Below are positions 1-61,443 of a stretch of 61,443 nt of DNA, one piece after another. Each line of letters begins with the position of its first letter. The stretch's first letter is position 1. The position numbers were made by a program, and so were the translations under genes. The DNA is from a virus: IMG/VR virus record IMGVR_UViG_3300042905_004017, positions 1 through 61,443 of that record; one strand, given 5' to 3'. A model generated the notes under the pieces. The model made no database searches. It was given only the letters and a program-made list of their open reading frames with translations, and was not told the DNA's origin.

Positions 1-1134
1 TGATGCTGTGTTTGTCAACTCAACATAACCGTAACGAGTCATAAAGCCAACGACTGGTTCGAATGTGCTTGGATCTAGAACAACGCCCGAGCTCATTAGA
101 GGAATATATGGGCAGTAGAACGCGGCTGCATCAGCCTCGCTTGAACCCTTATAACCAACTAGAACTGCTTGGGTATCGCTAGCATAGCTGTCAACATAGA
201 TACGCATTGCGCCGTTTAGTGTACCAACAAACTTGGTGTTGGTAGGAGCTTCAAAGGTACCTTCAGTTGTACGAGCAAATGCTGAAGTTGTTGCGCTTTG
301 TAGTACAGTTAGAGCTGCTGGACTTACAACTGCCCAGTTACCAGCACCACGACGTGTACGTGAAGCGATTAGGTTTGCTGTACGGTTGATTAGAACAGCT
401 AGTGCAGCGTGTTCGTCACCAACGAAAGTAGCAGTACCACTTACAGTTGCTTGGTCAAATGTAAACTCAGTTGCTGCCAAGCTACGTAGTGAACCTAGGA
501 TTTCTTGGTCAATTTCAACTGTGATTTCTTGTGCAAGAGCTGCCATGATTTCTGCTTCGATGTCCAGGCCGTGCATGGCTTGTGCATCTTGTGCAGCTTC
601 AAAAGTCCAGCGAGCTGACAACTTACGAGTCTTGGCTTCAACAACTTGCTTCAAGATTTGTACGTTGATTCTGTTACCAGGTACACCTTCTAGTGTACTA
701 GTAGTAGCTGCCTTACCAGTTGTAGCTGTGCCACCTGGAGTTAAACCAGAGTAAGCAACAGCAATCTTGAATGGGCTCAGTGCTTCATCACCAGCTGTGG
801 TACCAGTAGCGTATGGGCTAGCAGTATCAGTGGTGTTGTCTGCATAACGAACACGTAGAGTGTGGATCTGTGCAACAGGTCCAGTCATTGGCTGAACACC
901 AACGATTTCGTTTGCAATAACTGTTGGCATAACACGACGAATCACTGGTAGAATGACTCGGTTCAGTGTTGCAACGTTTGAAGCAGCAGTCGCGCCAGCG
1001 GTTGCAGCTTCCATCAAGTGCTTGCGAGTGTTTTCTAGAACTACACCCATTGTGGTTCTCTTGGAACCGTTTAAGCCTTCTAACAGAGCGTCTTTAGTTT
1101 CGCCCCAACGGCTTTCTAGTAATGCTTGTGTCAT
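1..1134 (-). CDS. 23: Major capsid protein gp23 (3' end beyond window)
   Basis: The reading frame starts at 1134 and stays open to base 1, giving 378 residues with no stop, so the C-terminus lies outside the window. It forms the hexameric shell of the T4-type head. The segment RRVMPTVIANEIVGVQPMTGP (about residues 63-82) and the following HTLRVRYAD are hallmark gp23 sequence, as is KLSARWTFEAAQDAQAMHG further on. Two sites fit the prohead protease consensus [L/I]-x-E|[A/G]: LLE|G at 17-20 and LME|A at 40-43, so roughly the first 42 residues could be a removable delta-domain, shorter than the 65 residues removed in T4. An AAGGAAAT ribosome site precedes the ATG. It follows gp22 in the T4 gene order 20-67-21-22-23. 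Identification is firm; the protein appears shorter than the 521-residue T4 homologue. Confidence 0.96.
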   Translation of the reverse strand, partial: MTQALLESRWGETKDALLEGLNGSKRTTMGVVLENTRKHLMEAATAGATAASNVATLNRVILPVIRRVMPTVIANEIVGVQPMTGPVAQIHTLRVRYADNTTDTASPYATGTTAGDEALSPFKIAVAYSGLTPGGTATTGKAATTSTLEGVPGNRINVQILKQVVEAKTRKLSARWTFEAAQDAQAMHGLDIEAEIMAALAQEITVEIDQEILGSLRSLAATEFTFDQATVSGTATFVGDEHAALAVLINRTANLIASRTRRGAGNWAVVSPAALTVLQSATTSAFARTTEGTFEAPTNTKFVGTLNGAMRIYVDSYASDTQAVLVGYKGSSEADAAAFYCPYIPLMSSGVVLDPSTFEPVVGFMTRYGYVELTNTAS

Positions 1135-1151
1135 TTTATTTCCTTTTCTCC

Positions 1152-1159
1152 TATTTAGG
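1152..1159 (-). promoter_or_regulatory. Candidate gp55-dependent late promoter for gp23
   Basis: The minus strand reads CCTAAATA here, close to the T4 late -10 element TATAAATA. It lies in the 27-base gap between gp22 and gp23, about 18 bases before the gp23 ATG. A gene-proximal late promoter for the most abundant virion protein is also the arrangement in T4. The motif is short and the genome AT-rich, so chance occurrence is possible. Confidence 0.5.
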
Positions 1160-1161
1160 GT

Positions 1162-2268
1162 TTACTTTAGCCCTGCCAAACGCTTGATCTCAAAAACGTT
1201 GTGTACGTTTTCTTCGATTGCAGGTGTTGTAGCAGATTTATCACCAGTTACTTCTACACGACCTTCTGCCAGCATTGTTTTTGGCTTTGCTGTCTGTGCG
1301 GCTGTGTTGTTAAGTACTGCTGGCAGATACTTTTCGTATGCACTCTGCAACTTAGCAGTTTGCACACTCTCAAGAAGTTCGCTCATTACTGTAGCTTTCT
1401 CCTTGTTTAAAGGTTTCAGCAGATTGGCCATAATTTCTCGGCGTTCTGTTGATTCTTTAATAACTTTGATCTCTTTGTCTTTTGATTCAACAATCATTGC
1501 AGCTTGTTCTGCTTGAGCTTGTGCCTCTTGCAAAGCTTGCTCTTTGGTAGCAATGACAGCTTGTAGCTTGCGAATTTCTTTGTTCTCATTTAGGTGAGTC
1601 ACTGCAAATTCACTTGCAAAAGCTTCAAAGATTTGACGACCAAACATGTTCTCACGAGCAAGTTGGATATCTTCTTTGAGTTGAGTCATTTCTGACTCTA
1701 GTTTTCTAGTAACTGATTCTTTAACTAGTTCTGCAGATCTAGCAACAAAACTCTGTTGTAGTTCGGCAAGCTTGTCTTTGGCACCAGCGATTAAGCGAAC
1801 TTTTGTCTCAACCACTGCTTGCTTGTCTTGCTCAAACTCTTGAATTTCTTCTGCTAGTGCTTTGATCACAAATGATTCTAGCTTACTTACACTATTCTCA
1901 TATTGCTTGCGATCTTCACGTAGTTCGCGGATTTCTTCGGCCAGTTTACCAACCATAAAATCGTTGAATTTGGTGCTGCTTTCCATCATGTGAACTTTGA
2001 ACTTCGCACGATCTTCTGCTAGAGCCTGTTTCTCTGCTGCGAACTCTTCGAGTTCGTTTTGTAGAGATTCAGTTACCATTTTGTCTAGAGCTTCAACCAT
2101 AACTTGCTTGTCATGTTGGTATCTTTGAGCGAATTCTTCACGAAGTTCTGCTCTAACAGTTTCACGGGCTTCGAGAAGTTTTGCTTCCCATGCTTCCGTG
2201 ATAGCCTGTTGCGTATCTTCGTTTATGATGCCGCTGTCTACCAATGGTTTGATAGCATCTAATAACAT
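1162..2268 (-). CDS. 22: Prohead core scaffolding protein gp22
   Basis: A 368-residue, highly charged, almost entirely helical protein dominated by Glu/Lys/Gln/Ala heptad patterns, for example around residues 40-130 (EELR/EEFA repeats) and 225-290. This is expected of the T4 gp22 scaffold that fills the prohead and is degraded by gp21 after assembly. It begins MLLDAIKPLVDSGIINEDTQ, which resembles the start of gp22 proteins. AGGAG lies just before the ATG. It sits between gp21 and gp23 exactly as in T4, with an 11-base gap to gp21. It is longer than T4 gp22 (269 residues). Coiled-coil content alone is not diagnostic, so the call rests on position plus N-terminus. Confidence 0.88.
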   Translation of the reverse strand: MLLDAIKPLVDSGIINEDTQQAITEAWEAKLLEARETVRAELREEFAQRYQHDKQVMVEALDKMVTESLQNELEEFAAEKQALAEDRAKFKVHMMESSTKFNDFMVGKLAEEIRELREDRKQYENSVSKLESFVIKALAEEIQEFEQDKQAVVETKVRLIAGAKDKLAELQQSFVARSAELVKESVTRKLESEMTQLKEDIQLARENMFGRQIFEAFASEFAVTHLNENKEIRKLQAVIATKEQALQEAQAQAEQAAMIVESKDKEIKVIKESTERREIMANLLKPLNKEKATVMSELLESVQTAKLQSAYEKYLPAVLNNTAAQTAKPKTMLAEGRVEVTGDKSATTPAIEENVHNVFEIKRLAGLK

Positions 2269-2278
2269 CAGGTTTCTC

Positions 2279-2923
2279 CTATTTTAACTTAAGGTCTTTG
2301 ATAAGGCGTGTAATGCCTTCTTTCAGGTACCGCTGTACTCTTTGATCTTGTGTGGCATCACGAGCCACATCTAACACTCGGTGTCCATGACGCATATTCA
2401 TCAAGCCCTCATAGATTGCTTTGGGATATGCGTTAGGGGCACTAGGTTGTGCTACAATGTCAACGGTAATAATGTCAAAACCACTTACACGACCGTTGTC
2501 AGCTACTTCTCCACTTCCACGGCTGCTTACACCCAACTTGACACCCGATGTGATCATTGCTTTCACAAGTTCGCCCATGGGTGTTGGTAGGATTTTTAGT
2601 TTGCCGTGACCGCAAGGACCGTCCATCCACATACCTGTAATCATATGTGACACACGATCCAAATTAATCTTTAGGTCATCAGGGTGATCAACTTCTCCAA
2701 GGACGCTTTTGCCTTGTTGAATGGTTTCATTGATTTGTTCTACGGCCTTTTTGATTTCTGTCATAGGGTAGACACGCTTGTTTTCATTCATGACATCGCC
2801 CTGAATGAATATGCCTTCCATGTAAAGATTCTTCTTGCCATCTGACCCAGACGCAGAATCCTCTTCGAGGACTTTGATCTGCGCCCGGTCAAATGTAAGA
2901 TGCTCTCTTAGGTACAAAGCCAT
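2279..2923 (-). CDS. 21: Prohead core protease gp21
   Basis: A 214-residue serine protease of the T4 gp21 (U9/S78-type) prohead protease family. It cleaves capsid and scaffold proteins after Glu in [L/I]-x-E sites during head maturation. The catalytic signature is visible: His80 in GEVDHP and Ser133/Ser134 in GVSSRGSG, with conserved surroundings MNENKRVYP (45-53) and DIVAQPSAPNA. The length matches T4 gp21 (212 residues). It lies between the gp67-like gene and gp22 in the conserved head cluster, and potential target sites are visible in the gp23 N-terminus. An AGGG sequence about 10 bases upstream is the likely ribosome site. Confidence 0.95.
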   Translation of the reverse strand: MALYLREHLTFDRAQIKVLEEDSASGSDGKKNLYMEGIFIQGDVMNENKRVYPMTEIKKAVEQINETIQQGKSVLGEVDHPDDLKINLDRVSHMITGMWMDGPCGHGKLKILPTPMGELVKAMITSGVKLGVSSRGSGEVADNGRVSGFDIITVDIVAQPSAPNAYPKAIYEGLMNMRHGHRVLDVARDATQDQRVQRYLKEGITRLIKDLKLK

Positions 2924-2936
2924 ATTATTGCCCTAA

Positions 2937-3878
2937 TTAATTGCCACCGCGTTCAATACTTGTCTTGTTCACAGGTACTGATCCGTCGGTAGTTTGCCCT
3001 TCACCTGCTTTTGCTTTTGCCTTGTGACTAAATGTCTTTCCGGCATTGGCGCCTGGTTTGTTTTCCCAGTTACTTGCATCTTTTACATCTTTTACAGTGC
3101 CTTTCTTAGGAGCACTTGTGCCGTCTGGTGCGCTTTCGCTGCCACCTTGAGCCAAGTTCTTGGCTGTGCCACCCATGTCGTTCTTGCCGGCTACTGTGCT
3201 TTGTGTGTTAACACTTGCGTGATCGCCACCTGCACTGGTACCTGCTGGCTGACCTTCGGTGTTGCTGGGTGAGCTGATTTTTTCTACATATTCACGCATT
3301 AGATCTACTGCGGTCTTTTGTAGTGGACGACGCTGTCTTGATTCGTAAACGGATTCTTCTTTTTCGTCTTTTTCGTCTTCTTCGTCGTCTTCTTCTTTTT
3401 CAGCTTCCATCATTGCGAAATTGTCTTCATCTTCTTCGTCTTCTTCACTGTCCATGTCATCCATGTCCATGGCATCCATGTCCATATCGTCCATGTCGCC
3501 TTCTTCGTCGCCCATTAGTTGTTCAAATTCAGCCTTCAGAGCTTCTAGCTCGCTCTCTAGATCCATAACTTTTTGCTCTAGATCGCCTTCATCGTCGCCC
3601 ATGTCGTCCATTGAATCGTCGTCGCCCATGTCGCCCATGTCGCCCATGTCCATGTCGTCATCATCGCCTTCGCCGATGCCGTCAGTTTCGTCCATGGTGA
3701 TTTCATCTATGTATTTTTCAACTTTACTACCACCCATGCCTTCTTCGGCATACTCTTCGTCCATCAGGCTTTCGTAAATGTCACGTGATTTTTCAACCAC
3801 GATTTGGTGAAACAACGCACGAGCTTTGTCTTCCTCGTCGTTGATAATGTGTTCAATTAGCTGTTCATATTTGTTCAT
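2937..3878 (-). CDS. 67: Acidic prohead core protein, gp67-like
   Basis: A 313-residue very acidic protein. The first ~45 residues (ending DIYESLMDEEYAEE) form a short helical domain like that of T4 gp67, a minor prohead core protein of 80 residues that also has a helical N-terminus and an acidic tail. Here the acidic part is greatly extended: residues ~65-175 are Asp/Glu/Met-rich low-complexity sequence with repeated D-M-G-D and D-M-D units, followed by a Gly/Ser/Thr/Lys-rich tail. It lies between gp20 and gp21, where gp67 and gp68 lie in T4. AAGGAG precedes the ATG. Role inferred: core component, probably cleaved or ejected during maturation. The position and N-terminus are good evidence; the long tail has no T4 counterpart. 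Confidence 0.72.
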   Translation of the reverse strand: MNKYEQLIEHIINDEEDKARALFHQIVVEKSRDIYESLMDEEYAEEGMGGSKVEKYIDEITMDETDGIGEGDDDDMDMGDMGDMGDDDSMDDMGDDEGDLEQKVMDLESELEALKAEFEQLMGDEEGDMDDMDMDAMDMDDMDSEEDEEDEDNFAMMEAEKEEDDEEDEKDEKEESVYESRQRRPLQKTAVDLMREYVEKISSPSNTEGQPAGTSAGGDHASVNTQSTVAGKNDMGGTAKNLAQGGSESAPDGTSAPKKGTVKDVKDASNWENKPGANAGKTFSHKAKAKAGEGQTTDGSVPVNKTSIERGGN

Positions 3879-3910
3879 TAGGAACTCCTTATAATAATAT
3901 GGCTGTATTT

Positions 3911-3918
3911 TATTTACT
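3911..3918 (-). promoter_or_regulatory. Candidate late promoter upstream of gp67-like gene
   Basis: Minus-strand AGTAAATA lies about 33 bases before the ATG at 3878, inside the 93-base gap (3879-3971) that holds no gene. It shares the TAAATA core with other late-promoter candidates in this window and would serve the gp67-21-22 group. Support is motif and position only. Confidence 0.35.
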
Positions 3919-3971
3919 AAAATACCTAGATAATGGGGTTAAATGGTGTTTTTTTGAAGGATTTAGGCGGA

Positions 3972-4196
3972 CTACACCGGTCCAGGCATGGCTGCGGGCG
4001 GTTTGTACTGTTTGGCCACTTTTTCCAACTTGTTTTCGTGCTCGACTTTACGCACATCGTTGGCCATTCTCAAGCGACTAAGGTCGGCTAAAGTAAGTCT
4101 AGTTTTGCGTAGATCACTCAGTTTAAGAGGCGTATTGTCCTGACTAGGACTCTCGTATCCTGGCTTGGCTGGTGCAAATAATTCGGTTACAATCAT
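3972..4196 (-). CDS. Small protein between portal and core genes, function unknown
   Basis: A 74-residue ORF starting MIVTELFAP and ending in a Pro-rich tail (KPPAAMPGPV). The middle is basic and helical (LSDLRKTRLTLADLSRLR, about residues 26-43), then charged (EHENKLEKVAKQ). It sits between gp20 and the gp67-like gene, where T4-like genomes often carry a small head-core gene, so involvement in head assembly is plausible but not shown. No Shine-Dalgarno sequence is evident. A TTAAATA motif ends five bases before the ATG. It is retained because it fills the gap in the same operon direction, has coherent composition, and leaves only 21 bases to the portal stop codon. Confidence 0.62.
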   Translation of the reverse strand: MIVTELFAPAKPGYESPSQDNTPLKLSDLRKTRLTLADLSRLRMANDVRKVEHENKLEKVAKQYKPPAAMPGPV

Positions 4197-4217
4197 ACTC
4201 GTATTTAACCAAACCTG

Positions 4218-5930
4218 TTAAATTGTGGCGCCAGCCGGTGCTGCCTGAGCAGGTGCGCCCACTGGACCTGCGCCTTGTGGAGCAGCAGCTCCTGGTGCTC
4301 CTGCTTCGCCCTCAGGCGGTGCTTCTGTGGGCGGTGCAACATTTTCTAGATCGCCAGCAATACCACCTGGGCTGATTCCTACACTACGTAAGTTAGGATC
4401 TTCTGCCGGAGCTATATCAACATCGCCCTGTTCTTCGGCCCACATGGTTTCGTTTTCGCTCATTTCCTGTTCGCTCATGCCCAGATAACGCTTCATCAAG
4501 AATCGTTTGCTAAAGTAAGGATAAGCTTCCAGTGAGGTAAATGTTCCAATTCTGGCTGCATCTACGTCAGCTTGGCGATACTGTGCGAAGTTTTGTGGCG
4601 GCTCAAATATCAATTCAAACAGTTGACTGTCAATGTTGACCCCGCGCCAACGCATGAACAGTTTGAACTCTTGATCTAGTGTTTCAATAACAGCGTTTTG
4701 CAAACGCTGACAGTACTGATTAAAACGCCATTCTTGTATTAGTGCTGTACCTACTCTGCCATCGTTGTAGCTCTGTGTGCTGTCTTCTACTGCCACTGGC
4801 AAGTAACTGCTGGGAATACGCAGACCACGGAACAATTTGTTAGTAAAGTAGCGCAAGTCTGTGATTTCACCTAGGTTGGCTGCACCTTGCAGTGTATCAA
4901 CACTTGATCCTCGTTGGTCAGAAGTAATTGGGAAGAAATAGTCTTCCATTTGCGCCAAGGGATTGTATGTGGCATCCATCATGTTGGCACCACCGCCTGT
5001 TTGTGTAGGAATTCTACGTTGGCTTATTTCGTTTTTGATACGTTCTACATAGGCCATGGCCATGTGACTGGGCATGTTGCCCACATCAATTTTGAACACC
5101 CTGCGTTCAGGAGCTCGCTGCACACGATAGATAATGATAGCGTCTTCCAGCAGTTCTTTCTGCTTAAAAACTTTAAAAACGTTTTCCAACACACTGGTAC
5201 CAAACGGCCAGTATACATCTAGACCTTCGGTTAAACTGAGATGTACAATGTGTTCTGCGTTGATAGCTGCTTCGTTTTGCGCTCGAGTAAATCTACCGCC
5301 GCCACCTAACGGTACGTTGGGCTGCACATAGCTACCGCTGGGACCGCCCACCTGTGGATGATTCATGTATTGGTCACTAGTGGTGACCGCTGTGACTGTC
5401 AGGTTCTCAAAGTTGGGATTAATATCTTTAAGAATATATTGCTCAGGCTTTTTGCCTTCGCTTTCGTTTACAATAACCTTGACCACTTTGCTCATTTCCA
5501 CCCAGAACAGTTTAAAGTTTTCTGGATCACGCACAAACACTTGGTCGCCGTATTTGATAGTATTTCTTACTATCTTGAATATTCTACTGTTAAATTCGTT
5601 TAATTTATTCCATTGAGCCAGTTGTTCTTTGATTATTTTGACTTCGTTGTCGGTGGGTGTGTCTTTGAATTTGATATCAAAGGGTGTGTTATTGGCTTCA
5701 TTTTTCTGTGTCATAAACTCAGAAAGAATGTCTAGAGCAGCATTGATTTCCGAATCCATATCCATTTGTTCGTATTGATTATAACGTTCAATACGGTTGG
5801 GATGCCCAATATACACATCAGGTAGATTGCTTTGATAGTTTCTATATCCCGGATCCGGCATACGACCGCTGCCAATGGGACTGATGTTGCTGGGTAGATT
5901 GCTGCTCTTAAAATACTTGCGCCAAGTCAT
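4218..5930 (-). CDS. 20: Portal vertex protein gp20
   Basis: A 570-residue portal protein, the dodecameric channel at one head vertex through which DNA is packaged and to which the tail joins. Typical gp20 stretches are visible: the N-terminal DVYIGHPNRIERYNQYEQMD (residues ~39-58), MDSEINAALDILSEF, then IIYRVQRAPERRVFKIDVGN (~265-285) and the LFRGLRIPSSYLP region (~365-380). It is somewhat longer than T4 gp20 (524 residues), mainly through an Ala/Pro/Gly-rich tail after residue ~515 that looks disordered. It begins the head gene run gp20-67-21-22-23. No terminase or neck gene is present in the window. Confidence 0.96.
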   Translation of the reverse strand: MTWRKYFKSSNLPSNISPIGSGRMPDPGYRNYQSNLPDVYIGHPNRIERYNQYEQMDMDSEINAALDILSEFMTQKNEANNTPFDIKFKDTPTDNEVKIIKEQLAQWNKLNEFNSRIFKIVRNTIKYGDQVFVRDPENFKLFWVEMSKVVKVIVNESEGKKPEQYILKDINPNFENLTVTAVTTSDQYMNHPQVGGPSGSYVQPNVPLGGGGRFTRAQNEAAINAEHIVHLSLTEGLDVYWPFGTSVLENVFKVFKQKELLEDAIIIYRVQRAPERRVFKIDVGNMPSHMAMAYVERIKNEISQRRIPTQTGGGANMMDATYNPLAQMEDYFFPITSDQRGSSVDTLQGAANLGEITDLRYFTNKLFRGLRIPSSYLPVAVEDSTQSYNDGRVGTALIQEWRFNQYCQRLQNAVIETLDQEFKLFMRWRGVNIDSQLFELIFEPPQNFAQYRQADVDAARIGTFTSLEAYPYFSKRFLMKRYLGMSEQEMSENETMWAEEQGDVDIAPAEDPNLRSVGISPGGIAGDLENVAPPTEAPPEGEAGAPGAAAPQGAGPVGAPAQAAPAGATI

Positions 5931-5951
5931 ATGTTATCTCAATGAGTGTTG

Positions 5952-5959
5952 TATTTACC
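5952..5959 (-). promoter_or_regulatory. Candidate late promoter upstream of gp20
   Basis: Minus-strand GGTAAATA lies 21 bases before the gp20 ATG, in the 32-base space between the tape-measure stop and gp20. The TAAATA core and position fit the late-promoter set of this window. Evidence is motif similarity only. Confidence 0.4.
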
Positions 5960-5962
5960 GCT

Positions 5963-8281
5963 TTAAGCAAGTGCATTGGTCATTTTTCTTGTGTTTTCTG
6001 CAGTGTCTTCCGTGGCACGTAACATGTCTTCCCATATAGTTTTGTCACGCATGGTGCTAATTAATTCGTCTAGTTTGCCAATTTGTGCTTGATTGCTGTT
6101 GGTTATTTGGGTGGCCAAAGTTGACAAGGTAGACGTCACAGTTTCCGACATCTTGGCAGATTCTGCAGATGTTGCTGATGCGGCAGAATCTGTGGATGTT
6201 GTAGAGGCCAAATCTTTTAATACACCAGTTTGCGCATTTTTTACCAGATCTGTAAATTGGTTGGGTGTCATTACTGCTTGGGGTCCATGCAGTTCTGCCA
6301 GTGTTCTTAGTCCAAAATCATGAAAATACTGGCCATGGACTCCCAGTGTACCTTTGTTGTATCCTTGTGGTTTACCACCTTTACCACCACCACCACCAAC
6401 AGATTGAGAAAATCTATCAACCGCACCAGAAAATTTATTGACCACGCCTAGAAAAACTTCACCTGCTTTGGCACTAAGTTCGGCCACTTTGCCTCCGGTT
6501 TGCAATTTGGGTCCTTCTGCAACCAGTCCCAGATACATTTTCATGTATTTCTCTTGCAGTTTGAATTGTTCATCCATGACTCCGGCCAAGCCTTTGGGAC
6601 CAAGTTTATCAACAAACATTGCCATTGCGCCTGTCAAATTATTGATTTGTTCAGGTAGTTTATTTCGCGTGACCTGTTCGGCCTGCACAATTGACTCTCT
6701 CAATGGATCAATCACGTTGTTGAGTTTGTCCACATTTGTACGCAATTGTTTCATTTGCTCCACAGTATTTCCAATGCCCTCAACTTCGGCTTGTCTAGCT
6801 GCTAATCCTCGAGCAGCCAGATCTTGTTGTCCTTCCGCTAATCTGGTTTGTGCGTCCATGCCTTTGTCCAAAGCAGATATTGTACCAAATCTTTCTGCCA
6901 TGCTATCACCTTCGGCTTTTAACGCTTCGGCGTTGTCTTTGACCAGTTCTTCGTAGCGTCGTGATGCTTCTTCGGCACTAATTGTGCCTGCGTTTAAGTC
7001 AGCATACACTTGATCCATGATTTTTTTACGTGTGGGACTGTTTGCCAACATGATATTGAGATTTTTATCTACTACTTGTCCGCCAGTTACCAACATCTGT
7101 TGCAAAGCCTTGGTCATGTCTGGACCCATTTTAGCAGACAGCGCCATGAATTTTTGTGTAGCTTCTCCGCCCATTCTTTCTAGTTTTACTCTTACGGCAC
7201 CTTGTTGGGCTGCTTCCTTGGCTCTGGCTTGAGCTGATTTAAGATCTTCGCCAGTAAATGCTGTCACAGCCTTCATGGTCATCAAATGTTTTGCACCTGC
7301 TTCGGCGATTTCTTTGTCTGTCATTCCGCGCAATTTGCCAGTTTTGTTCATAATGTCCATGAATTGAGCCATGCCTTCGGTTTGCTCTTCATAGCTAATT
7401 CCGGATCTCAACAACTGTTGGCGTAAGTCTTTGCCTTCTTTGTTCAGCTGATCAAATGCCAATCCGACATTTCTTAGTTTTTTAACTCCGCCTGTTGCAG
7501 AGCCTCCAAAGTCAACCAATTCTTTCCTGCTTCTTGTGACAACCTGTGAGAATTCATTTAGATTCAAGCGCAGTTCACCAGCAGTTTCCCGCATCTGAGC
7601 CATGCCACCACCAAGCAACACTCCGTTTTTGGTCATGACATCAAACGACATGGTTGTGATACTGACTTCTTTGTTTAAAGCTTGCAAACCTTTTTGCTGC
7701 TCAACACTCAAATTTTTGGCAAAACCAGCCAGTGCTCCTACACCTGCTGCAACTCCGGCAGTGAGTCTGGCTATTGGATTGGGTATCAAAGCCAGAGTGG
7801 TTGCTGCCATTTCGGCACCTGCAGTCAGTTTGTCCAACATGGAAATTTGACTTTCCAATGCTGCATTCTGCATGTTAAATGCTGTTTGAATTCCCGAGGC
7901 GCCTTCTTGGTAACTGCCAATGGCAGTGTACATTTGTTTGGTTACAAAAGATATAGCTTCTGTCAGACCACCTTTGAGTAGCGCGGCCGACATTGTTCCT
8001 GCAGAATTTTTAAAAATTTCAGCTGCTGCCTGTGCCTGTTGTGCCAGTAGGTCTTGTCCTGCTTTAGATTTTTGAACGCTTTCTGTTAGGGCTCCAAATT
8101 GTGCAATTGAACTTTGTAATGCCGCTGTTTGACTTTGCACTGTGCCTGTGCCACGTTGCATCTGGTCGCGCAGTCGGGCCATGGCCGCGCTGGCACCGGT
8201 CAATGATGCTCTGGCATTGCCGGCTGCACCGGTCAATTGTCCAAATGTCTGTAGTAACTGTTGAATTTGTGGATCAGCCAT
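5963..8281 (-). CDS. Putative tail tape-measure protein
   Basis: A 772-residue, largely helical Ala/Gln/Lys-rich protein. It has long coiled-coil-like stretches (for example residues ~20-110 and ~480-560) and a hydrophobic Ala/Gly-rich segment around 160-192 (IARLTAGVAAGVGALAGFA). Near the C-terminus, LAELHGPQAVMTPNQFTDLV is of a type common at the end of tape-measure proteins. Such proteins set tail length and line the tube lumen; in T4 this role belongs to gp29 (590 residues). I do not see clear T4 gp29 sequence motifs, so the call rests on composition, the C-terminal motif and the divergent neighbour pair at 8332-9395, which resembles tail assembly chaperones. Another large tail protein is the main alternative. 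Confidence 0.66.
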   Translation of the reverse strand: MADPQIQQLLQTFGQLTGAAGNARASLTGASAAMARLRDQMQRGTGTVQSQTAALQSSIAQFGALTESVQKSKAGQDLLAQQAQAAAEIFKNSAGTMSAALLKGGLTEAISFVTKQMYTAIGSYQEGASGIQTAFNMQNAALESQISMLDKLTAGAEMAATTLALIPNPIARLTAGVAAGVGALAGFAKNLSVEQQKGLQALNKEVSITTMSFDVMTKNGVLLGGGMAQMRETAGELRLNLNEFSQVVTRSRKELVDFGGSATGGVKKLRNVGLAFDQLNKEGKDLRQQLLRSGISYEEQTEGMAQFMDIMNKTGKLRGMTDKEIAEAGAKHLMTMKAVTAFTGEDLKSAQARAKEAAQQGAVRVKLERMGGEATQKFMALSAKMGPDMTKALQQMLVTGGQVVDKNLNIMLANSPTRKKIMDQVYADLNAGTISAEEASRRYEELVKDNAEALKAEGDSMAERFGTISALDKGMDAQTRLAEGQQDLAARGLAARQAEVEGIGNTVEQMKQLRTNVDKLNNVIDPLRESIVQAEQVTRNKLPEQINNLTGAMAMFVDKLGPKGLAGVMDEQFKLQEKYMKMYLGLVAEGPKLQTGGKVAELSAKAGEVFLGVVNKFSGAVDRFSQSVGGGGGKGGKPQGYNKGTLGVHGQYFHDFGLRTLAELHGPQAVMTPNQFTDLVKNAQTGVLKDLASTTSTDSAASATSAESAKMSETVTSTLSTLATQITNSNQAQIGKLDELISTMRDKTIWEDMLRATEDTAENTRKMTNALA

Positions 8282-8291
8282 GTTTTCTGCC

Positions 8292-8299
8292 TATAAATA
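8292..8299 (+). promoter_or_regulatory. Perfect T4-type late promoter for the gp26-like gene
   Basis: An exact TATAAATA, the T4 late consensus, lies 33 bases before the ATG at 8332. By T4 spacing, transcription would start near 8305. It faces an identical motif on the opposite strand at 8313-8320. Confidence 0.65.
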
Positions 8300-8312
8300 T
8301 AGTATTATCAAT

Positions 8313-8320
8313 TATTTATA
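8313..8320 (-). promoter_or_regulatory. Perfect T4-type late promoter for the tape-measure gene
   Basis: The minus strand reads TATAAATA, ending about 30 bases before the tape-measure ATG at 8281. By T4 spacing the start would be near 8307, within a few bases of the predicted start of the opposing promoter. Only one polymerase could therefore open this region at a time. Confidence 0.62.
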
Positions 8321-8331
8321 GGAATCAAAAA

Positions 8332-9180
8332 ATGGATCAAAAACCTCTCAATCCATTGCGAGCTCATTTTAGACAACCGGCAATTTATCTCAAATTACCC
8401 AGCAACGGAGACTTTTGGCTGGCAGGGTTGGACATGCCCAAGACTCACGAGTTGCCAATATATCCAATGACTGCCAAAGACGAGATCATGTTAAAAACAC
8501 CCGATGCCCTGTTAAATGGGCAAGGTGTTGTAGATGTGATCGAAAGCTGCTGCCCGCACATCACAGATGCCTGGCAGATTCCCAGCACAGACGTGGATGC
8601 CATATTGATTGCAATTAGAATAGCATCTTATGGCGACACCATGGGCATTGATACCAAGTGCCCGCACTGCGAAACAGAAAACAGATTTGATGTTGCACTC
8701 ACCGGATATCTAGATGGTATTCAGTGTCCAGATTATAATCGCAAACTAGAACACGAAAAAATTAGAATAAAAATCAAGCCACAAACCTACGCAAGTTTAA
8801 ATGAAACCAGCAAGATCAGTTATGAACAACAACGCATGTTAGAAAACATTGTGGTTGACGGCAGCGAAGATCAAGTCAAAGTTACTGCGTATAAACACCA
8901 TATTGGCCGATTGGTTGATCTCAACGCCAAGCTGCTGGTAGACAGCACAGAATTTATTGAACTGGTTGACAGTGGCTCCATAGTCTCCGAACCAGAATAC
9001 ATCAAAGAGTTTTACTTGAACTGTGATTCAGAAATTTGTAAAAAACTACAAGAACGCATACTTGAACTTAGTCAGCAAGGTGCAATCAAACCTCAAACCG
9101 GCACTTGCGAAAATTGTTCTAAAAACTACGACGTTTCATTGACATTTGACTATGCAAGTTTTTTCGCCAACAGCTCTTGA
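8332..9180 (+). CDS. 26: Baseplate hub assembly protein, gp26-like; possible tail assembly chaperone
   Basis: A 282-residue protein matching the T4 gp26-type baseplate family: PSNGDFWLAGLDMPKTHELP near the N-terminus, then ASYGDTMGIDTKCPHC and QTYASLNETSKISYEQQRML. It has two CxxC pairs, Cys110/Cys113 (CPHC) and Cys259/Cys262 (CENC), which probably bind zinc together. A longer frame extends upstream, but that part lies antisense to the tape-measure gene; ATG 8332 follows an AGGA site and the late promoter. Near the 3' end a T-TTT-TTC slippery heptamer at 9159-9165 is in the correct phase for a -1 shift into the next ORF. In T4, gp26 is needed for hub assembly. A chaperone role for the tape-measure protein is inference from the frameshift arrangement. 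Confidence 0.82.
   Translation: MDQKPLNPLRAHFRQPAIYLKLPSNGDFWLAGLDMPKTHELPIYPMTAKDEIMLKTPDALLNGQGVVDVIESCCPHITDAWQIPSTDVDAILIAIRIASYGDTMGIDTKCPHCETENRFDVALTGYLDGIQCPDYNRKLEHEKIRIKIKPQTYASLNETSKISYEQQRMLENIVVDGSEDQVKVTAYKHHIGRLVDLNAKLLVDSTEFIELVDSGSIVSEPEYIKEFYLNCDSEICKKLQERILELSQQGAIKPQTGTCENCSKNYDVSLTFDYASFFANSS
9159..9165 (+). promoter_or_regulatory. Candidate -1 programmed ribosomal frameshift site
   Basis: TTTTTTC reads T-TTT-TTC in the frame of the gp26-like gene, the canonical X-XXY-YYZ phase. A -1 slip would continue RQQLLTLDAEG and so on without a stop into the frame ending at 9395. The predicted fusion is about 354 residues. No stimulatory pseudoknot was recognised. Confidence 0.5.
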
Positions 9181-9395
9181 CACTTGACGCCGAAGGTATT
9201 TTAGGTTTAGTTAAGAGCTACGAAAAACAAGTCAAAGACATCAAAGAAGACCTACTAAGAATGTGCTGGTACATGCGCGGCGGATTGAATTACAACGATG
9301 CCATGATGTTGGGCAGCGAAGATCGACGTATCATAAACGAAATTATCAAAGACAATTTAGAAACTGCCAAGAAATCAGGAATGCCATTCTGGTAA
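9177..9395 (+). CDS. Small tail-assembly protein, probably made as a -1 frameshift extension of the gp26-like protein
   Basis: A 72-residue frame following the gp26-like gene and overlapping its stop (TTGA). It contains a helical, charged N-terminal half (EKQVKDIKEDLLRMCWYMRGG) and ends NLETAKKSGMPFW, resembling small proteins that follow gp26 in marine T4-like phages. If translated independently it would need a TTG start with no ribosome-binding site. The frame is open upstream to the TTTTTTC heptamer at 9159, so production as the tail of a fusion protein is more economical. The pair lies divergent from the tape-measure gene, echoing the G/GT chaperone arrangement of other tailed phages. Function is inferred from this arrangement only. 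Confidence 0.62.
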   Translation: MTLDAEGILGLVKSYEKQVKDIKEDLLRMCWYMRGGLNYNDAMMLGSEDRRIINEIIKDNLETAKKSGMPFW

Positions 9396-9446
9396 GACTA
9401 ACTGCGTTAGTCTATTGATTTCGCTTGCGCTCATCAATGTTTTTTT
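9395..9446 (+). terminator. Tandem hairpins and T7 tract ending the gp26-like operon
   Basis: Starting at the stop codon, AGACTAAC-TGC-GTTAGTCT (9395-9413) is a perfect 8-bp stem with a 3-base loop. It is followed by ATTGAT (9414-9419) pairing with ATCAAT (9433-9438) around a small inner CGC/GCG stem. Seven Ts follow at 9440-9446. The second hairpin with the T-run looks like an intrinsic terminator for rightward transcription. Confidence 0.7.
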
Positions 9447-9796
9447 AGGTTTCATCCAGATTAATTGGTCACTCTTTGCCCAGGGCGGGCAAAAATTATA
9501 TGCTTCATCCGAGTCGCATAGTCACTAGTATTAGAGCATTACAGAGGCGGTTGTCCGGTACCTCGAGCTCCGTTCTTATCACAACGGCGATTTGTACACA
9601 ACATACTAGCGTGGTATACAAACGTGTGCAATCGCTTGCACGTCTTTTTAGCCTTATCAATCCTATTCAAACAACTAAATCGCGGCGTTTGCGATCTTCA
9701 TCCCGAAGGGTAGTAGTTGAGTGCTCGTTGCGGCGACGAGGCTTCCGTCCCTGTGTATATTTCAACCAGGTCTAGGGCACACGATATTGACCTGTG
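9447..9796. other. Structured non-coding stretch, candidate small RNA region
   Basis: No convincing gene is seen on either strand. A 99-codon frame at 9476-9775 has composition unlike the neighbouring proteins. The stretch is noticeably richer in G+C than its surroundings. It contains several short inverted repeats: TTTGCCC/GGGCAAA (9475-9493, 5-base loop), TTTGTA/TACAAA (about 9591-9622), GTGCAA/TTGCAC (9626-9641), ATCGC/GCGAT near 9680 and CTCGT/ACGAG near 9722-9742. The GTGCAA stem is followed by CTTTTT, so a short rightward transcript between about 9460 and 9650 is conceivable. I could not fit a tRNA: no T-arm GTTCRA sequence lies in the right context. Confidence 0.4.
9623..9649 (+). terminator. 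Hairpin with T5 tract inside the non-coding stretch
   Basis: GTGCAA-TCGC-TTGCAC (9626-9641) forms a 6-bp stem with a TCGC loop, with flanking bases able to extend it around a two-base bulge. CTTTTT follows at 9644-9649. It resembles an intrinsic terminator although no protein gene ends before it. Confidence 0.5.
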
Positions 9797-10594
9797 CTAG
9801 TCTTTACTGCTCAAAATTCTTAATTTATTTGATAGAAATTTGCCATAAGATTCATGAGATAAAGGGCCAGGGTGTGAATTATCATTGCCAAGGTCTATTA
9901 ACATACTAACCATAGGTTGATACAAATTGAGCCATAATTGTTCTTGTATACCGCCAACGGACTGATAATCATTGTGTATTTTATCGTATAATAAATTTAT
10001 TTGATCGTCGTTTCTGTTATAAGAATTTAAAATAGTGTTTGTATATTTTGTAAGTGAGTTTGATTTGATTGGTTTTGATTTTTTTTTAAAAAAGTTTTTA
10101 TCCCAATGACAATAATTGTTTAAAAAGTAAATTTTTGTTTTTTTGGACTTGGCCAAGGTTGAGAGAATATTAACATATCTGACAATATCCAATATATCGT
10201 AATGTGCATTACTGATCAAACATAAATCATCTCGCAGTTTATGTAAAAATTTATCACTAAATGATAAATCATTACCATGAAACGGCAATAGATCGTGACC
10301 AGCTTTAAATACCCTAGTGCAATCGTATGGCTCTAGGCCTAACCAAGTGTAGTGTCTTGGATAGCTTGTCCAGCCAACAAAAACAAAATCATAAGCAGAT
10401 TTTGTTAATTCCACACATGTATCTAAAAATATACGCAAGTTTGAATATCCACCTACACCTATATTGGTTACAAGAACATCATCACCAAACATTTCTGCAG
10501 CTAACACATTTGCATAATGCATTGAATTCTGATTTTCTAAATCTAATCCAATACCTTGAACAATGGAGCATCCAGAAAATAATAATCTAATCAT
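9797..10594 (-). CDS. SGNH/GDSL hydrolase-like protein
   Basis: A 265-residue protein with the blocks of the SGNH hydrolase fold. Ser10 sits in FSGCSIVQG, where GCS replaces the usual GDS. GVGGYSN (46-52) corresponds to block II, and D238-N-S-H241 to the C-terminal DxxH catalytic pair. The middle has the VGWTSYPR strand (~74-81) in place of a clear GxND block. Such enzymes remove acyl groups from sugars or lipids. Here the likely target would be a glycan, given the neighbouring sugar-active and radical SAM genes, but substrate is unknown. It is the last gene of the leftward accessory operon, with an 11-base gap to the nuclease gene. A second SGNH protein begins at 61206. Confidence 0.62.
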   Translation of the reverse strand: MIRLLFSGCSIVQGIGLDLENQNSMHYANVLAAEMFGDDVLVTNIGVGGYSNLRIFLDTCVELTKSAYDFVFVGWTSYPRHYTWLGLEPYDCTRVFKAGHDLLPFHGNDLSFSDKFLHKLRDDLCLISNAHYDILDIVRYVNILSTLAKSKKTKIYFLNNYCHWDKNFFKKKSKPIKSNSLTKYTNTILNSYNRNDDQINLLYDKIHNDYQSVGGIQEQLWLNLYQPMVSMLIDLGNDNSHPGPLSHESYGKFLSNKLRILSSKD

Positions 10595-10605
10595 TACTCA
10601 ATTTG

Positions 10606-11034
10606 TTAAAGTTTGTTTTTTATATGAGAGCCATGGACACGGACCTGTATATGCCCGTTGTAATAATCATCTGATTCTAAGACTTGGTGTCGGAATTGTT
10701 CTCTTGCTTCAATATATGAACATTCTGCTTTTGATTTACAGTAATACAGTATTTGTCTAGTGAATTTGTCTGCGCCTAGAGTTTGTATGTCTTTTTTGAG
10801 TTCGTCATTTGAGCCATAATATTCTTGCCAATCGCTATCTATTTTGCTTCTGATCTTCTTTTTCTTTTTGTTACCGTTTTTAAGTTTTACTGTTCGTACT
10901 GTAGTTTTTGAAAATTTAGCTAACTTCTTTCCTATGTATTTGCGCCCAGATACAGTATTCGTTATCAAATACACAAATCCTACACAATCTTCAGGAAGTG
11001 ATTCCACAAGAGTGGATTCGAATAGCCATGACAT
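10606..11034 (-). CDS. GIY-YIG endonuclease-like protein
   Basis: A 142-residue protein with a GIY-YIG-type nuclease core: VYLITNTVSGRKYIGKK carries the two short motifs (VYL 21-23 and YIG 33-35). Glu109 in YIEAREQ is the likely metal-binding residue. A basic segment (KNGNKKKKKIRSK, 52-64) and DWQEYYGSN follow. Similar free-standing proteins occur widely in T4-like phages and are often labelled Seg-like or putative endonucleases. Whether this one is mobile, a repair enzyme or a host-DNA nuclease cannot be told. It lies between the SGNH and SDR genes with 11-base gaps and no obvious insertion scar. No strong ribosome-binding site is seen. Confidence 0.7.
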   Translation of the reverse strand: MSWLFESTLVESLPEDCVGFVYLITNTVSGRKYIGKKLAKFSKTTVRTVKLKNGNKKKKKIRSKIDSDWQEYYGSNDELKKDIQTLGADKFTRQILYYCKSKAECSYIEAREQFRHQVLESDDYYNGHIQVRVHGSHIKNKL

Positions 11035-11045
11035 ACAGCATATAA

Positions 11046-11630
11046 TTATGCCTTATAGTCTAGATTACAATAAAATGTTATTTCCTCTATACATGTGTTT
11101 GGATCCAAAGTTTGAGCATATTTTATAAAATTAGATACTGCTTCTAGATCAATTCCATTTCCTGTCCATGTAGGTCTACTACGACTAAGTTCAGTATCTA
11201 ATCGATCCAGTGTAATTAATGTAGTTTTAAATGATACTGTATTTGCTTTAAATGCTGCTGTGCCCTGTTGGCTAGCATGCTCTAAGGCTGCTTTTGCTAC
11301 ACGATAAGTTTCAAATCTTGGTTCTGGAGCTACAACGATTTTATTACCCACACTGCCAATATTGACGATCCATCCTGTTTTATTAGCTGCCCGCCATGCA
11401 TCATAAACAGCAAAATACACCTGTGACTGAGCAAAGTTAGCCCATGCTTCTTGCGGAGGACCATCAAATGCGTTATTGACAAACACATCGTAGTCCAAGC
11501 TCATTGCAGCAATCGCATCTGTATTGCGGGTAATATCAATGCCGTCTGCACGACTGACACTTGTACCTGCAAATTGTTCAACTAGGTGTTTACCTAGCCC
11601 TCTATTGCCGCCTGTTACCAACATCTTCAT
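11046..11630 (-). CDS. Short-chain dehydrogenase/reductase (SDR)
   Basis: A 194-residue Rossmann-fold oxidoreductase. TGGNRGLG (6-13) is the NAD(P)-binding glycine motif. NNA (52-54), Ser93 and Y109-R-V-A-K113 give the SDR active-site set N-S-Y-K. It is shorter than usual (about 250 residues), lacking part of the C-terminal substrate region. The reaction is expected to be reversible oxidation of a hydroxyl or reduction of a keto group, possibly on a sugar or nucleotide-sugar. Its ATG overlaps the stop of the upstream radical SAM gene by four bases (ATGA), so the two are probably translated together and may act on the same substrate. Confidence 0.82.
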   Translation of the reverse strand: MKMLVTGGNRGLGKHLVEQFAGTSVSRADGIDITRNTDAIAAMSLDYDVFVNNAFDGPPQEAWANFAQSQVYFAVYDAWRAANKTGWIVNIGSVGNKIVVAPEPRFETYRVAKAALEHASQQGTAAFKANTVSFKTTLITLDRLDTELSRSRPTWTGNGIDLEAVSNFIKYAQTLDPNTCIEEITFYCNLDYKA

Positions 11631-12748
11631 CTAATAGATCCTCCTTGATCCCAAACTTTTGTAAATTTTTCTCCGCACGTCATGGCGCATTCCATAATTT
11701 TGTTTGATCCAGACCAGCGATCAACAAGCTCAGTCCAAAAATTTGATTGAAAAATATCTTCTAAACTTTTGTTATTGATGTCTAATTCGTTTTTATATTG
11801 TTCAACAAACGCTTTTACTTGAATTCTTCCTGGGCCAGTAAAACTTGATTCATGCGCCCCTGGCATGGCACTGTCACGGAATCTGGCATCGTACATGTTA
11901 TGCTCAAAGAAATTACACGGCAATACTAATCCTTCAGCAGTTATAACAACTTTGTTGCCTAGCAGCGCATCGCATTGAACATCAGTTAGTTCAAGATACT
12001 TTCTAAAGCTACCGTGCATCTTTTTTATTACTTCAATTTTTTGTACACTGGGATTACGCAATTCCTCTAGTGTGGGTTCTTCTAAGCAATATTCAATGTT
12101 TTTGTTTTTATCTAGTACAGGCCAATTTTTATAAGCAGTTTCGTTTTTATGATCGTAAAATCTTCCAGTTTTTCTAGCCAAGAAATTAAAAAAGCCATAT
12201 TCTTGACTTAACGCTCTTGCCTGTTCAACTTGGTGCTCGTTGTGTTTAAAAACAATATAGTTCCATTGTGCTCTACCACCAGCACGAATAAACGCCAGGG
12301 CATTACGCATAGCTGTTGCATATTTTACATTACGTCTGTACAGATGTAAAGTATCCTCTAATCCATCAAATCCAAAATCAATCTGACCGTACCCGTTCAT
12401 TATACGGGCTATTTCTCCCCAGTAGTTTTCGTCATGAACTCCGCCGTTGGTATGAAAGTATAACCAAAGTGTTGGATTCTTCCGCCTAAAGTCCTGTAGT
12501 ATATCCAGAAAGTCGGGATGCATGATAGGATCGCCGTAACTGCCGCAAAAAAATATTTGTCGTAAACTTTTACAATGTTCGACGCTAAACGCAGCATCAA
12601 TAGCACACCTGTCTAAATGCACTAGAGGCATATAGGGATTTACGGGACCACCTTGTATGTTTCTAGGACATTGGGGACAGGCAGCATTACAATAGGTTGT
12701 AATTTCCAGTTGATATTCTGTTATTTGAGAAAAAATAAAATTTTTCAT
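11627..12748 (-). CDS. Radical SAM protein with C-terminal SPASM-like cysteines
   Basis: A 373-residue radical SAM enzyme. Cys20-x3-Cys24-x2-Cys27 (TYCNAACPQC) is the [4Fe-4S] motif that binds S-adenosylmethionine. The beta-strand motif usually reading GGEP is here CGSYGDP (~68-74). C-terminal cysteines in DVQCDALLG, VLPCNFFEH and MECAMTCGE fit a SPASM or twitch auxiliary cluster domain, typical of enzymes modifying peptides or sugars. It differs from the other six radical SAM proteins in the window, which carry an N-terminal cysteine-rich segment and GGEP. It overlaps its neighbours on both sides by four bases: the sulfotransferase-like gene upstream and the SDR downstream. The substrate is unknown. 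Confidence 0.86.
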   Translation of the reverse strand: MKNFIFSQITEYQLEITTYCNAACPQCPRNIQGGPVNPYMPLVHLDRCAIDAAFSVEHCKSLRQIFFCGSYGDPIMHPDFLDILQDFRRKNPTLWLYFHTNGGVHDENYWGEIARIMNGYGQIDFGFDGLEDTLHLYRRNVKYATAMRNALAFIRAGGRAQWNYIVFKHNEHQVEQARALSQEYGFFNFLARKTGRFYDHKNETAYKNWPVLDKNKNIEYCLEEPTLEELRNPSVQKIEVIKKMHGSFRKYLELTDVQCDALLGNKVVITAEGLVLPCNFFEHNMYDARFRDSAMPGAHESSFTGPGRIQVKAFVEQYKNELDINNKSLEDIFQSNFWTELVDRWSGSNKIMECAMTCGEKFTKVWDQGGSIR

Positions 12749-13512
12749 TGCAAAATTTTAAAACTGCTGCCTGATAACACAAGCAGGCAATAGCGTTCTT
12801 CAATAGTTAAATCTGGATTGGTATAATCGTAATCTTGTTTAGAAACCATTGTCAAATATGTATTTGTTGGTAAAAATTTTTTGTTTTGATCTATCCAATT
12901 GGTGTAATATTCTTTGCAATTATCTGACACATATAAACCAACTTGACGAACAGAATAGACAAAATAATCCCACCCTCTAAGAAAATCATTCAAAGAAATT
13001 TGTTTATTTGATAGTGTTCTAGGCTGTATACGATCTTTGATAAAATTGTAACAATCAAATTTGTACAAAATTTCAGGATTTTTTATTTTGACACAAAGCT
13101 GATGGTAATTTGGTAATAATTTTTTTTCTCTACTATTTTTTTCTAAACTGGCTTTAATCACAAACGGAAGAGTATCTACTGTAATTGTAATGTCAATTAG
13201 ATCTAAAAAACAATCAAACTTGTTATTATAAATGTGTGTTTTTAGAATCCAGCTTTTTTGTGTATCTAACTGATAGAGTTCCTGTAATTGAACATTTAGT
13301 CTCTCTTGATCAACATCAATTTCTGTTAATGACATCTTAGTTATTTCTGTAAAAGGAAAATTACTTACAAATTCATTATCAATTACAGTTTTACTATCAT
13401 TTAATCCAACGTAACGAACTTGACTATTCAAGGTTGGATTAGAATCCAATATCAATTTTAAAATTGTATCTCCTGCATAGCCTGACTTCCATCGCAAAAT
13501 AGTTATTGGCAT
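12745..13512 (-). CDS. Sulfotransferase-like protein (tentative)
   Basis: A 255-residue protein whose N-terminus, TILRWKSGYAGDTILKLIL (4-22), resembles the phosphosulfate-binding loop of sulfotransferases (consensus around KSGTTWL). SWILKTHIYN (~86-95) resembles the strand after it that often reads KTH or RTH. The remainder is Asn/Lys/Ile-rich with no motif I recognise. If correct, it would transfer sulfate from PAPS to a hydroxyl or amine, fitting a surface-modification cassette. The match is weak and a different P-loop-like or unrelated family is possible. It overlaps the radical SAM gene downstream by four bases and the unknown gene upstream by ten. Confidence 0.42.
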   Translation of the reverse strand: MPITILRWKSGYAGDTILKLILDSNPTLNSQVRYVGLNDSKTVIDNEFVSNFPFTEITKMSLTEIDVDQERLNVQLQELYQLDTQKSWILKTHIYNNKFDCFLDLIDITITVDTLPFVIKASLEKNSREKKLLPNYHQLCVKIKNPEILYKFDCYNFIKDRIQPRTLSNKQISLNDFLRGWDYFVYSVRQVGLYVSDNCKEYYTNWIDQNKKFLPTNTYLTMVSKQDYDYTNPDLTIEERYCLLVLSGSSFKILQ

Positions 13513-14009
13513 ATTATTATAGTATCATCAATGACAACACCACCTAATTCATCTGCAATTTTTTCATAAGAATATTTTAATCTATTAAAATTAAATCTGT
13601 TTAGCGGTAAAGTTACTAGTATATTTTTTGTCAATTTTCTACATTTTTTTATGTTATCTAAAATAGTTTGCCAGTCTTGATATTGTATCCACAAAGTGCT
13701 GTTAATTATACATAATACGTCAGAATTTATTTTCTTTATACAGTATTCGATCAGTTGTAAATTCGCAGGATCAATAAACAGGGTGTTTGGTTTCCAGTCA
13801 ATTTTGGCTTTAGAAAACATAGATGGTTCTATAAAAGTTCCATCAATATTCAATCGACATCCACCGCTAAACAAAATTGTGGTTGTCTTATTTTTTGTAT
13901 AATCTTTTATAAATTCGTCTACTGGTGCAGATATTGGATAAAATGTTGCCTGATATCTAGCTAACAAATATTTTTCATTATGATCAGGAATTTTTTTTAA
14001 TATCTTCAT
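13503..14009 (-). CDS. Hypothetical protein, accessory operon
   Basis: A 168-residue protein that I do not recognise. It has alternating hydrophobic strands and helices: TTTILFSGGCRLN (~43-55), NTLFIDPANLQLIEYCIK (~75-92), SDVLCIINSTLW (~95-106) and KNILVTLPLNRF (~127-138). This suggests a Rossmann-like alpha/beta fold, compatible for example with a methyltransferase, but no glycine-rich binding motif is clear. It overlaps both neighbours (26 and 10 bases), so it belongs to the same translational unit as the radical SAM and SDR genes. Confidence 0.68.
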   Translation of the reverse strand: MKILKKIPDHNEKYLLARYQATFYPISAPVDEFIKDYTKNKTTTILFSGGCRLNIDGTFIEPSMFSKAKIDWKPNTLFIDPANLQLIEYCIKKINSDVLCIINSTLWIQYQDWQTILDNIKKCRKLTKNILVTLPLNRFNFNRLKYSYEKIADELGGVVIDDTIIICQ

Positions 14010-14463
14010 TGCGAAAATAAAACCTGGTTAAAGGATGTACCCAATTAAATTGTGTGCCGTTATCATTTTTTCCACTAATGTAGTTGTATAATTTGTGCCT
14101 TACCTGTGAACTGATATAAGAAAAAATGGCGTCGTCATACGAATCAGGAACAGATGTTTGTGGTTCTGGAATGGCATTAAATTTGTTAATCGACAAATAC
14201 AACCAAGTGCCTAGGCCAAAATTATCTAAAGTTTCATTACAAATGTTTACTATCGTGCTAAATTTGAAAATCTGATTGACTATGTAAATACACATCTGGG
14301 GCTGTTGGTTACATTCTTTGCCAACAATAGATTTTACATGATTGCAATCACCCGAATAATATATTCTGGATATTTTATTATTTTCTACGAACTGTTTTAA
14401 AAGATAATCCTGTTCAAAAAGATCAGCGTGATACCAAAGTAATTGATTATCTAAAACATTCAT
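13984..14463 (-). CDS. Hypothetical protein, accessory operon
   Basis: A 159-residue protein without recognised motifs. It contains RIYYSGDCNH (~33-42), three closely spaced cysteines between ~41 and ~58, and an aromatic, polar C-terminus (FNWVHPLTRFYFRN). There are no membrane segments or signal peptide. Its ATG overlaps the gp46 stop by four bases, marking the boundary at which an accessory block has been appended to the conserved gp47-gp46 pair. Function cannot be assigned; proximity suggests a role with the downstream radical SAM, SDR and SGNH genes. Confidence 0.66.
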   Translation of the reverse strand: MNVLDNQLLWYHADLFEQDYLLKQFVENNKISRIYYSGDCNHVKSIVGKECNQQPQMCIYIVNQIFKFSTIVNICNETLDNFGLGTWLYLSINKFNAIPEPQTSVPDSYDDAIFSYISSQVRHKLYNYISGKNDNGTQFNWVHPLTRFYFRNEDIKKNS

Positions 14464-16229
14464 TTTATTTCAACATCAGTATTATAGCTGGTAAATCCGT
14501 TTTCTTTTACTACACTCAAAACGTTGTTTACACGACCAGCCAGCTCATCTTTGTGCGATACTAGCCAAACAGATCTATTACCTTCGCGGCTCATTTTCTT
14601 GAGAATGGCCAGACTGTTTTCTACACCCGAGCTGTCCATACCAGTATCAATGACTTCGTCAATGAACAAGAGATTAATTGGCTGATACAAGCTTTCCCAA
14701 ACATCACGAAATGCCCAACTCAAACTCAATATCAATCTGTTACGTTCGCCTCGGCTCAAGTTATCAAAGTCCAATTCTCTACCCAGTTCTTCGATGCTGA
14801 CAGATAGATCATTTTGGAACTTGACAGTGTGAGGCAATCCAATCCTATCCAAGTACTGACTTAACCTAGCGTTTAGATAACTTAGATTTTGATCAATGAT
14901 TCTTTTGCGAATGAAACTGTCTTTGTTGGTCAATAGTTTAAGCAAGAACTCTTGATGTTCTCTAACATTGGCCAATTCATTGATCATGTCATAGTTAATT
15001 TCTTCCAGCGCCTGTGTTTCCATCTCTCGGATTTGCTCTTCGTATGGGTCCGTATCGTTTTGTTTAGTTTCTAACTGTTGTTTTAAGTTAGCGACAGTAT
15101 TCTTGTGATTGATAGCATCTTCTTTCCGATCGTAAAACACTGTAGGAACAGGACCCGGCTCACCTAGTAGTTCTAAGGCACCAATGTGTGCATGTAATTG
15201 TTCGTCATTGGTAAGATACTGTAGTGCGGTTTCTTTCAAGGCGTTGCGTTTTTCTTCTAACACTTGCTCATGTTTGTGATCGTGAATTGCCTGACCGCAG
15301 GCATAACACTCATGCTTTTCTAGTTTTTCAATTTCTAATTTTAACTTGTCTAACTGTTTTAATAGTTTGACTTGTTCAGTTTCGCAAGCAATTTTCCAGC
15401 GATTAATTTCTGCGGCTTTTTTGGTTTTTTCATTATATGCATCTAGTGCATCGTGATTGGCAAGCTCTTGATCAATGGCCAAATCTCCTACAACCTCTAA
15501 AGCCTTTTCCAGTTCTACAATTTCATTGGCTCGTTTGGTAGTCCATATTGTTTGCCTACGCCTCGTGGCTTCGATTTGTTCTTGAATACGTGCATTGGCA
15601 TCTGTGACTGCCTTGATACGATATTCTTCTTGAGTGATAGCATCTCGAGTGGCCTTCAGTTGTTCTTTAAGCGCATCTGCTTTTTCACTCAACATAGTAA
15701 TACCAAGCAACTGCTCAATGATGGCTCGTTGATCGTTGGCTTTGAGTGCAAGGAATGGTTCTGTGTATGTGTTAAGTGCAACAATGTGTTTGAACATGTC
15801 GTGGCTCATACCCAGCATGCGTTCAATTTCTGCTTGTGTCTCTCTTGAGTCGCCTTGACTTTCGTCAGTGATTTGTTGTTCTTGGCCACCAACATAAAAT
15901 GCCATTGTGTTGGGCTTACGACCACGTTCGATCTTGAAGTCAATACCGTCCTTTTCAAACTCAATGGTAACCAACATGTTCTTACCATTTGTTTTGTTGA
16001 TAAGATTGTCTTTTTTGATGTTGGTTAAGGCAGCGCCGTAGAGCGCATAACTCAGTGCATTGATAATGGTTGTTTTGCCAGTTCCATTTCTGGCTCCTGT
16101 GTCGTCTCCACCCAGGTCCAAGTTTTGTCCCAGTACTAGAGTCAAATCTTTGCGGTCAAACTGAACGGCCTGGGTAGCATTACCCACGCTCATGAAATTT
16201 TTCACGGCCAGTGTTTTTATTTTAAACAT
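14460..16229 (-). CDS. 46: Recombination endonuclease subunit gp46 (Rad50/SbcC-like ATPase)
   Basis: A 589-residue SMC-type ATPase. Walker A is GARNGTGKTT (45-54). The zinc-hook CxxC is CYAC (about 307-310) at the tip of two coiled-coil arms. The ABC signature LSRGERNRL and Walker B LLFIDEVID lie in the last 120 residues. With gp47 it processes DNA ends for recombination-dependent replication and host DNA breakdown. T4 gp46 is 560 residues, so it is full length. The start shares one base with the gp47 stop (TAATG), as expected for coupled subunits. Identification is secure. Confidence 0.96.
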   Translation of the reverse strand: MFKIKTLAVKNFMSVGNATQAVQFDRKDLTLVLGQNLDLGGDDTGARNGTGKTTIINALSYALYGAALTNIKKDNLINKTNGKNMLVTIEFEKDGIDFKIERGRKPNTMAFYVGGQEQQITDESQGDSRETQAEIERMLGMSHDMFKHIVALNTYTEPFLALKANDQRAIIEQLLGITMLSEKADALKEQLKATRDAITQEEYRIKAVTDANARIQEQIEATRRRQTIWTTKRANEIVELEKALEVVGDLAIDQELANHDALDAYNEKTKKAAEINRWKIACETEQVKLLKQLDKLKLEIEKLEKHECYACGQAIHDHKHEQVLEEKRNALKETALQYLTNDEQLHAHIGALELLGEPGPVPTVFYDRKEDAINHKNTVANLKQQLETKQNDTDPYEEQIREMETQALEEINYDMINELANVREHQEFLLKLLTNKDSFIRKRIIDQNLSYLNARLSQYLDRIGLPHTVKFQNDLSVSIEELGRELDFDNLSRGERNRLILSLSWAFRDVWESLYQPINLLFIDEVIDTGMDSSGVENSLAILKKMSREGNRSVWLVSHKDELAGRVNNVLSVVKENGFTSYNTDVEIK

Positions 16230-17248
16230 TAGAGATTTCTGTAAATGTCAAGCAATAACGTTTTATTATACTGCTCGCTTTCGATATTTGTGAGTTGATT
16301 GGTAACAATGGTATCCACACTTTCAAACATGATGTTTCCGGTAATATCGTAATTGATGTCTTCGCTCACAACCTTTTGCGGAATGAGAGTAATTTCTCTT
16401 AAATTATATGTATTAACAAATGTTTCTTTGATAAAAGTTGCTTCTTCGTAACTGATATCTACGTCAAGATTAACACGCACATGCATGCCAGGATTGAGCA
16501 ATCTATCAGTGTTTTGTAACACATCACTGAGTTGGTACACACGGTATCTGGGTTGATCAGGCCAAGCATGATACTCTGGTTCCTGACCCCACTCTAGAAT
16601 CATCATACCACGCTCGTCGTCATGGTTGTCTGCGTAGTTGTGTGGAAAGCAATTACCAATGTATGTAATGTTCTTTTGTGTTTGTCGTTTGTGAAAATGT
16701 CCGGTGAATACATGTTCAACGCCATGGAAGTCTTCTCTTTTAACATCACCGTGATCGGGCATTTGAACCATGGCATTCATGTAAAACGTAGGCAGTTCAA
16801 AATGTCCAAACATGTATTTGGCCGTCAGCTTAGGGATTCGCTTATAATCGTCACCAACCAACCAAGGAGCAATAACCACGTCGCCACTGATATACCAATC
16901 ATTACAAATATGAATGTTAGGTAAGTTCCGTGCCCACGCCACACTTTGGACATCACGTTTGTCGCGATAATAAAGATCGTGATTGCCAGGAATAAAATAA
17001 ACAGCTTCAAAATTGTCATTCAAATGCTCCAGGGCCTTGAGGCTATAGTTTAGAGTGACAATGTTGATCGATGCTCGATTATTATGCCAGTCCCCAAGAA
17101 AGAACGCAGTTTCACATCCTTCTTCTTTGGCCTTTTGAGTAAACCATTTGATAAAGTTCAAGCAATCGTCGTTGTGTGTTTGACTGTTGCTTTTTAAACC
17201 AAAATGTATATCTGTGCAGACTGCTGCTCGTTTGAATAAGTTAGACAT
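16229..17248 (-). CDS. 47: Recombination endonuclease subunit gp47 (Mre11/SbcD-like)
   Basis: A 339-residue calcineurin-like phosphoesterase with the full metal-ligand set: Asp13-x-His15 (DIHFG), Gly-Asp53-Trp-His55, Gly-Asn89-His90-Asp91, and GHFH (~187-190). T4 gp47 is 339 residues. It is the nuclease partner of gp46, with which it overlaps by one base. It lies downstream of gp55 and a radical SAM gene in the leftward operon, with a 32-base gap to that gene. Identification is secure. Confidence 0.96.
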   Translation of the reverse strand: MSNLFKRAAVCTDIHFGLKSNSQTHNDDCLNFIKWFTQKAKEEGCETAFFLGDWHNNRASINIVTLNYSLKALEHLNDNFEAVYFIPGNHDLYYRDKRDVQSVAWARNLPNIHICNDWYISGDVVIAPWLVGDDYKRIPKLTAKYMFGHFELPTFYMNAMVQMPDHGDVKREDFHGVEHVFTGHFHKRQTQKNITYIGNCFPHNYADNHDDERGMMILEWGQEPEYHAWPDQPRYRVYQLSDVLQNTDRLLNPGMHVRVNLDVDISYEEATFIKETFVNTYNLREITLIPQKVVSEDINYDITGNIMFESVDTIVTNQLTNIESEQYNKTLLLDIYRNL

Positions 17249-17280
17249 ACTAGTATTTTAACAAATTATCATGTGACAAA

Positions 17281-18588
17281 TCAAGTTTTAATTTGTTCCA
17301 GCCATGGGAATGTTTGCCGCCAATTGGTCTTTCTTCTTTTATCTAATTCAGTTAGATAATTTTTTAGCCGTTGAATTTGGTCCAAATTTGATGAACATTT
17401 TTTACTTCTATTAGCGATCCCGGCCATCATTTGTTTTTGTCCTTGTTGAACATCAGTTTCATCTGGCATTAAGTTTAAGATTCTGTCAAAATCTTGTTGA
17501 AAAATTTCGCCACCAAACATGTAAATATCATCAATATGGTTATCGCCGGTGGTGTTACAATTATGCAATATTTTGTTTGATGTGGTTCTCCATCCATCTG
17601 ATACATCTTCTTGGTGTTGGTTCCACTGGTTAATCTTTTCAAGCAAATCTGGAAAAACTTTTATTGTTAAAGATGACATGGTACTGTTAATTGAGGGTAA
17701 AATCCACGGCGTGTTAAGAATATATTTAAAATTTTGTTCCCATAAACTCAAAGATAAACCGTAACGTGTATATTCTTGTTGCTCGCCCCACCCATCTAAG
17801 CTGGCTGTTAACTGTAATCGCCACATTTTTTTATGCTTTGCTAAAAGCTCAAATTTTCTTATGTATTGTTTAAATATTTTATGCGGTATATTTAGATTTG
17901 ATACAATTGATATTTGTAAATCTGGGTGACCGTGTTTGGCCCATATACTAATGGCTTTGTCTAATTCTCCCATTAAAAATGGTTCACCACCTAATACGTG
18001 GAAACGTGTAATTTTAGCCGCATTATCATGTGATTCTAAATATTTCCAAAAATCTGACACCATTTTTTCATAATTAGGATTGTTCTGTTTAAAAAATGGA
18101 CTAAATTGGTATATGTTACTTTCATTCATAAAAAAGTTGCCATGTTTTCTATTTTCATCTTCCCATCTGCTACTAAAATGGGGGCCACAATAAATACAGG
18201 CCATGTTACAAGTATTACGAAACCATACCTCCAATATGGTAGGAGTAACAGAAACTGCGCCATTATCAACATGTAGTTCTGCTGGTATCAGATTCGTGTC
18301 ATTGAGCTGTGCAAGTTGAAATTTCCTATCACTTTCCCCACCAGTTTCTTCAATATTTTTACAATATTCACAACCAGCACCGGGCCATTCGCCAGACAAC
18401 ATTTTATTTCTTGCTTGTATTTTTTCTGGTAAATTATGAAAGTTAGAAAAATTGTCTGGGTCTATTGAATACTTTTGTGTGCGATGACACGAGGCAGATG
18501 TTCCGCTTTGGAAAAATATTGTACTCCAAGACCATTTAAGCAGACATGCAGTTGATGATTTGATCGGAAATACTACTTTAGTCGTCAT
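17281..18588 (-). CDS. Radical SAM protein, N-terminal cysteine-rich type A
   Basis: A 435-residue radical SAM enzyme with Cys127-x3-Cys131-x2-Cys134 (CNMACIYC) and a GGEP strand motif (LGGEPFL). The N-terminus has its own cysteines: Cys15 in CLLKW, Cys34 in SASCHRT and Cys73/Cys76 in GCEYC, consistent with an auxiliary-cluster ('twitch') segment placed before the core. The protein ends with LDKRRKTNWRQTFPWLEQ, a tail motif shared with the proteins at 52522 and 53888. ATG 18588 was preferred to an upstream start at 18615 because the family's first motif begins shortly after it. It overlaps the gp55 3' end, so it is inserted between core genes gp55 and gp47. The substrate is unknown. Confidence 0.85.
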   Translation of the reverse strand: MTTKVVFPIKSSTACLLKWSWSTIFFQSGTSASCHRTQKYSIDPDNFSNFHNLPEKIQARNKMLSGEWPGAGCEYCKNIEETGGESDRKFQLAQLNDTNLIPAELHVDNGAVSVTPTILEVWFRNTCNMACIYCGPHFSSRWEDENRKHGNFFMNESNIYQFSPFFKQNNPNYEKMVSDFWKYLESHDNAAKITRFHVLGGEPFLMGELDKAISIWAKHGHPDLQISIVSNLNIPHKIFKQYIRKFELLAKHKKMWRLQLTASLDGWGEQQEYTRYGLSLSLWEQNFKYILNTPWILPSINSTMSSLTIKVFPDLLEKINQWNQHQEDVSDGWRTTSNKILHNCNTTGDNHIDDIYMFGGEIFQQDFDRILNLMPDETDVQQGQKQMMAGIANRSKKCSSNLDQIQRLKNYLTELDKRRKTNWRQTFPWLEQIKT

Positions 18589-19459
18589 TATAGTCACCAG
18601 AAAGAGAACCGCCACCCCACGAGCCCATGCCTTGTCTGGTATAACTAGGAGTCAGTCCATTCATCTCAAGGATATCGTCCCGGAGATTTTGATTACGCTT
18701 TTCAATATTGAGTACTCGAGTAAAGCTATTAGTGATAGCAGCAGTATAGTAAGCAAAAGGATTTTGACTCTTGCTTTCATCAAATTGTAGTCCTATCTGT
18801 GATAGTTGCAGCAGTGCTTGGCTGCGCATTTCGTCGTTGTAAGTATAACCACGCCAGTTTGATCTTGTAGCATAACGTTCGCACAGTTTCATAAACATGT
18901 GTGCCAGTGTTCTTGTCATAGTACCGTGATCTCTATTAAACTTGCCTTTGATCAAATCACCTTGCCAATGACTTTTGCCCACACAGTAGGGAACGCCGTC
19001 TTCGTCAATTTTATAGTGCTGGAACGGGGGAAAGTTGACCTTGACAAATTTGCTAGGCAACACTGCCGCAGCATCGTCGTATTCGGTTAATGGGTCTGTG
19101 TCATCGTCCTCTACCGGCGCTTTGACTTTTTTTGATTTGGCCGCGTCGGTGGGAATGTGTTCCCAGGTCATCACTCTAAACACTATGTCTGTGGTGGGAA
19201 TTTTGCTTGGTTTGACAGCAAAATCATCCAGCTTTAACTTGACTGTGCTGGTTGATTGCGCTAGATCATAAGCAGCACGAGTCAATCTTTCTGCTCGCAA
19301 CTTGCGTCCCTCGGCTGTGTTTTTCTTGTTGATTTTGTCTACAGATGGCAAAATGATATCATAATAGGCATCTTGTGCGGTTGCAAAGCTGCAATAGGTA
19401 ATCTTGCTTTTGTGTATTTCTTTTAAAATATCTCTGTTGTTTAGGTAATTGTGTTTCAT
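18578..19459 (-). CDS. 55: Late-transcription sigma factor gp55 with N-terminal extension
   Basis: A 293-residue protein whose C-terminal half is T4 gp55, the sigma-like factor that directs host RNA polymerase to TATAAATA late promoters. Recognisable parts are VGKSHWQGD (160-168), SNWRGYTYNDEMRSQAL (200-216) and PFAYYTAAITNSFTRVLNIE (234-253). T4 gp55 has 185 residues; here an additional ~110 residues precede an acidic linker (DDDTDPLTEYDDA, 118-130). The extension includes VFRVMTWEHIPTD (93-105), which looks like a separate conserved domain, so a fusion is possible. AAGGA precedes the ATG. A sigma70-like promoter upstream fits the need to make gp55 before late genes. Confidence 0.93.
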   Translation of the reverse strand: MKHNYLNNRDILKEIHKSKITYCSFATAQDAYYDIILPSVDKINKKNTAEGRKLRAERLTRAAYDLAQSTSTVKLKLDDFAVKPSKIPTTDIVFRVMTWEHIPTDAAKSKKVKAPVEDDDTDPLTEYDDAAAVLPSKFVKVNFPPFQHYKIDEDGVPYCVGKSHWQGDLIKGKFNRDHGTMTRTLAHMFMKLCERYATRSNWRGYTYNDEMRSQALLQLSQIGLQFDESKSQNPFAYYTAAITNSFTRVLNIEKRNQNLRDDILEMNGLTPSYTRQGMGSWGGGSLSGDYNDD

Positions 19460-19482
19460 CCTGTTCCTTAAAATACTCAGTT

Positions 19483-19511
19483 AATTTAGCAAATAAATAA
19501 TAAAAAAGCAA
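19483..19511 (-). promoter_or_regulatory. Candidate host sigma70-type promoter for gp55 operon
   Basis: On the minus strand TTGCTT (19506-19511) and TAAATT (19483-19488) are separated by exactly 17 bases. The start would lie near 19476, just before the AAGGAACAGG leader and the gp55 ATG at 19459. It overlaps the late motif for the divergent baseplate operon. AT-rich sequence makes chance matches likely, so confidence is moderate. Confidence 0.42.
19492..19499 (+). promoter_or_regulatory. Candidate late promoter for the baseplate operon
   Basis: AATAAATA lies 23 bases before the ATG at 19523 and in front of an AAGAAG ribosome site. It is one mismatch from the T4 late consensus. It would drive the plus-strand block beginning with the tube-junction-like gene. 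Confidence 0.5.
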
Positions 19512-19522
19512 GAAGAATTTAT

Positions 19523-20521
19523 ATGCCAAAAGTCACTCAAATCTTAACCAATCTTGGCGGCGCAGCTAGATCGCTCACCAACACAGTAGCTAGCCGAGTA
19601 GCGGGTGCGCCACAAAATTTTATTCCCAGTAATGGAAACTTCACGTCGCAAGCGGGTGGCTTTTTGCCAGCAAACATACGTAGATCATTGGCCGGTTTAC
19701 TGCCAGGTGGGCGTGCTGTACCCAAAGCATTTACCCAAGGTCCCGTGATACAATTTGGGCCTCCTGAGGACAGCGACAATGATTGGCGTGTACGTGTCAG
19801 CATCAACCCCAGCAGTAAAATTTTGTATTGGGATTCCAGTGCAACCGGACTTTTATCCCCTTTGAGAGCCACTGATGGATTCATATTTCCTTATGTACCT
19901 TCGGTAACTGTAACTCACAATGCAAGTTATAGCTCCGTTTCGCCCACACATTCCAATTATCAACAGTTCTTTTATGAATCTAGTTCTGTGTCTTCGATCA
20001 GTATTTCCGGCGATTTCACTGTGCAAAATGTTGACGAAGGTAGATATTTTTTAGCAGCACTATACTTTTTCAGAGCTTGTACAAAAATGTTTTATGGTGC
20101 AACTGGTGAATATCAAGGCAGTCCTCCGCCAATTGTGTACTTAAATGGATATGGGCAACACTATTTACCAAATGTGCCCTGCGTGGTTACCAATTTCAGT
20201 CATACTATGCCACAAGATGTTGATTATCTAGAAGTACGTACACCGCAATCAACCACAACCAAGACAACTAGCACCACGTTGACCGGAGCGTTTGGCTCTA
20301 TCACACTGCCGCAGGTGTCTGGCGCTAACATGACAGACAAAAGCATAAGCACACAAACTACCAACACTGCATTCAATCGTGTGCCCACAATCAGCACATT
20401 TAATCTCACATTACAACCTGTGATCAGTAGATCACAAGCCATTGACTTTGATTACAAAGAGTTCGGCCGCGGTGGTTTGATAGTTGGTAAAAACAATCCG
20501 TACCCAGGAGGTTATCTATAA
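19523..20521 (+). CDS. Putative baseplate tail-tube junction/cap protein (gp54/gp48-like)
   Basis: A 332-residue structural protein heading the baseplate operon. The middle (DWRVRVSINP about residue 90, YVPSVTVTHNASYSSVSPTHSNY ~125-147, YFLAALYFFRACTKMFYG ~176-193) and LPNVPCVVTNFSHTMPQD resemble the tube-like fold of T4 gp48/gp54, which cap the hub and start tail-tube polymerisation. This is a judgement from overall pattern, not a diagnostic motif. The N-terminal ~75 residues are Ala/Gly-rich and probably flexible. Its stop shares a base with the gp53 start (TAATG). Other baseplate roles are possible. Confidence 0.55.
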   Translation: MPKVTQILTNLGGAARSLTNTVASRVAGAPQNFIPSNGNFTSQAGGFLPANIRRSLAGLLPGGRAVPKAFTQGPVIQFGPPEDSDNDWRVRVSINPSSKILYWDSSATGLLSPLRATDGFIFPYVPSVTVTHNASYSSVSPTHSNYQQFFYESSSVSSISISGDFTVQNVDEGRYFLAALYFFRACTKMFYGATGEYQGSPPPIVYLNGYGQHYLPNVPCVVTNFSHTMPQDVDYLEVRTPQSTTTKTTSTTLTGAFGSITLPQVSGANMTDKSISTQTTNTAFNRVPTISTFNLTLQPVISRSQAIDFDYKEFGRGGLIVGKNNPYPGGYL

Positions 20522-20826
20522 TGGCTGAAGTCAATTACTTGCCATCAAGTCCGTATTATCAAACAAACACATTTGGTAAATTTTTAGATGTTATGACCAA
20601 TCGTCCGGTGTCCAAACTGCCTGACGATGTGTTATACGAAATAGACAGTGTGTACCAATTTAGACCAGACCTGCTAGCCGCTGACCTTTACGGCACCAGC
20701 TCGTTATGGTGGGTGTTTGCACAACGCAATCCCAACACACTGGTTGATCCGTTGCGCGACTTTGTGGCAGGTGCTAGAATTTATATACCCAAGATAGAAA
20801 CACTCAAACAAGATCTAGGGGTATAA
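20521..20826 (+). CDS. 53: Baseplate wedge protein gp53
   Basis: A 101-residue protein with the gp53 signature YQFRPDLLAADLYGTSSLWW (49-68), then RNPNTLVDPLRDF and GARIYIPK. T4 gp53 (196 residues) links wedges and contains a LysM-like fold; this version is the compact form common in other myoviruses. The start overlaps the previous stop by one base and only three bases separate it from the next gene, so the block is tightly coupled. Confidence 0.85.
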   Translation: MAEVNYLPSSPYYQTNTFGKFLDVMTNRPVSKLPDDVLYEIDSVYQFRPDLLAADLYGTSSLWWVFAQRNPNTLVDPLRDFVAGARIYIPKIETLKQDLGV

Positions 20827-20829
20827 GCA

Positions 20830-23253
20830 ATGGCTTCAGAAGCTAATTTCAGTGGTGATGTTGCCAACACCAACAGAAACAATTCAGTGGTGGGTGCTGG
20901 ATCCTCAGGTAACACATCATCGTTCCAGGCCACTACCCCAGCAAAAACACCTTTTAACAAACTGCACGCCTATACCAGTTACACCTATAGAATAACTTTG
21001 TTTTTCTTGACCAGCAAAGATTATAATAATCTGTGTGATAATCCCAGTAAATTTACTCCCAAGTATGCATTAATCAGCAGCGCCGGTGGATATGCCAAGG
21101 CCACTGGAACCAGCGATACAGACACAATAAGACATCCTGATTTTCGCACAGATTTTTTTATTGACAATTTGTCAATAGAAACTGTTGTGGGACTGAATGC
21201 AAAAAACAAGGCATCCAATGCCATAGATATCAGTTTTACAATCACAGAACCTTATGGGCTCAGTTTGCTAGATCGACTGCTAAGTGTGTGCGAAACTTCT
21301 GAAGACAAAAACCCCAACTATGCCACACAACCTTATCTGTTGCAAATTGACCTGTTGGCCAGTCCCACTGACGACATGCTGAGTAGATACAACAGAACAG
21401 ACAATTTGATTGACAGAAAAAGAATTGCAATAAAATTTCTTGAAATGAAAATCAAGCCCAGTGCCAGTGGTAGTACCTACGCATGCAGTGCCATTCCGTT
21501 CAACCACAGCGCATTTGATCAAACCACAGCACCAACTCCTGTGCCCTTTGCAGTAGAGGCCAAAACTGTGGGAGATTTTTTTTCCAACAACGATGATCAA
21601 GCACAACTGTTTACTGGCCAGTTAAAGGCCAATGAAGAGCGATTGGAAGCAGAAATAGAAAAATGGATAAAAAGTAATAGCACCAGGAGAGACGACACCT
21701 ACTACGGATTTAGAACACCTACTGCGGCCGAAATAGCTGAACAAAAGCGAGCCATTGCAAAGTCCATAATTTTTAATACCGGAAGTTATACTGCTGCATA
21801 CAATAGATACATGGAAAATGTGGCAGGTGCCACAGCAAATGAAACAGGCAAAGATAAAAAAAGAATTACACAATTTCCTCCTACCAAAATCAGTTTTGTC
21901 ATGCCTAAAGAAATTGCAGAAAGCAGAATTGTTGATCCGCAAAGAGCTCAAAGTACCAATACCAAGTATAGCGATAGAACCAAAGGTACAAATCAAACTG
22001 CAGATCCAGAATACAAAAACGTGGAAGTTTTTAATATCAAGGCCGGCGAAAGCGTGATAGAAGTAATTGATCAGGTGTTAGGCAAAAGTGATTATGTAAA
22101 AAATCAAATCAATTCACAAAACAAACTGAGAGACGAAGAAGAAGCCAACAAAGAATACACCAGTGGCGGCGAAAGAACCGACAACAAAGCCAGTGCAAAA
22201 AATATCAAATGGTATAAATTGGTACCCACCGTCAAACTAGAAAATTTTGACATAATAAGAAACAACTGGAGCAAAACAGTTACATACAGTATTTTGCCAT
22301 ACAATGCAGCCAACAATTATCATCCCAACTTTCCCAAAACCACAGGCAAAGATGTGGAAAGTCAAGTGGTAAGAGAATACAACTATCTTTACACAGGAAA
22401 AAATCAAGACATAACACGATTAGATATTGATTTTGACACTGCCTATTACACGCAAATCAGTACCTATCGAGAACAGGTGGCCAGAGGCGGCACTAGCAAA
22501 TCCAGTGATCCCAATGACCCTACCAATCCAGAAAATTTGCAACAGCCTCAACTCAAAGCAACAGGAACAATTATTCCGCAGACAACTGAAGTTAACGGAT
22601 ACAATATCAATGCCAGTGGCATGAACACTGCCACCAATCCTGAAGAAAAAATTGTAAGCGATCTCAAAAACAGTATCTATACACGATCACGCGGTGATAA
22701 TCTCAATATAAAATTACAAATATTTGGTGATCCAGATTTTATCAAACAAGACGACATCTATTACAATCCCGCCAGTGCCGAATATGATCAAATTGTGGCC
22801 AATAGATCCAAAACTCCTATCGTAAAAGATGGACCAGTTGCTGGTCAGATTATATTTGACAGCGAAGAAGTCTATGTAAGAGTGAATTTTAAAAATTCTG
22901 TTGACATTGACGACAGCATTGGTATTCAAAACAAACAAGAGACCTTGACCAATGGAAGAAAAACTGATGGTTCATTCAGCGGCATTTACAAAGTGCTAAC
23001 CGTACAAAGCGAATTCAGTAGAGGACAGTTCTCTCAAACACTGGACCTGGTACGAATGCCCGATGAGCTGCCAAAAGCTACACCAGCCAAGAAGCAATCT
23101 GTAAATAATCAGAGTAGTGATTATTCTGGTAGACAGCAAACAAGCACGGCTGTAGAAACTGCACCTTCATCAAACGCTGGAACACTACGACAAAATATTA
23201 ATCAAGCTGGTTCGCAGGTTGGAACATTTGCAGGAACTGGTGGGGGAACATAA
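20830..23253 (+). CDS. Putative baseplate hub protein
   Basis: An 807-residue protein located between gp53 and the gp5-like spike, where a hub (gp27-like) subunit is expected. Recognisable stretches include YRITLFFLTSKDYNN (~53-67), a tube-like strand pattern FIDNLSIETVV (~111-121), WYKLVPTVKLENFDIIRN (~459-476), PYNAANNYHPNFP (~488-500) and IYKVLTVQSEFSRGQFSQTL (~719-738). The last resembles C-terminal hub sequences in other phages. Residues ~270-450 are Lys/Glu/Asn-rich and may be an insertion. It ends with a Ser/Thr/Gly/Gln-rich tail. T4 gp27 is 391 residues, so this is about twice as long. The hub call is mainly positional. Confidence 0.5.
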   Translation: MASEANFSGDVANTNRNNSVVGAGSSGNTSSFQATTPAKTPFNKLHAYTSYTYRITLFFLTSKDYNNLCDNPSKFTPKYALISSAGGYAKATGTSDTDTIRHPDFRTDFFIDNLSIETVVGLNAKNKASNAIDISFTITEPYGLSLLDRLLSVCETSEDKNPNYATQPYLLQIDLLASPTDDMLSRYNRTDNLIDRKRIAIKFLEMKIKPSASGSTYACSAIPFNHSAFDQTTAPTPVPFAVEAKTVGDFFSNNDDQAQLFTGQLKANEERLEAEIEKWIKSNSTRRDDTYYGFRTPTAAEIAEQKRAIAKSIIFNTGSYTAAYNRYMENVAGATANETGKDKKRITQFPPTKISFVMPKEIAESRIVDPQRAQSTNTKYSDRTKGTNQTADPEYKNVEVFNIKAGESVIEVIDQVLGKSDYVKNQINSQNKLRDEEEANKEYTSGGERTDNKASAKNIKWYKLVPTVKLENFDIIRNNWSKTVTYSILPYNAANNYHPNFPKTTGKDVESQVVREYNYLYTGKNQDITRLDIDFDTAYYTQISTYREQVARGGTSKSSDPNDPTNPENLQQPQLKATGTIIPQTTEVNGYNINASGMNTATNPEEKIVSDLKNSIYTRSRGDNLNIKLQIFGDPDFIKQDDIYYNPASAEYDQIVANRSKTPIVKDGPVAGQIIFDSEEVYVRVNFKNSVDIDDSIGIQNKQETLTNGRKTDGSFSGIYKVLTVQSEFSRGQFSQTLDLVRMPDELPKATPAKKQSVNNQSSDYSGRQQTSTAVETAPSSNAGTLRQNINQAGSQVGTFAGTGGGT

Positions 23254-24740
23254 TGCCAACAAATAAACCACTTGGAATAAAAACTCCAGACTGGGCCGGC
23301 GGAGGCCTACAAAATGCCGCTTCTGGCAAGCTGGATCCTGGACCATTTTTAGCCATTATAAAGAACAATGCAGACCCTGCAAGATTGGGTCGCCTGGCTG
23401 TGTTTGTGCCCGATATCGGCGGCGACGAAGATGACTCCAGCAAGTGGTACATTGTGAGATATGCCAGTCCGTTCATGGGCAGTACACTAGGATTTCCTGG
23501 ATCGGCCGACAACGCCAATTTTGCTTTTGCTCAACAAACCTACGGCTTCTGGGCAGTGCCTCCGGATGTGGGCAACTTTGTGTTGATCACGTTTGTGATG
23601 GGCGATCCCTCACGAGGCTATTGGTTTGCCTGTGTACCCAACATGCAGACAGCACACATGGTACCTGGCCTGGCAAGACCGTTTGGAAATACCATAGCAG
23701 GAAAAATAAATGAGGACCCTGAGTTTGGCAAAGGCAGAGTTTCCAGTACCAGTTATTTGCCCACTGCTGAACTGGTGTCTGAAACCAGTAGTGTAGACAA
23801 CAATCCAGAATTTTACAACTTGCCCAAGGTGGTACACGTCTGGCAGGCCAACATTGTGATAGAACAGGGACTAGATAAAGATCCGGTTAGAGGCACCATT
23901 ACCAGCAGCAGTCAAAGAGAAACTCCCAGTCAAGTGATAGGATTAAGCAGTCCTGGTCGTACCAGTCCGGATACTACAGACTTCCCTAATCTTGAGGAAC
24001 TGCTTAAAAATCAAAATCTCAATATATCCACTGTACAAACTTTTCCCAACAGAAAAGGTGGACATTCCTTGGTCATGGACGACGGTGACATCTACGGTCA
24101 AAACAGACTGATGCGATTGAGAAGCAGTTCAGGGCATCAAATACTCATGCACGACACCGAAGACTTGATCTATATCAGCAACAGTCGAGGCACTGCCTGG
24201 GTAGAGTTGACACCTGACGGCAGTGTAAATGTGTTCAGTAATAGCAATGTCAGCATTAGAGCACAACAGGATTTGAATTTACACGCAGACAACAACATAA
24301 ACATTACCAGTGGCAACACCTTGAAAATTAGCTCGGCCAAATATTTTTTAAACGAAACACAACACTATCAACTGACTGCTACAAAAAATTATGCTCTCAA
24401 TGCAGGCAATGTGGGAATAAAGAGTGGAACTACACTGTTGATGCAAGCAGTGACCGGTGGTTGGAAAACCAGTGCAGATATAGTGTTAAAAGGTAGAAAA
24501 ATATTTTTAAACACCAGTACCCCCGCTTCACCGTTGACCAATAGGCCGTTGGAGTTTTATCAACAGGCCAATGTAGAATACGACAACAACACAAAACTCT
24601 GGAAAACATCCAGCACATTGTTCGAAAGCCTATCACCGTTTGCACCCACTCACGAACCATGGACCAGACAAACTGGCAAACTCAAAAAGAACACAGGCAA
24701 AATTGTTCCGCCTAAAGCACAAACACCAGGAAAAACATAA
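23253..24740 (+). CDS. 5: Baseplate spike protein gp5 (no evident lysozyme domain)
   Basis: A 495-residue cell-puncturing spike. The N-terminal OB-fold is visible (DPARLGRLAVFVPDIGG about residue 42; YGFWAVPPDVGNFVLITF about 95; GYWFACVP about 122). Residues ~270-415 form the repetitive beta-helix: HSLVMDDGD, LRSSSGHQILMHD, WVELTPDGSVNV, then short HADNNINI/SGNTLKISS-type strands. T4 gp5 has a lysozyme domain between these parts; here that interval contains only a linker (DKDPVRGTITSSSQRETPS). Cyanophage-type gp5 proteins share this form. TAATG couplings join it to both neighbours. Peptidoglycan digestion, if needed, would come from another protein, perhaps the next gene. Confidence 0.88.
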   Translation: MPTNKPLGIKTPDWAGGGLQNAASGKLDPGPFLAIIKNNADPARLGRLAVFVPDIGGDEDDSSKWYIVRYASPFMGSTLGFPGSADNANFAFAQQTYGFWAVPPDVGNFVLITFVMGDPSRGYWFACVPNMQTAHMVPGLARPFGNTIAGKINEDPEFGKGRVSSTSYLPTAELVSETSSVDNNPEFYNLPKVVHVWQANIVIEQGLDKDPVRGTITSSSQRETPSQVIGLSSPGRTSPDTTDFPNLEELLKNQNLNISTVQTFPNRKGGHSLVMDDGDIYGQNRLMRLRSSSGHQILMHDTEDLIYISNSRGTAWVELTPDGSVNVFSNSNVSIRAQQDLNLHADNNINITSGNTLKISSAKYFLNETQHYQLTATKNYALNAGNVGIKSGTTLLMQAVTGGWKTSADIVLKGRKIFLNTSTPASPLTNRPLEFYQQANVEYDNNTKLWKTSSTLFESLSPFAPTHEPWTRQTGKLKKNTGKIVPPKAQTPGKT

Positions 24741-25849
24741 TGTCCAACGCCGGTATAACAAGTGCAAACAATTTTACAGTCACAAGTCCTGCCAACAGAG
24801 AAGTGCTAGGAAATATTGGTTCGCCACGCGGTGTTGGGCTAGACAAAATCAGACCCAACATTGAAACCCTTACAAAATTTGAAACAAAATGTATTCAAGT
24901 GCAATTAAGCAGCTTAGAAAGCAACATCAATGCCAACCTGGTCAATCTTGGCGTACCGCAACTGGGACCTTTTGTGGCCAACATCAATGCCAACACTGTG
25001 GTTTCGCATGCAAACACATATTTTAGCAATGTGGCCACGCTGATTATTACCAACAGTGATCACAGTGACATAAGATTGGGCATGGTAGCCAACATACGCA
25101 GCCCCAGTGTTGGTGCATTTGGCAGCAACACCATGGTAATCAAAAAGTCCCAAGGCGGCAATATCGGCTCGGGCAACTTTGTGCCGGGATTTACGTACAG
25201 GATTACCAGTATAGGAACCACAGATTTTACATTGTTTGGACTAGAAGGCAATGTGGCCAATGTGGTAATTGGCAACATATTTGTAGCCAATGCAGCCGGA
25301 AACGGCACAGGCACAGCATTTTTGACCAACAATCAAATCATGCTGGGCAGCAATCACACCGTCAGCGGCGATGTTACATTTGCAATATCACCATTGAAGC
25401 TGGGCAAGTACCAAAATTCCGAGTGGCTGTTGACCAGATACGGATACAAAAATCCTGACGGCACCTGGACTGCTCGGGATGGGGTAGACACCAATGAAGT
25501 GTTTGTGGCGGCCACAGAAGTGCAAGACGCCATAATGAATGATTTCATACAAGAACAGTACAGCGAGTTGATCAAGGCCGGCGCCATTAGAGATGGTGAC
25601 AGCAAAGAAGTCATAGCCGGCATGCTGGCACTGGCCTATCAATATCAAGATTTAGGGTATCCACCTTTGAATCAAAATCCACGCAACTCTGATGGCACTA
25701 TCAATTTGGTCAATTATTCTATAGCCACAAAAGCCAATGTGTGGCGTAACACCGGGCAAACCGTTGACAGTCAAGGACGCCCCGGTCACATTTACTTCAA
25801 CGGTGGTCGTTACGCGATTCGCACATTAGGTGCAGATACACCAGAATAA
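24740..25849 (+). CDS. Baseplate/hub-associated protein with possible peptidoglycan-related C-terminal domain
   Basis: A 369-residue protein between gp5 and gp25. The N-terminal ~140 residues are polar and Asn-rich. Residues ~147-197 are a small module (YRITSIGTTDFTLFG ... GNGTGTAFL) that also occurs in gp6 and the giant protein. The C-terminal ~130 residues are helical (VQDAIMNDFIQEQYSELIKAG, AGMLALAYQYQDLG) and end WRNTGQTVDSQGRPGHIYF then GGRYAIRTL, a domain seen in marine-phage virion proteins and possibly linked to cell-wall contact or lysis. No catalytic residues can be named. TAATG coupling to gp5 suggests joint assembly. Confidence 0.55.
   Translation: MSNAGITSANNFTVTSPANREVLGNIGSPRGVGLDKIRPNIETLTKFETKCIQVQLSSLESNINANLVNLGVPQLGPFVANINANTVVSHANTYFSNVATLIITNSDHSDIRLGMVANIRSPSVGAFGSNTMVIKKSQGGNIGSGNFVPGFTYRITSIGTTDFTLFGLEGNVANVVIGNIFVANAAGNGTGTAFLTNNQIMLGSNHTVSGDVTFAISPLKLGKYQNSEWLLTRYGYKNPDGTWTARDGVDTNEVFVAATEVQDAIMNDFIQEQYSELIKAGAIRDGDSKEVIAGMLALAYQYQDLGYPPLNQNPRNSDGTINLVNYSIATKANVWRNTGQTVDSQGRPGHIYFNGGRYAIRTLGADTPE
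25173..25330 (+). repeat. Copy 1 of the shared ~50-residue 'tYxItsxGtTdftxxG' module
   Basis: This encodes FTYRITSIGTTDFTLFG followed by GNGTGTAFL. The same pattern appears in gp6 (27898-28050) and twice in tandem in the giant protein (31570-31850). Similarity is at protein level; nucleotides have diverged. Confidence 0.6.
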
Positions 25850-25852
25850 ATA
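25845..25852 (+). promoter_or_regulatory. AATAAATA late-promoter-like motif immediately before gp25
   Basis: The motif overlaps the stop of the preceding gene and ends five bases before the gp25 ATG. If used with T4 spacing, transcription would start at about the A of the ATG, giving a leaderless message. The motif at 4202-4209 has the same spacing. It may instead be coincidental. Confidence 0.28.
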
Positions 25853-25857
25853 CAAAC

Positions 25858-26238
25858 ATGGCTATAACTAGATACCGCGGCTTCAGCACTATAGATCAGT
25901 TTAAAAAATTTAGATTGACCGATCTTGAGTTGATCAAACGCGACCTACTGAATCACTTTGCTATAAGAAAAGGCGAAAAACTCATGAATCCAGAGTTTGG
26001 CAGTATCATCTGGAACATTTTGTTTGAGCCGTTGAGTGCAGATGTCAAAGCGTTGGTTGTTGAAGATATACAACGAGTGGTCAGTTATGATCCTAGGGTG
26101 CGAGTGGATGACGTTTTGATTGACCAGTTTGAATACGGTCTACAGGTACAAATTGAAATGACATTTTTGCCTGACGATCTAAGCGATGTACTGATACTGC
26201 AATTCAATAAAGAGTTGAACACTGTAGTAGCTGCTTAA
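25858..26238 (+). CDS. 25: Baseplate wedge protein gp25
   Basis: A 126-residue gp25/GPW-type protein. KRDLLNHFAIRKGEKLMNPE followed by FGSIIWNILFEPL (residues ~28-60) is the family signature, including the conserved glycine and Pro-Glu-Phe-Gly turn. It is similar in length to T4 gp25 (132 residues). gp25 lies at the sheath-baseplate contact and seeds sheath contraction. It is followed by gp6, the classical T4 neighbour order. No ribosome-binding site is evident upstream of the ATG. Confidence 0.93.
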   Translation: MAITRYRGFSTIDQFKKFRLTDLELIKRDLLNHFAIRKGEKLMNPEFGSIIWNILFEPLSADVKALVVEDIQRVVSYDPRVRVDDVLIDQFEYGLQVQIEMTFLPDDLSDVLILQFNKELNTVVAA

Positions 26239-26258
26239 AAGTACCACTTTATTATTTC

Positions 26259-26266
26259 CATAAATA
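26259..26266 (+). promoter_or_regulatory. Candidate late promoter for gp6
   Basis: CATAAATA lies 20 bases before the gp6 ATG in a 47-base intergenic gap. It differs from the T4 consensus at one base, giving a predicted start near 26272. Confidence 0.5.
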
Positions 26267-26285
26267 CAAAACACGGGTATTGAGT

Positions 26286-29200
26286 ATGGCTATTACAACA
26301 AGACAAACAAGTTTACTGGTCCAACAAGATTGGACAAAGATATATCAAACTTTCAGAGAAGCTGATTTCCAAAGTTTTGACTACGAAACTTTGCGTAAAT
26401 CCATGATCGAGTACTTGCGTACTTACTATCCTGAAGATTTCAACGATTTTACCGACAGTTCAGAATACATCGCGCTGATTGACCTAATAGCTTTTTTAGG
26501 GCAAAGCTTGGCATTCAGAGCCGATCTAAATGCTAGAGAAAACTTTTTAGATACCGCGGAACGTAGAGACAGCATACTTAAACTGGCAAGATTGATCAGT
26601 TACAATCCCAAAAGAAGCACGCCTGCTTCGGGATTTTTAAAATTTGACAGTGTGAGCACCACAGAAACACTGTTTGACAGCACCGGTATCAATCTAAGCA
26701 ATGTTATTATCAGCTGGAACGATAGCACAAATGAAAATTGGCTAGAACAGTTTACAGCAATAATCAACGCAGCCCTGGTATCCAATCAAGCAGTTGGCAA
26801 GCCAGGTGCCACAAAAAATCTAAACGGTATCAGGACAGATGAATACGCGGTGGACATAATTGGTGGAATCACACCCACATACCCATTCAGCACCAGCATT
26901 GCCGGTGTAACATATCCATTTGAGGCAGTCAGCGCAACGTCATTGGATCAAGAATACATTTACGAAGCAGCTCCCAGCACATCGGCTGCATTTAATATAC
27001 TTTACAGAAACGACAATCAAGGCAACTCCAGCAACAACACTGGGTATTTTTTCTACTTCAAACAAGGCACCTTGAATTCATTGGATTTTAACATCACGGA
27101 AAGTTTGAACAATAGAATAGTGAATGTTAATTTTGACAACATCAACAACACCGACGTATGGTTGTACAGTTTGACCAGCAGTGACAACTTGGACACACTG
27201 TGGACTCAGGTGCCTGCAGTAAACGGCATCAACGTGATTTATAACAATACCGACGAAAGAAACTTGTACAGTGTTGCCTCTAGAGCCAACGACCAAATTG
27301 ACTTGGTTTTTGGTGACGGTTCTTTTACCAATATACCTGTGGGCAATTTCAGAGTGTTTTACCGAACAGGCAACAATCTCACCTACAAGATCACGCCAGA
27401 CGAAATGTCAGGTATCACTATTGTGCTGCCTTATAGAGGTCGAACAGGTCGCGCAGAAACACTCACAGTGAGAGCCAGCCTACAGTACACAGTGACAAAT
27501 GCAATATCAAGAGAAAGTCTTGATGAAATCAGAACAAAAGCACCACAACAGTACTATACACAAAATCGTATGGTCACTGGCGAAGATTACAATGTGTTGC
27601 CTTACACTTCGTTCAACAATATTTTAAAGTTAAAGGCAGTAAATCGCACCAGTTCAGGAGTCAGTAGATACCTTGATGTGATTGATGCCACTGGAAAATA
27701 CAGCAGCACAAACATATTTGCCGAAGACGGTATCATATACAAAGAAAACTATGACGAAACTGAAGTGTTCCAGTTTACCAGCAGCACCGAAGTCAATGCC
27801 ATTGTTAGAAACACTTTAAAACCTTTAATATCAAGTATCACAACCAGACACCTGTATTATGACACTGCCACACGCTACAGTCCCTTGGGATCGCCTATTG
27901 TGGCCACCAGCATGGCGGCAGGCACCACTTACAAAATCATAAGCTTGGGCACAACAACATTTACCAGCTTTGGTGCATCTGAAAACACTGTGGGCACAAT
28001 ATTCACAGCTACCGCAGTGGGTACCGGTACTGGCACAGTGGCCACAGTGGGAGTATGGACTCAGTCTGGATCCAGTTCGGGTCGCAGCACCGGCACTTTT
28101 ACCAGTCCCAACTACACATTTCTAGTACAAGGCAGTTTAGTAAAATTCATTGCACCAGCTGGAAAATATTTTGATGCACAAAATCAGCTACAGACAGGTA
28201 CGCCAGAAACAGAATATCAACGTACCAGTCTATGGGCCAGCATAATAAACTATGACAGCCCCGGCCTCACATCAGTGGCTACATTAAGTGTGATTGTACC
28301 CACTGGAGCCATTGTTAGCGAAATCATTCCAGTATTTGCCAACGATTGGTCAGAATCGTTAATCAACAGTATTATCTTGCAAATCCTAAGCTTCAAGACC
28401 TTTGGACTAAGATACGACATACCCACCATGAGCTGGAAGATTATTGAAAGTCAAAATCTTGGCAGTGGTAATTTTAGTTTGGCCAATGCAGGCAGCACTG
28501 CTGGCACAGGTGCAGACAACAGTTGGTTTGTTAGCCTGTCTTTTGCCAATGGTGAATACAGTGCAGTCAGCCGCGGTATAGATTATTATTTCCAAAGTGA
28601 AAGAGAAACAAGATTTTACTTTGACCCTGATGTAAGAGTGTATGACAGTAGAACAGCAACTACCTTGGTTGATTTTATCAAGGTACTAAGAATCAACACA
28701 GAACCAGATTCAAGCAATGCGTTGTTTTATAGTCAATCTTATAGAATTTGGGACCGTGCCATTGGTGCTGACGGAATAGACGACAACAGAAAAATCAAAA
28801 TAACTTTTCCCGATGACAACTTGGACGAAGTGCCCGATGATCCAGACTTGTTTTTAGAATTGGTTGATCCTGCTGTCAATCCCGAAAACAAAAATGTTTA
28901 TTTTGTCGAGTCAATTGATCAGTATAATTTTTTACGCTACGATCCAGTTGACCCAACTACAATTGTAAGTGCATACCAGACCAAATCTAGTATATTAGAC
29001 AATATCACGTTGTATGCGGACGGCACTATTTTTTACGCTGTGCTTGGCGATGCATCGGTGCCAGCCGAAAACGGACCCACATTTTATCAGTCTGAAGGAG
29101 TAAAATTAAACGTACTAACCAACTATATTGCAAGAGTGGGTAGACAAAGTTTGAAATTCCAATACAAACACAATGCTCCTAACAACAGAAGAATTGATCC

Positions 29201-29768
29201 AAGTCCCAACAACCTAATTGACTTTTACATATTGACCAAGTCATATTCCAATGATTATTTTGCTTACCTAACTGATACCAGCAACAAAGTGGCAGAACCT
29301 GTAGCACCCACTATTGCAGACTTAAAAACAGAGTTTGGATCAATTGAGGCATTGAAAACAATCAGTGACAGTATCATTTACAATCCGGCTGTGTTCAAAC
29401 CGCTGTTCGGCAGCAAGGCAGCGGCAGCTTTACGAGCCACTTTTAAAGTGATCAAAAATCCAAATTTGACAATCAGTGACAACGAAGTAAAAAGCCAAGT
29501 TATTGCAGCAGTTAATGCCTACTTTGATATCAACAACTGGGATTTTGGTGAAACATTTTACTTCAGCGAACTGAGTGCATATTTGCACACTTCACTGGTC
29601 CCTTATGTGAGCAGTATTGTGATAGTACCTTCAAACACTGACAGTAGATTTGGAACTTTATATCAAATAAACGCAGACCCAGACGAGATACTGGTCAGCG
29701 CAGCCACAGTAGATAATGTACAGATTATACCTGCAATCACAGCAGCTCAATTGAATATGATTGGTTAA
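26286..29768 (+). CDS. 6: Baseplate wedge protein gp6
   Basis: An 1,160-residue wedge protein, considerably longer than T4 gp6 (660). The N-terminus (YLRTYYPEDFNDFTDSSEYI, then ALIDLIAFLGQSLAFRADLN, then ARENFLDTAERRDS) is an unmistakable gp6/J-like signature. gp6 dimers form the inner ring that holds the wedges. The conserved part is interrupted near residues 540-590 by a copy of the shared small module (TYKIISLGTTTFTSFG) and neighbouring Gly/Thr-rich sequence. ATG 26286 is preferred to an upstream TTG at 26280, which would add only two residues. It is separated from gp25 by a late-promoter gap. Confidence 0.93.
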   Translation: MAITTRQTSLLVQQDWTKIYQTFREADFQSFDYETLRKSMIEYLRTYYPEDFNDFTDSSEYIALIDLIAFLGQSLAFRADLNARENFLDTAERRDSILKLARLISYNPKRSTPASGFLKFDSVSTTETLFDSTGINLSNVIISWNDSTNENWLEQFTAIINAALVSNQAVGKPGATKNLNGIRTDEYAVDIIGGITPTYPFSTSIAGVTYPFEAVSATSLDQEYIYEAAPSTSAAFNILYRNDNQGNSSNNTGYFFYFKQGTLNSLDFNITESLNNRIVNVNFDNINNTDVWLYSLTSSDNLDTLWTQVPAVNGINVIYNNTDERNLYSVASRANDQIDLVFGDGSFTNIPVGNFRVFYRTGNNLTYKITPDEMSGITIVLPYRGRTGRAETLTVRASLQYTVTNAISRESLDEIRTKAPQQYYTQNRMVTGEDYNVLPYTSFNNILKLKAVNRTSSGVSRYLDVIDATGKYSSTNIFAEDGIIYKENYDETEVFQFTSSTEVNAIVRNTLKPLISSITTRHLYYDTATRYSPLGSPIVATSMAAGTTYKIISLGTTTFTSFGASENTVGTIFTATAVGTGTGTVATVGVWTQSGSSSGRSTGTFTSPNYTFLVQGSLVKFIAPAGKYFDAQNQLQTGTPETEYQRTSLWASIINYDSPGLTSVATLSVIVPTGAIVSEIIPVFANDWSESLINSIILQILSFKTFGLRYDIPTMSWKIIESQNLGSGNFSLANAGSTAGTGADNSWFVSLSFANGEYSAVSRGIDYYFQSERETRFYFDPDVRVYDSRTATTLVDFIKVLRINTEPDSSNALFYSQSYRIWDRAIGADGIDDNRKIKITFPDDNLDEVPDDPDLFLELVDPAVNPENKNVYFVESIDQYNFLRYDPVDPTTIVSAYQTKSSILDNITLYADGTIFYAVLGDASVPAENGPTFYQSEGVKLNVLTNYIARVGRQSLKFQYKHNAPNNRRIDPSPNNLIDFYILTKSYSNDYFAYLTDTSNKVAEPVAPTIADLKTEFGSIEALKTISDSIIYNPAVFKPLFGSKAAAALRATFKVIKNPNLTISDNEVKSQVIAAVNAYFDINNWDFGETFYFSELSAYLHTSLVPYVSSIVIVPSNTDSRFGTLYQINADPDEILVSAATVDNVQIIPAITAAQLNMIG
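27898..28050 (+). repeat. Copy 2 of the shared small module, inside gp6
   Basis: This encodes TTYKIISLGTTTFTSFG and then FTATAVGTGTGTV, closely paralleling the modules at 25173 and 31570. It sits at a point where gp6 is longer than its T4 counterpart. Confidence 0.6.
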
Positions 29769-29779
29769 TAGGAAAAATA

Positions 29780-32700
29780 ATGGCAGTTTTTAAAACATTA
29801 CAATTTTTACCTGAAATTTTTAGAACCGACACGAATAGAAAGTTCTTGCACGCCACTACTGACCAATTGGTCAGTGAACCAGATTTTACTAGGATAAACG
29901 GATACATAGGAAGAAAACTGGCACCTTCCTACAAAACCACAGACAGTTATCTAATTGAACCAACCAAACAAAGACAAGATTATCAGCTTGAGCCTAGCAT
30001 TGTTGTAAAAAATAGTGTGAGTGGTGACATTGAATTTGCCACTACCTATACAGACCTACTAAACAAAATAAATTTTTATGGTGGATACAGCGACAATCAT
30101 TCTCGTTTGTTTGACAACGAATATTATTCATATGATCCACAGGTTGATCTAGACAAGTTAGTTAATTTTGCACAATATTATTGGTTAGAAAATGGTCCTG
30201 CGGCTGTAAATGTTACTGCCAGCACAGTGCCGTTACAGCAGACATTCAACGTAACTTTTGATAGTGTAACAAATACCTATAAGTTTAGTGGGTTTAATGA
30301 TTCGCCTAATCCTATTCTGACACTGGCCAGAGGTGGACGTTATGTGTTTCAAATAAACGAACCTGGCAACAAGTTTTTTATTCAGTCTGGACCCAGCTCG
30401 TTGGGCGTAGACATCAATGCACCCAATCTGAGTACAAGATCAGTATTTGGCGTAAACAACAACGGTCAAGATGTTGGCAGTGTGATATTTCAAGTTCCCT
30501 TAATAGATTCACAAGACAACTGGACAAACATGACCGTGGTAGACACAGCAGACTATGCTACCAGTCACAGTTATCAATCTTTACAAGGCTGTTTGTTAAG
30601 TGACCTTAATGACGCATTAGGAGGCATCGATGGACCAACCTATTCATTGGACGGAGCCAGTGTTATTTTTATAAACACTGCATTCATTGATGATGTTTTT
30701 TGGCACAATACCGCTAGGATTACAAATGATGTAATCTACCTAGATCAAGATGTGCTAATACCGTTTAATCAAAGAAACGATGTTTATCAAATTACAATTT
30801 ACAATGATGAAGACGATAATGCAAGAATTTATCTCACTAGAAAAACCACAGTATCCAATGAACAAAAAGTTAGAATCGTATCTGGTGCGGTCAATGCAGG
30901 TAGAGAATTTTACAGTAGATTAGATATATTCTTTGAAGTGCCCCAAATTACTGCACCTTTGAGTTTGCTTTACTATCAAAGTGATCAAACTGATCAGGCA
31001 GTGGGTGGCATTCAATTGATTGATCCAGAATTGGCAATAATCGATCCTGATCTAGACATCATTGGGCAACAAAATTATGTGAGTCCTAATGGAGTAGTCT
31101 TTACAAACGGATTAAAAATTACGTTTGATTCGACGGCGACTGAGGCGTATGCAAGCAAAACATATTATGTAGAAGGTGTAGGCCAGTCAATTAAATTGGT
31201 TTTAGCAGCCGATCTTATAGTTCCAGAATTGGACAATCTGGCCACTCCAGATTATATCACTGTAAACAGAAGCAGTTTAGATCTCAATGCTTGGTCAAGA
31301 AGCAACAGATGGTTTCATGTTGACGTCATTGAAAAAACAGCCGAGTACAACAGTGTTGACCTGGTTTTAAATCAAAGTTTTAGAGCACAAAGACCAATCC
31401 TAGAATTTCGTCCTGATCTTCAGTTGTACAATTTTGGCACGGCCGCCAAAGCACCTGTTGATCTATTGGATGATTTAATTACCAATGCTTACACACAGGT
31501 TCAAGGTATAATGGTTCTTGAACCTGGCGATCCTCCCACTGAGTTGACTATCAGTCTAGTAAGAGATTCTTCTGATCTTATTGTAGGAAGAACATATGAT
31601 ATTACCACACTGGGCACCAGTGTATGGTCTAACGCTGGTGCCACATTGGTGTCAGCTGCAGGGTTAGAAGCAGGCACCGAATACATAATTGCCACAGTAG
31701 GTAACACAACTTGGACCACTGTAGGTGCAGCATCGGGTATTGCTGGTACAGTTTTTACAGCCACCGGGCCAGACGCAGGAACAACAGGCACTGCCTACAA
31801 AGTGAGATTCACAGCCACAGGTGTTACTGCCGGTACCGGATCTGCCACAGATATTGAAACTGTTACCATCAACGACGGTGATAGAATTATCTTCAGTGCT
31901 GATGATAATCTTGATGTAAGAAATAAAATATTCAATTTTTCAATTGTTGAGGCATCAACTCCCAGTGCCTTAACATCAATTTATAGAGCTTATATTGAAG
32001 AAGCCGACGACGCCGTTGTAGAAGAAGCACACACAATAGTTGTGCTTTCAGGAAAAAATGGAGAAAAACAATGGCACTACAATGGAACCACATGGGTACA
32101 AAGTCAACAAAAAACTGCTAGAAATCAAGCTCCTTTGTTTGATGTTATCAACAGCGATGGCGCCAGTTTTGCTGACTTTTCAGTGTATGCTGGATCACAA
32201 TTTCCTGGCACTAAAATATTTTCATACAAACAAGGCACAGGCACCAACGACCCAGTGTTGGGTTTTCCTCTCAGCTATAAAAATCTATTAACACAAGGTG
32301 ATATTGAATTTGAAAACAACCTTAACTTGGACACATTTTCATATCTACTGCCAGGCGGAATCGCGCAAACTGTAAATGTAAATACTGGTTTTTTACAAAA
32401 GAATCTTTCAAGAGACACCAGTACAAGACTGAACAATTGGGTAATAAACAACAACTTTAGCAAGCAGTATCAAATTTTCAGTTTCACATACGATGGAACT
32501 ACAAACTTGTTTCCTGTGGACATCATACCTGATATCAGCGTTGAAATTCCCAATATCAAAGTTGTGATCAATAACAAGTCAGTTGCTGTTGGAAGATTTG
32601 CCATTACCAAGACCGTGGACAAATTGGCTATCTTGGTAGATCCTGCTTTGTTATCAGTTGATGATGTGGTTTTTGTATCTATCTATAGCAAAAGTTCTGT

Positions 32701-35700
32701 ATCACAAACAGGATTTTATCAGGTACCTGTCAATCTTGATATTAACAGTCTCAACATTGACATAGACTTTTTGACTCTAGGTCAAATTAGAAATCACTTG
32801 ATTGAATACAAAAACAACAGTTTAGATATTGTAGGCGAAGTGCCAGGCGACAGTAATCTTAGAGACATAAGCTATCTTGATCGTGGCGGTAGTATCCTAC
32901 AACACAGTGCTCCTATAATTTATTCTGCTTTATTTTTAAATCATCCCATACTCAATTTAATTGATTCATTGAGATTGGCATCACGTGAATACAATCAATT
33001 TAAAATTAAGTTTTTAGAACTAGCTGCCAATCTAGATCTAGATCGAACCAATATAGCAGAATCTGTTGATGCCATCATGGCAGTGATTAATTCTGTTAAG
33101 AATGAAAATTTTCCATGGTACTACAGTGACATGGTTCCACACGGCGATGACGAAAAAACAACTATACCCAGTTATACAGTATTTGACACTGACATCAGAG
33201 CATATGAAATAACAAACATTTTTCAAGACAGTGTGATCAGTAACAAGGCTGTGTTTGTGTATCTTACACGCACATTGGAAAATGTAACAACTACCACCTT
33301 GCTGATTAAAGGACAAGACTATTATTTTGATCAAACTAGGCCAGCAGTGGTAATTCAAGACACTTTTAATCTGCTGTATAATGATATTTTAACCATTGTA
33401 GAATATAACAACACAGACGGAAGTTATGTGCCCGAAACACCAACAAAATTGGGTCTGTATCCAAAATTTGTTCCAGAAATTTATCTAGACAATACGTATC
33501 AAACACCAATCGAGGTAATTCAAGGACACGATGGTAGCATAACTCCGGCATTTGGTGACTACAGAGATCAATTGTTGTTGGAACTGGAAAGAAGAATTTA
33601 CAACAATATCAAAGTGGAATACGACGTTACCTTGTTCAATATCAATGATTATGTGCCAGGTAAATTTAGACTGTTAGATTACACTCTACGGGAATACAAT
33701 GAAATATTGGGTCAAAGTTTTTTGAGATGGGTGGGTACCAATCGAGTTGATTATTCCACAAACACAGTATTCACAGCGTCAGATGCATTTACCTGGAATT
33801 ATAAAAAATTCAAGGATGTAATTAACGCCGAAAACTTGCCAGGCACTTGGCGTAGCATATTCCGTTATTTCTTTGACACTGACCGGCCGCATACACATCC
33901 TTGGGAAATGTTGGGCTTCAGCGAAAAACCAGACTACTGGAACGACAGATATGGTCCTGCACCCTACACCGGCGGTAACTTTGTGCTATGGAGTGATTTG
34001 GAATCAGGATATATTCATGCTGGTGCTCGCGCAGGTATAGATTTAAGATACAGCCGACCTGGGCTGACTTCAATTATTCCAGTAGACGACAGCGGAAATC
34101 TACGTCCACCGTCGGAGTTCTTGGTCACAGATTTTTCCAGCGACAAAGCCAATACCAGTTATGCTGTGGGTGACATTGGTCCCACGGAATTGGCCTGGAG
34201 ACGCAGCAGCGATTATGCCTACGCTGTACAATATGCTTTGGCCGTTGCCAAGCCTGCCAGGTATTTTTCGTTACTGGCAGATGTCAAACGCTACTATAGA
34301 AATAGTGTGTTAGGACAGTTTTTAGATGTAGAAACAAACAAACATCTACAACCCAGCACAATCAGAGTTAACGGATACACAGACAGTGCCGGTAATGTCA
34401 GCAGAAGTGCCGGATACATCAACTGGATAAGAGATTATGTAAAAAATACCGGTGTCATGGATGCCAGTGACACAGTGAAAAATGTACTGGACAATATTTC
34501 TGTGCAGTTGACTTACAAAATGGCCGGTTATTCTGACAAAAAGTTCGTTGAATTACTGGCCGAACAGGTCAGCCCAAGCAGTATCAATGACAGTGTGATT
34601 ATACCTGACGAAAATTATGTTATTGAACTGTACAAAAGTGCTCCGTTGGCAAAAATTGTTTATTCTGCAGTTATCGTTGAAAAAACAGCCAACGGATATA
34701 CTGTGAGTGGTTACAATGTCAACGATCCATTTTTTAACATTATACCCAGTCTTGAAAATAACAATGCTTACAAAATAAATGCCAGTGGTCAATCTGCCAC
34801 TATTTTCAGAGACGCAAGAAGAACTGTTCAAACTGTACCTTACGGTTTTGAATTCGCAAAAACACAGCAAGTGGTTGACTTTTTGGTCAGTTATCAAAGA
34901 CACTTGATCTCGCAAGGTTTTACATTTGATGACAGAGAAAATTTACTCAACGAAGTAAAAGATTGGGTTTTGAGTGCCAAGGAATTTTTACATTGGACCA
35001 GCCAGGGCTGGAAGACCGGCAATATTATTGTGCTGAGTCCGATATCCAATCTTTTAAAAATAAAAAATACTAGTGCAGTGGTTGACGAAATAACCAACAC
35101 TCCTACCGGCAGCAGAGTCTTGGATGTAAATTACAAACCAATTGTCAAAAACGATTTCACAATTGTAAGGGACGATCAAGAATTTGTGTTCCGTGCAATT
35201 GCTGATCAGACCATTGGGTTGGCAGAATTCAACATGGTACAATACGAGCATCTCCTAGTACTAGACAATCAAACAGTGTTTAGAGATGTAATTTATCTTC
35301 CAGAGACTGGAAACAGACAATACAGAATTAAAATAATTGGAGCTAAAACCAATCTATGGAATGGAAGTTTAGAATTGCCCGGATTTGTATTCAGCAGTGA
35401 AAGAATAATTGAATGGTCGCCGGGAGTAGATTATCTCAAAGGCACAATTGTTGATTACAAACAAAGATTTTACACAGCTCAAGAAAATATTAGTGCAGCA
35501 GACAGTTTCCAAATTAAAAGTTGGAAGTTGTTAGATGCCAACGAAGTCAAAACTGGAGTTTTAAACAATTTGGCAACAAACGCCAGTGAGTCATTGAGAT
35601 ATTATGATATCAACGATCAACCTATAAATGAAGAAATACAGTTGTTCAGCAATGGATTGATTGGTTTTAGACCTCGGCAATATTTTACAAACTTGGGCAT

Positions 35701-38700
35701 TGATATAACCACACAATCAAAATTCTATCAAGGCCTGATCAAACAAGGCGGAACTTTGAACGCAATCAATGCTCTCAAAGGTGCTACCTTTAACAATTTA
35801 GATACTCAACCACTAAATCTTTTTGAAAACTGGGCCATTAGAGTAGGCGAATACGGAACCACAGATCTAAATCAATTCATTGAATTTATTCTGTCTGACG
35901 CTGAGTTTGATAACAATCCTGCGGTGTTCCAGGTAGTTGACATTGCTGCCAATGTACAAGTTGACGTCAAATCTTTTACGCAGGCAGATGTCTACAAAAG
36001 CAGCAGTGATTTTACCGCTGATTTTTTACGTGTTGAAAATCAAAATGAACCGCATGTTTTGAAACCGCTACCAGTAGCAGGATTTGTCAATCTCGATGAC
36101 GTAGATGCCACAGTGTTTGATATACAAGACACCAGCGAAAGCACATTTGTTCCAGATATTGGTACCGGCTACACCATATGGACTGCCAAGGACCTAAACA
36201 ACAATTGGAACGTGTTCAGAGCAACCAATGTGCCTGGAGTACCATTTTTGTTGAGATACAATGTGGGCGATCAGGCTGAGTTAGGTATGAACGTGCCACA
36301 CGGGCTGGCTGTAAATGACCTGGTAGCATTGACAAAATTTGACGAAAGATATGACGGCATTTACAAGGTAGATGCCGTGGTCGACAGTGACAGAATTATA
36401 ATCACAATCACAAACAATTTGCAAGAATTGATTGACAGTGAAGCAGTAATCGGAAATGGAATTTTATACAAACTAAAAAGCAGTCTATTAGAAACACCCA
36501 TTGACCTGGTCAACAACATACCCTATGATGGCTGGATCACCAACGACACTGTGTGGGTTGAAAATTTAGACAATCAAGGCAACTGGGGAGTGTACAGAAA
36601 AACTGACCCTTGGTCTTATGCAAGTAAAATACAACTGGGAGCCAGTCAATATGTAGGCAATGATCACTTTGGAAGATCAGTGGCCTTTGACAATAATGCA
36701 TTGTTCCTGTATGGTGGCGCTCCCGACAGCAATCGAGGACGAGTTAGTGTGTTTGCAAGGAATATATCTAACACCTGGGATGCGTATGGATTTTTGTCTG
36801 GAAACAATGCAAATTTAGATAGTTTTGGTAAAACTATCGCCACAGCCACAGTCGATGGCGTCAGCTATGTTGCTGTTGGAGCACCAGATTCATCAACTGG
36901 TGGTGTAGTTTACATATTTGAAAATCAAATTTTAATACAAATTTTAGCCAACGACACACCTGCTGCAGGAGATCAATTCGGCGCCAGCCTGGCAATGTCG
37001 GATGATGCAAAGTATCTGTATGTTGGTTCGCCGGGAGCAGACAAGTTTTTTTGCTACGTCTTGGACTATCCAAGACCAACCTCGGTACAAATTTTAACCA
37101 CATCTGGTGCAACCACTTACACCTTGGCAGAGTCTGCCTCCTACGCTGTAGACTTTGTTGTCAACGTGCCCACACTGATTTCACAATATTTTCCGTTTGT
37201 TGATTATACATTGGGCACTGCCACTAACGGTATTACATCATTTACAGCCACAGGAACTGCAACTGGTAGTGCTGCCACTTATTATGGTCTAGCAGCCACA
37301 GGCGGGGCAGGATCAGGCGCCAAGTTCTTTGTAGAAAAGTTATTCGATGATTCACCATCGCCTACACTGGTTTATCAAGTCACACTAGAAAATGCCGGTA
37401 CTGGATATGCTGCCACAAACACACTGACAATACCAGGAACCAGCCTGGGCGGTGCTTCGCCGGCCAACAATATCACAATTACCGTTGGCGCAGTAGGCGA
37501 AGTTTATAACATAACTTTTGGATCTGCACCAGCAGCTGGGCTGGAATTGTCAATCATAAGAAGACCCAACAAATACATCCGCTTTGGCAATATCACTGGT
37601 GAATCTGGGTCCAGCTACGGTACAGCAGTTGCATGTAATGCCACAGGTCAAGTGTTTGCCGTTGGTGCCAGCACTAGAACTGTCAATGACTCGACCAATG
37701 CTGGCACTGTTGATACCTGGCACGTGGAAGTGGCAGAAATTGTAACCAACGGAATAACAAACACTTTTACCTTTCCGTATAATTTTGGAGCAGCATACAG
37801 AGTATATCTCAATGATCAACTGATTTATGATTTTATAAATGCACCGGTTGGCGTATCACCGCTGTACACCGTTATTAGTTCCAACACAATACAGTACGGC
37901 GATCCAGGCACGCCAGTATTACCTGCAGGAAACAGATTCAAGGTAGAATTCAATAACATCATATACGATCAAACAATCAATCCCAACTTGATGGGTTTAG
38001 AAGGCAGCAGGTTTGGTTCTTTGTTGGCCATGTGCAATAATGGTTGCAACATATATGTGAGCAGTCCCAACTACAAAGAAGCAAATTATACCACCGGACT
38101 TGTCACACGCTATCTCAACATAGGTAGAATTTATGGTGAAATCATAGGAACGGTCACTAATCCGGTTGTAAACATCGGAGACAGCCTAAGCATTAACAAT
38201 GTGATAGTGACTTTCACAGGCACCACACTGGCATCTGTTGTCAATAATATCAATGGTGCAAACATACCTGGTGTGACAGCTTCGGCTGTTGACAACAAGT
38301 TAAAGATTACAAGCGACGTGGTAGTAGCAGCGGAAAAATTAAATATCTTGAACGGAAACTTTGGTGGCTCTGCACTGTTTTTATTGGGCATACAGCAATA
38401 CAAGTTTGTGCAGAATATCAAGCATCCTGAAGGCAGTGGCGAAACTTTTGGCACCGCACTCACAGTAGATCAAACAATTGATACCCTGGCAGTGGGAAGC
38501 AATGGTGCAGACATGGCTATTTCTACCACGTTTGATGCTGACGAAGGCACTGCTACCACATTTGATGGAACTGGTACTAAGTTTGTGCAGTTGATCGCAG
38601 ACAGCGGTGCAGTTTACATTTACAACCTAATGGCCAATCCGTTTGAGGATGTCAACAATCCGGCCTTGTATGCATATTCACAAAAACTTTCTGGTCCAGA

Positions 38701-41700
38701 CCTGGAAACCGGCTTTAATTTTGGAGCAGCAATAGCCTTGAGAGGCGAATATTTGACCATCGGTGTGTCAAATGACTATGACATTGTGACCGAAGGTGGC
38801 AGTGTGTATTTTTTCCGCAATCCAGACAGCAGGTCAGGATGGACCTTGATCAGAAACAAAGAACCAAGAGTGGATATTGGCGCAGTCTCTAGTGCATTTA
38901 TCTATAACCAAACCAATGAGAACATAATTGATTTCTTTGATTACATAGATCCAGTCAAAGGCAAGCTGCTGGGAGTGGTGGATCAAGAATTAGATTTCAA
39001 AGAAGAATATGATCCTGCCAGCTACAACACCTCAACACGAGCCGACACTATCAACAACACCAATTTTTATTGGTCGGACAAACAGGTTGCCAAGACGTGG
39101 TTGGATCTTGGCACAATGAGTTTTATTGACTATGAACAAGATACCATACAGTATAGAGCCAAGAACTGGGGCAGCTTGTTCCCGGGCAGCGTGGTCACAG
39201 TTTACGAATGGGTAGAGAGTGATTTTCTGCCCAGCTTGTACGCCACAGCAGTAGGCACCGGTGTGGCAAAATATCCAGATGATTCAGCCTATTCATCAGT
39301 GACCACTGTGGATCCTGTGACAGGTATCATCAGCCAAAAGTATTATTACTGGGTGTCTGGTTTGACCACTGTGGATGTAAATCGTGCAGTCAGAACCTTG
39401 AGCGCAAAGTCGTTGGAATCATACATTACCAATCCCAAGGATCAAGACATACCATACCTGGCCTTGTTAAATTCAAATGCAGTGGCAGTTTACAACATCA
39501 ACGACACTCTAAGCGGCAATGACATTGTGCTACACCTGGACACAAGCACGGCCAGAAATACCAATTTGATACACAACGAATGGCAGCTGGTACAACAGGG
39601 AGCAGGTGCCGATTCTATTCCATCGCGAGCAATCCTCAAACTCAAAGACAGCTTAGTTGGGTTCGACATAAATGATTTTAGTGTACCAGATCCGTTGTTG
39701 GCTGTACAAAACCGGTTGGGAATTCTAAGCAACCCAAGACAATCCATGCTGTTAAACAGATTGGTAGCGTTGGAAAACTATGTAGTAACCTTGAATTCCG
39801 TGTTGCTCAAGAATCCAATTCTGTTGACAAGAAACCCATCTTTGTTGTACGTGAACGATCCTGTGCCCACAACCGGTTTTGATACTCAAACCAATAACGT
39901 GGCCGATCTAGGTTATCTTGACACCAACGCCTATTATGACGGATACAAGGTGTTGATAACCAGCGACTCTACCTATCAAGGAAGATGGAGCATCTACAGT
40001 TTTAACTCGGCCACGGACAGTTTTGAAGTGTCAAGATTGCAGAGTTTCAGAACTACATTGTACTGGACAGCCACTGATTGGTATAGTGAGTCATACCAAT
40101 TTGGCAAAGATATCAATTTTACTGTAGACATCTACAGTGATACGCAGGCACTTGTTCTGACGCCAGGAAACTATGTCAAAGTGCTTGACAGTGGACAGGG
40201 ATCCTGGTTGATCTACGAAGTGTTAGCAGATCTCTCATTTGAGTTGATTGCAGCACAAAACGGGACTGTTCAAATTAGTTCAACAGTGTACGATGTGTCA
40301 GTGGGTGCAGGCTACGACAGCATTGTGTATGATACCAATGAATATGATTCACAACCAGTCAAAGAGTTACAAAATATCTATGACAGTGTGTATCGAGAAA
40401 TTTTAATTGATGATTTGAGCAACGAGTTCAACAACTTGTTTTTGACCATTATCAATTATATTTTTGCAGAACAAAAAAGTCCAGACTGGATTTTTAAAAC
40501 CAGTTTTGTGGACGTTTATCACAATCTAAGAGCACTACAAGAATTTCCTAACTATGTTAGAGACAATCAAAGTTTTTACGATGACTACATCAACGAAGTT
40601 AAACCTTACAGAACCATAGTTAGAGAATATGTTCCTTTGTACAATAGACAGGACGATGCCTACGGTGACTGGACAGATTTTGATTTGCCTAGTGCTTATG
40701 ACAGCAACACCAATGTTTACAAAAGTCCCAATGTGAACAATCCTGGCGATGCCGAACTGTTTACTTCAGACCTATACAGTGATTGGTACAGCAATTACAA
40801 ATTTAAAATAACCGATTACATAATTGGTAATGTTGGTTTGAACTATATCTTGCCTCCCAATGTGGAAATTACTGGTGGCGGTGGATCTGGGGCCAGTGCA
40901 ATTACAACAATCTTTGGCAATGGAAAAATTAGCGGTATCACTGTGATCAGTGCTGGGTCTGGTTACACATCTACACCCAATGTGTTTATAAATGGCGACG
41001 GAGTAGGCGCAACAGCATATCCTTTACTTAAAAATGAATACTATGCCTCGCAGGCCAATCTAAGTTATAATCTGGTGAGAAGTGTAGATACCATACTTAA
41101 ATTTGATAGATTGGATTACTCCAGCAATCTGATTGTATGGCAACCCAATACTGCCTATGCCAACACTGTGGTTGTGTCGGGTAATACTGCGGTGGATAGT
41201 GGCAACATTTATGTAAGTTCCGGCAATATCATTGTGTACAACAATCAGGCCTTTTTGGCCACCAATGCCAACGTGACCTCACAAGCTATATTTGATTTTA
41301 CAAGATACAGCAGAATTGACAGTGGCAACGTATTGTTAAACGCAATAGATAGAATCGTTGCCTATTACGAACCTGAAGTGGGCATGACTGGAAAAAATAT
41401 CAACCAGCTGGTGTATGGGACCGGTTACCCAGGCAGTTATCTACAAGGACCTGGATTTAGAGCAAATGCGTTTGAAGTGTCCAGCAACATTATTTCATTT
41501 GATTACGAAGGATTGACAATTGACAGTGCCAATATTGCAGCATTTGATTTTGTAAATTTGGGATTTGAAATTGATCAAAGTATCAGAATTGAAGCAAACG
41601 TGCCGTTTGATTTCCAGAACAATGGTTATTTTACAATTGTTAATGTAAATAGAGATAGCATGACTCTTACTGGACAACCAGTTGAGACAACTTGGAACTT

Positions 41701-43072
41701 GTTGCTGGACAATCCTGTAACAGCCAATGTAGGCGACTGGATTACACAGGCAAACAACACGGCCAATGCCTATATTCTTGAGTCTGTGGTCAATTCGCAG
41801 TATCTGTCAGTGATATACACAACACCAGCATTCACAGTGTCAGCGGGCAATGTGATTACCATCAATGGCGTTACAGCAACATCAAACATTGCAGAAATTA
41901 ATTCTGGTGGCAATGTTGATGTAAAAATAAGTTACCTAGATCTCAAAGATGTACTAGATTCAAATGTTTACAGCACGTATCTAGACAGCAATCTAGGCAT
42001 TAGACCGCAAGACATAAACATAGTTGGTGGTGCCTACGTAGACACATATTCCAGTCATGCACCCGAAGAGCTTGTGCCTGGCAGAATGTATGACGCCATG
42101 GAAATGCGTGTGTTCAGTAACACCGCAGGTAATACAGCCACTCTTGGTTACAGACTGTTCCAACCAATGAGTGCCAACATTGTTTACACAAGAATAAGTG
42201 CCAATGCCACCACCACGCTGTCAGCCAACTTGCTGCTGGCCGATGACGAAATTCTAGTCAACAATGCCAGTGTGTTGCCCACTCCTAGTGCTGTACTAGG
42301 CAATCCGGGTGTAGTGTTTATCAATGGCGAAAGAATACACTACTATCAGAAATATGATACAGCCAAGATGTCCACTGCGGTAGCCTGGACAGCAAATACC
42401 AACATACCTGTGAACACCTTGATAGCACTTGACAGCAATGTCTATCTAACTCAAGGAAACGTATACGCCAATGCCAACATCTATGTAAACACTGCCAATA
42501 TTCAATTGATCAGATTGAATTCATTGAGACAACTGCGTAGAGGTGTAGATGGTACTGGCGCGGCAAACATTGTGCTGGCAGGAAACACAGTGTCAGACAG
42601 CAGCTTGGCTCAATTGATACCCAACGCACAAATCTTTAGTCCTGTCACAGTCACAGGCAATGTTACGGTAACAGCCAATGTGACCTTCAAACTTGTTTTG
42701 AGTTCAAACATAACAGCCAACATTGGTGATTATATAACACAGTTCATAGGCAACACAGCCAACGCCAGAGTGTTAGGAAATGTGATTTCAAGCAATGTGG
42801 TTGCGGTTGGTAACGTGACCGGCGTATTTGTTACTGCTGCCAATACAGGTACCAGAGTCAACATAGCAAGCATGACCTCAGGTGTTTCCACTACCACTGC
42901 CAACGTGTTAACTATCTCAACACTGGGCTCGGTATTTGCCAACGGTAATGTGGTTCTATCCAGCACACCTTTGTTACGTAGTAACATTTGGGAACAATTT
43001 GGTACTACACTACAAAACAGCAACACCGTAGGTGCGCAGTTTATAAGAGCGGAGCCTAGTTACATACCATGA
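29780..43072 (+). CDS. Giant 4,430-residue baseplate/tail fibre protein with FG-GAP repeats
   Basis: One uninterrupted 13.3-kb frame preceded by AGGAAA. The start (MAVFKTLQFLPEIFRTDTNRK and YLIEPTKQRQDYQLEPSIVV) resembles large wedge/structural proteins that follow gp6 in marine T4-like phages, the position of gp7 in T4 (1,032 residues). Residues ~596-690 hold two shared small modules. Residues ~2,288-3,020 contain seven FG-GAP-like repeats (DHFGRSVAF...GGAPDS, DSFGKTIAT...VGAPDS, DQFGASLAM...VGSPGA and four more), expected to fold as a seven-bladed propeller. Near ~3,700 is a Gly-rich segment (GGGGSGASA, GSGYTSTPNVF), and the last ~500 residues are Asn/Val/Thr beta-rich repeats typical of fibres. 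It probably extends from the baseplate and contacts the host surface; this role is inferred. Confidence 0.8.
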   Translation: MAVFKTLQFLPEIFRTDTNRKFLHATTDQLVSEPDFTRINGYIGRKLAPSYKTTDSYLIEPTKQRQDYQLEPSIVVKNSVSGDIEFATTYTDLLNKINFYGGYSDNHSRLFDNEYYSYDPQVDLDKLVNFAQYYWLENGPAAVNVTASTVPLQQTFNVTFDSVTNTYKFSGFNDSPNPILTLARGGRYVFQINEPGNKFFIQSGPSSLGVDINAPNLSTRSVFGVNNNGQDVGSVIFQVPLIDSQDNWTNMTVVDTADYATSHSYQSLQGCLLSDLNDALGGIDGPTYSLDGASVIFINTAFIDDVFWHNTARITNDVIYLDQDVLIPFNQRNDVYQITIYNDEDDNARIYLTRKTTVSNEQKVRIVSGAVNAGREFYSRLDIFFEVPQITAPLSLLYYQSDQTDQAVGGIQLIDPELAIIDPDLDIIGQQNYVSPNGVVFTNGLKITFDSTATEAYASKTYYVEGVGQSIKLVLAADLIVPELDNLATPDYITVNRSSLDLNAWSRSNRWFHVDVIEKTAEYNSVDLVLNQSFRAQRPILEFRPDLQLYNFGTAAKAPVDLLDDLITNAYTQVQGIMVLEPGDPPTELTISLVRDSSDLIVGRTYDITTLGTSVWSNAGATLVSAAGLEAGTEYIIATVGNTTWTTVGAASGIAGTVFTATGPDAGTTGTAYKVRFTATGVTAGTGSATDIETVTINDGDRIIFSADDNLDVRNKIFNFSIVEASTPSALTSIYRAYIEEADDAVVEEAHTIVVLSGKNGEKQWHYNGTTWVQSQQKTARNQAPLFDVINSDGASFADFSVYAGSQFPGTKIFSYKQGTGTNDPVLGFPLSYKNLLTQGDIEFENNLNLDTFSYLLPGGIAQTVNVNTGFLQKNLSRDTSTRLNNWVINNNFSKQYQIFSFTYDGTTNLFPVDIIPDISVEIPNIKVVINNKSVAVGRFAITKTVDKLAILVDPALLSVDDVVFVSIYSKSSVSQTGFYQVPVNLDINSLNIDIDFLTLGQIRNHLIEYKNNSLDIVGEVPGDSNLRDISYLDRGGSILQHSAPIIYSALFLNHPILNLIDSLRLASREYNQFKIKFLELAANLDLDRTNIAESVDAIMAVINSVKNENFPWYYSDMVPHGDDEKTTIPSYTVFDTDIRAYEITNIFQDSVISNKAVFVYLTRTLENVTTTTLLIKGQDYYFDQTRPAVVIQDTFNLLYNDILTIVEYNNTDGSYVPETPTKLGLYPKFVPEIYLDNTYQTPIEVIQGHDGSITPAFGDYRDQLLLELERRIYNNIKVEYDVTLFNINDYVPGKFRLLDYTLREYNEILGQSFLRWVGTNRVDYSTNTVFTASDAFTWNYKKFKDVINAENLPGTWRSIFRYFFDTDRPHTHPWEMLGFSEKPDYWNDRYGPAPYTGGNFVLWSDLESGYIHAGARAGIDLRYSRPGLTSIIPVDDSGNLRPPSEFLVTDFSSDKANTSYAVGDIGPTELAWRRSSDYAYAVQYALAVAKPARYFSLLADVKRYYRNSVLGQFLDVETNKHLQPSTIRVNGYTDSAGNVSRSAGYINWIRDYVKNTGVMDASDTVKNVLDNISVQLTYKMAGYSDKKFVELLAEQVSPSSINDSVIIPDENYVIELYKSAPLAKIVYSAVIVEKTANGYTVSGYNVNDPFFNIIPSLENNNAYKINASGQSATIFRDARRTVQTVPYGFEFAKTQQVVDFLVSYQRHLISQGFTFDDRENLLNEVKDWVLSAKEFLHWTSQGWKTGNIIVLSPISNLLKIKNTSAVVDEITNTPTGSRVLDVNYKPIVKNDFTIVRDDQEFVFRAIADQTIGLAEFNMVQYEHLLVLDNQTVFRDVIYLPETGNRQYRIKIIGAKTNLWNGSLELPGFVFSSERIIEWSPGVDYLKGTIVDYKQRFYTAQENISAADSFQIKSWKLLDANEVKTGVLNNLATNASESLRYYDINDQPINEEIQLFSNGLIGFRPRQYFTNLGIDITTQSKFYQGLIKQGGTLNAINALKGATFNNLDTQPLNLFENWAIRVGEYGTTDLNQFIEFILSDAEFDNNPAVFQVVDIAANVQVDVKSFTQADVYKSSSDFTADFLRVENQNEPHVLKPLPVAGFVNLDDVDATVFDIQDTSESTFVPDIGTGYTIWTAKDLNNNWNVFRATNVPGVPFLLRYNVGDQAELGMNVPHGLAVNDLVALTKFDERYDGIYKVDAVVDSDRIIITITNNLQELIDSEAVIGNGILYKLKSSLLETPIDLVNNIPYDGWITNDTVWVENLDNQGNWGVYRKTDPWSYASKIQLGASQYVGNDHFGRSVAFDNNALFLYGGAPDSNRGRVSVFARNISNTWDAYGFLSGNNANLDSFGKTIATATVDGVSYVAVGAPDSSTGGVVYIFENQILIQILANDTPAAGDQFGASLAMSDDAKYLYVGSPGADKFFCYVLDYPRPTSVQILTTSGATTYTLAESASYAVDFVVNVPTLISQYFPFVDYTLGTATNGITSFTATGTATGSAATYYGLAATGGAGSGAKFFVEKLFDDSPSPTLVYQVTLENAGTGYAATNTLTIPGTSLGGASPANNITITVGAVGEVYNITFGSAPAAGLELSIIRRPNKYIRFGNITGESGSSYGTAVACNATGQVFAVGASTRTVNDSTNAGTVDTWHVEVAEIVTNGITNTFTFPYNFGAAYRVYLNDQLIYDFINAPVGVSPLYTVISSNTIQYGDPGTPVLPAGNRFKVEFNNIIYDQTINPNLMGLEGSRFGSLLAMCNNGCNIYVSSPNYKEANYTTGLVTRYLNIGRIYGEIIGTVTNPVVNIGDSLSINNVIVTFTGTTLASVVNNINGANIPGVTASAVDNKLKITSDVVVAAEKLNILNGNFGGSALFLLGIQQYKFVQNIKHPEGSGETFGTALTVDQTIDTLAVGSNGADMAISTTFDADEGTATTFDGTGTKFVQLIADSGAVYIYNLMANPFEDVNNPALYAYSQKLSGPDLETGFNFGAAIALRGEYLTIGVSNDYDIVTEGGSVYFFRNPDSRSGWTLIRNKEPRVDIGAVSSAFIYNQTNENIIDFFDYIDPVKGKLLGVVDQELDFKEEYDPASYNTSTRADTINNTNFYWSDKQVAKTWLDLGTMSFIDYEQDTIQYRAKNWGSLFPGSVVTVYEWVESDFLPSLYATAVGTGVAKYPDDSAYSSVTTVDPVTGIISQKYYYWVSGLTTVDVNRAVRTLSAKSLESYITNPKDQDIPYLALLNSNAVAVYNINDTLSGNDIVLHLDTSTARNTNLIHNEWQLVQQGAGADSIPSRAILKLKDSLVGFDINDFSVPDPLLAVQNRLGILSNPRQSMLLNRLVALENYVVTLNSVLLKNPILLTRNPSLLYVNDPVPTTGFDTQTNNVADLGYLDTNAYYDGYKVLITSDSTYQGRWSIYSFNSATDSFEVSRLQSFRTTLYWTATDWYSESYQFGKDINFTVDIYSDTQALVLTPGNYVKVLDSGQGSWLIYEVLADLSFELIAAQNGTVQISSTVYDVSVGAGYDSIVYDTNEYDSQPVKELQNIYDSVYREILIDDLSNEFNNLFLTIINYIFAEQKSPDWIFKTSFVDVYHNLRALQEFPNYVRDNQSFYDDYINEVKPYRTIVREYVPLYNRQDDAYGDWTDFDLPSAYDSNTNVYKSPNVNNPGDAELFTSDLYSDWYSNYKFKITDYIIGNVGLNYILPPNVEITGGGGSGASAITTIFGNGKISGITVISAGSGYTSTPNVFINGDGVGATAYPLLKNEYYASQANLSYNLVRSVDTILKFDRLDYSSNLIVWQPNTAYANTVVVSGNTAVDSGNIYVSSGNIIVYNNQAFLATNANVTSQAIFDFTRYSRIDSGNVLLNAIDRIVAYYEPEVGMTGKNINQLVYGTGYPGSYLQGPGFRANAFEVSSNIISFDYEGLTIDSANIAAFDFVNLGFEIDQSIRIEANVPFDFQNNGYFTIVNVNRDSMTLTGQPVETTWNLLLDNPVTANVGDWITQANNTANAYILESVVNSQYLSVIYTTPAFTVSAGNVITINGVTATSNIAEINSGGNVDVKISYLDLKDVLDSNVYSTYLDSNLGIRPQDINIVGGAYVDTYSSHAPEELVPGRMYDAMEMRVFSNTAGNTATLGYRLFQPMSANIVYTRISANATTTLSANLLLADDEILVNNASVLPTPSAVLGNPGVVFINGERIHYYQKYDTAKMSTAVAWTANTNIPVNTLIALDSNVYLTQGNVYANANIYVNTANIQLIRLNSLRQLRRGVDGTGAANIVLAGNTVSDSSLAQLIPNAQIFSPVTVTGNVTVTANVTFKLVLSSNITANIGDYITQFIGNTANARVLGNVISSNVVAVGNVTGVFVTAANTGTRVNIASMTSGVSTTTANVLTISTLGSVFANGNVVLSSTPLLRSNIWEQFGTTLQNSNTVGAQFIRAEPSYIP
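31570..31850 (+). repeat. Tandem copies 3 and 4 of the shared small module
   Basis: Two adjoining units, RTYDITTLGTSVWSNAG and TEYIIATVGNTTWTTVG, are each followed by Thr/Gly-rich sequence (FTATGPDAGTTGTAY; FTATGVTAGTGSA). They match the single modules in the two genes upstream. Confidence 0.6.
36640..38830 (+). repeat. Seven FG-GAP-like repeats (predicted beta-propeller)
   Basis: The units begin near 36640, 36800, 36950, 37585, 37990, 38425 and 38680. Each has an F-G or Y-G turn followed by a strand ending in [V/G]-G-[A/S]-P or a variant (VGASTR, VSSPN, VGSNG, IGVSND), then VYxFxN-like strands. A ~170-residue insertion separates units three and four. Integrin-alpha-type FG-GAP repeats usually form seven blades. 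Confidence 0.65.
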
Positions 43073-43773
43073 ATCACGAGCAACTAAATAGTAATATGGA
43101 TAAAAATATGGAAGATTTAAACGAAAATTCTACAAACACCACTGCCGGGCCCAACGAAGTGGGCGGCATACATGTTCAGGGTCATATCAAAATTTTTGAT
43201 CCAGAATCTGGGGAAGTTTACATAGACAAACGCAATGCTATTCACTATGAAAACATCAGTGAAGCCATAGCATACACTTTGGCCAACAAAGGGCAAAACT
43301 ACATTTATGAAATGCACTTTGGCAACGGTGGAACCAGCGTGGATCCAACAGGAATTATCAATTATCTGCCACCCAATGTGAACACCAGCAACAGCAATTT
43401 GTATAACCCCACATTTGCAAAAATTGTAGACAATACCAGTGCATTGAATGCTGATCCAACGAGAAACAAGATGGAAATTAGACACGTTCCGGGTCGTGTT
43501 TACACAGACATAGTGATCAGCTGTCTGCTAGATTATGGCGAGCCCGCCGGGCAGAGTGCGTTTGACAACAGCACCAACTTGGAAGACACCTATACCTTTG
43601 ATGAGTTGGGATTGAAAGCACGCAGCACAGACGGCTCATCAGGCTTGACCACAACAGGAAAATTGTTGACGCATGTGATTTTCCATCCGGTACAAAAAAG
43701 CCTAAACAGATTGATTCAAATTGATTACACGGTAAGAATTCAAACACTTACAAATTTAAGTAGCGTAGGATAA
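43069..43773 (+). CDS. Virion structural protein, function unknown
   Basis: A 234-residue protein whose ATG overlaps the giant gene's stop by four bases, implying coupled translation. The first ~40 residues are polar and Asn-rich. The rest is regular: VQGHIKIFDPESGEVYIDKR (~35-54), NYIYEMHFGNGG (~78-89) and VPGRVYTDIVISCLLDYGEP (~141-160). It ends IQIDYTVRIQTLTNLSSVG. The repeated beta-strands and position suggest a wedge or fibre-attachment component. ATGs at 43096 and 43108 are alternative starts, the latter downstream of the ACTAAATA motif. I cannot match it to a T4 protein. Confidence 0.68.
   Translation: MNHEQLNSNMDKNMEDLNENSTNTTAGPNEVGGIHVQGHIKIFDPESGEVYIDKRNAIHYENISEAIAYTLANKGQNYIYEMHFGNGGTSVDPTGIINYLPPNVNTSNSNLYNPTFAKIVDNTSALNADPTRNKMEIRHVPGRVYTDIVISCLLDYGEPAGQSAFDNSTNLEDTYTFDELGLKARSTDGSSGLTTTGKLLTHVIFHPVQKSLNRLIQIDYTVRIQTLTNLSSVG
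43083..43090 (+). promoter_or_regulatory. Possible internal late promoter at the giant/234-residue gene junction
   Basis: ACTAAATA lies just after the giant gene's stop. It would allow expression of the fibre genes from an ATG at 43108 independently of the 13-kb gene upstream. Motif evidence only. Confidence 0.3.
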
Positions 43774-43777
43774 AACC

Positions 43778-44893
43778 ATGAGTTATTTTGTAAACAAAAC
43801 CGATGGATCAGTTATAGTGGTGCTAGATGGTACCAAGGACACTACTAGCACCAGCCTGACACTGTTTGGGCGCTTGGTAGCCAATTACGGTGATCAAACC
43901 AATGAAAATTTTGTACACCTATTGGAAAATTTTGCGTTTGGCAGTGCACCAGCCAATCCAATTCATGGACAACTGTGGTACGATACCAGCGTCAACAATT
44001 TAAAAAATTATACCACTGCTAATACCTGGGTAATTGTGGGCAGCGACATTCAAGGCAATCTTGATGTTGCAGGTAACATACACTTTGGGCCTTACAATTT
44101 TGCATTTAAAGATCTAGACGGCAACGTACAAATAACTAATTCGGCCAACGTGGGCAATGTGAGTTTTTTCACCAATGTAAACGGTGTAAGCAGCAGAGTG
44201 TTCCATGTCAACAGTAACAACGGATTAATTGACGTTTACGGCAATGCTACTACCAACTTTGGTATTCCTACAAAAATTTATGTGGACAGTGAGTTACAGG
44301 CACTACAATCTCGAGCCACAACCAACTTACAAAGCAATGTCAACATAATCAATGCAAATTTGACAGTTAGAATCAGCGAAGAAAATCAGCTGAGAGCTAA
44401 TCTTACTGCGGCCAATGCGCAGATAGCTTTGAGAGACACAATTGCTCGTGTAAACAGTATCAACACAGCCATTGAAACAGCATTAACTGCCAACGTAGCG
44501 ATTATCAATGCCAATCTGGTAGTCAGGCGCGATCAAACTATTGCAGTTGACACCGCACTAGTAGCCAATGTAAACGCAATCAATGCCAGCCTTAACGCGG
44601 CCAATGCAGAAATCATATCAGTCAACAACAGATTAAATTCAGTCAACACAGCAAGAAATATTGCCTTGACAGCTAACCTGGCACTCAAAGCTGACCTGGC
44701 CAGTCCTGCATTTTCAGGTGTGCCCACTGCACCCACTGCTGCATTTGGTGCAAACACATTACAACTTGCAACTACCAATTATGTCATGATCAGATCAGAA
44801 TTCTGGGATGGCAGCAGAAAATTCGTAAGCACAGCTGACCCCGACAACGCTATCGGAAGCAACGGGGATTTATGGTTCAAGTATACTCCATGA
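43778..44893 (+). CDS. Tail fibre-like protein with coiled-coil stalk
   Basis: A 371-residue protein. The N-terminal ~85 residues (SLTLFGRLVANYGDQTNENF, then LLENFAFGSAPANPIHGQLW) are a conserved fibre/attachment domain also present in the protein at 46697. Residues ~95-160 are beta-rich. Residues ~170-305 are Asn/Ala/Leu heptad-like sequence (NAINASLNAANAEIISVNNR), probably a trimeric coiled coil. The end, GVPTAPTAAFGANTLQLATT and GSNGDLWFKYTP, is a common tail-fibre terminus. AGGA precedes the ATG. It is probably a short fibre or the shaft carrying the adhesin encoded next. Confidence 0.7.
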   Translation: MSYFVNKTDGSVIVVLDGTKDTTSTSLTLFGRLVANYGDQTNENFVHLLENFAFGSAPANPIHGQLWYDTSVNNLKNYTTANTWVIVGSDIQGNLDVAGNIHFGPYNFAFKDLDGNVQITNSANVGNVSFFTNVNGVSSRVFHVNSNNGLIDVYGNATTNFGIPTKIYVDSELQALQSRATTNLQSNVNIINANLTVRISEENQLRANLTAANAQIALRDTIARVNSINTAIETALTANVAIINANLVVRRDQTIAVDTALVANVNAINASLNAANAEIISVNNRLNSVNTARNIALTANLALKADLASPAFSGVPTAPTAAFGANTLQLATTNYVMIRSEFWDGSRKFVSTADPDNAIGSNGDLWFKYTP

Positions 44894-44894
44894 C

Positions 44895-46628
44895 ATGACT
44901 ACTAAACAAATAAAACTAGAATTTGTTAGGCAGCCCGGTAACACCACACTTACACCTAGAACCGATGACCGCTGGGGCTCATTTCAAAACACATATGCAG
45001 CTTGGACTAGTAGTCGGTCTGTGGCTGAGACAATAACAATCACACGCAAGATTGAACTTCAACAAGGTTATTATTTTGTAACAGGCACAGTAGACAATTC
45101 TGGATCGGTGACAGTGAACGGAACGGTAATTAATCTGTTTACATTCAACACTAATATATCTAGAACTGATTTGGGAACAAGTACTAGAATCTACCACAGC
45201 GGTGGATTAATGGATATAGTTATTGACGCACGCAATCAGGGTGATGTAGCCGGAGTTGCTGTGACCATATCGGAACAGGGTCTGAATGTTGTTTCTGCTG
45301 GTGGCCGGAATATTATCAATAGTACGTATGTGGGCAATTTAGTTTGGAGCACTAGAACACCAGGCGTAACTACCATTGGTAGATATGTATTCACAATGCC
45401 TTACGCAGCATCAATCACGGCACATACATGGGGAGCCGGTGGTAGCGGTGCTGCTGGTTACGGCACAGGCGGTAATTGGTTTGGTGGAATCAGTTTTTAT
45501 GCAGCTCCTGGTGGCAGCGGATCACCTGGCCTGTACAATACGCACACTTTTGAAGTTGCAGCCGGCGATGTGGTAGAAGTGTTTGTGGGCTCAGCTGGCC
45601 TACCAGGTACAGTATTAAAAGGTACTCCATATGATGGAGGTAACACACCCGGAGGCAATGGAGGTGCCAGTAGAACATTAGTAGGCGGTGTTGCGGCTCA
45701 AAGCTACAACGGTGGTCGAGGTGGACAAGGTGGTAGATTGGCAATGTACCAAAGCGGCGGCTACGGCAGCAACTATTATCGCAAAGCTGGCGGCGGCACT
45801 GGCGGAGGCGGGGGCGGCGGCGCATCAGGGGTGTTGGTCAACAATTTGCCAGCAATTGTGGCTGGCGGTGGTGGAGGCGGTGGTGGAAGTGGCGCAGCCC
45901 CAGATTTTGCTGTAAACGGTACACAAGGCACTGGTGATTCAAATGCGGCCATTACAAAAAATGCCACAGGAGAAACACCTGGTGACAACAGAGGAGAAAA
46001 TGGTAGAGATGTAGGAATTTACAACTTTGGTGGTGGAGGCGGTGGTGGCGGCGGCGGATACCCCGGTGGTCAAGGCGGTATGAGTAGAGCTGACAGTGAT
46101 AGTTTGGGTTTTCATTACGGATACAATCCTCAAGGCGGAACAGGATTTCACGGCAAGTGCGGCGGAAATTATCCTGCATATCCTGCTTCAACAGGAGCAG
46201 GCACGCTGTATTACGACGCAACATACGGTCGAGGGGGTGCAGGTGGTTTAGGAACAGCAATACTTGGTTTCACTGGTGGTCTAGGAACGGCAGTTTCCAC
46301 TCCCACTCCAATTACTCCAACTGTCGGAGCACCATTTCGCGGCTACGGTGGTCCAGTCTATGGTGATCCACAGCCGGGACAATCAGGAACAGATGGTCGT
46401 GTAGTGTTGATCATGGAACCAATTGGTTTAAGTTCTGTCAAAGTTGGTGGACAGTGGCGTCAGATTACCGAAGCCTTTTATAAAGTAGGCGGAGTATACA
46501 AAGATATTAGCGATATTTTTATAAAAATCAATGATGAATGGAAACCAATTGAAGGTGGTGGTGGCGCTACACCAAACATAAGCAAAGACTCCGGAGATTA
46601 TGGACTCAACAACAGAAATTACTCCTGA
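44895..46628 (+). CDS. Glycine-rich tail fibre adhesin (receptor-binding candidate)
   Basis: A 577-residue protein. The N-terminal ~150 residues form a beta-sandwich-like domain. Residues ~180-410 are glycine-rich, with many GGxG and long Gly runs (for example around 296-305 and 380-389). This is reminiscent of the polyglycine-II bundles of gp38-type adhesins, but much longer. Residues ~510-556 (VKVGGQWRQITEAFYKVGGV then YKDISDIFIKINDEWKPI) are a repeat common at the ends of phage fibres. Placement after a coiled-coil fibre gene supports a host-recognition role. Functional assignment is by composition and context. Confidence 0.7.
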   Translation: MTTKQIKLEFVRQPGNTTLTPRTDDRWGSFQNTYAAWTSSRSVAETITITRKIELQQGYYFVTGTVDNSGSVTVNGTVINLFTFNTNISRTDLGTSTRIYHSGGLMDIVIDARNQGDVAGVAVTISEQGLNVVSAGGRNIINSTYVGNLVWSTRTPGVTTIGRYVFTMPYAASITAHTWGAGGSGAAGYGTGGNWFGGISFYAAPGGSGSPGLYNTHTFEVAAGDVVEVFVGSAGLPGTVLKGTPYDGGNTPGGNGGASRTLVGGVAAQSYNGGRGGQGGRLAMYQSGGYGSNYYRKAGGGTGGGGGGGASGVLVNNLPAIVAGGGGGGGGSGAAPDFAVNGTQGTGDSNAAITKNATGETPGDNRGENGRDVGIYNFGGGGGGGGGGYPGGQGGMSRADSDSLGFHYGYNPQGGTGFHGKCGGNYPAYPASTGAGTLYYDATYGRGGAGGLGTAILGFTGGLGTAVSTPTPITPTVGAPFRGYGGPVYGDPQPGQSGTDGRVVLIMEPIGLSSVKVGGQWRQITEAFYKVGGVYKDISDIFIKINDEWKPIEGGGGATPNISKDSGDYGLNNRNYS

Positions 46629-46664
46629 TCGCACAAACAAGCTTTATTCTGTTGATTAAACACG

Positions 46665-46672
46665 CATAAATA
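46665..46672 (+). promoter_or_regulatory. Candidate late promoter for the second fibre pair
   Basis: CATAAATA lies 25 bases before the ATG at 46697, followed by a GGAG ribosome site. It occupies the 68-base gap after the adhesin gene and matches the motif before gp6. Confidence 0.5.
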
Positions 46673-46696
46673 ACAAAAGTCGGAGAATTTAACAAG

Positions 46697-48331
46697 ATGG
46701 CATACAATATTACCCTAACCAATGGTACTGCTTTAATCAGTGGCGGACTACCAGATGGAACAATTGACACAATTAACAGCAGCTTGACTTTGGTTGGTAA
46801 AAATTATCCCGGATACGGTATTTTCCTAAACCAAAACATGGTAAAATTGATGGAAAATTTTGCCAATGGCTCTGCTCCCACAGCACCACTGCCAGGACAA
46901 TTATGGTGGAATTCGACCACAAAATACCTTAACATAAACACTGCTAGCACCAAGGGCACTGCAAATGCTGTGTGGAAAACCATTGCCACAATGACCTATG
47001 CATCCAGTTTTACTACAACTCCAGTTCCGGGCGAGCAGTGGTATGACACAATCAATGGACAGCTTAAAGTGTGGAACGGATCAGCCTGGGTCACGATTGG
47101 TCCCGCAGCCACAACCGCAACTGGTAACTCAGGGGCTATCCCAGACACAATTGCCGCAGTAAGTCCGGCAGCGACCTACGTGGTTCTTAAATTTTTTATC
47201 AACGACACCCTGGTTGGTATCTGGAGCAAAGAAGCAGCCTTTACAACAGCCATAAGTGGATTTGCACAGGTCAATCGCGGTCTAAACCTCAGCACAGATT
47301 TGAGCCAGGCCTATTACGGTAACGCCGATGTGGCATTATCACTGTCTGTGAGTGGTGTCAAAGTTCCTGGCACAAGTTTTTTAAGAAACGACACATCCGG
47401 TACAATTGCAGGAGCATTGACCTTGAGTGGAGCCGCCAGTGACGGTGGACTCACATTTGGGCAAGCTGGGGACTTTGTAGGATCAGTCAGCAGCGGCAAT
47501 GTGACCCTAAGAAATCAAACCAACAACAGAGAACTAATTTTAAGCTTAAAAACCGGAGGTGTACAAACACCATTTTTTAAAGGCAATTGGCAAACAGGAT
47601 TACCAGAAGCATTTGCTAATCCCACAGTATCTAGCCCGGCCCTTACCTTGGCTACAAAAAGTTATGTAGACAACCAACTTGGCAGTGGTACCGGAGTAAG
47701 CACATTTGCAGCCAGTTTGAATCCTGATGCAAACGTTACATACACGTTAGGAAATACAACAAACAGATGGAGTAATGTGTTCACAGAAAGTGTATTGGTT
47801 GGTAATGTGTTTGCTGCCAATGCCAATGTACACACAGTTTATGCATCTGGTACCATATTGCCAACGTCCAATACCACTGTTAATCTAGGAAGTACAGGCA
47901 TGTGGTTTAATACGTTTTATGGAGTGTCTGTACAAGCACAATACGCTGACTTGGCAGAAAGATTTGAAACAGATCAACCGTATGATCCAGGCACTGTAGT
48001 TGCACTTGGTGGCATAAAAGAAATTACCGCGGCTGCCGAAGAATTAAGCGAAGATGTGTTTGGCGTCATAAGTACTAGAGCAGCTTATTTGATGAATGGT
48101 GCTGCTGGATCAGACACAACTCATCCACCAGTGGCAGTCAACGGCCGAGTACCTGTAAGAGTGATAGGGCCAATACGCAAAGGTGATCGATTGGTAAGTG
48201 CAGGCAACGGCTTGGCCAGAGCTGGTGCAAAACATGAACTGTCACCATTTAATGTGATTGGTCGCAGTCTACAAGACAAATTAGACACCGGTGAAGGCAC
48301 AATCGAAGCCATTGTCAAACTCAATAGTTAG
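46697..48331 (+). CDS. Tail fibre protein with 'ADLAERF' C-terminal domain
   Basis: A 544-residue fibre. The N-terminus (SSLTLVGKNYPGYGIFLNQN, then MENFANGSAPTAPLPGQLWW) is paralogous to that of the 43778 protein; a second QWYDT unit follows at ~112. The middle is Ser/Gly/Thr beta-rich, with ATKSYVDNQLG near residue 318. The C-terminal ~130 residues begin QYADLAERFETDQPYDPGTV and contain FGVISTRAAYLMN and VNGRVPVRVIGPIRKGDRLV, a domain frequent at the ends of aquatic-phage fibres and spikes that may assist trimer folding. GGAG and a late promoter lie upstream. It is probably a distal fibre segment. Confidence 0.75.
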   Translation: MAYNITLTNGTALISGGLPDGTIDTINSSLTLVGKNYPGYGIFLNQNMVKLMENFANGSAPTAPLPGQLWWNSTTKYLNINTASTKGTANAVWKTIATMTYASSFTTTPVPGEQWYDTINGQLKVWNGSAWVTIGPAATTATGNSGAIPDTIAAVSPAATYVVLKFFINDTLVGIWSKEAAFTTAISGFAQVNRGLNLSTDLSQAYYGNADVALSLSVSGVKVPGTSFLRNDTSGTIAGALTLSGAASDGGLTFGQAGDFVGSVSSGNVTLRNQTNNRELILSLKTGGVQTPFFKGNWQTGLPEAFANPTVSSPALTLATKSYVDNQLGSGTGVSTFAASLNPDANVTYTLGNTTNRWSNVFTESVLVGNVFAANANVHTVYASGTILPTSNTTVNLGSTGMWFNTFYGVSVQAQYADLAERFETDQPYDPGTVVALGGIKEITAAAEELSEDVFGVISTRAAYLMNGAAGSDTTHPPVAVNGRVPVRVIGPIRKGDRLVSAGNGLARAGAKHELSPFNVIGRSLQDKLDTGEGTIEAIVKLNS

Positions 48332-48341
48332 GAAATAAAGT

Positions 48342-49295
48342 ATGTCTTACGCACAAGGTAGTTTAATTGAAGCACAAGATTATAATCAAATACTAGGCGC
48401 TAATACTAGTACAGACACCAGTACGATTCATGCTGTGTGGGCTTGGGGCAACGGTAGTAGAGGATATGGACAAACTCCTATTAGTCAGGTATCGGTGGCC
48501 AGTCTTGTTACAGCCACTCAATGGGCCACATTGGTTAACACAGTTAATAGTGCCAACTTACACATTCGCAATACCAGTTCTGGTTTAACTGCCAACACAG
48601 CAGGTCAGGTAATTGGGCATTCTGGCGGCTTACCTACCGCCATTACATTACTAAATCAAGACAGATTGTTGTTTGCAACCAATTCGGCTGTTGTGGCCAA
48701 CCAAAGCTCATTGACTGCATACCCGGCCTGGATAGTAGCCGATACTTCTGCCACAGTAACAAGAAGTTTTGGTGCCAATGTAGCATTTGCCAGTCCAGAT
48801 GCAGCAAGATTTTTCTTCAATGCCGGAGGCAGATTAAAATTCAATTGCAGTGCTGTGAACAATGTGGGCGCTGGTTCGAGATCTGCTGCTGTTGTAGACT
48901 TGTTTAATTTTGCAGGTGGAATAGCCACATTTGGCGCCAATACCAATGGCGGCAGGACCGGCACAGGCGGTACTTTGAACAGCAATGATACTGCAAAAGG
49001 TTATTATGAAGCCACAATTGCAAACATACAGTTAGTGTCAATCACATCAACCACAAGTTTATACACTTCAGATACTGTTACAATAACTTACAGAACTAAC
49101 GGCACTCAAGGACAACACAACGATAATGGCACTATTCTAAGTTTTTGGATAAACATTTCGTCGGCACAAGGAAGTGGTTCTCCTAGTGTCAACGACAACA
49201 TCAACATTACACCCACTGTGACAGTAGACGTTTCGGCTCCTGAAACAACCAATTTGACCAATACCTGGGGCACTGTCACAGTTACTCGTCAATAA
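48342..49295 (+). CDS. Fibre-like virion protein
   Basis: A 317-residue protein preceded by GGAA. It begins MSYAQGSLIEAQDYNQILG and continues VWAWGNGSRGYGQTPISQV (~30-48), a start seen in structural proteins of aquatic phages. The rest is Ala/Asn/Ser/Thr-rich beta sequence with RFFFNAGGRLKFNCSA about residue 160 and a long terminal beta region. It ends the virion block, and the DNA beyond contains a dyad and then the accessory operon. Likely a fibre or decoration; exact role unknown. Confidence 0.62.
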   Translation: MSYAQGSLIEAQDYNQILGANTSTDTSTIHAVWAWGNGSRGYGQTPISQVSVASLVTATQWATLVNTVNSANLHIRNTSSGLTANTAGQVIGHSGGLPTAITLLNQDRLLFATNSAVVANQSSLTAYPAWIVADTSATVTRSFGANVAFASPDAARFFFNAGGRLKFNCSAVNNVGAGSRSAAVVDLFNFAGGIATFGANTNGGRTGTGGTLNSNDTAKGYYEATIANIQLVSITSTTSLYTSDTVTITYRTNGTQGQHNDNGTILSFWINISSAQGSGSPSVNDNINITPTVTVDVSAPETTNLTNTWGTVTVTRQ

Positions 49296-49312
49296 GTTAT
49301 CTAAAAAAAGTC

Positions 49313-49341
49313 TTTACCTTTATACAAGGTTAGCGTAAAAT
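49313..49341 (+). promoter_or_regulatory. Candidate sigma70-type promoter for the right-hand accessory operon
   Basis: TTTACC (49313-49318) and TAAAAT (49336-49341) are separated by exactly 17 bases. The start would lie near 49348, about 21 bases before the ATG at 49369. The -10 lies inside the loop of an inverted repeat. No late motif is nearby, suggesting non-late expression. Confidence 0.4.
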
Positions 49342-49351
49342 ACTGCTAACC
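49328..49351. promoter_or_regulatory. Inverted repeat GGTTAGC-N10-GCTAACC: operator or weak terminator
   Basis: A perfect 7-bp dyad with a 10-base centre (49328-49334 and 49345-49351). The following TTTCTA is a poor T-tract, so an intrinsic terminator after the virion block is possible but weak. The dyad flanks a sigma70-like -10, so it could equally be a repressor operator. Confidence 0.5.
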
Positions 49352-49368
49352 TTTCTACAATCTTTAAC

Positions 49369-49683
49369 ATGGATACCATAAACGATATTGTAGGCCAGAT
49401 AAAATTGGCCACAGATTTTCAAATCAACAAAAAAATTTTACGAGAAAAAATTTGCTCAGACCTACACATGACTCACAACGGAGGCATGTTTAAAATTTCA
49501 CCAGAATTGTTAGCATTTGTACAAACCTGGCCCATCGATGAATTGTGTTTGGAAGATGCGTACGAAAATCCTGTACAAATTGATCGACAGACATTTTTAA
49601 TCACTGCACAACAACACTATCAAACCGTTATGAATCGTTGGCATCAGCAATATGAAGATCTCAAAAAAATCAGAAAAATCTAG
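49369..49683 (+). CDS. Small conserved-looking phage protein, unknown function
   Basis: A 104-residue, mostly helical protein, first in the right-hand accessory operon. Notable stretches are DLHMTHNGGMFKISPELLAF (~31-50) and WPIDELCLEDAYENPVQIDR (~54-73). It ends in a charged helix (WHQQYEDLKKIRKI). It has a single pair of cysteines (C29, C60) and no membrane segment. Its 3' end overlaps the next gene by 32 bases. I do not know its function. Position raises the possibility of a regulatory, scaffold or substrate role for the modification enzymes downstream, without direct support. Confidence 0.6.
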   Translation: MDTINDIVGQIKLATDFQINKKILREKICSDLHMTHNGGMFKISPELLAFVQTWPIDELCLEDAYENPVQIDRQTFLITAQQHYQTVMNRWHQQYEDLKKIRKI

Positions 49684-50440
49684 AGGAATTTTGGCTTTTG
49701 CTTACAATGTTGAAACTATTGATTATGTATCAATAGCCAAACAAACTTTGCAGTTGGCCGGTAAAAAATTAGATTTACCATACACGTTGATAACAGATAA
49801 AGAATTTCACAATCAATCTCAAAATTCAAGATATGACATTGACTCCGGAAAGTTTATTACATGGAGAAATACAGGTAGGCATTGTGCATATGATTTGACA
49901 CCCTATGACGAAACATTAGTTATTGATGTAGATTATGTTGTGTTAAACAGCAATCTAAATAAAATATTTGATTGTGAATGGGATTATCTGTTGCAAAGAA
50001 ACACCTTTGCGTTGACCACACAGTACCCGCTACTGATGGGAGAAACCAGTTTACCGTTTGTCTGGGCCACGGTATTTGCATTTAGAAAAACTGCCAAATC
50101 TCGAATGTATTTTGATCTAGTAGGAAGAATACAAAGAAACTATAATTATTATCGATCACTTTACAATATTCAAGAAAGAATTTTTAGAAACGATTTTGCA
50201 TTTGCAATAGCGGACGTGATTTTAAATGGCTACAGCATAATAACAAATTCTATACCAGAGAATATGTTGACTGTAGATCAGGTGATAGATAGTATTCAAA
50301 CGCTTGATGATAATTTAGTTATAAAAGATTCCAACCGAGCCTATGTTGTGCCAAGAAACAATCTGCATGTAATGAGCAAAGCATACTTACAAAGTAAAGA
50401 TTTTAGTAAATTGATCAAGGGATTACTTGATGAATCATAA
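49652..50440 (+). CDS. Glycosyltransferase-like protein (GT-A/GT8-like)
   Basis: A 262-residue protein with a nucleotide-sugar transferase layout. It has an N-terminal strand (RGILAFAYNVETIDYVSIAK, 11-30), then AYDLTPYDETLVIDVDYVVL (~78-97), in which D-V-D is a candidate metal-binding DxD. It resembles the next gene product strongly at this point (FDLTPFKETIKLESDILL), so the two are paralogues. The likely reaction is transfer of a sugar from a nucleotide donor. The acceptor is unknown. No good ribosome site is seen; translation probably depends on the overlap with the upstream gene. Confidence 0.6.
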   Translation: MKISKKSEKSRGILAFAYNVETIDYVSIAKQTLQLAGKKLDLPYTLITDKEFHNQSQNSRYDIDSGKFITWRNTGRHCAYDLTPYDETLVIDVDYVVLNSNLNKIFDCEWDYLLQRNTFALTTQYPLLMGETSLPFVWATVFAFRKTAKSRMYFDLVGRIQRNYNYYRSLYNIQERIFRNDFAFAIADVILNGYSIITNSIPENMLTVDQVIDSIQTLDDNLVIKDSNRAYVVPRNNLHVMSKAYLQSKDFSKLIKGLLDES

Positions 50441-51254
50441 AGAACAATTTGGTTATTTGACAGTGGCATGTAATAACAATCAAGTTGATTATTTGCGATT
50501 GGCCTATGCACAAGCTTTGTGCGTGAAAAAAACACAAAAGAACAATCGGTTTGCAGTAATTGTAGATGCCAACACTGAAAAATTCTTAAATGAAAAACAT
50601 CAACAGGTGTTTGATTATGTGATACAAGTGCCCGAACACAATCTTGGTCCATATGGTGCAGAAGCCTTCGTATTTGACTTAACTCCGTTTAAAGAAACAA
50701 TCAAACTAGAGAGTGACATACTTTTGACACGCAGCATAGATCATTGGATTAATACGTTTAGGTTGAGAGACATGGTGTTGAGTGTGGGATGTAAAAATTA
50801 TCGCCAAGAGCCGTCATTGTCTAGAGCATATAGAAAAACATTTGACGATAACCATTTACCGGATGTGTATAATGGATTAATGTATTTTAGATTTACACAG
50901 ACTGCAAAGAATTTTTTTGATACAGCTAAAAATATTTTTTCCAATTGGGACACAATAAAAAATCAAATAAAAAATTGCAGGGAAGACATACCTAGTACAG
51001 ATTTGGTTTTTGCACTGTCAGCTCAAATAATAGGGCCGGAGTTGTGTACCCTACCCACTGCTGATTTTATTAATTTTGTACACATGAAATCTGCAATAAA
51101 TGAATTTGATCGTGATTTAAATTTTAATCAAGTTTTTGTCACTGAATTTGATACGGGCATGATTAGAATCAATAATGTAAATCAATATCATCCTTTGCAC
51201 TATTATGATAAAAACTTTTTAACCGACGAAATGATAGATTATTATGAGCAATGA
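50430..51254 (+). CDS. Glycosyltransferase-like protein, paralogue of the preceding gene
   Basis: A 274-residue protein starting at ATG 50430 behind AAGGGA; a TTG one codon upstream is ignored. The N-terminus YLTVACNNNQVDYLRLAYAQ and the core FDLTPFKETIKLESDILLT (E-S-D in the DxD position) parallel the preceding protein. PDVYNGLMYFRFTQTAKNFF (~150-169) resembles the acceptor-side region of GT8-like enzymes, where NxGxxxF is common. It overlaps both neighbours by 11 bases. Tandem paralogues suggest sequential sugar additions to one acceptor. This is inference. Confidence 0.62.
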   Translation: MNHKEQFGYLTVACNNNQVDYLRLAYAQALCVKKTQKNNRFAVIVDANTEKFLNEKHQQVFDYVIQVPEHNLGPYGAEAFVFDLTPFKETIKLESDILLTRSIDHWINTFRLRDMVLSVGCKNYRQEPSLSRAYRKTFDDNHLPDVYNGLMYFRFTQTAKNFFDTAKNIFSNWDTIKNQIKNCREDIPSTDLVFALSAQIIGPELCTLPTADFINFVHMKSAINEFDRDLNFNQVFVTEFDTGMIRINNVNQYHPLHYYDKNFLTDEMIDYYEQ

Positions 51255-51618
51255 TTTCTGGCAAGAAGTTTTTAGATTGGTTGACGAATATGATGCTGCT
51301 CGTCCTCAAATAACGATCGAACCTAGATTGTACTACAACACGCAAGATGGCACTGTTACAGGCTATTGCGAAACTGCTCATCCTGACAATGAAAATTATA
51401 TAGTTTTAGAAAATCCTGATGTTTACTTTAGAAACAACACAAATTTATTAAGAGTAAAAGATGGCAAATTGATTGTTATTGATCCCAAGCAACCAAGCAA
51501 GGCAAGACTAAAAAAATCCACGGCTGGGTATAAAACAGTAAAAGAGCACGCCTCGTTGCTGTTGGAATCAACAGAAGATTATCATGATATCGAATACTAT
51601 GACCACACAAACGATTGA
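51244..51618 (+). CDS. Small protein, unknown function
   Basis: A 124-residue protein within the glycosyltransferase run, overlapping its neighbours by 11 and 35 bases. After a helical start (FWQEVFRLVDEYDAAR, 5-20) comes a beta-rich core: RLYYNTQDGTVTGYCE (28-43), NYIVLENPDVYFRNNT (51-66) and LLRVKDGKLIVIDP (68-81), followed by a basic helical tail. The core looks like a small beta-barrel or fibre-terminal module of a kind seen in other phages. It has no catalytic motif, so it could be a binding protein or a substrate of the enzymes around it. This remains unproven. Confidence 0.6.
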   Translation: MSNDFWQEVFRLVDEYDAARPQITIEPRLYYNTQDGTVTGYCETAHPDNENYIVLENPDVYFRNNTNLLRVKDGKLIVIDPKQPSKARLKKSTAGYKTVKEHASLLLESTEDYHDIEYYDHTND

Positions 51619-52528
51619 TATAGCAGATTTAGATTGTATTTTTTTAACTTATGACGAACCTAAAAAAGAAGAATTCTGGATACGTATTCAAAACATGGTG
51701 CCGTGGGCAAAACGAGTTGACGGTGTCAAAGGGTCAGATGCTGCACACAAAGCTGCCGCCGCTGCAAGCGACACAGAACGATTTGTTCTAGTTGATGGAG
51801 ACAACATACCCGATCCAGAGTTTTTTAACTTACAGTTACGGATAGACGAAAGAAATCATGACCACGTTTTTAGATGGAAAGCACGTAATGTGGTAAATGG
51901 TTTGCGTTATGGTAATGGCGGTGTAAGTTGCTGGACTCGAGAGTTTGTTTTCAACATGCGTACCCACGAAGCCAGTTTAGGTGACGAAGAAACTGCCGTG
52001 GAATTTTGTTTTAATCCCAAATACACAGCCATGCACAATTGTTACAGTACAACCTATCCTAATGGTAGTGCCAAACAAGCATGGCGTGCTGGATTTAGAG
52101 AAGGTGTAAAAATGTGTCTTGACCGGGGGCACAAACCTTCATTACAGGAATTTGAAGAAGGCGTGAATAAAAGAAATTATGATAATCTTTGTATATGGCA
52201 CAGCGTAGGTGCTGATGTAGAAAACGGTTACTGGGCCATGTACGGAGCAAGACTAGGCACATACATGATCATGCTAGAAGGATGGGATTACCATCAGGTA
52301 CAAGATTTTGACATGTTAGAAAAGTTATGGTCAAGCTTTGGTAAAGAAGACCCCCAAGAAGGATGTGAACGCATTGAAGATGCATTACGCAATAGACTGG
52401 GACTACCTATTGTTATGTTCACGCCTGATCAAAGTCGATTCTTCAAGCATCATTATTCAACTGGTCAAAGAAACAGTGAAATTATGATGACAGAAATTGA
52501 TGTAATACGAAGGATTGAAGGATGGTAA
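51584..52528 (+). CDS. Glycosyltransferase-like protein (GT-A, DGDN motif)
   Basis: A 314-residue protein. CIFLTYDEPKKEEFW (18-32) is a GT-A-type first strand. AAAAASDTERFVLVDGDNIP (~57-76) carries D-G-D-N, a good DxD metal/nucleotide-sugar motif. FRWKARNVVNGLRYGNGGVS (~95-114) is an acceptor-side segment. Proteins with this organisation are found in other aquatic phages and in some bacteria. ATG 51584 follows AGAAG; ATG 51599 is an alternative. It overlaps the first of the five clustered radical SAM genes by seven bases, so sugar transfer and radical chemistry are probably on one pathway. Confidence 0.66.
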   Translation: MISNTMTTQTIDIADLDCIFLTYDEPKKEEFWIRIQNMVPWAKRVDGVKGSDAAHKAAAAASDTERFVLVDGDNIPDPEFFNLQLRIDERNHDHVFRWKARNVVNGLRYGNGGVSCWTREFVFNMRTHEASLGDEETAVEFCFNPKYTAMHNCYSTTYPNGSAKQAWRAGFREGVKMCLDRGHKPSLQEFEEGVNKRNYDNLCIWHSVGADVENGYWAMYGARLGTYMIMLEGWDYHQVQDFDMLEKLWSSFGKEDPQEGCERIEDALRNRLGLPIVMFTPDQSRFFKHHYSTGQRNSEIMMTEIDVIRRIEGW

Positions 52529-53904
52529 GTGATTTTATGTCAGCTGCTGAACAGGCTAAAGAAAAATTAGGTCCTAGCCTCTGTTTGGCCAAATGGCAGC
52601 AGGTAAGCCTGCACCTTCCTACTGGATTGACCAATAGTTGCTATCATCCGCCACTACATGAAATAGATTCAAGTTTGTTAAGAGATAATCCCAGTGCATT
52701 GCATAACACACCTTACAAAAAAACTCAGCGTCAAATTATGTTACGCAACGAAAGGCCGGAGGAATGTAGTTATTGTTGGACACAAGAGGACATAGGGAAT
52801 TTAAGCGATAGGCATTACAGATCTGGTGAACCATGGGCTGCGGAGCACTTTGACGCTATCGTCAATTCCACTGGCGACGAGGACGCTATTCCTTCCTATG
52901 TGGAAGTCAATTTCAACCATGCTTGCAACCTCAAGTGTAGCTATTGCAGTCCGCAGTTTAGTAGCAGCTGGGGTGAGGAAATTGGAAGATTTGGAGGATA
53001 TCCCACTAGTACTATTCATAATGATGTTTCCCATTTTACAGGTCGCAGAAAACCTATCCCCGCTCGTGAGGAAAATCCTTACGTAGATGCATTCTGGGAA
53101 TGGTGGCCAAGTCTATATCCAAAACTAAAACATTTTAGAATGACCGGCGGCGAGCCCTTGATGGATCGCAATACATATCGTGTGTTTGACTATGTGTTAG
53201 CATTTCCTAAATCTGATTTGCACATTGATGTCACTAGCAATTTTAGTGTGGAACAAAAGTTATACGATCAGTATCATGATTATGTAAAAAGATTGTGCGA
53301 TACTAACATAGAACACTTTATGCAATATGTTAGTTTAGACTCAGGAGTACGTGGCCATGCCGAATATATACGTCACGGCTTGGACTTTAATAGAGTACAT
53401 GAAAATGTTCATAGATATTTGGATAAGATTCCCAATAGAAACAGTTTAAGTTTTATTGTCACAATGAGTAATTTAAATGTGCTTGGACTACAAACTTTGC
53501 TACAGTGGATTTTATCATTACGACTTTTATATAGTAAAACATATCAAAGAGTTTGGTTTGACACGCCCATACTGAGACAACCCACTTGGCAAAGTTTGCA
53601 GATACTTCCGCCTGTGTATACCAAACGATTGCAGGATGTGGTAGATTGGATGCGAGCAAATTTAGAAACCACTGAACGACCATTTCAAGGATTTAAAGAC
53701 TACGAAGTGCAAAGATTACAACGAGTCGTAGATTGGATGCGAGAAGGTAGCAAATTAGATCAAGAATATGTTAAACTACAACGTGCTGATTTTTTTAGAT
53801 TCTTTAATGAGCACGATAAACGGAGAAATACTTGGTTTTTGAATGCCTTTCCAGAAATGCAAGAGTTCTGGAATGAATGTAAATATCATGCCCAAAATTC
53901 ATAA
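52522..53904 (+). CDS. Radical SAM protein, type A
   Basis: A 460-residue radical SAM enzyme. Cys135-x3-Cys139-x2-Cys142 (CNLKCSYC) is the iron-sulfur/SAM motif, and TGGEPLM follows at ~209-215. The N-terminal auxiliary cysteines are Cys21 (CLAKW), Cys40 (SCYHP) and Cys82/Cys85 (ECSYC), the same layout as the proteins at 17281 and 53888. C-terminal FFNEHDKRRNTWFLNAFPEM matches the shared tail. It overlaps neighbours on both sides. Radical SAM enzymes of this kind with auxiliary clusters modify peptides, sugars or cofactors; nothing in the sequence names the substrate here. Confidence 0.87.
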   Translation: MVSDFMSAAEQAKEKLGPSLCLAKWQQVSLHLPTGLTNSCYHPPLHEIDSSLLRDNPSALHNTPYKKTQRQIMLRNERPEECSYCWTQEDIGNLSDRHYRSGEPWAAEHFDAIVNSTGDEDAIPSYVEVNFNHACNLKCSYCSPQFSSSWGEEIGRFGGYPTSTIHNDVSHFTGRRKPIPAREENPYVDAFWEWWPSLYPKLKHFRMTGGEPLMDRNTYRVFDYVLAFPKSDLHIDVTSNFSVEQKLYDQYHDYVKRLCDTNIEHFMQYVSLDSGVRGHAEYIRHGLDFNRVHENVHRYLDKIPNRNSLSFIVTMSNLNVLGLQTLLQWILSLRLLYSKTYQRVWFDTPILRQPTWQSLQILPPVYTKRLQDVVDWMRANLETTERPFQGFKDYEVQRLQRVVDWMREGSKLDQEYVKLQRADFFRFFNEHDKRRNTWFLNAFPEMQEFWNECKYHAQNS

Positions 53905-55240
53905 CGAAACAGATTTAGAATACAAGCGTAGAGTGATTGACATTAAGTCCGAATCATTCTGCGGAGCAAAATGGTATAACGCAACTATATGGTTAGGCAG
54001 TGGCATGACTACCAGTTGCCATCATCCGCTCCCGCATAAAGTCAGCGTTCTAGAAGTGCAAGCAAATCCTCGAGTATTACATAACACAACCAAAAAGAAA
54101 GAGGAACGTCGTCAAATGCAAGCAGGCCAAAGACCAGCTGGTTGCGAATATTGTTGGAAGATCGAAGACATCGGTCGCGACAACGTTAGTGATCGTGTTT
54201 ACAAAACGGTAATATATTCAGATGAGGATTTGGAACATGCATACAACACTAGCTTCGACAAAGATATCAATCTTCGCACTCTTGAAATCAGTTTTGACCG
54301 TACTTGTCAGTTTGCTTGCTCTTATTGCAATCCTGCATTCAGTAGTACTTGGGTCAAAGACATTAATACCAATGGGCCTTATGTGGAACTTGAGTCTGAC
54401 GGTAGGAACCATTTTACTCATAGTCATGATAGTGCTCAGTTGTTTAAATTTGGTCAAGATAATCCATACGTCACAGCATTCTTCCAGTGGTGGGAATCAG
54501 ATCTCCACCGAACCTTAGATGAATTGCGTATAACCGGCGGCGAACCACTAATGTCAGGTTATACCTGGCAATTGCTTGATTGGTTCAAAACAAATCGAGG
54601 CCGAAGCAAAACACGATTGGCAATCAATTCTAACCTAGGAGCTCAAGTTGATCTCGATCGCTTATTTGAAAGTGTGGACTCACCCATTGACTTATACACT
54701 AGTAATGAAAGTATCGGAGCTCATGCAGAGTATATTAGAGACGGACTGGTTTGGGACGATTGGGCTAATAATATAGAATTAACATTAGATCATCAAGTAG
54801 GCAATAAATTACGTGGCTTACACATTATGTGCACCATTAATGCTTTGTGTTTAGAAAGTCTTACAGAATTTTTAGATCTCATAATAGAATGGAAACAAAA
54901 CTACGGACGCGATTTCCCTAGCTTTACGTTAAACATATTACGATTTCCTAGTTTTCAAAGTCCACTTGTGTTGTCGGACGAAACAAGAACACGACATAAA
55001 AATAATTTAGAGGCCTGGTTGGCGGCAAATAATAATGAATACCTGCATCAACATGAAGTAAATCATGTGCAACGCCTAATTGATTATTTAGATATTGTAA
55101 AAACTCCACACGCAGGAGCAGCAGAACAAAAAATATTACAACGAGATTTTAAAAAATTTTATCAACAGTATGACAAACGACGAGAAAAAAAATTTATAGA
55201 AACGTTTCCTAACTTGGTAGATTGGTACAATAAATTATGA
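53888..55240 (+). CDS. Radical SAM protein, type A
   Basis: A 450-residue radical SAM enzyme, paralogue of the preceding gene. The core motif is Cys140-x3-Cys144-x2-Cys147 (CQFACSYC), with TGGEPLM. The N-terminal cysteines are Cys25 (CGAKW), Cys44 (SCHHP) and Cys86/Cys89 (GCEYC). The tail is FYQQYDKRREKKFIETFPNL. ATG 53888 is preferred to 53843 or 53873 because it leaves a leader of about the same length before the first cysteine motif as in the paralogue. It overlaps the preceding gene by 17 bases and the next by four. Tandem duplication followed by divergence is likely. Confidence 0.87.
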   Translation: MPKIHNETDLEYKRRVIDIKSESFCGAKWYNATIWLGSGMTTSCHHPLPHKVSVLEVQANPRVLHNTTKKKEERRQMQAGQRPAGCEYCWKIEDIGRDNVSDRVYKTVIYSDEDLEHAYNTSFDKDINLRTLEISFDRTCQFACSYCNPAFSSTWVKDINTNGPYVELESDGRNHFTHSHDSAQLFKFGQDNPYVTAFFQWWESDLHRTLDELRITGGEPLMSGYTWQLLDWFKTNRGRSKTRLAINSNLGAQVDLDRLFESVDSPIDLYTSNESIGAHAEYIRDGLVWDDWANNIELTLDHQVGNKLRGLHIMCTINALCLESLTEFLDLIIEWKQNYGRDFPSFTLNILRFPSFQSPLVLSDETRTRHKNNLEAWLAANNNEYLHQHEVNHVQRLIDYLDIVKTPHAGAAEQKILQRDFKKFYQQYDKRREKKFIETFPNLVDWYNKL

Positions 55241-56700
55241 GTGTTAAAGGATTTTATAATAAAGGATATGTGTATAATGAGAGAGCTCCGTATTTTATTG
55301 AACGTGAGCAACTTACAGATAGACAATGGCAATTGCTTACTGAAAGCAAAACATTTTGCATGATGCCGTGGGTACACATGCATGCTTTTCCAGATGGTCG
55401 CGCATATCCGTGTTGCCTTGCAGATTACTGGTATCCAGTTGGAGACTTACGTAAGAACACAATGAAGGAAATATGGAATCAAGAATCTTACAAAACCATG
55501 CGAAAGAATATGCTGGAAGATAAGCCTTGTAAAGAATGCAACAAATGTTATGAACAAGAATCAAACGGTTTTTTTAGTTTAAGACATGACGGAAACCGCA
55601 ATTACGGACATCATATAAAAGAAGTTGATCAAACTGCCAACGATGGCTACCATCCAGAATTTAAAATAAGATATTGGGATGTGAGGTTTAGCAATCTTTG
55701 TAATTTCAGTTGTCGTAGTTGCGGTCCGATCTTTAGTAGTAATTGGTATAATGATCATGTCAAGTTGTACAATCGCAAACCTGATGTGCTTGGCAGAGAA
55801 ATGGCCAGGGTTGAATATACAGCAGGTGACGAAGATACTATGATAGAGCAAATGCTTCCGCATATTCCGTATCTTGAACAAGTTTATTTTGCCGGCGGCG
55901 AACCTCTAATCATGAAAGAACATTACTTCATGTTAGAAAAATTGATCGAACATGGTAAAACAGATGTGCGTATTCAATACAACACAAACTTCAGTGAACT
56001 TGCTTATAAAGATAAACATGTTTTTGATTACTGGCGACATTTTAAAAACGTCAGCGTTGGTGCTAGTTTAGACGCATCTGGAGCTAGAGCCGAACTTATG
56101 CGTCGAGGCACAGATTGGAAACAAACTGTAGAAAATCGACAAAGAATGATAGCAGAAGTTCCGCATGTTGATTTTTATGTTAGTGCTACAGTTAGTGCTA
56201 TGAATGTATTACACGTATTAGACTTTCACCGTGAATGGACAGAGTTGGGTCTGATTCAAGCAAAGGATTTTAATATCAATTTATGCCAATCGCCAGACTG
56301 GTATCGACCAAATATTTTTCCTAAAGAATTTAAAGAAAGAGTTATTGTTCCAAAATATCAAGAACACATAGAATGGTTGAAAAACAAAGACTCTTTAAAA
56401 CGTGCTACTAATGGATTTGAATCATTGTTAAAGTTTATTTTGTCAAATAATAAAGAAGAAATTCAAGTTCATGAATTTGAGTATGAAACATTTAAAGGGG
56501 AAAGTTGGCCAAGCTGGAATGATTTTTGTAACGGAGTTAAGTCAAAAAATAGTTTGATAAATGAAGAAATTGATCAATTTGTTCAATCAATTAAACAAAC
56601 GAGAGGACTTCAAGAGTTTAAAAATCAAATTAAAAAATTAGATGAAATTAGAAATGAAAATTTTTGGAAAGTATTCCCCGAATTAAATGAATTTGCCTAA
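55237..56700 (+). CDS. Radical SAM protein, type B
   Basis: A 487-residue radical SAM enzyme of a second subtype. The N-terminal segment is CMMPW (Cys41) followed by YPCCLAD (Cys59/Cys60) and CKECNKC (Cys98/101/104), rather than the CxAKW/SCHHP of type A. The core motif is Cys155-x3-Cys159-x2-Cys162 (CNFSCRSC), with AGGEPLI at ~218-224. It resembles radical SAM proteins described as having a half-SPASM 'twitch' domain at the N-terminus. C-terminal LDEIRNENFWKVFPEL is a variant of the type A tail. An ATGA overlap joins it to the preceding gene. Confidence 0.87.
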   Translation: MSVKGFYNKGYVYNERAPYFIEREQLTDRQWQLLTESKTFCMMPWVHMHAFPDGRAYPCCLADYWYPVGDLRKNTMKEIWNQESYKTMRKNMLEDKPCKECNKCYEQESNGFFSLRHDGNRNYGHHIKEVDQTANDGYHPEFKIRYWDVRFSNLCNFSCRSCGPIFSSNWYNDHVKLYNRKPDVLGREMARVEYTAGDEDTMIEQMLPHIPYLEQVYFAGGEPLIMKEHYFMLEKLIEHGKTDVRIQYNTNFSELAYKDKHVFDYWRHFKNVSVGASLDASGARAELMRRGTDWKQTVENRQRMIAEVPHVDFYVSATVSAMNVLHVLDFHREWTELGLIQAKDFNINLCQSPDWYRPNIFPKEFKERVIVPKYQEHIEWLKNKDSLKRATNGFESLLKFILSNNKEEIQVHEFEYETFKGESWPSWNDFCNGVKSKNSLINEEIDQFVQSIKQTRGLQEFKNQIKKLDEIRNENFWKVFPELNEFA

Positions 56701-57895
56701 GACAATTTGCATGCTGCCGTGGATAAGCATAGAAACAAGTCCAATTGGTACGGCCAGACCTTGTTGTTTGGCTATTGATGAAATCACAGATGATACAGGT
56801 AGAAAATATGATCTAAATAAAACAGACTTACAGACCATATATAACAGCACGTACATGCAAAAATTACGACAGCAATTTCGTGCAGGAGAAAAACCTGAAA
56901 CGTGTAATCGTTGCTGGCAAGAAGAAGATGCTGGTCGTGCAAGTAAAAGAATTTATAGCAAGATAAGGTTAAAAGAGTTTGTTGATAAAGTTGACTATGC
57001 AAACGATACCCCTGATCAGCTTTGGTTTGTTGATTTAAAACTAGGCAACATTTGTAATCTCAAATGTAGAATATGTGGTTCTTGGTCTAGTAGTAGATGG
57101 GCACAAGAAGAAATAGATTACATACCGGAATTAAAAAACAAAAAAGACCATCTTGCCTATAAATTTTTACAACAAGGCGCATGGCCGCGTAAGACACAAA
57201 CATTTTGGAACAATCTTCGAGAACTATTGCCTAATATTAAATATTTTGAATTTACCGGCGGCGAGCCTTTTATGATTCAAGAGCACTTTGATTTATTACA
57301 GTATGCAGTTGATCAAGGCCATGCTCAAAATATTGATATACATTACAATACTAACGGAACTCAATGGCCAGATGCACATGAATTATGGAAACACTTTAAA
57401 CGTGTAGATATTGCATTTAGTATTGATAATGTAGAACAAAGATTTGAATATGAACGCTACGGAGCAAAATGGAATGAAGTTACAGAAAATATAAAAAATT
57501 TTCATGATTTACGTGATCAATATCGAGGTAAAATTACAACACAGGCATGCATGACAATCAATATTCAAAATGTGTATTACCTAGAAGATCTATGTGCCTG
57601 GATTAATACACAAACGTTTGATGATCATTATTTTAATATGTTACATGATCCTAAACACATGTGTGTTGATAACCTAACCGAGGCAGCAAAACAAATTGTC
57701 GTAGAAAAATTAAAAGCAGGCACTTTTACACCTAGACATCGAGCAGAAATTTTGCGTATTATCAAATTTATAGAAAATGGCGCAGGATCTGATGGTGAAG
57801 AATTTGTTTTTAAAATGAAAAAAACAGACCAATATCGAAAACAAAGTTTTGAAGATACTCATCCAGAAATAGCCAGAGCAATGGGGTATGACTAA
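56687..57895 (+). CDS. Radical SAM protein, type B
   Basis: A 402-residue enzyme of type B. CMLPW (Cys8), RPCCLAI (Cys26/27) and TCNRC (Cys73/76) form the N-terminal set. Cys123-x3-Cys127-x2-Cys130 (CNLKCRIC) is the SAM-cluster motif, with TGGEPFM and IHYNTNGTQ following. It ends QYRKQSFEDTHPEIARAMGY, a tail related to the FPE motif of the others. It overlaps the previous gene by 14 bases and the following glycosyltransferase-like gene by eight. Confidence 0.87.
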   Translation: MNLPKTICMLPWISIETSPIGTARPCCLAIDEITDDTGRKYDLNKTDLQTIYNSTYMQKLRQQFRAGEKPETCNRCWQEEDAGRASKRIYSKIRLKEFVDKVDYANDTPDQLWFVDLKLGNICNLKCRICGSWSSSRWAQEEIDYIPELKNKKDHLAYKFLQQGAWPRKTQTFWNNLRELLPNIKYFEFTGGEPFMIQEHFDLLQYAVDQGHAQNIDIHYNTNGTQWPDAHELWKHFKRVDIAFSIDNVEQRFEYERYGAKWNEVTENIKNFHDLRDQYRGKITTQACMTINIQNVYYLEDLCAWINTQTFDDHYFNMLHDPKHMCVDNLTEAAKQIVVEKLKAGTFTPRHRAEILRIIKFIENGAGSDGEEFVFKMKKTDQYRKQSFEDTHPEIARAMGYD

Positions 57896-58784
57896 ACTAC
57901 AATTGGTTTTATCGCAAAATTGTTATACTTCTTTTCACCAACCTTGGTTAGTAGACCTTGTATCAGATTATTTTGATATAGTTTATATTGAGCACAATCT
58001 CACACTTGATAAAAGAGCTATTTTTGTTACAAATGTACTCAGTAATGATAATAAATGGATAGATAAAGAAAGAAAATTAATAGTAGATAATCTTTGGGAA
58101 ATATATCAACCTAGTCATGATCATAATCGTAGATTAGTTCTTGTAAATAAAAATTGGTTTTGGTATAATGAATCACTATGGTATAGATACCTAGGATATC
58201 ATAATCATATTCCTAATCTTAAAATTTCTAAAAATGGTTTATTGTTGATGCATCTAAAAAAATTGCATAGAACAGAACTTTTTGAAAAATTGAATCTTGA
58301 TAATTTATTGTTTAGTTATGTTGCGGCTGGTTATACTATATCTAATGATATGGATTATAATGATGGTGAATGGCAACGATACTTCAATCCAGACTGGTAT
58401 AATTCTACCGCATTTAGTATAGTAGCAGAAACTATGGTAATGCCTAAAGATCCTTTGTTTGTTACAGAAAAAACCTTTAAGCCAATTGCCTTTCAACATC
58501 CTTTTATAATATTAGGACAACCAGGTATTTTAAGATATTTACGATCGCTAGGCTTTGAAACATTTGAAAATATATTTGACGAATCGTATGATAACGAAAA
58601 TGCAATTGATAAAAGATTAACAAGCGTTGTGAATCAAATCAATAATTACTCACATAAAAATTATGATTTGTACACTCTCAAAAAACTTACACATAATAAA
58701 GAATTGTTTTTCAACGAACAACTAGTAAAAGAAAAAATTAAAAAAGAAATTATAGAACCTATTTTAGAATATGCAGAAACCTGA
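57888..58784 (+). CDS. Glycosyltransferase-like protein (GT10/fucosyltransferase-like C-terminus, tentative)
   Basis: A 298-residue protein. The C-terminal half contains FVTEKTFKPIAFQHPFIILG then QPGILRYLRSLGFETFENIF and DESYD (~200-250), a pattern widespread in phage and bacterial proteins. It resembles the donor-binding [T/S]-E-K-x-x-[K/R]-x-[I/L] segment of fucosyltransferase-type GT-B enzymes. The N-terminal half (QNCYTSFHQPWLVDLVSDYF, WFWYNESLWYRYLGY) has no clear motif. It lies between two type B radical SAM genes and overlaps both. Glycosyl transfer is likely but the donor sugar is unknown. Confidence 0.52.
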   Translation: MTKLQLVLSQNCYTSFHQPWLVDLVSDYFDIVYIEHNLTLDKRAIFVTNVLSNDNKWIDKERKLIVDNLWEIYQPSHDHNRRLVLVNKNWFWYNESLWYRYLGYHNHIPNLKISKNGLLLMHLKKLHRTELFEKLNLDNLLFSYVAAGYTISNDMDYNDGEWQRYFNPDWYNSTAFSIVAETMVMPKDPLFVTEKTFKPIAFQHPFIILGQPGILRYLRSLGFETFENIFDESYDNENAIDKRLTSVVNQINNYSHKNYDLYTLKKLTHNKELFFNEQLVKEKIKKEIIEPILEYAET

Positions 58785-60069
58785 TAAACTATGTATGGCA
58801 CCATGGACGCATACATATCTCAGTCCTCAAACTGAAAGGCGTCTATGTTGTGCTAGTAGAGAACCTGCACAAAATTTTGCACAATACATAGATGTTAGTT
58901 CTGGTACAGGTCAATACATTCCAATCTCATTAGAACAGCATTGGAATGGTAATCATATGCGTAGTGTACGCCAACGAATGTTAGCAGGAGAAACACTACC
59001 TGAGTGCGAAGTATGTAACGAAAAATTACTAAACACAGACGTTTACCGCAGTTATTTTAATAATTTGTTTGCACATAAGTATCAACAAGTGTTAGAAAGT
59101 ACCGACGAAACAGGATATACAACTATGCAACCTGTTAGTTGGGATTACAGATTTAGTAATCTCTGTAACTTCAAATGCCGTATGTGCGGCGACATGTTGT
59201 CTAGTAGTTGGGAAAGTGAGCAAAGACAACACAATATGATCAATTGGCAGGATCCAAAAAATAATTGGATGCGGCCTGAAATCAAACACGAAATTGAACA
59301 GTTCCAGACAACTCAGATTGAAGCCGAGTTTGCAGCAGCAGTAGAGGACCACCGTATAGAGGAAGTGTATTGGGTGGGCGGAGAACCGTTAATGTATGAA
59401 CAGCATTGGCGGTATATGCAGCGCATTATAGAACTGGGAGATGGACCTAAAGTTTATGCTAGATACAATACTAATCTTAGTCGTGTTAATTACAGAGGCT
59501 GTAATCTTTATAGCGATATACTTACTAAACTGCGCGATTGGCAAATATGTGCCAGCATCGATGGCACAGGCCAAATTGGAGAATATATCCGAACAGGCCT
59601 TGATTATGAGGCATGGCTTGCTAACTTTAAGGAAGGAATTAGAATCTCTACGCACCGAAGGCAAATGAGATTAGACTTTACGCTTACCCTTCCGGGCATG
59701 TTTGAAGTAACGAATATACAGCAGTTAGCCGACAAGTTGGGTGTTGACATTCTGGCCAAGGTTGTGTTTAGTTTTACGCCGGACATAGTTATGTCACCTT
59801 TAGCCCTACCTAGATCCTTATTAGATCCTTGGGTAGACGAAACAATAATGGAACTTGGCACAGATGGCCCGTTAAAGGATATCTTGATTCAGCTTAAAAC
59901 ACGCCCTACCTTCCAAGAGCAATATGGTGAAACGGTATACCGTCAAGGTATTGCTCGAGGACGAGCTCGTGTGTTACAATTAGAATCTATTCGTAGTCAA
60001 AATATAACTATGGATGAAATACTATCAAAAAGAACGGATGTATATGAGTGGTGGACGGCCATCAGTTAA
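58771..60069 (+). CDS. Radical SAM protein, type B
   Basis: A 432-residue enzyme. The N-terminal cysteines are Cys8 (CMAPW), Cys26/27 (RLCCASR) and Cys79/82 (ECEVC). The core is Cys132-x3-Cys136-x2-Cys139 (CNFKCRMC), with VGGEPLM and YARYNTNLS. It is the last radical SAM gene of the run. Its C-terminal part is less like the others, ending DEILSKRTDVYEWWTAIS. It overlaps the previous gene by 14 bases and the next by about 30. Confidence 0.87.
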   Translation: MQKPDKLCMAPWTHTYLSPQTERRLCCASREPAQNFAQYIDVSSGTGQYIPISLEQHWNGNHMRSVRQRMLAGETLPECEVCNEKLLNTDVYRSYFNNLFAHKYQQVLESTDETGYTTMQPVSWDYRFSNLCNFKCRMCGDMLSSSWESEQRQHNMINWQDPKNNWMRPEIKHEIEQFQTTQIEAEFAAAVEDHRIEEVYWVGGEPLMYEQHWRYMQRIIELGDGPKVYARYNTNLSRVNYRGCNLYSDILTKLRDWQICASIDGTGQIGEYIRTGLDYEAWLANFKEGIRISTHRRQMRLDFTLTLPGMFEVTNIQQLADKLGVDILAKVVFSFTPDIVMSPLALPRSLLDPWVDETIMELGTDGPLKDILIQLKTRPTFQEQYGETVYRQGIARGRARVLQLESIRSQNITMDEILSKRTDVYEWWTAIS

Positions 60070-61228
60070 AGTTGTATTAAGAAATCCTTTAAACTATAGT
60101 GATCAAATTGACTACACTATAATTCCACATGACAATATTCTAGCACGAGATTGGACAGTAGCACTAAAATTGTTACTAGAATCAAATAGTTTGTTAGAGA
60201 AAAATTTTTGTTTTATAGGTTTTCCAAATAATTCAAGAAATATAGAATATCTTTGTAACGAAATCAATCGAGCAATATTTCAAATTAATACATTTAATGC
60301 CAGCTTGCAATGGCAAAAACAAGGATTACAATCATACATAATTGAAGATTTTTTTACTCCTGATGTTGTAAGATTCGGAGAAGAATATGAAACCGGACAC
60401 CAGGGTAATAAAGTGCATCATGACGATACTTATTATGCACAACATTTAGGTTTGCAAACTAAACAAAGTGCGTTAAACAGACTGCATAATCATTTTGAGA
60501 AGCTACAAGGTACTGTAGATAATTTGAGTTCTTATTACTTAGTAGCCGATTATGAAACAAAATATGCTATAAGACAATTAAATAATTTGTGTCATGAGTT
60601 AGAAAATTTACTTTTAAGTCAACACAAGCAGAAATATTTAAAAGAATGGATAAGACCAAGCCAAATAACCACGTGGTTACATGCAACCAGATATCACTTA
60701 ACAAATGAACACAAGCAACTCTTTTTAGTAAATAAATTTGATAGAAAATTTGGACATGTTTACATGCACTGGAGTCAGATTGGAAAAACTTACTATGAAG
60801 TATTCAGAGACGAGAACGCTCCTGATCTAATAGATACGGTATGTGATGCAATAACACAACTGGAATATTACAGCGGAGAGTTTGATGTTGAATGGGGCCA
60901 AGATACAGTTTATGGTAACCCAAACACAACTTGGGTAACTAAAGATTTAGATTTGTTTTATAATTGGTTAATCAAAAACAACAAAGATCCTGATGATCCT
61001 AATTTGTGTAATGGGTACATTCCAATTGGAGAAATAGATTTACAAAAATCGTTTGGATCAAAAAACAAGTTTGATATATGGGAAATTTTAAGCAGTCATC
61101 TTGACATTTACAGTATTGAAGTTGACGGAATAAAAAAAACGTATGAATATTGTTGGACGGATGCTAGTTATAAACAAATGCAAATAGACATAATGAAACC
61201 AGGATATGATTTTAGTAGCAGGCGGTGA
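60038..61228 (+). CDS. Uncharacterised protein, accessory operon
   Basis: A protein of about 396 residues with no recognised catalytic motif. It opens VKVVLRNPLNYSDQIDYTII and contains VHHDDTYYAQHLGLQTKQSA then LNRLHNHFEKLQGTVDNLSS, followed by IRQLNNLCHELENLLL. The mix of conserved-looking His/Asp and helical segments suggests a folded, perhaps metal-binding, protein. Starts at 60014, 60038 and 60044 are possible and none has a strong ribosome site; 60038 was chosen because only the first residues differ. It overlaps the radical SAM gene upstream and the SGNH gene downstream, so it belongs to the same unit. Confidence 0.6.
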   Translation: MYMSGGRPSVKVVLRNPLNYSDQIDYTIIPHDNILARDWTVALKLLLESNSLLEKNFCFIGFPNNSRNIEYLCNEINRAIFQINTFNASLQWQKQGLQSYIIEDFFTPDVVRFGEEYETGHQGNKVHHDDTYYAQHLGLQTKQSALNRLHNHFEKLQGTVDNLSSYYLVADYETKYAIRQLNNLCHELENLLLSQHKQKYLKEWIRPSQITTWLHATRYHLTNEHKQLFLVNKFDRKFGHVYMHWSQIGKTYYEVFRDENAPDLIDTVCDAITQLEYYSGEFDVEWGQDTVYGNPNTTWVTKDLDLFYNWLIKNNKDPDDPNLCNGYIPIGEIDLQKSFGSKNKFDIWEILSSHLDIYSIEVDGIKKTYEYCWTDASYKQMQIDIMKPGYDFSSRR

Positions 61229-61443
61229 TAGTTTTGTATACGGCAGTGAACTAAAAGATTGTAACGTCAATATTAATCGTGCCGACTCAATAAAAAATGT
61301 TTACAATCATAGTTCTCTTACTTTTCCGGCATTATTAGCTGATAATTTAAAATATATCTGTACCGCCTGGCCAGGGTACAGCAATGAAAGTATTGCTAGA
61401 ACAGTAATAGCGGAATGTTCACAATTTGATAATTGTGGTGTGC
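61206..61443 (+). CDS. SGNH/GDSL hydrolase-like protein (3' end beyond window)
   Basis: The frame from ATG 61206 is open to the window edge (79 residues). ILVAGGDSFVYGSEL contains the classical block I G-D-S (Ser9). TFPALLADNLKY (~47-58) and WPGYSNESIAR (~63-73) match the positions of the alpha-helix and block II of SGNH hydrolases. The GYSN sequence is shared with the minus-strand SGNH protein at 9797 (GGYSN). It overlaps the preceding gene by 23 bases. The C-terminal DxxH pair would lie outside the window. Likely an esterase or O-acyl hydrolase acting on a glycan; substrate unknown. Confidence 0.66.
   Translation, partial: MILVAGGDSFVYGSELKDCNVNINRADSIKNVYNHSSLTFPALLADNLKYICTAWPGYSNESIARTVIAECSQFDNCGV

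What the first reader, a model, noticed from the sequence alone, without database searches (positions are those of the whole stretch)
49369..61443. Phage cassette combining five radical SAM enzymes, four glycosyltransferase-like proteins and an SGNH hydrolase
Five complete radical SAM proteins (52522, 53888, 55237, 56687, 58771) with intact CxxxCxxC and GGEP motifs are interleaved with four glycosyltransferase-like proteins and end in a GDS-motif hydrolase. Single radical SAM genes occur in phages, but a dense run in one coupled operon next to the receptor-binding genes suggests a multi-step pathway. Candidate roles are modification of host surface glycans (superinfection exclusion), decoration of virion fibres, or modification of a small peptide or protein such as the 104- or 124-residue products. 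The substrate is not visible, so the pathway is a hypothesis.
Basis: partly seen in the sequence, partly recalled or inferred. Interest (0 to 1): 0.88.

Follow-up and report, generated by a model that had tools for sequence, protein, structure and literature searches.

The report
Phage radical-enzyme and sugar-transferase gene cassette
Many uncultured T4-like giant phages carry, right behind a tail-fibre gene, the same ordered block of sugar-transferase-like genes and several different radical-chemistry enzymes, apparently switched on by its own bacterial-type promoter, and it most likely builds or decorates an unknown glycan, perhaps on the host surface.

Summary
Window 52522-60069 encodes five intact radical SAM (rSAM) enzymes, all above the cut-off of NCBIfam NF033640 (N-terminal twitch domain). 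They sit among a GT10-fold protein, a GT2-like protein and two proteins with glycosyltransferase-like motifs. Two more rSAM genes lie elsewhere in the window. Every junction from 49369 onward overlaps, so this is one coupled operon.

In related uncultured phages the block is not scattered. The gene order fib1-p104-gtX1-gtX2-p124-gt2-[A-B-C-D-E] recurs, the five paralogues form separate orthologous groups, and A is never downstream of the others. Anchored on gt2, 62 of 62 loci carry rSAM genes; on gtX1, 48 of 54; on the fibre gene, 50 of 52. Long phage records hold 7-21 such genes.

A new clue: fibre genes carry T4-type late promoters, whereas the cassette starts behind a sigma70-type promoter (17-base spacing), often with a terminator. 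It is predicted to be transcribed early.

Best reading: a cytosolic glycan-building and tailoring pathway, more likely aimed at the host surface than the virion. Substrate unproven. Multi-rSAM T4-like phages were reported before; this ordered cassette was not found in the literature searched.

The parts
46666..46672 (+). T4 late-promoter core ATAAATA upstream of fibre gene fib0
   Evidence: same element in 79.5% of fib0-fib0 gaps in relatives
46697..48331 (+). fib0: tail-fibre-like protein, PHROG tail fibre matches, IMC/Peptidase_G2-like C-terminus
48342..49295 (+). fib1: fibre-like protein found directly upstream of the cassette
   Evidence: 70 of 71 fib1 loci are followed by the glycosyltransferase-like genes
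49313..49341 (+). predicted sigma70-type promoter TTTACC-17-TAAAAT of the cassette (9 of 12 in the window; 10-12 of 12 in many relatives)
49326..49353 (.). palindrome AAGGTTAGC-loop-GCTAACCTT with the -10 element in its loop; terminator- or operator-like
   Evidence: RNA fold z -3.0
49369..49683 (+). p104: 104-aa conserved protein, first gene of the operon, unknown function
49652..50440 (+). gtX1: glycosyltransferase-like by invariant DxD only
50430..51254 (+). gtX2: homologue of gtX1 (hhalign probability 99.6)
51244..51618 (+). p124: 124-aa conserved small protein
51599..52528 (+). gt2: GT2-like protein, invariant DGD, most conserved non-rSAM member
52522..53904 (+). rSAM A, NF033640, 313.8 bits
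53888..55240 (+). rSAM B, NF033640, 285.5 bits
55237..56700 (+). rSAM C, NF033640, 389.2 bits; AF2 model pLDDT 83.5
56687..57895 (+). rSAM D, NF033640, 355.8 bits
57888..58784 (+). ft10: GT10 (fucosyltransferase)-fold protein
58771..60069 (+). rSAM E, NF033640, 282.9 bits
60044..61228 (+). u358: conserved protein of unknown function after rSAM E
61206..61443 (+). SGNH-like hydrolase, truncated by the window end
17281..18615 (-). rSAM F: sixth NF033640 protein, outside the cassette
11627..12748 (-). rSAM protein of another subfamily, weak C-terminal SPASM hit; a homologue sits inside the cassette in L008 and L009

Best explanation
The block is one operon for a cytosolic glycan-building and tailoring pathway of T4-like jumbo phages. 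The glycosyltransferase-like proteins (gtX1, gtX2, gt2, and ft10 where present) assemble a sugar chain. The twitch rSAM enzymes carry out distinct hydrogen-abstraction steps on sugars, such as dehydrogenation, epimerisation or deoxygenation. Optional neighbours (carbamoyltransferase, amidinotransferase, SGNH esterase or acyltransferase, epimerase) add further groups. The operon is read by host RNA polymerase from its own sigma70-type promoter, apart from the late fibre genes. Its most likely target is therefore the host surface glycan used as receptor, so that the infected cell or its debris no longer captures phage; linkage to fib1 would keep fibre and receptor-masking enzymes matched. Shown here: gene content, gene order, orthology, co-occurrence, promoter contrast (sequence only). 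Inferred: that the substrate is a glycan, the reactions, the host-surface target, the purpose.
For: Conserved order and separate orthologous groups. Co-occurrence from three anchors: 62/62, 48/54 and 50/52 loci. Operon coupling: every junction from p104 to the SGNH gene overlaps by 4-32 bases. GT10 fold of ft10. Tailoring neighbours in relatives: carbamoyltransferase, epimerase and nucleotide-sugar dehydrogenase by Pfam; amidinotransferase matching AGAT, StrB1-type inosamine-phosphate amidinotransferase and SxtG. The profile of enzyme C matches the twitch domain of BtrN, an aminocyclitol dehydrogenase, aligning its four Cys (reaction and cluster ligation in PMC9012708 and PMC6231123). Promoter contrast: sigma70 score >=10/12 in 50.5% of fib1-p104 gaps against 1.3% of shuffles, 84 of 92 with 17-base spacing, terminator 39% against 1.5%; fib0-fib0 gaps instead have the late core in 79.5%. 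No hydrophobic stretch of transmembrane strength in any member, consistent with cytosolic work. A-type Fe-S carriers in 11 of 16 long records.
Against: No substrate is visible. gtX1 and gtX2 are glycosyltransferases by motif only. The rSAM fold matches are generic (anSME, viperin, MoaA, DesII; TM about 0.3-0.5), and the literature warns that function in this subfamily cannot be predicted from similarity (PMC6231123). The linked gene is a fibre, which fits virion decoration equally well. Early transcription is predicted, not measured. Bacterial homologues show no constant glycan context.
Confidence: 0.42

Rival explanations
1. Virion decoration: the same enzymes glycosylate and modify the fibre fib1 or another virion protein inside the cell before assembly, as reported for some mycobacteriophage virions.
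For: fib1 is the constant upstream neighbour: 70 of 71 fib1 loci with enough downstream sequence are followed by the glycosyltransferase-like genes, and 35 of 37 p104 genes with enough upstream sequence have fib1 within two genes. All enzymes look soluble. Virion glycosylation is known in mycobacteriophages (Freeman 2023, cited in PMC12619734).
Against: The cassette has a sigma70-type promoter and often a terminator separating it from fib1, while fibre genes carry late promoters. Enzymes made early could still act on late proteins, so this is not exclusive.
Confidence: 0.27
2. Peptide or protein modification unrelated to glycans: the rSAM enzymes act as SPASM/twitch peptide maturases on p104, p124 or another phage or host protein.
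For: Many SPASM/twitch enzymes modify peptides; fold matches include anSME and EpeE. Two small conserved proteins sit in the operon.
Against: Enzymes D and E begin at the twitch domain with no room for a leader-binding domain. p104 persists in six loci without twitch rSAM genes, several of which also keep a weakly similar longer protein in the p124 position. Neither small protein shows a leader-core layout or Cys-rich core.
Confidence: 0.13
3. DNA hypermodification: glycosyltransferases and rSAM enzymes decorate phage bases to resist host nucleases.
For: Phage DNA glycosyltransferases are established (Pyle 2024, cited in PMC12619734); carbamoyltransferase and rSAM proteins have been linked to DNA hypermodification (own knowledge).
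Against: A thymidylate-synthase-family gene, the source of hydroxymethylated bases in known systems, was not found in 7 of 16 long records that carry the cassette, including 337-kb and 347-kb ones. The cassette is tied to a fibre gene rather than to replication genes.
Confidence: 0.06
4. Fe-S or host metabolic auxiliary function: the rSAM enzymes support host cofactor or iron-sulfur metabolism, as suggested for multi-rSAM T4-like genomes in 2017.
For: 7-21 NF033640 matches per long phage record with A-type Fe-S carriers in 11 of 16; PMC5332604.
Against: Does not explain fixed order with glycosyltransferase-like and fibre genes; no match to a metabolic equivalog model above cut-off.
Confidence: 0.07

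Closest known systems
NCBIfam NF033640 (N_Twi_rSAM, twitch domain-containing radical SAM protein)
   Same: All five cassette enzymes plus the 17281 gene score above the curated cut-off.
   Different: In bacterial loci the family is mostly single-copy (53 of 79 loci); here five diverged paralogues form one operon and long phage records hold 7-21 matches.
BtrN, twitch rSAM dehydrogenase of butirosin biosynthesis
   Same: The twitch domain with four aligned cluster-ligating Cys.
   Different: Domain order is changed: twitch is N-terminal here and C-terminal in BtrN; the barrel is only generically similar to known rSAM folds.
rSAM gene cassettes in the host-recognition cluster of pelagimyophages (PMC7029224)
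   Same: Marine T4-like phages with rSAM cassettes and many glycosyltransferases in the tail-fibre region; host-surface alteration proposed there too.
   Different: No conserved operon, gene order, orthologous groups or promoter was described in the passages read; identity of those cassettes with this one was not tested.
T4-like environmental genome TARA_ERS488813_N000010 with 12 rSAM genes (PMC5332604)
   Same: Many rSAM genes and an A-type Fe-S carrier in one T4-like phage.
   Different: Interpreted there as Fe-S metabolism; arrangement not analysed in the passage read.
GT10 alpha-1,3-fucosyltransferases
   Same: ft10 model best matches 2nzw and other fucosyltransferases; conserved E...TEK motif.
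   Different: 10-13% identity, TM about 0.45; no Pfam hit.

Membership tests
NF033640 twitch rSAM | Score above curated cut-off 170 bits | tested here: met
   282.9-389.2 bits for the five cassette proteins; 213.9 for the 17281 gene
NF033640 twitch rSAM | CxxxCxxC rSAM motif | tested here: met
   Present in all assigned members of groups A-F
NF033640 twitch rSAM | N-terminal auxiliary-cluster domain with four Cys | tested here: met
   C41, C59, C101, C104 98-100% conserved, aligned to the BtrN twitch domain
NF033640 twitch rSAM | Fe-S clusters and SAM cleavage activity | not testable with these tools
   Needs anaerobic biochemistry
RiPP-maturing SPASM/twitch rSAM | N-terminal leader-peptide-binding domain (RRE) | tested here: not met
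   D and E start within 8 residues of the first twitch Cys; domain described for SkfB and CteB in PMC6231123. Some RiPP enzymes use a separate RRE protein, which was not searched for.
RiPP-maturing SPASM/twitch rSAM | Adjacent precursor peptide with leader and core | tested here: not met
   p104 and p124 show no such layout and the glycosyltransferase core with p104 occurs without twitch rSAM
GT10 glycosyltransferase (ft10) | GT10 fold | tested here: met
   Top eight PDB fold hits are fucosyltransferases, best E 1.6e-5
GT10 glycosyltransferase (ft10) | Sequence-profile match | tested here: not met
   No GT10 Pfam match in 15 members
GT8 glycosyltransferase (gtX1, gtX2) | Profile similarity to WaaJ/WaaO | tested here: inconclusive
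   hhalign probability about 1% for gtX1 with DxD aligned, 0.1% for gtX2; only two template sequences
GT2 glycosyltransferase (gt2) | GT2 profile match and DxD | tested here: inconclusive
   Invariant DGD; window protein E 0.069; tandem relative E 2.3e-5 but below curated cut-off
T4-like jumbo myovirus | T4-type portal, gp46/gp47, baseplate wedge, late sigma factor | tested here: met
   genome size not testable because the record is a 61-kb fragment

The most novel reading that the evidence does not exclude
A fibre-linked, early-transcribed phage pathway in which up to five or more functionally distinct twitch rSAM enzymes act in sequence on one glycan, giving a heavily tailored, aminoglycoside-like sugar structure not known in cells, used to rewrite the receptor that the linked fibre recognises.
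Probability: 0.25. Interest if true: 0.85.

Novelty: new variant of a known kind. Interest (0 to 1): 0.62.

Why it matters
If right, a widespread group of uncultured phages carries an unusually dense set of radical SAM enzymes, dedicated to a single unknown product and linked to host recognition. It would be a new source of sugar-modifying enzymes, would help explain why some T4-like genomes hold 7-21 rSAM genes, and makes a concrete question testable: which molecule do A-E act on, and does it change phage adsorption.

Tried and rejected
Genome-contig scan with the six-paralogue alignment failed for lack of a conserved stretch; the group C alignment worked. Sequence searches of gtX1, gt2, ft10 and u358 against solved structures gave nothing useful. 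GT8 membership of gtX1/gtX2 was tested and not supported. Bacterial neighbourhoods were surveyed for a constant partner; none was found beyond scattered GT2, PhyH, carbamoyltransferase and rSAM genes. MAG contigs labelled Pelagibacter, Rickettsiales, Betaproteobacteria, Verrucomicrobia and Rhodobacteraceae that carry fib0-fib1-p104 were treated as mis-binned phage, not as bacterial loci. tblastn of A, C, gt2, fib1, p104, gtX1 and ft10 (p104 and gtX1 from relative L302) against 50,697 phage records found only weak rSAM hits in Vibrio phages K566/K567 and one short marine record. A p104-anchored scan could not be run.
Full report
1. What is there. The five radical SAM ORFs are real, complete and at the stated coordinates. 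All five belong to NCBIfam NF033640. The window holds a sixth member at 17281-18615 (-) and a rSAM protein of another subfamily at 11627-12748 (-). The window is a 61-kb virus record with no host genome behind it. Portal, gp46/gp47-like, baseplate and late-sigma genes mark it as T4-like, with the portal closest (about 50%) to jumbo phages such as PA5oct and Atu_ph07. From p104 to the SGNH fragment every gene overlaps its neighbour by 4-32 bases, and no protein has a hydrophobic stretch of transmembrane strength.

2. The glycosyltransferase-like proteins. ft10 was modelled (pLDDT 89.9) and its best PDB fold matches are alpha-1,3-fucosyltransferases, though Pfam finds no glycosyltransferase. gt2 has an invariant DGD; a relative with a tandem gt2 pair matches a GT2 model at 2.3e-5, below that model's curated cut-off, and two others are fused further to repeats and what looks, by eye, like a methyltransferase domain. 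gtX1 and gtX2 are homologous to each other and carry conserved acidic motifs, but their assignment rests on motif alone.

3. Conservation. All contain 2-10 rSAM genes in at most about 22 kb. Mapped out, the order is fib0-fib1-p104-gtX-gtX-p124-gt2-A-B-C-D-(ft10)-E-u358-carbamoyltransferase, with insertions and losses. The paralogues fall into separate groups: locus members score a median 2.3-5.4 times better against their own window counterpart than against the next. Tree support is high for the E and F clades, lower for A and B, and absent for the boundary of C. A precedes B, C, D and E in every pair counted (55, 59, 54, 48 against 0).

4. Other anchors. Starting from gt2, 62 of 62 loci with at least 5 kb downstream have one to seven rSAM genes; from gtX1, 48 of 54. 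The six exceptions keep p104-gtX1-gtX2-gt2, so the glycosyltransferase-like core can exist without twitch rSAM; two of them carry the other rSAM type. Starting from fib1, 70 of 71 loci have gtX genes within 2.5 kb and 50 of 52 have rSAM genes. These counts are not phylogenetically independent, some contigs recur between scans, and only the best 80 loci of each scan were seen.

5. Copy number and supply. Sixteen long phage records carry 7-21 NF033640 matches each, beyond the cassette itself. Scattered copies in two of them sit in varied neighbourhoods, some near SGNH or epimerase genes. A-type Fe-S carriers occur in 11 of 16. In bacterial contigs the family is mostly single-copy.

6. Promoter contrast. 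The short gap between fib1 and p104 was compared across 182 distinct sequences. A sigma70-type promoter scoring at least 10 of 12 occurs in 50.5% against 1.3% in shuffles, 84 of 92 with exactly 17 bases of spacing. Terminator-like hairpins occur in 39% against 1.5%. The T4 late core ATAAATA is at 4.4% against 2.1%. In fib0-fib0 gaps the picture is reversed: late core 79.5%, sigma70 2.3%. In the window the late core lies upstream of fib0 and of several structural genes but not upstream of p104. The window gap has a weaker promoter (9 of 12) whose -10 lies in the loop of a palindrome; a similar layout occurs in 34 of 182 gaps against about 1.5% of shuffles. From knowledge of T4, sigma70 promoters mark early genes; timing was not measured here.

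7. Chemistry clues. The profile of enzyme C matches the twitch domain of BtrN with its four Cys aligned; BtrN oxidises an aminocyclitol and its auxiliary cluster is fully Cys-ligated (PMC9012708). Here the domain is N-terminal rather than C-terminal. The fold search of the model gives generic rSAM matches. Neighbouring tailoring genes in relatives include carbamoyltransferase, epimerase, nucleotide-sugar dehydrogenase and an amidinotransferase related to inosamine-phosphate amidinotransferase and SxtG. These point to sugars, but PMC6231123 cautions that function in this subfamily does not follow from similarity.

8. Judgement. The pathway idea is supported, a glycan substrate is likely (about 0.65), and the host surface is preferred over the virion because of the promoter contrast (about 0.42 for the full statement). 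DNA modification is disfavoured because 7 of 16 long cassette-bearing records show no thymidylate-synthase-family gene, with the caveat that these records may be incomplete.

9. Known or new. rSAM cassettes in pelagimyophages and a 12-rSAM T4-like genome are in the literature. The searches made found no description of this ordered operon, its fibre linkage or its promoter. The library holds open-licence papers only. No close relative of the cassette proteins that were searched is in 50,697 phage records.

Noticed in passing
window 49326-49353: The -10 element of the predicted cassette promoter lies in the loop of a perfect palindrome; a similar layout recurs in close relatives, often followed by T-runs, so it may be a combined terminator and promoter or an operator.
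   Followed up: partly
   Followed up: partly
window 11627-12748 (-): rSAM protein of another subfamily whose homologue lies between C and D in L008 and L009.
   Followed up: no
L040:19504-20520 (-) and other loci: Amidinotransferase related to AGAT, inosamine-phosphate amidinotransferase and SxtG; its family occurs near the cassette in 18 loci.
   Followed up: partly
L302:6190-7794, L311:8452-11640, L318:10996-13665: gt2 fused to a second gt2-like copy and, in L311 and L318, to repeats and a possible methyltransferase domain.
   Followed up: partly
L088 (Vibrio phage K566, OZ196521.1): Phage record with three annotated rSAM genes close together, weakly related to the cassette enzymes; the best lead outside metagenomic contigs.
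   Followed up: partly
L101 (Bacteriovoracaceae UBA6144): Contig of a bacterial MAG with eight twitch rSAM genes in one locus, an exception to single-copy bacterial loci.
   Followed up: no
groups A-F, residue after C59: A, B and F have Tyr or His after the second twitch Cys, C, D and E have a second Cys; possible functional split.
   Followed up: no
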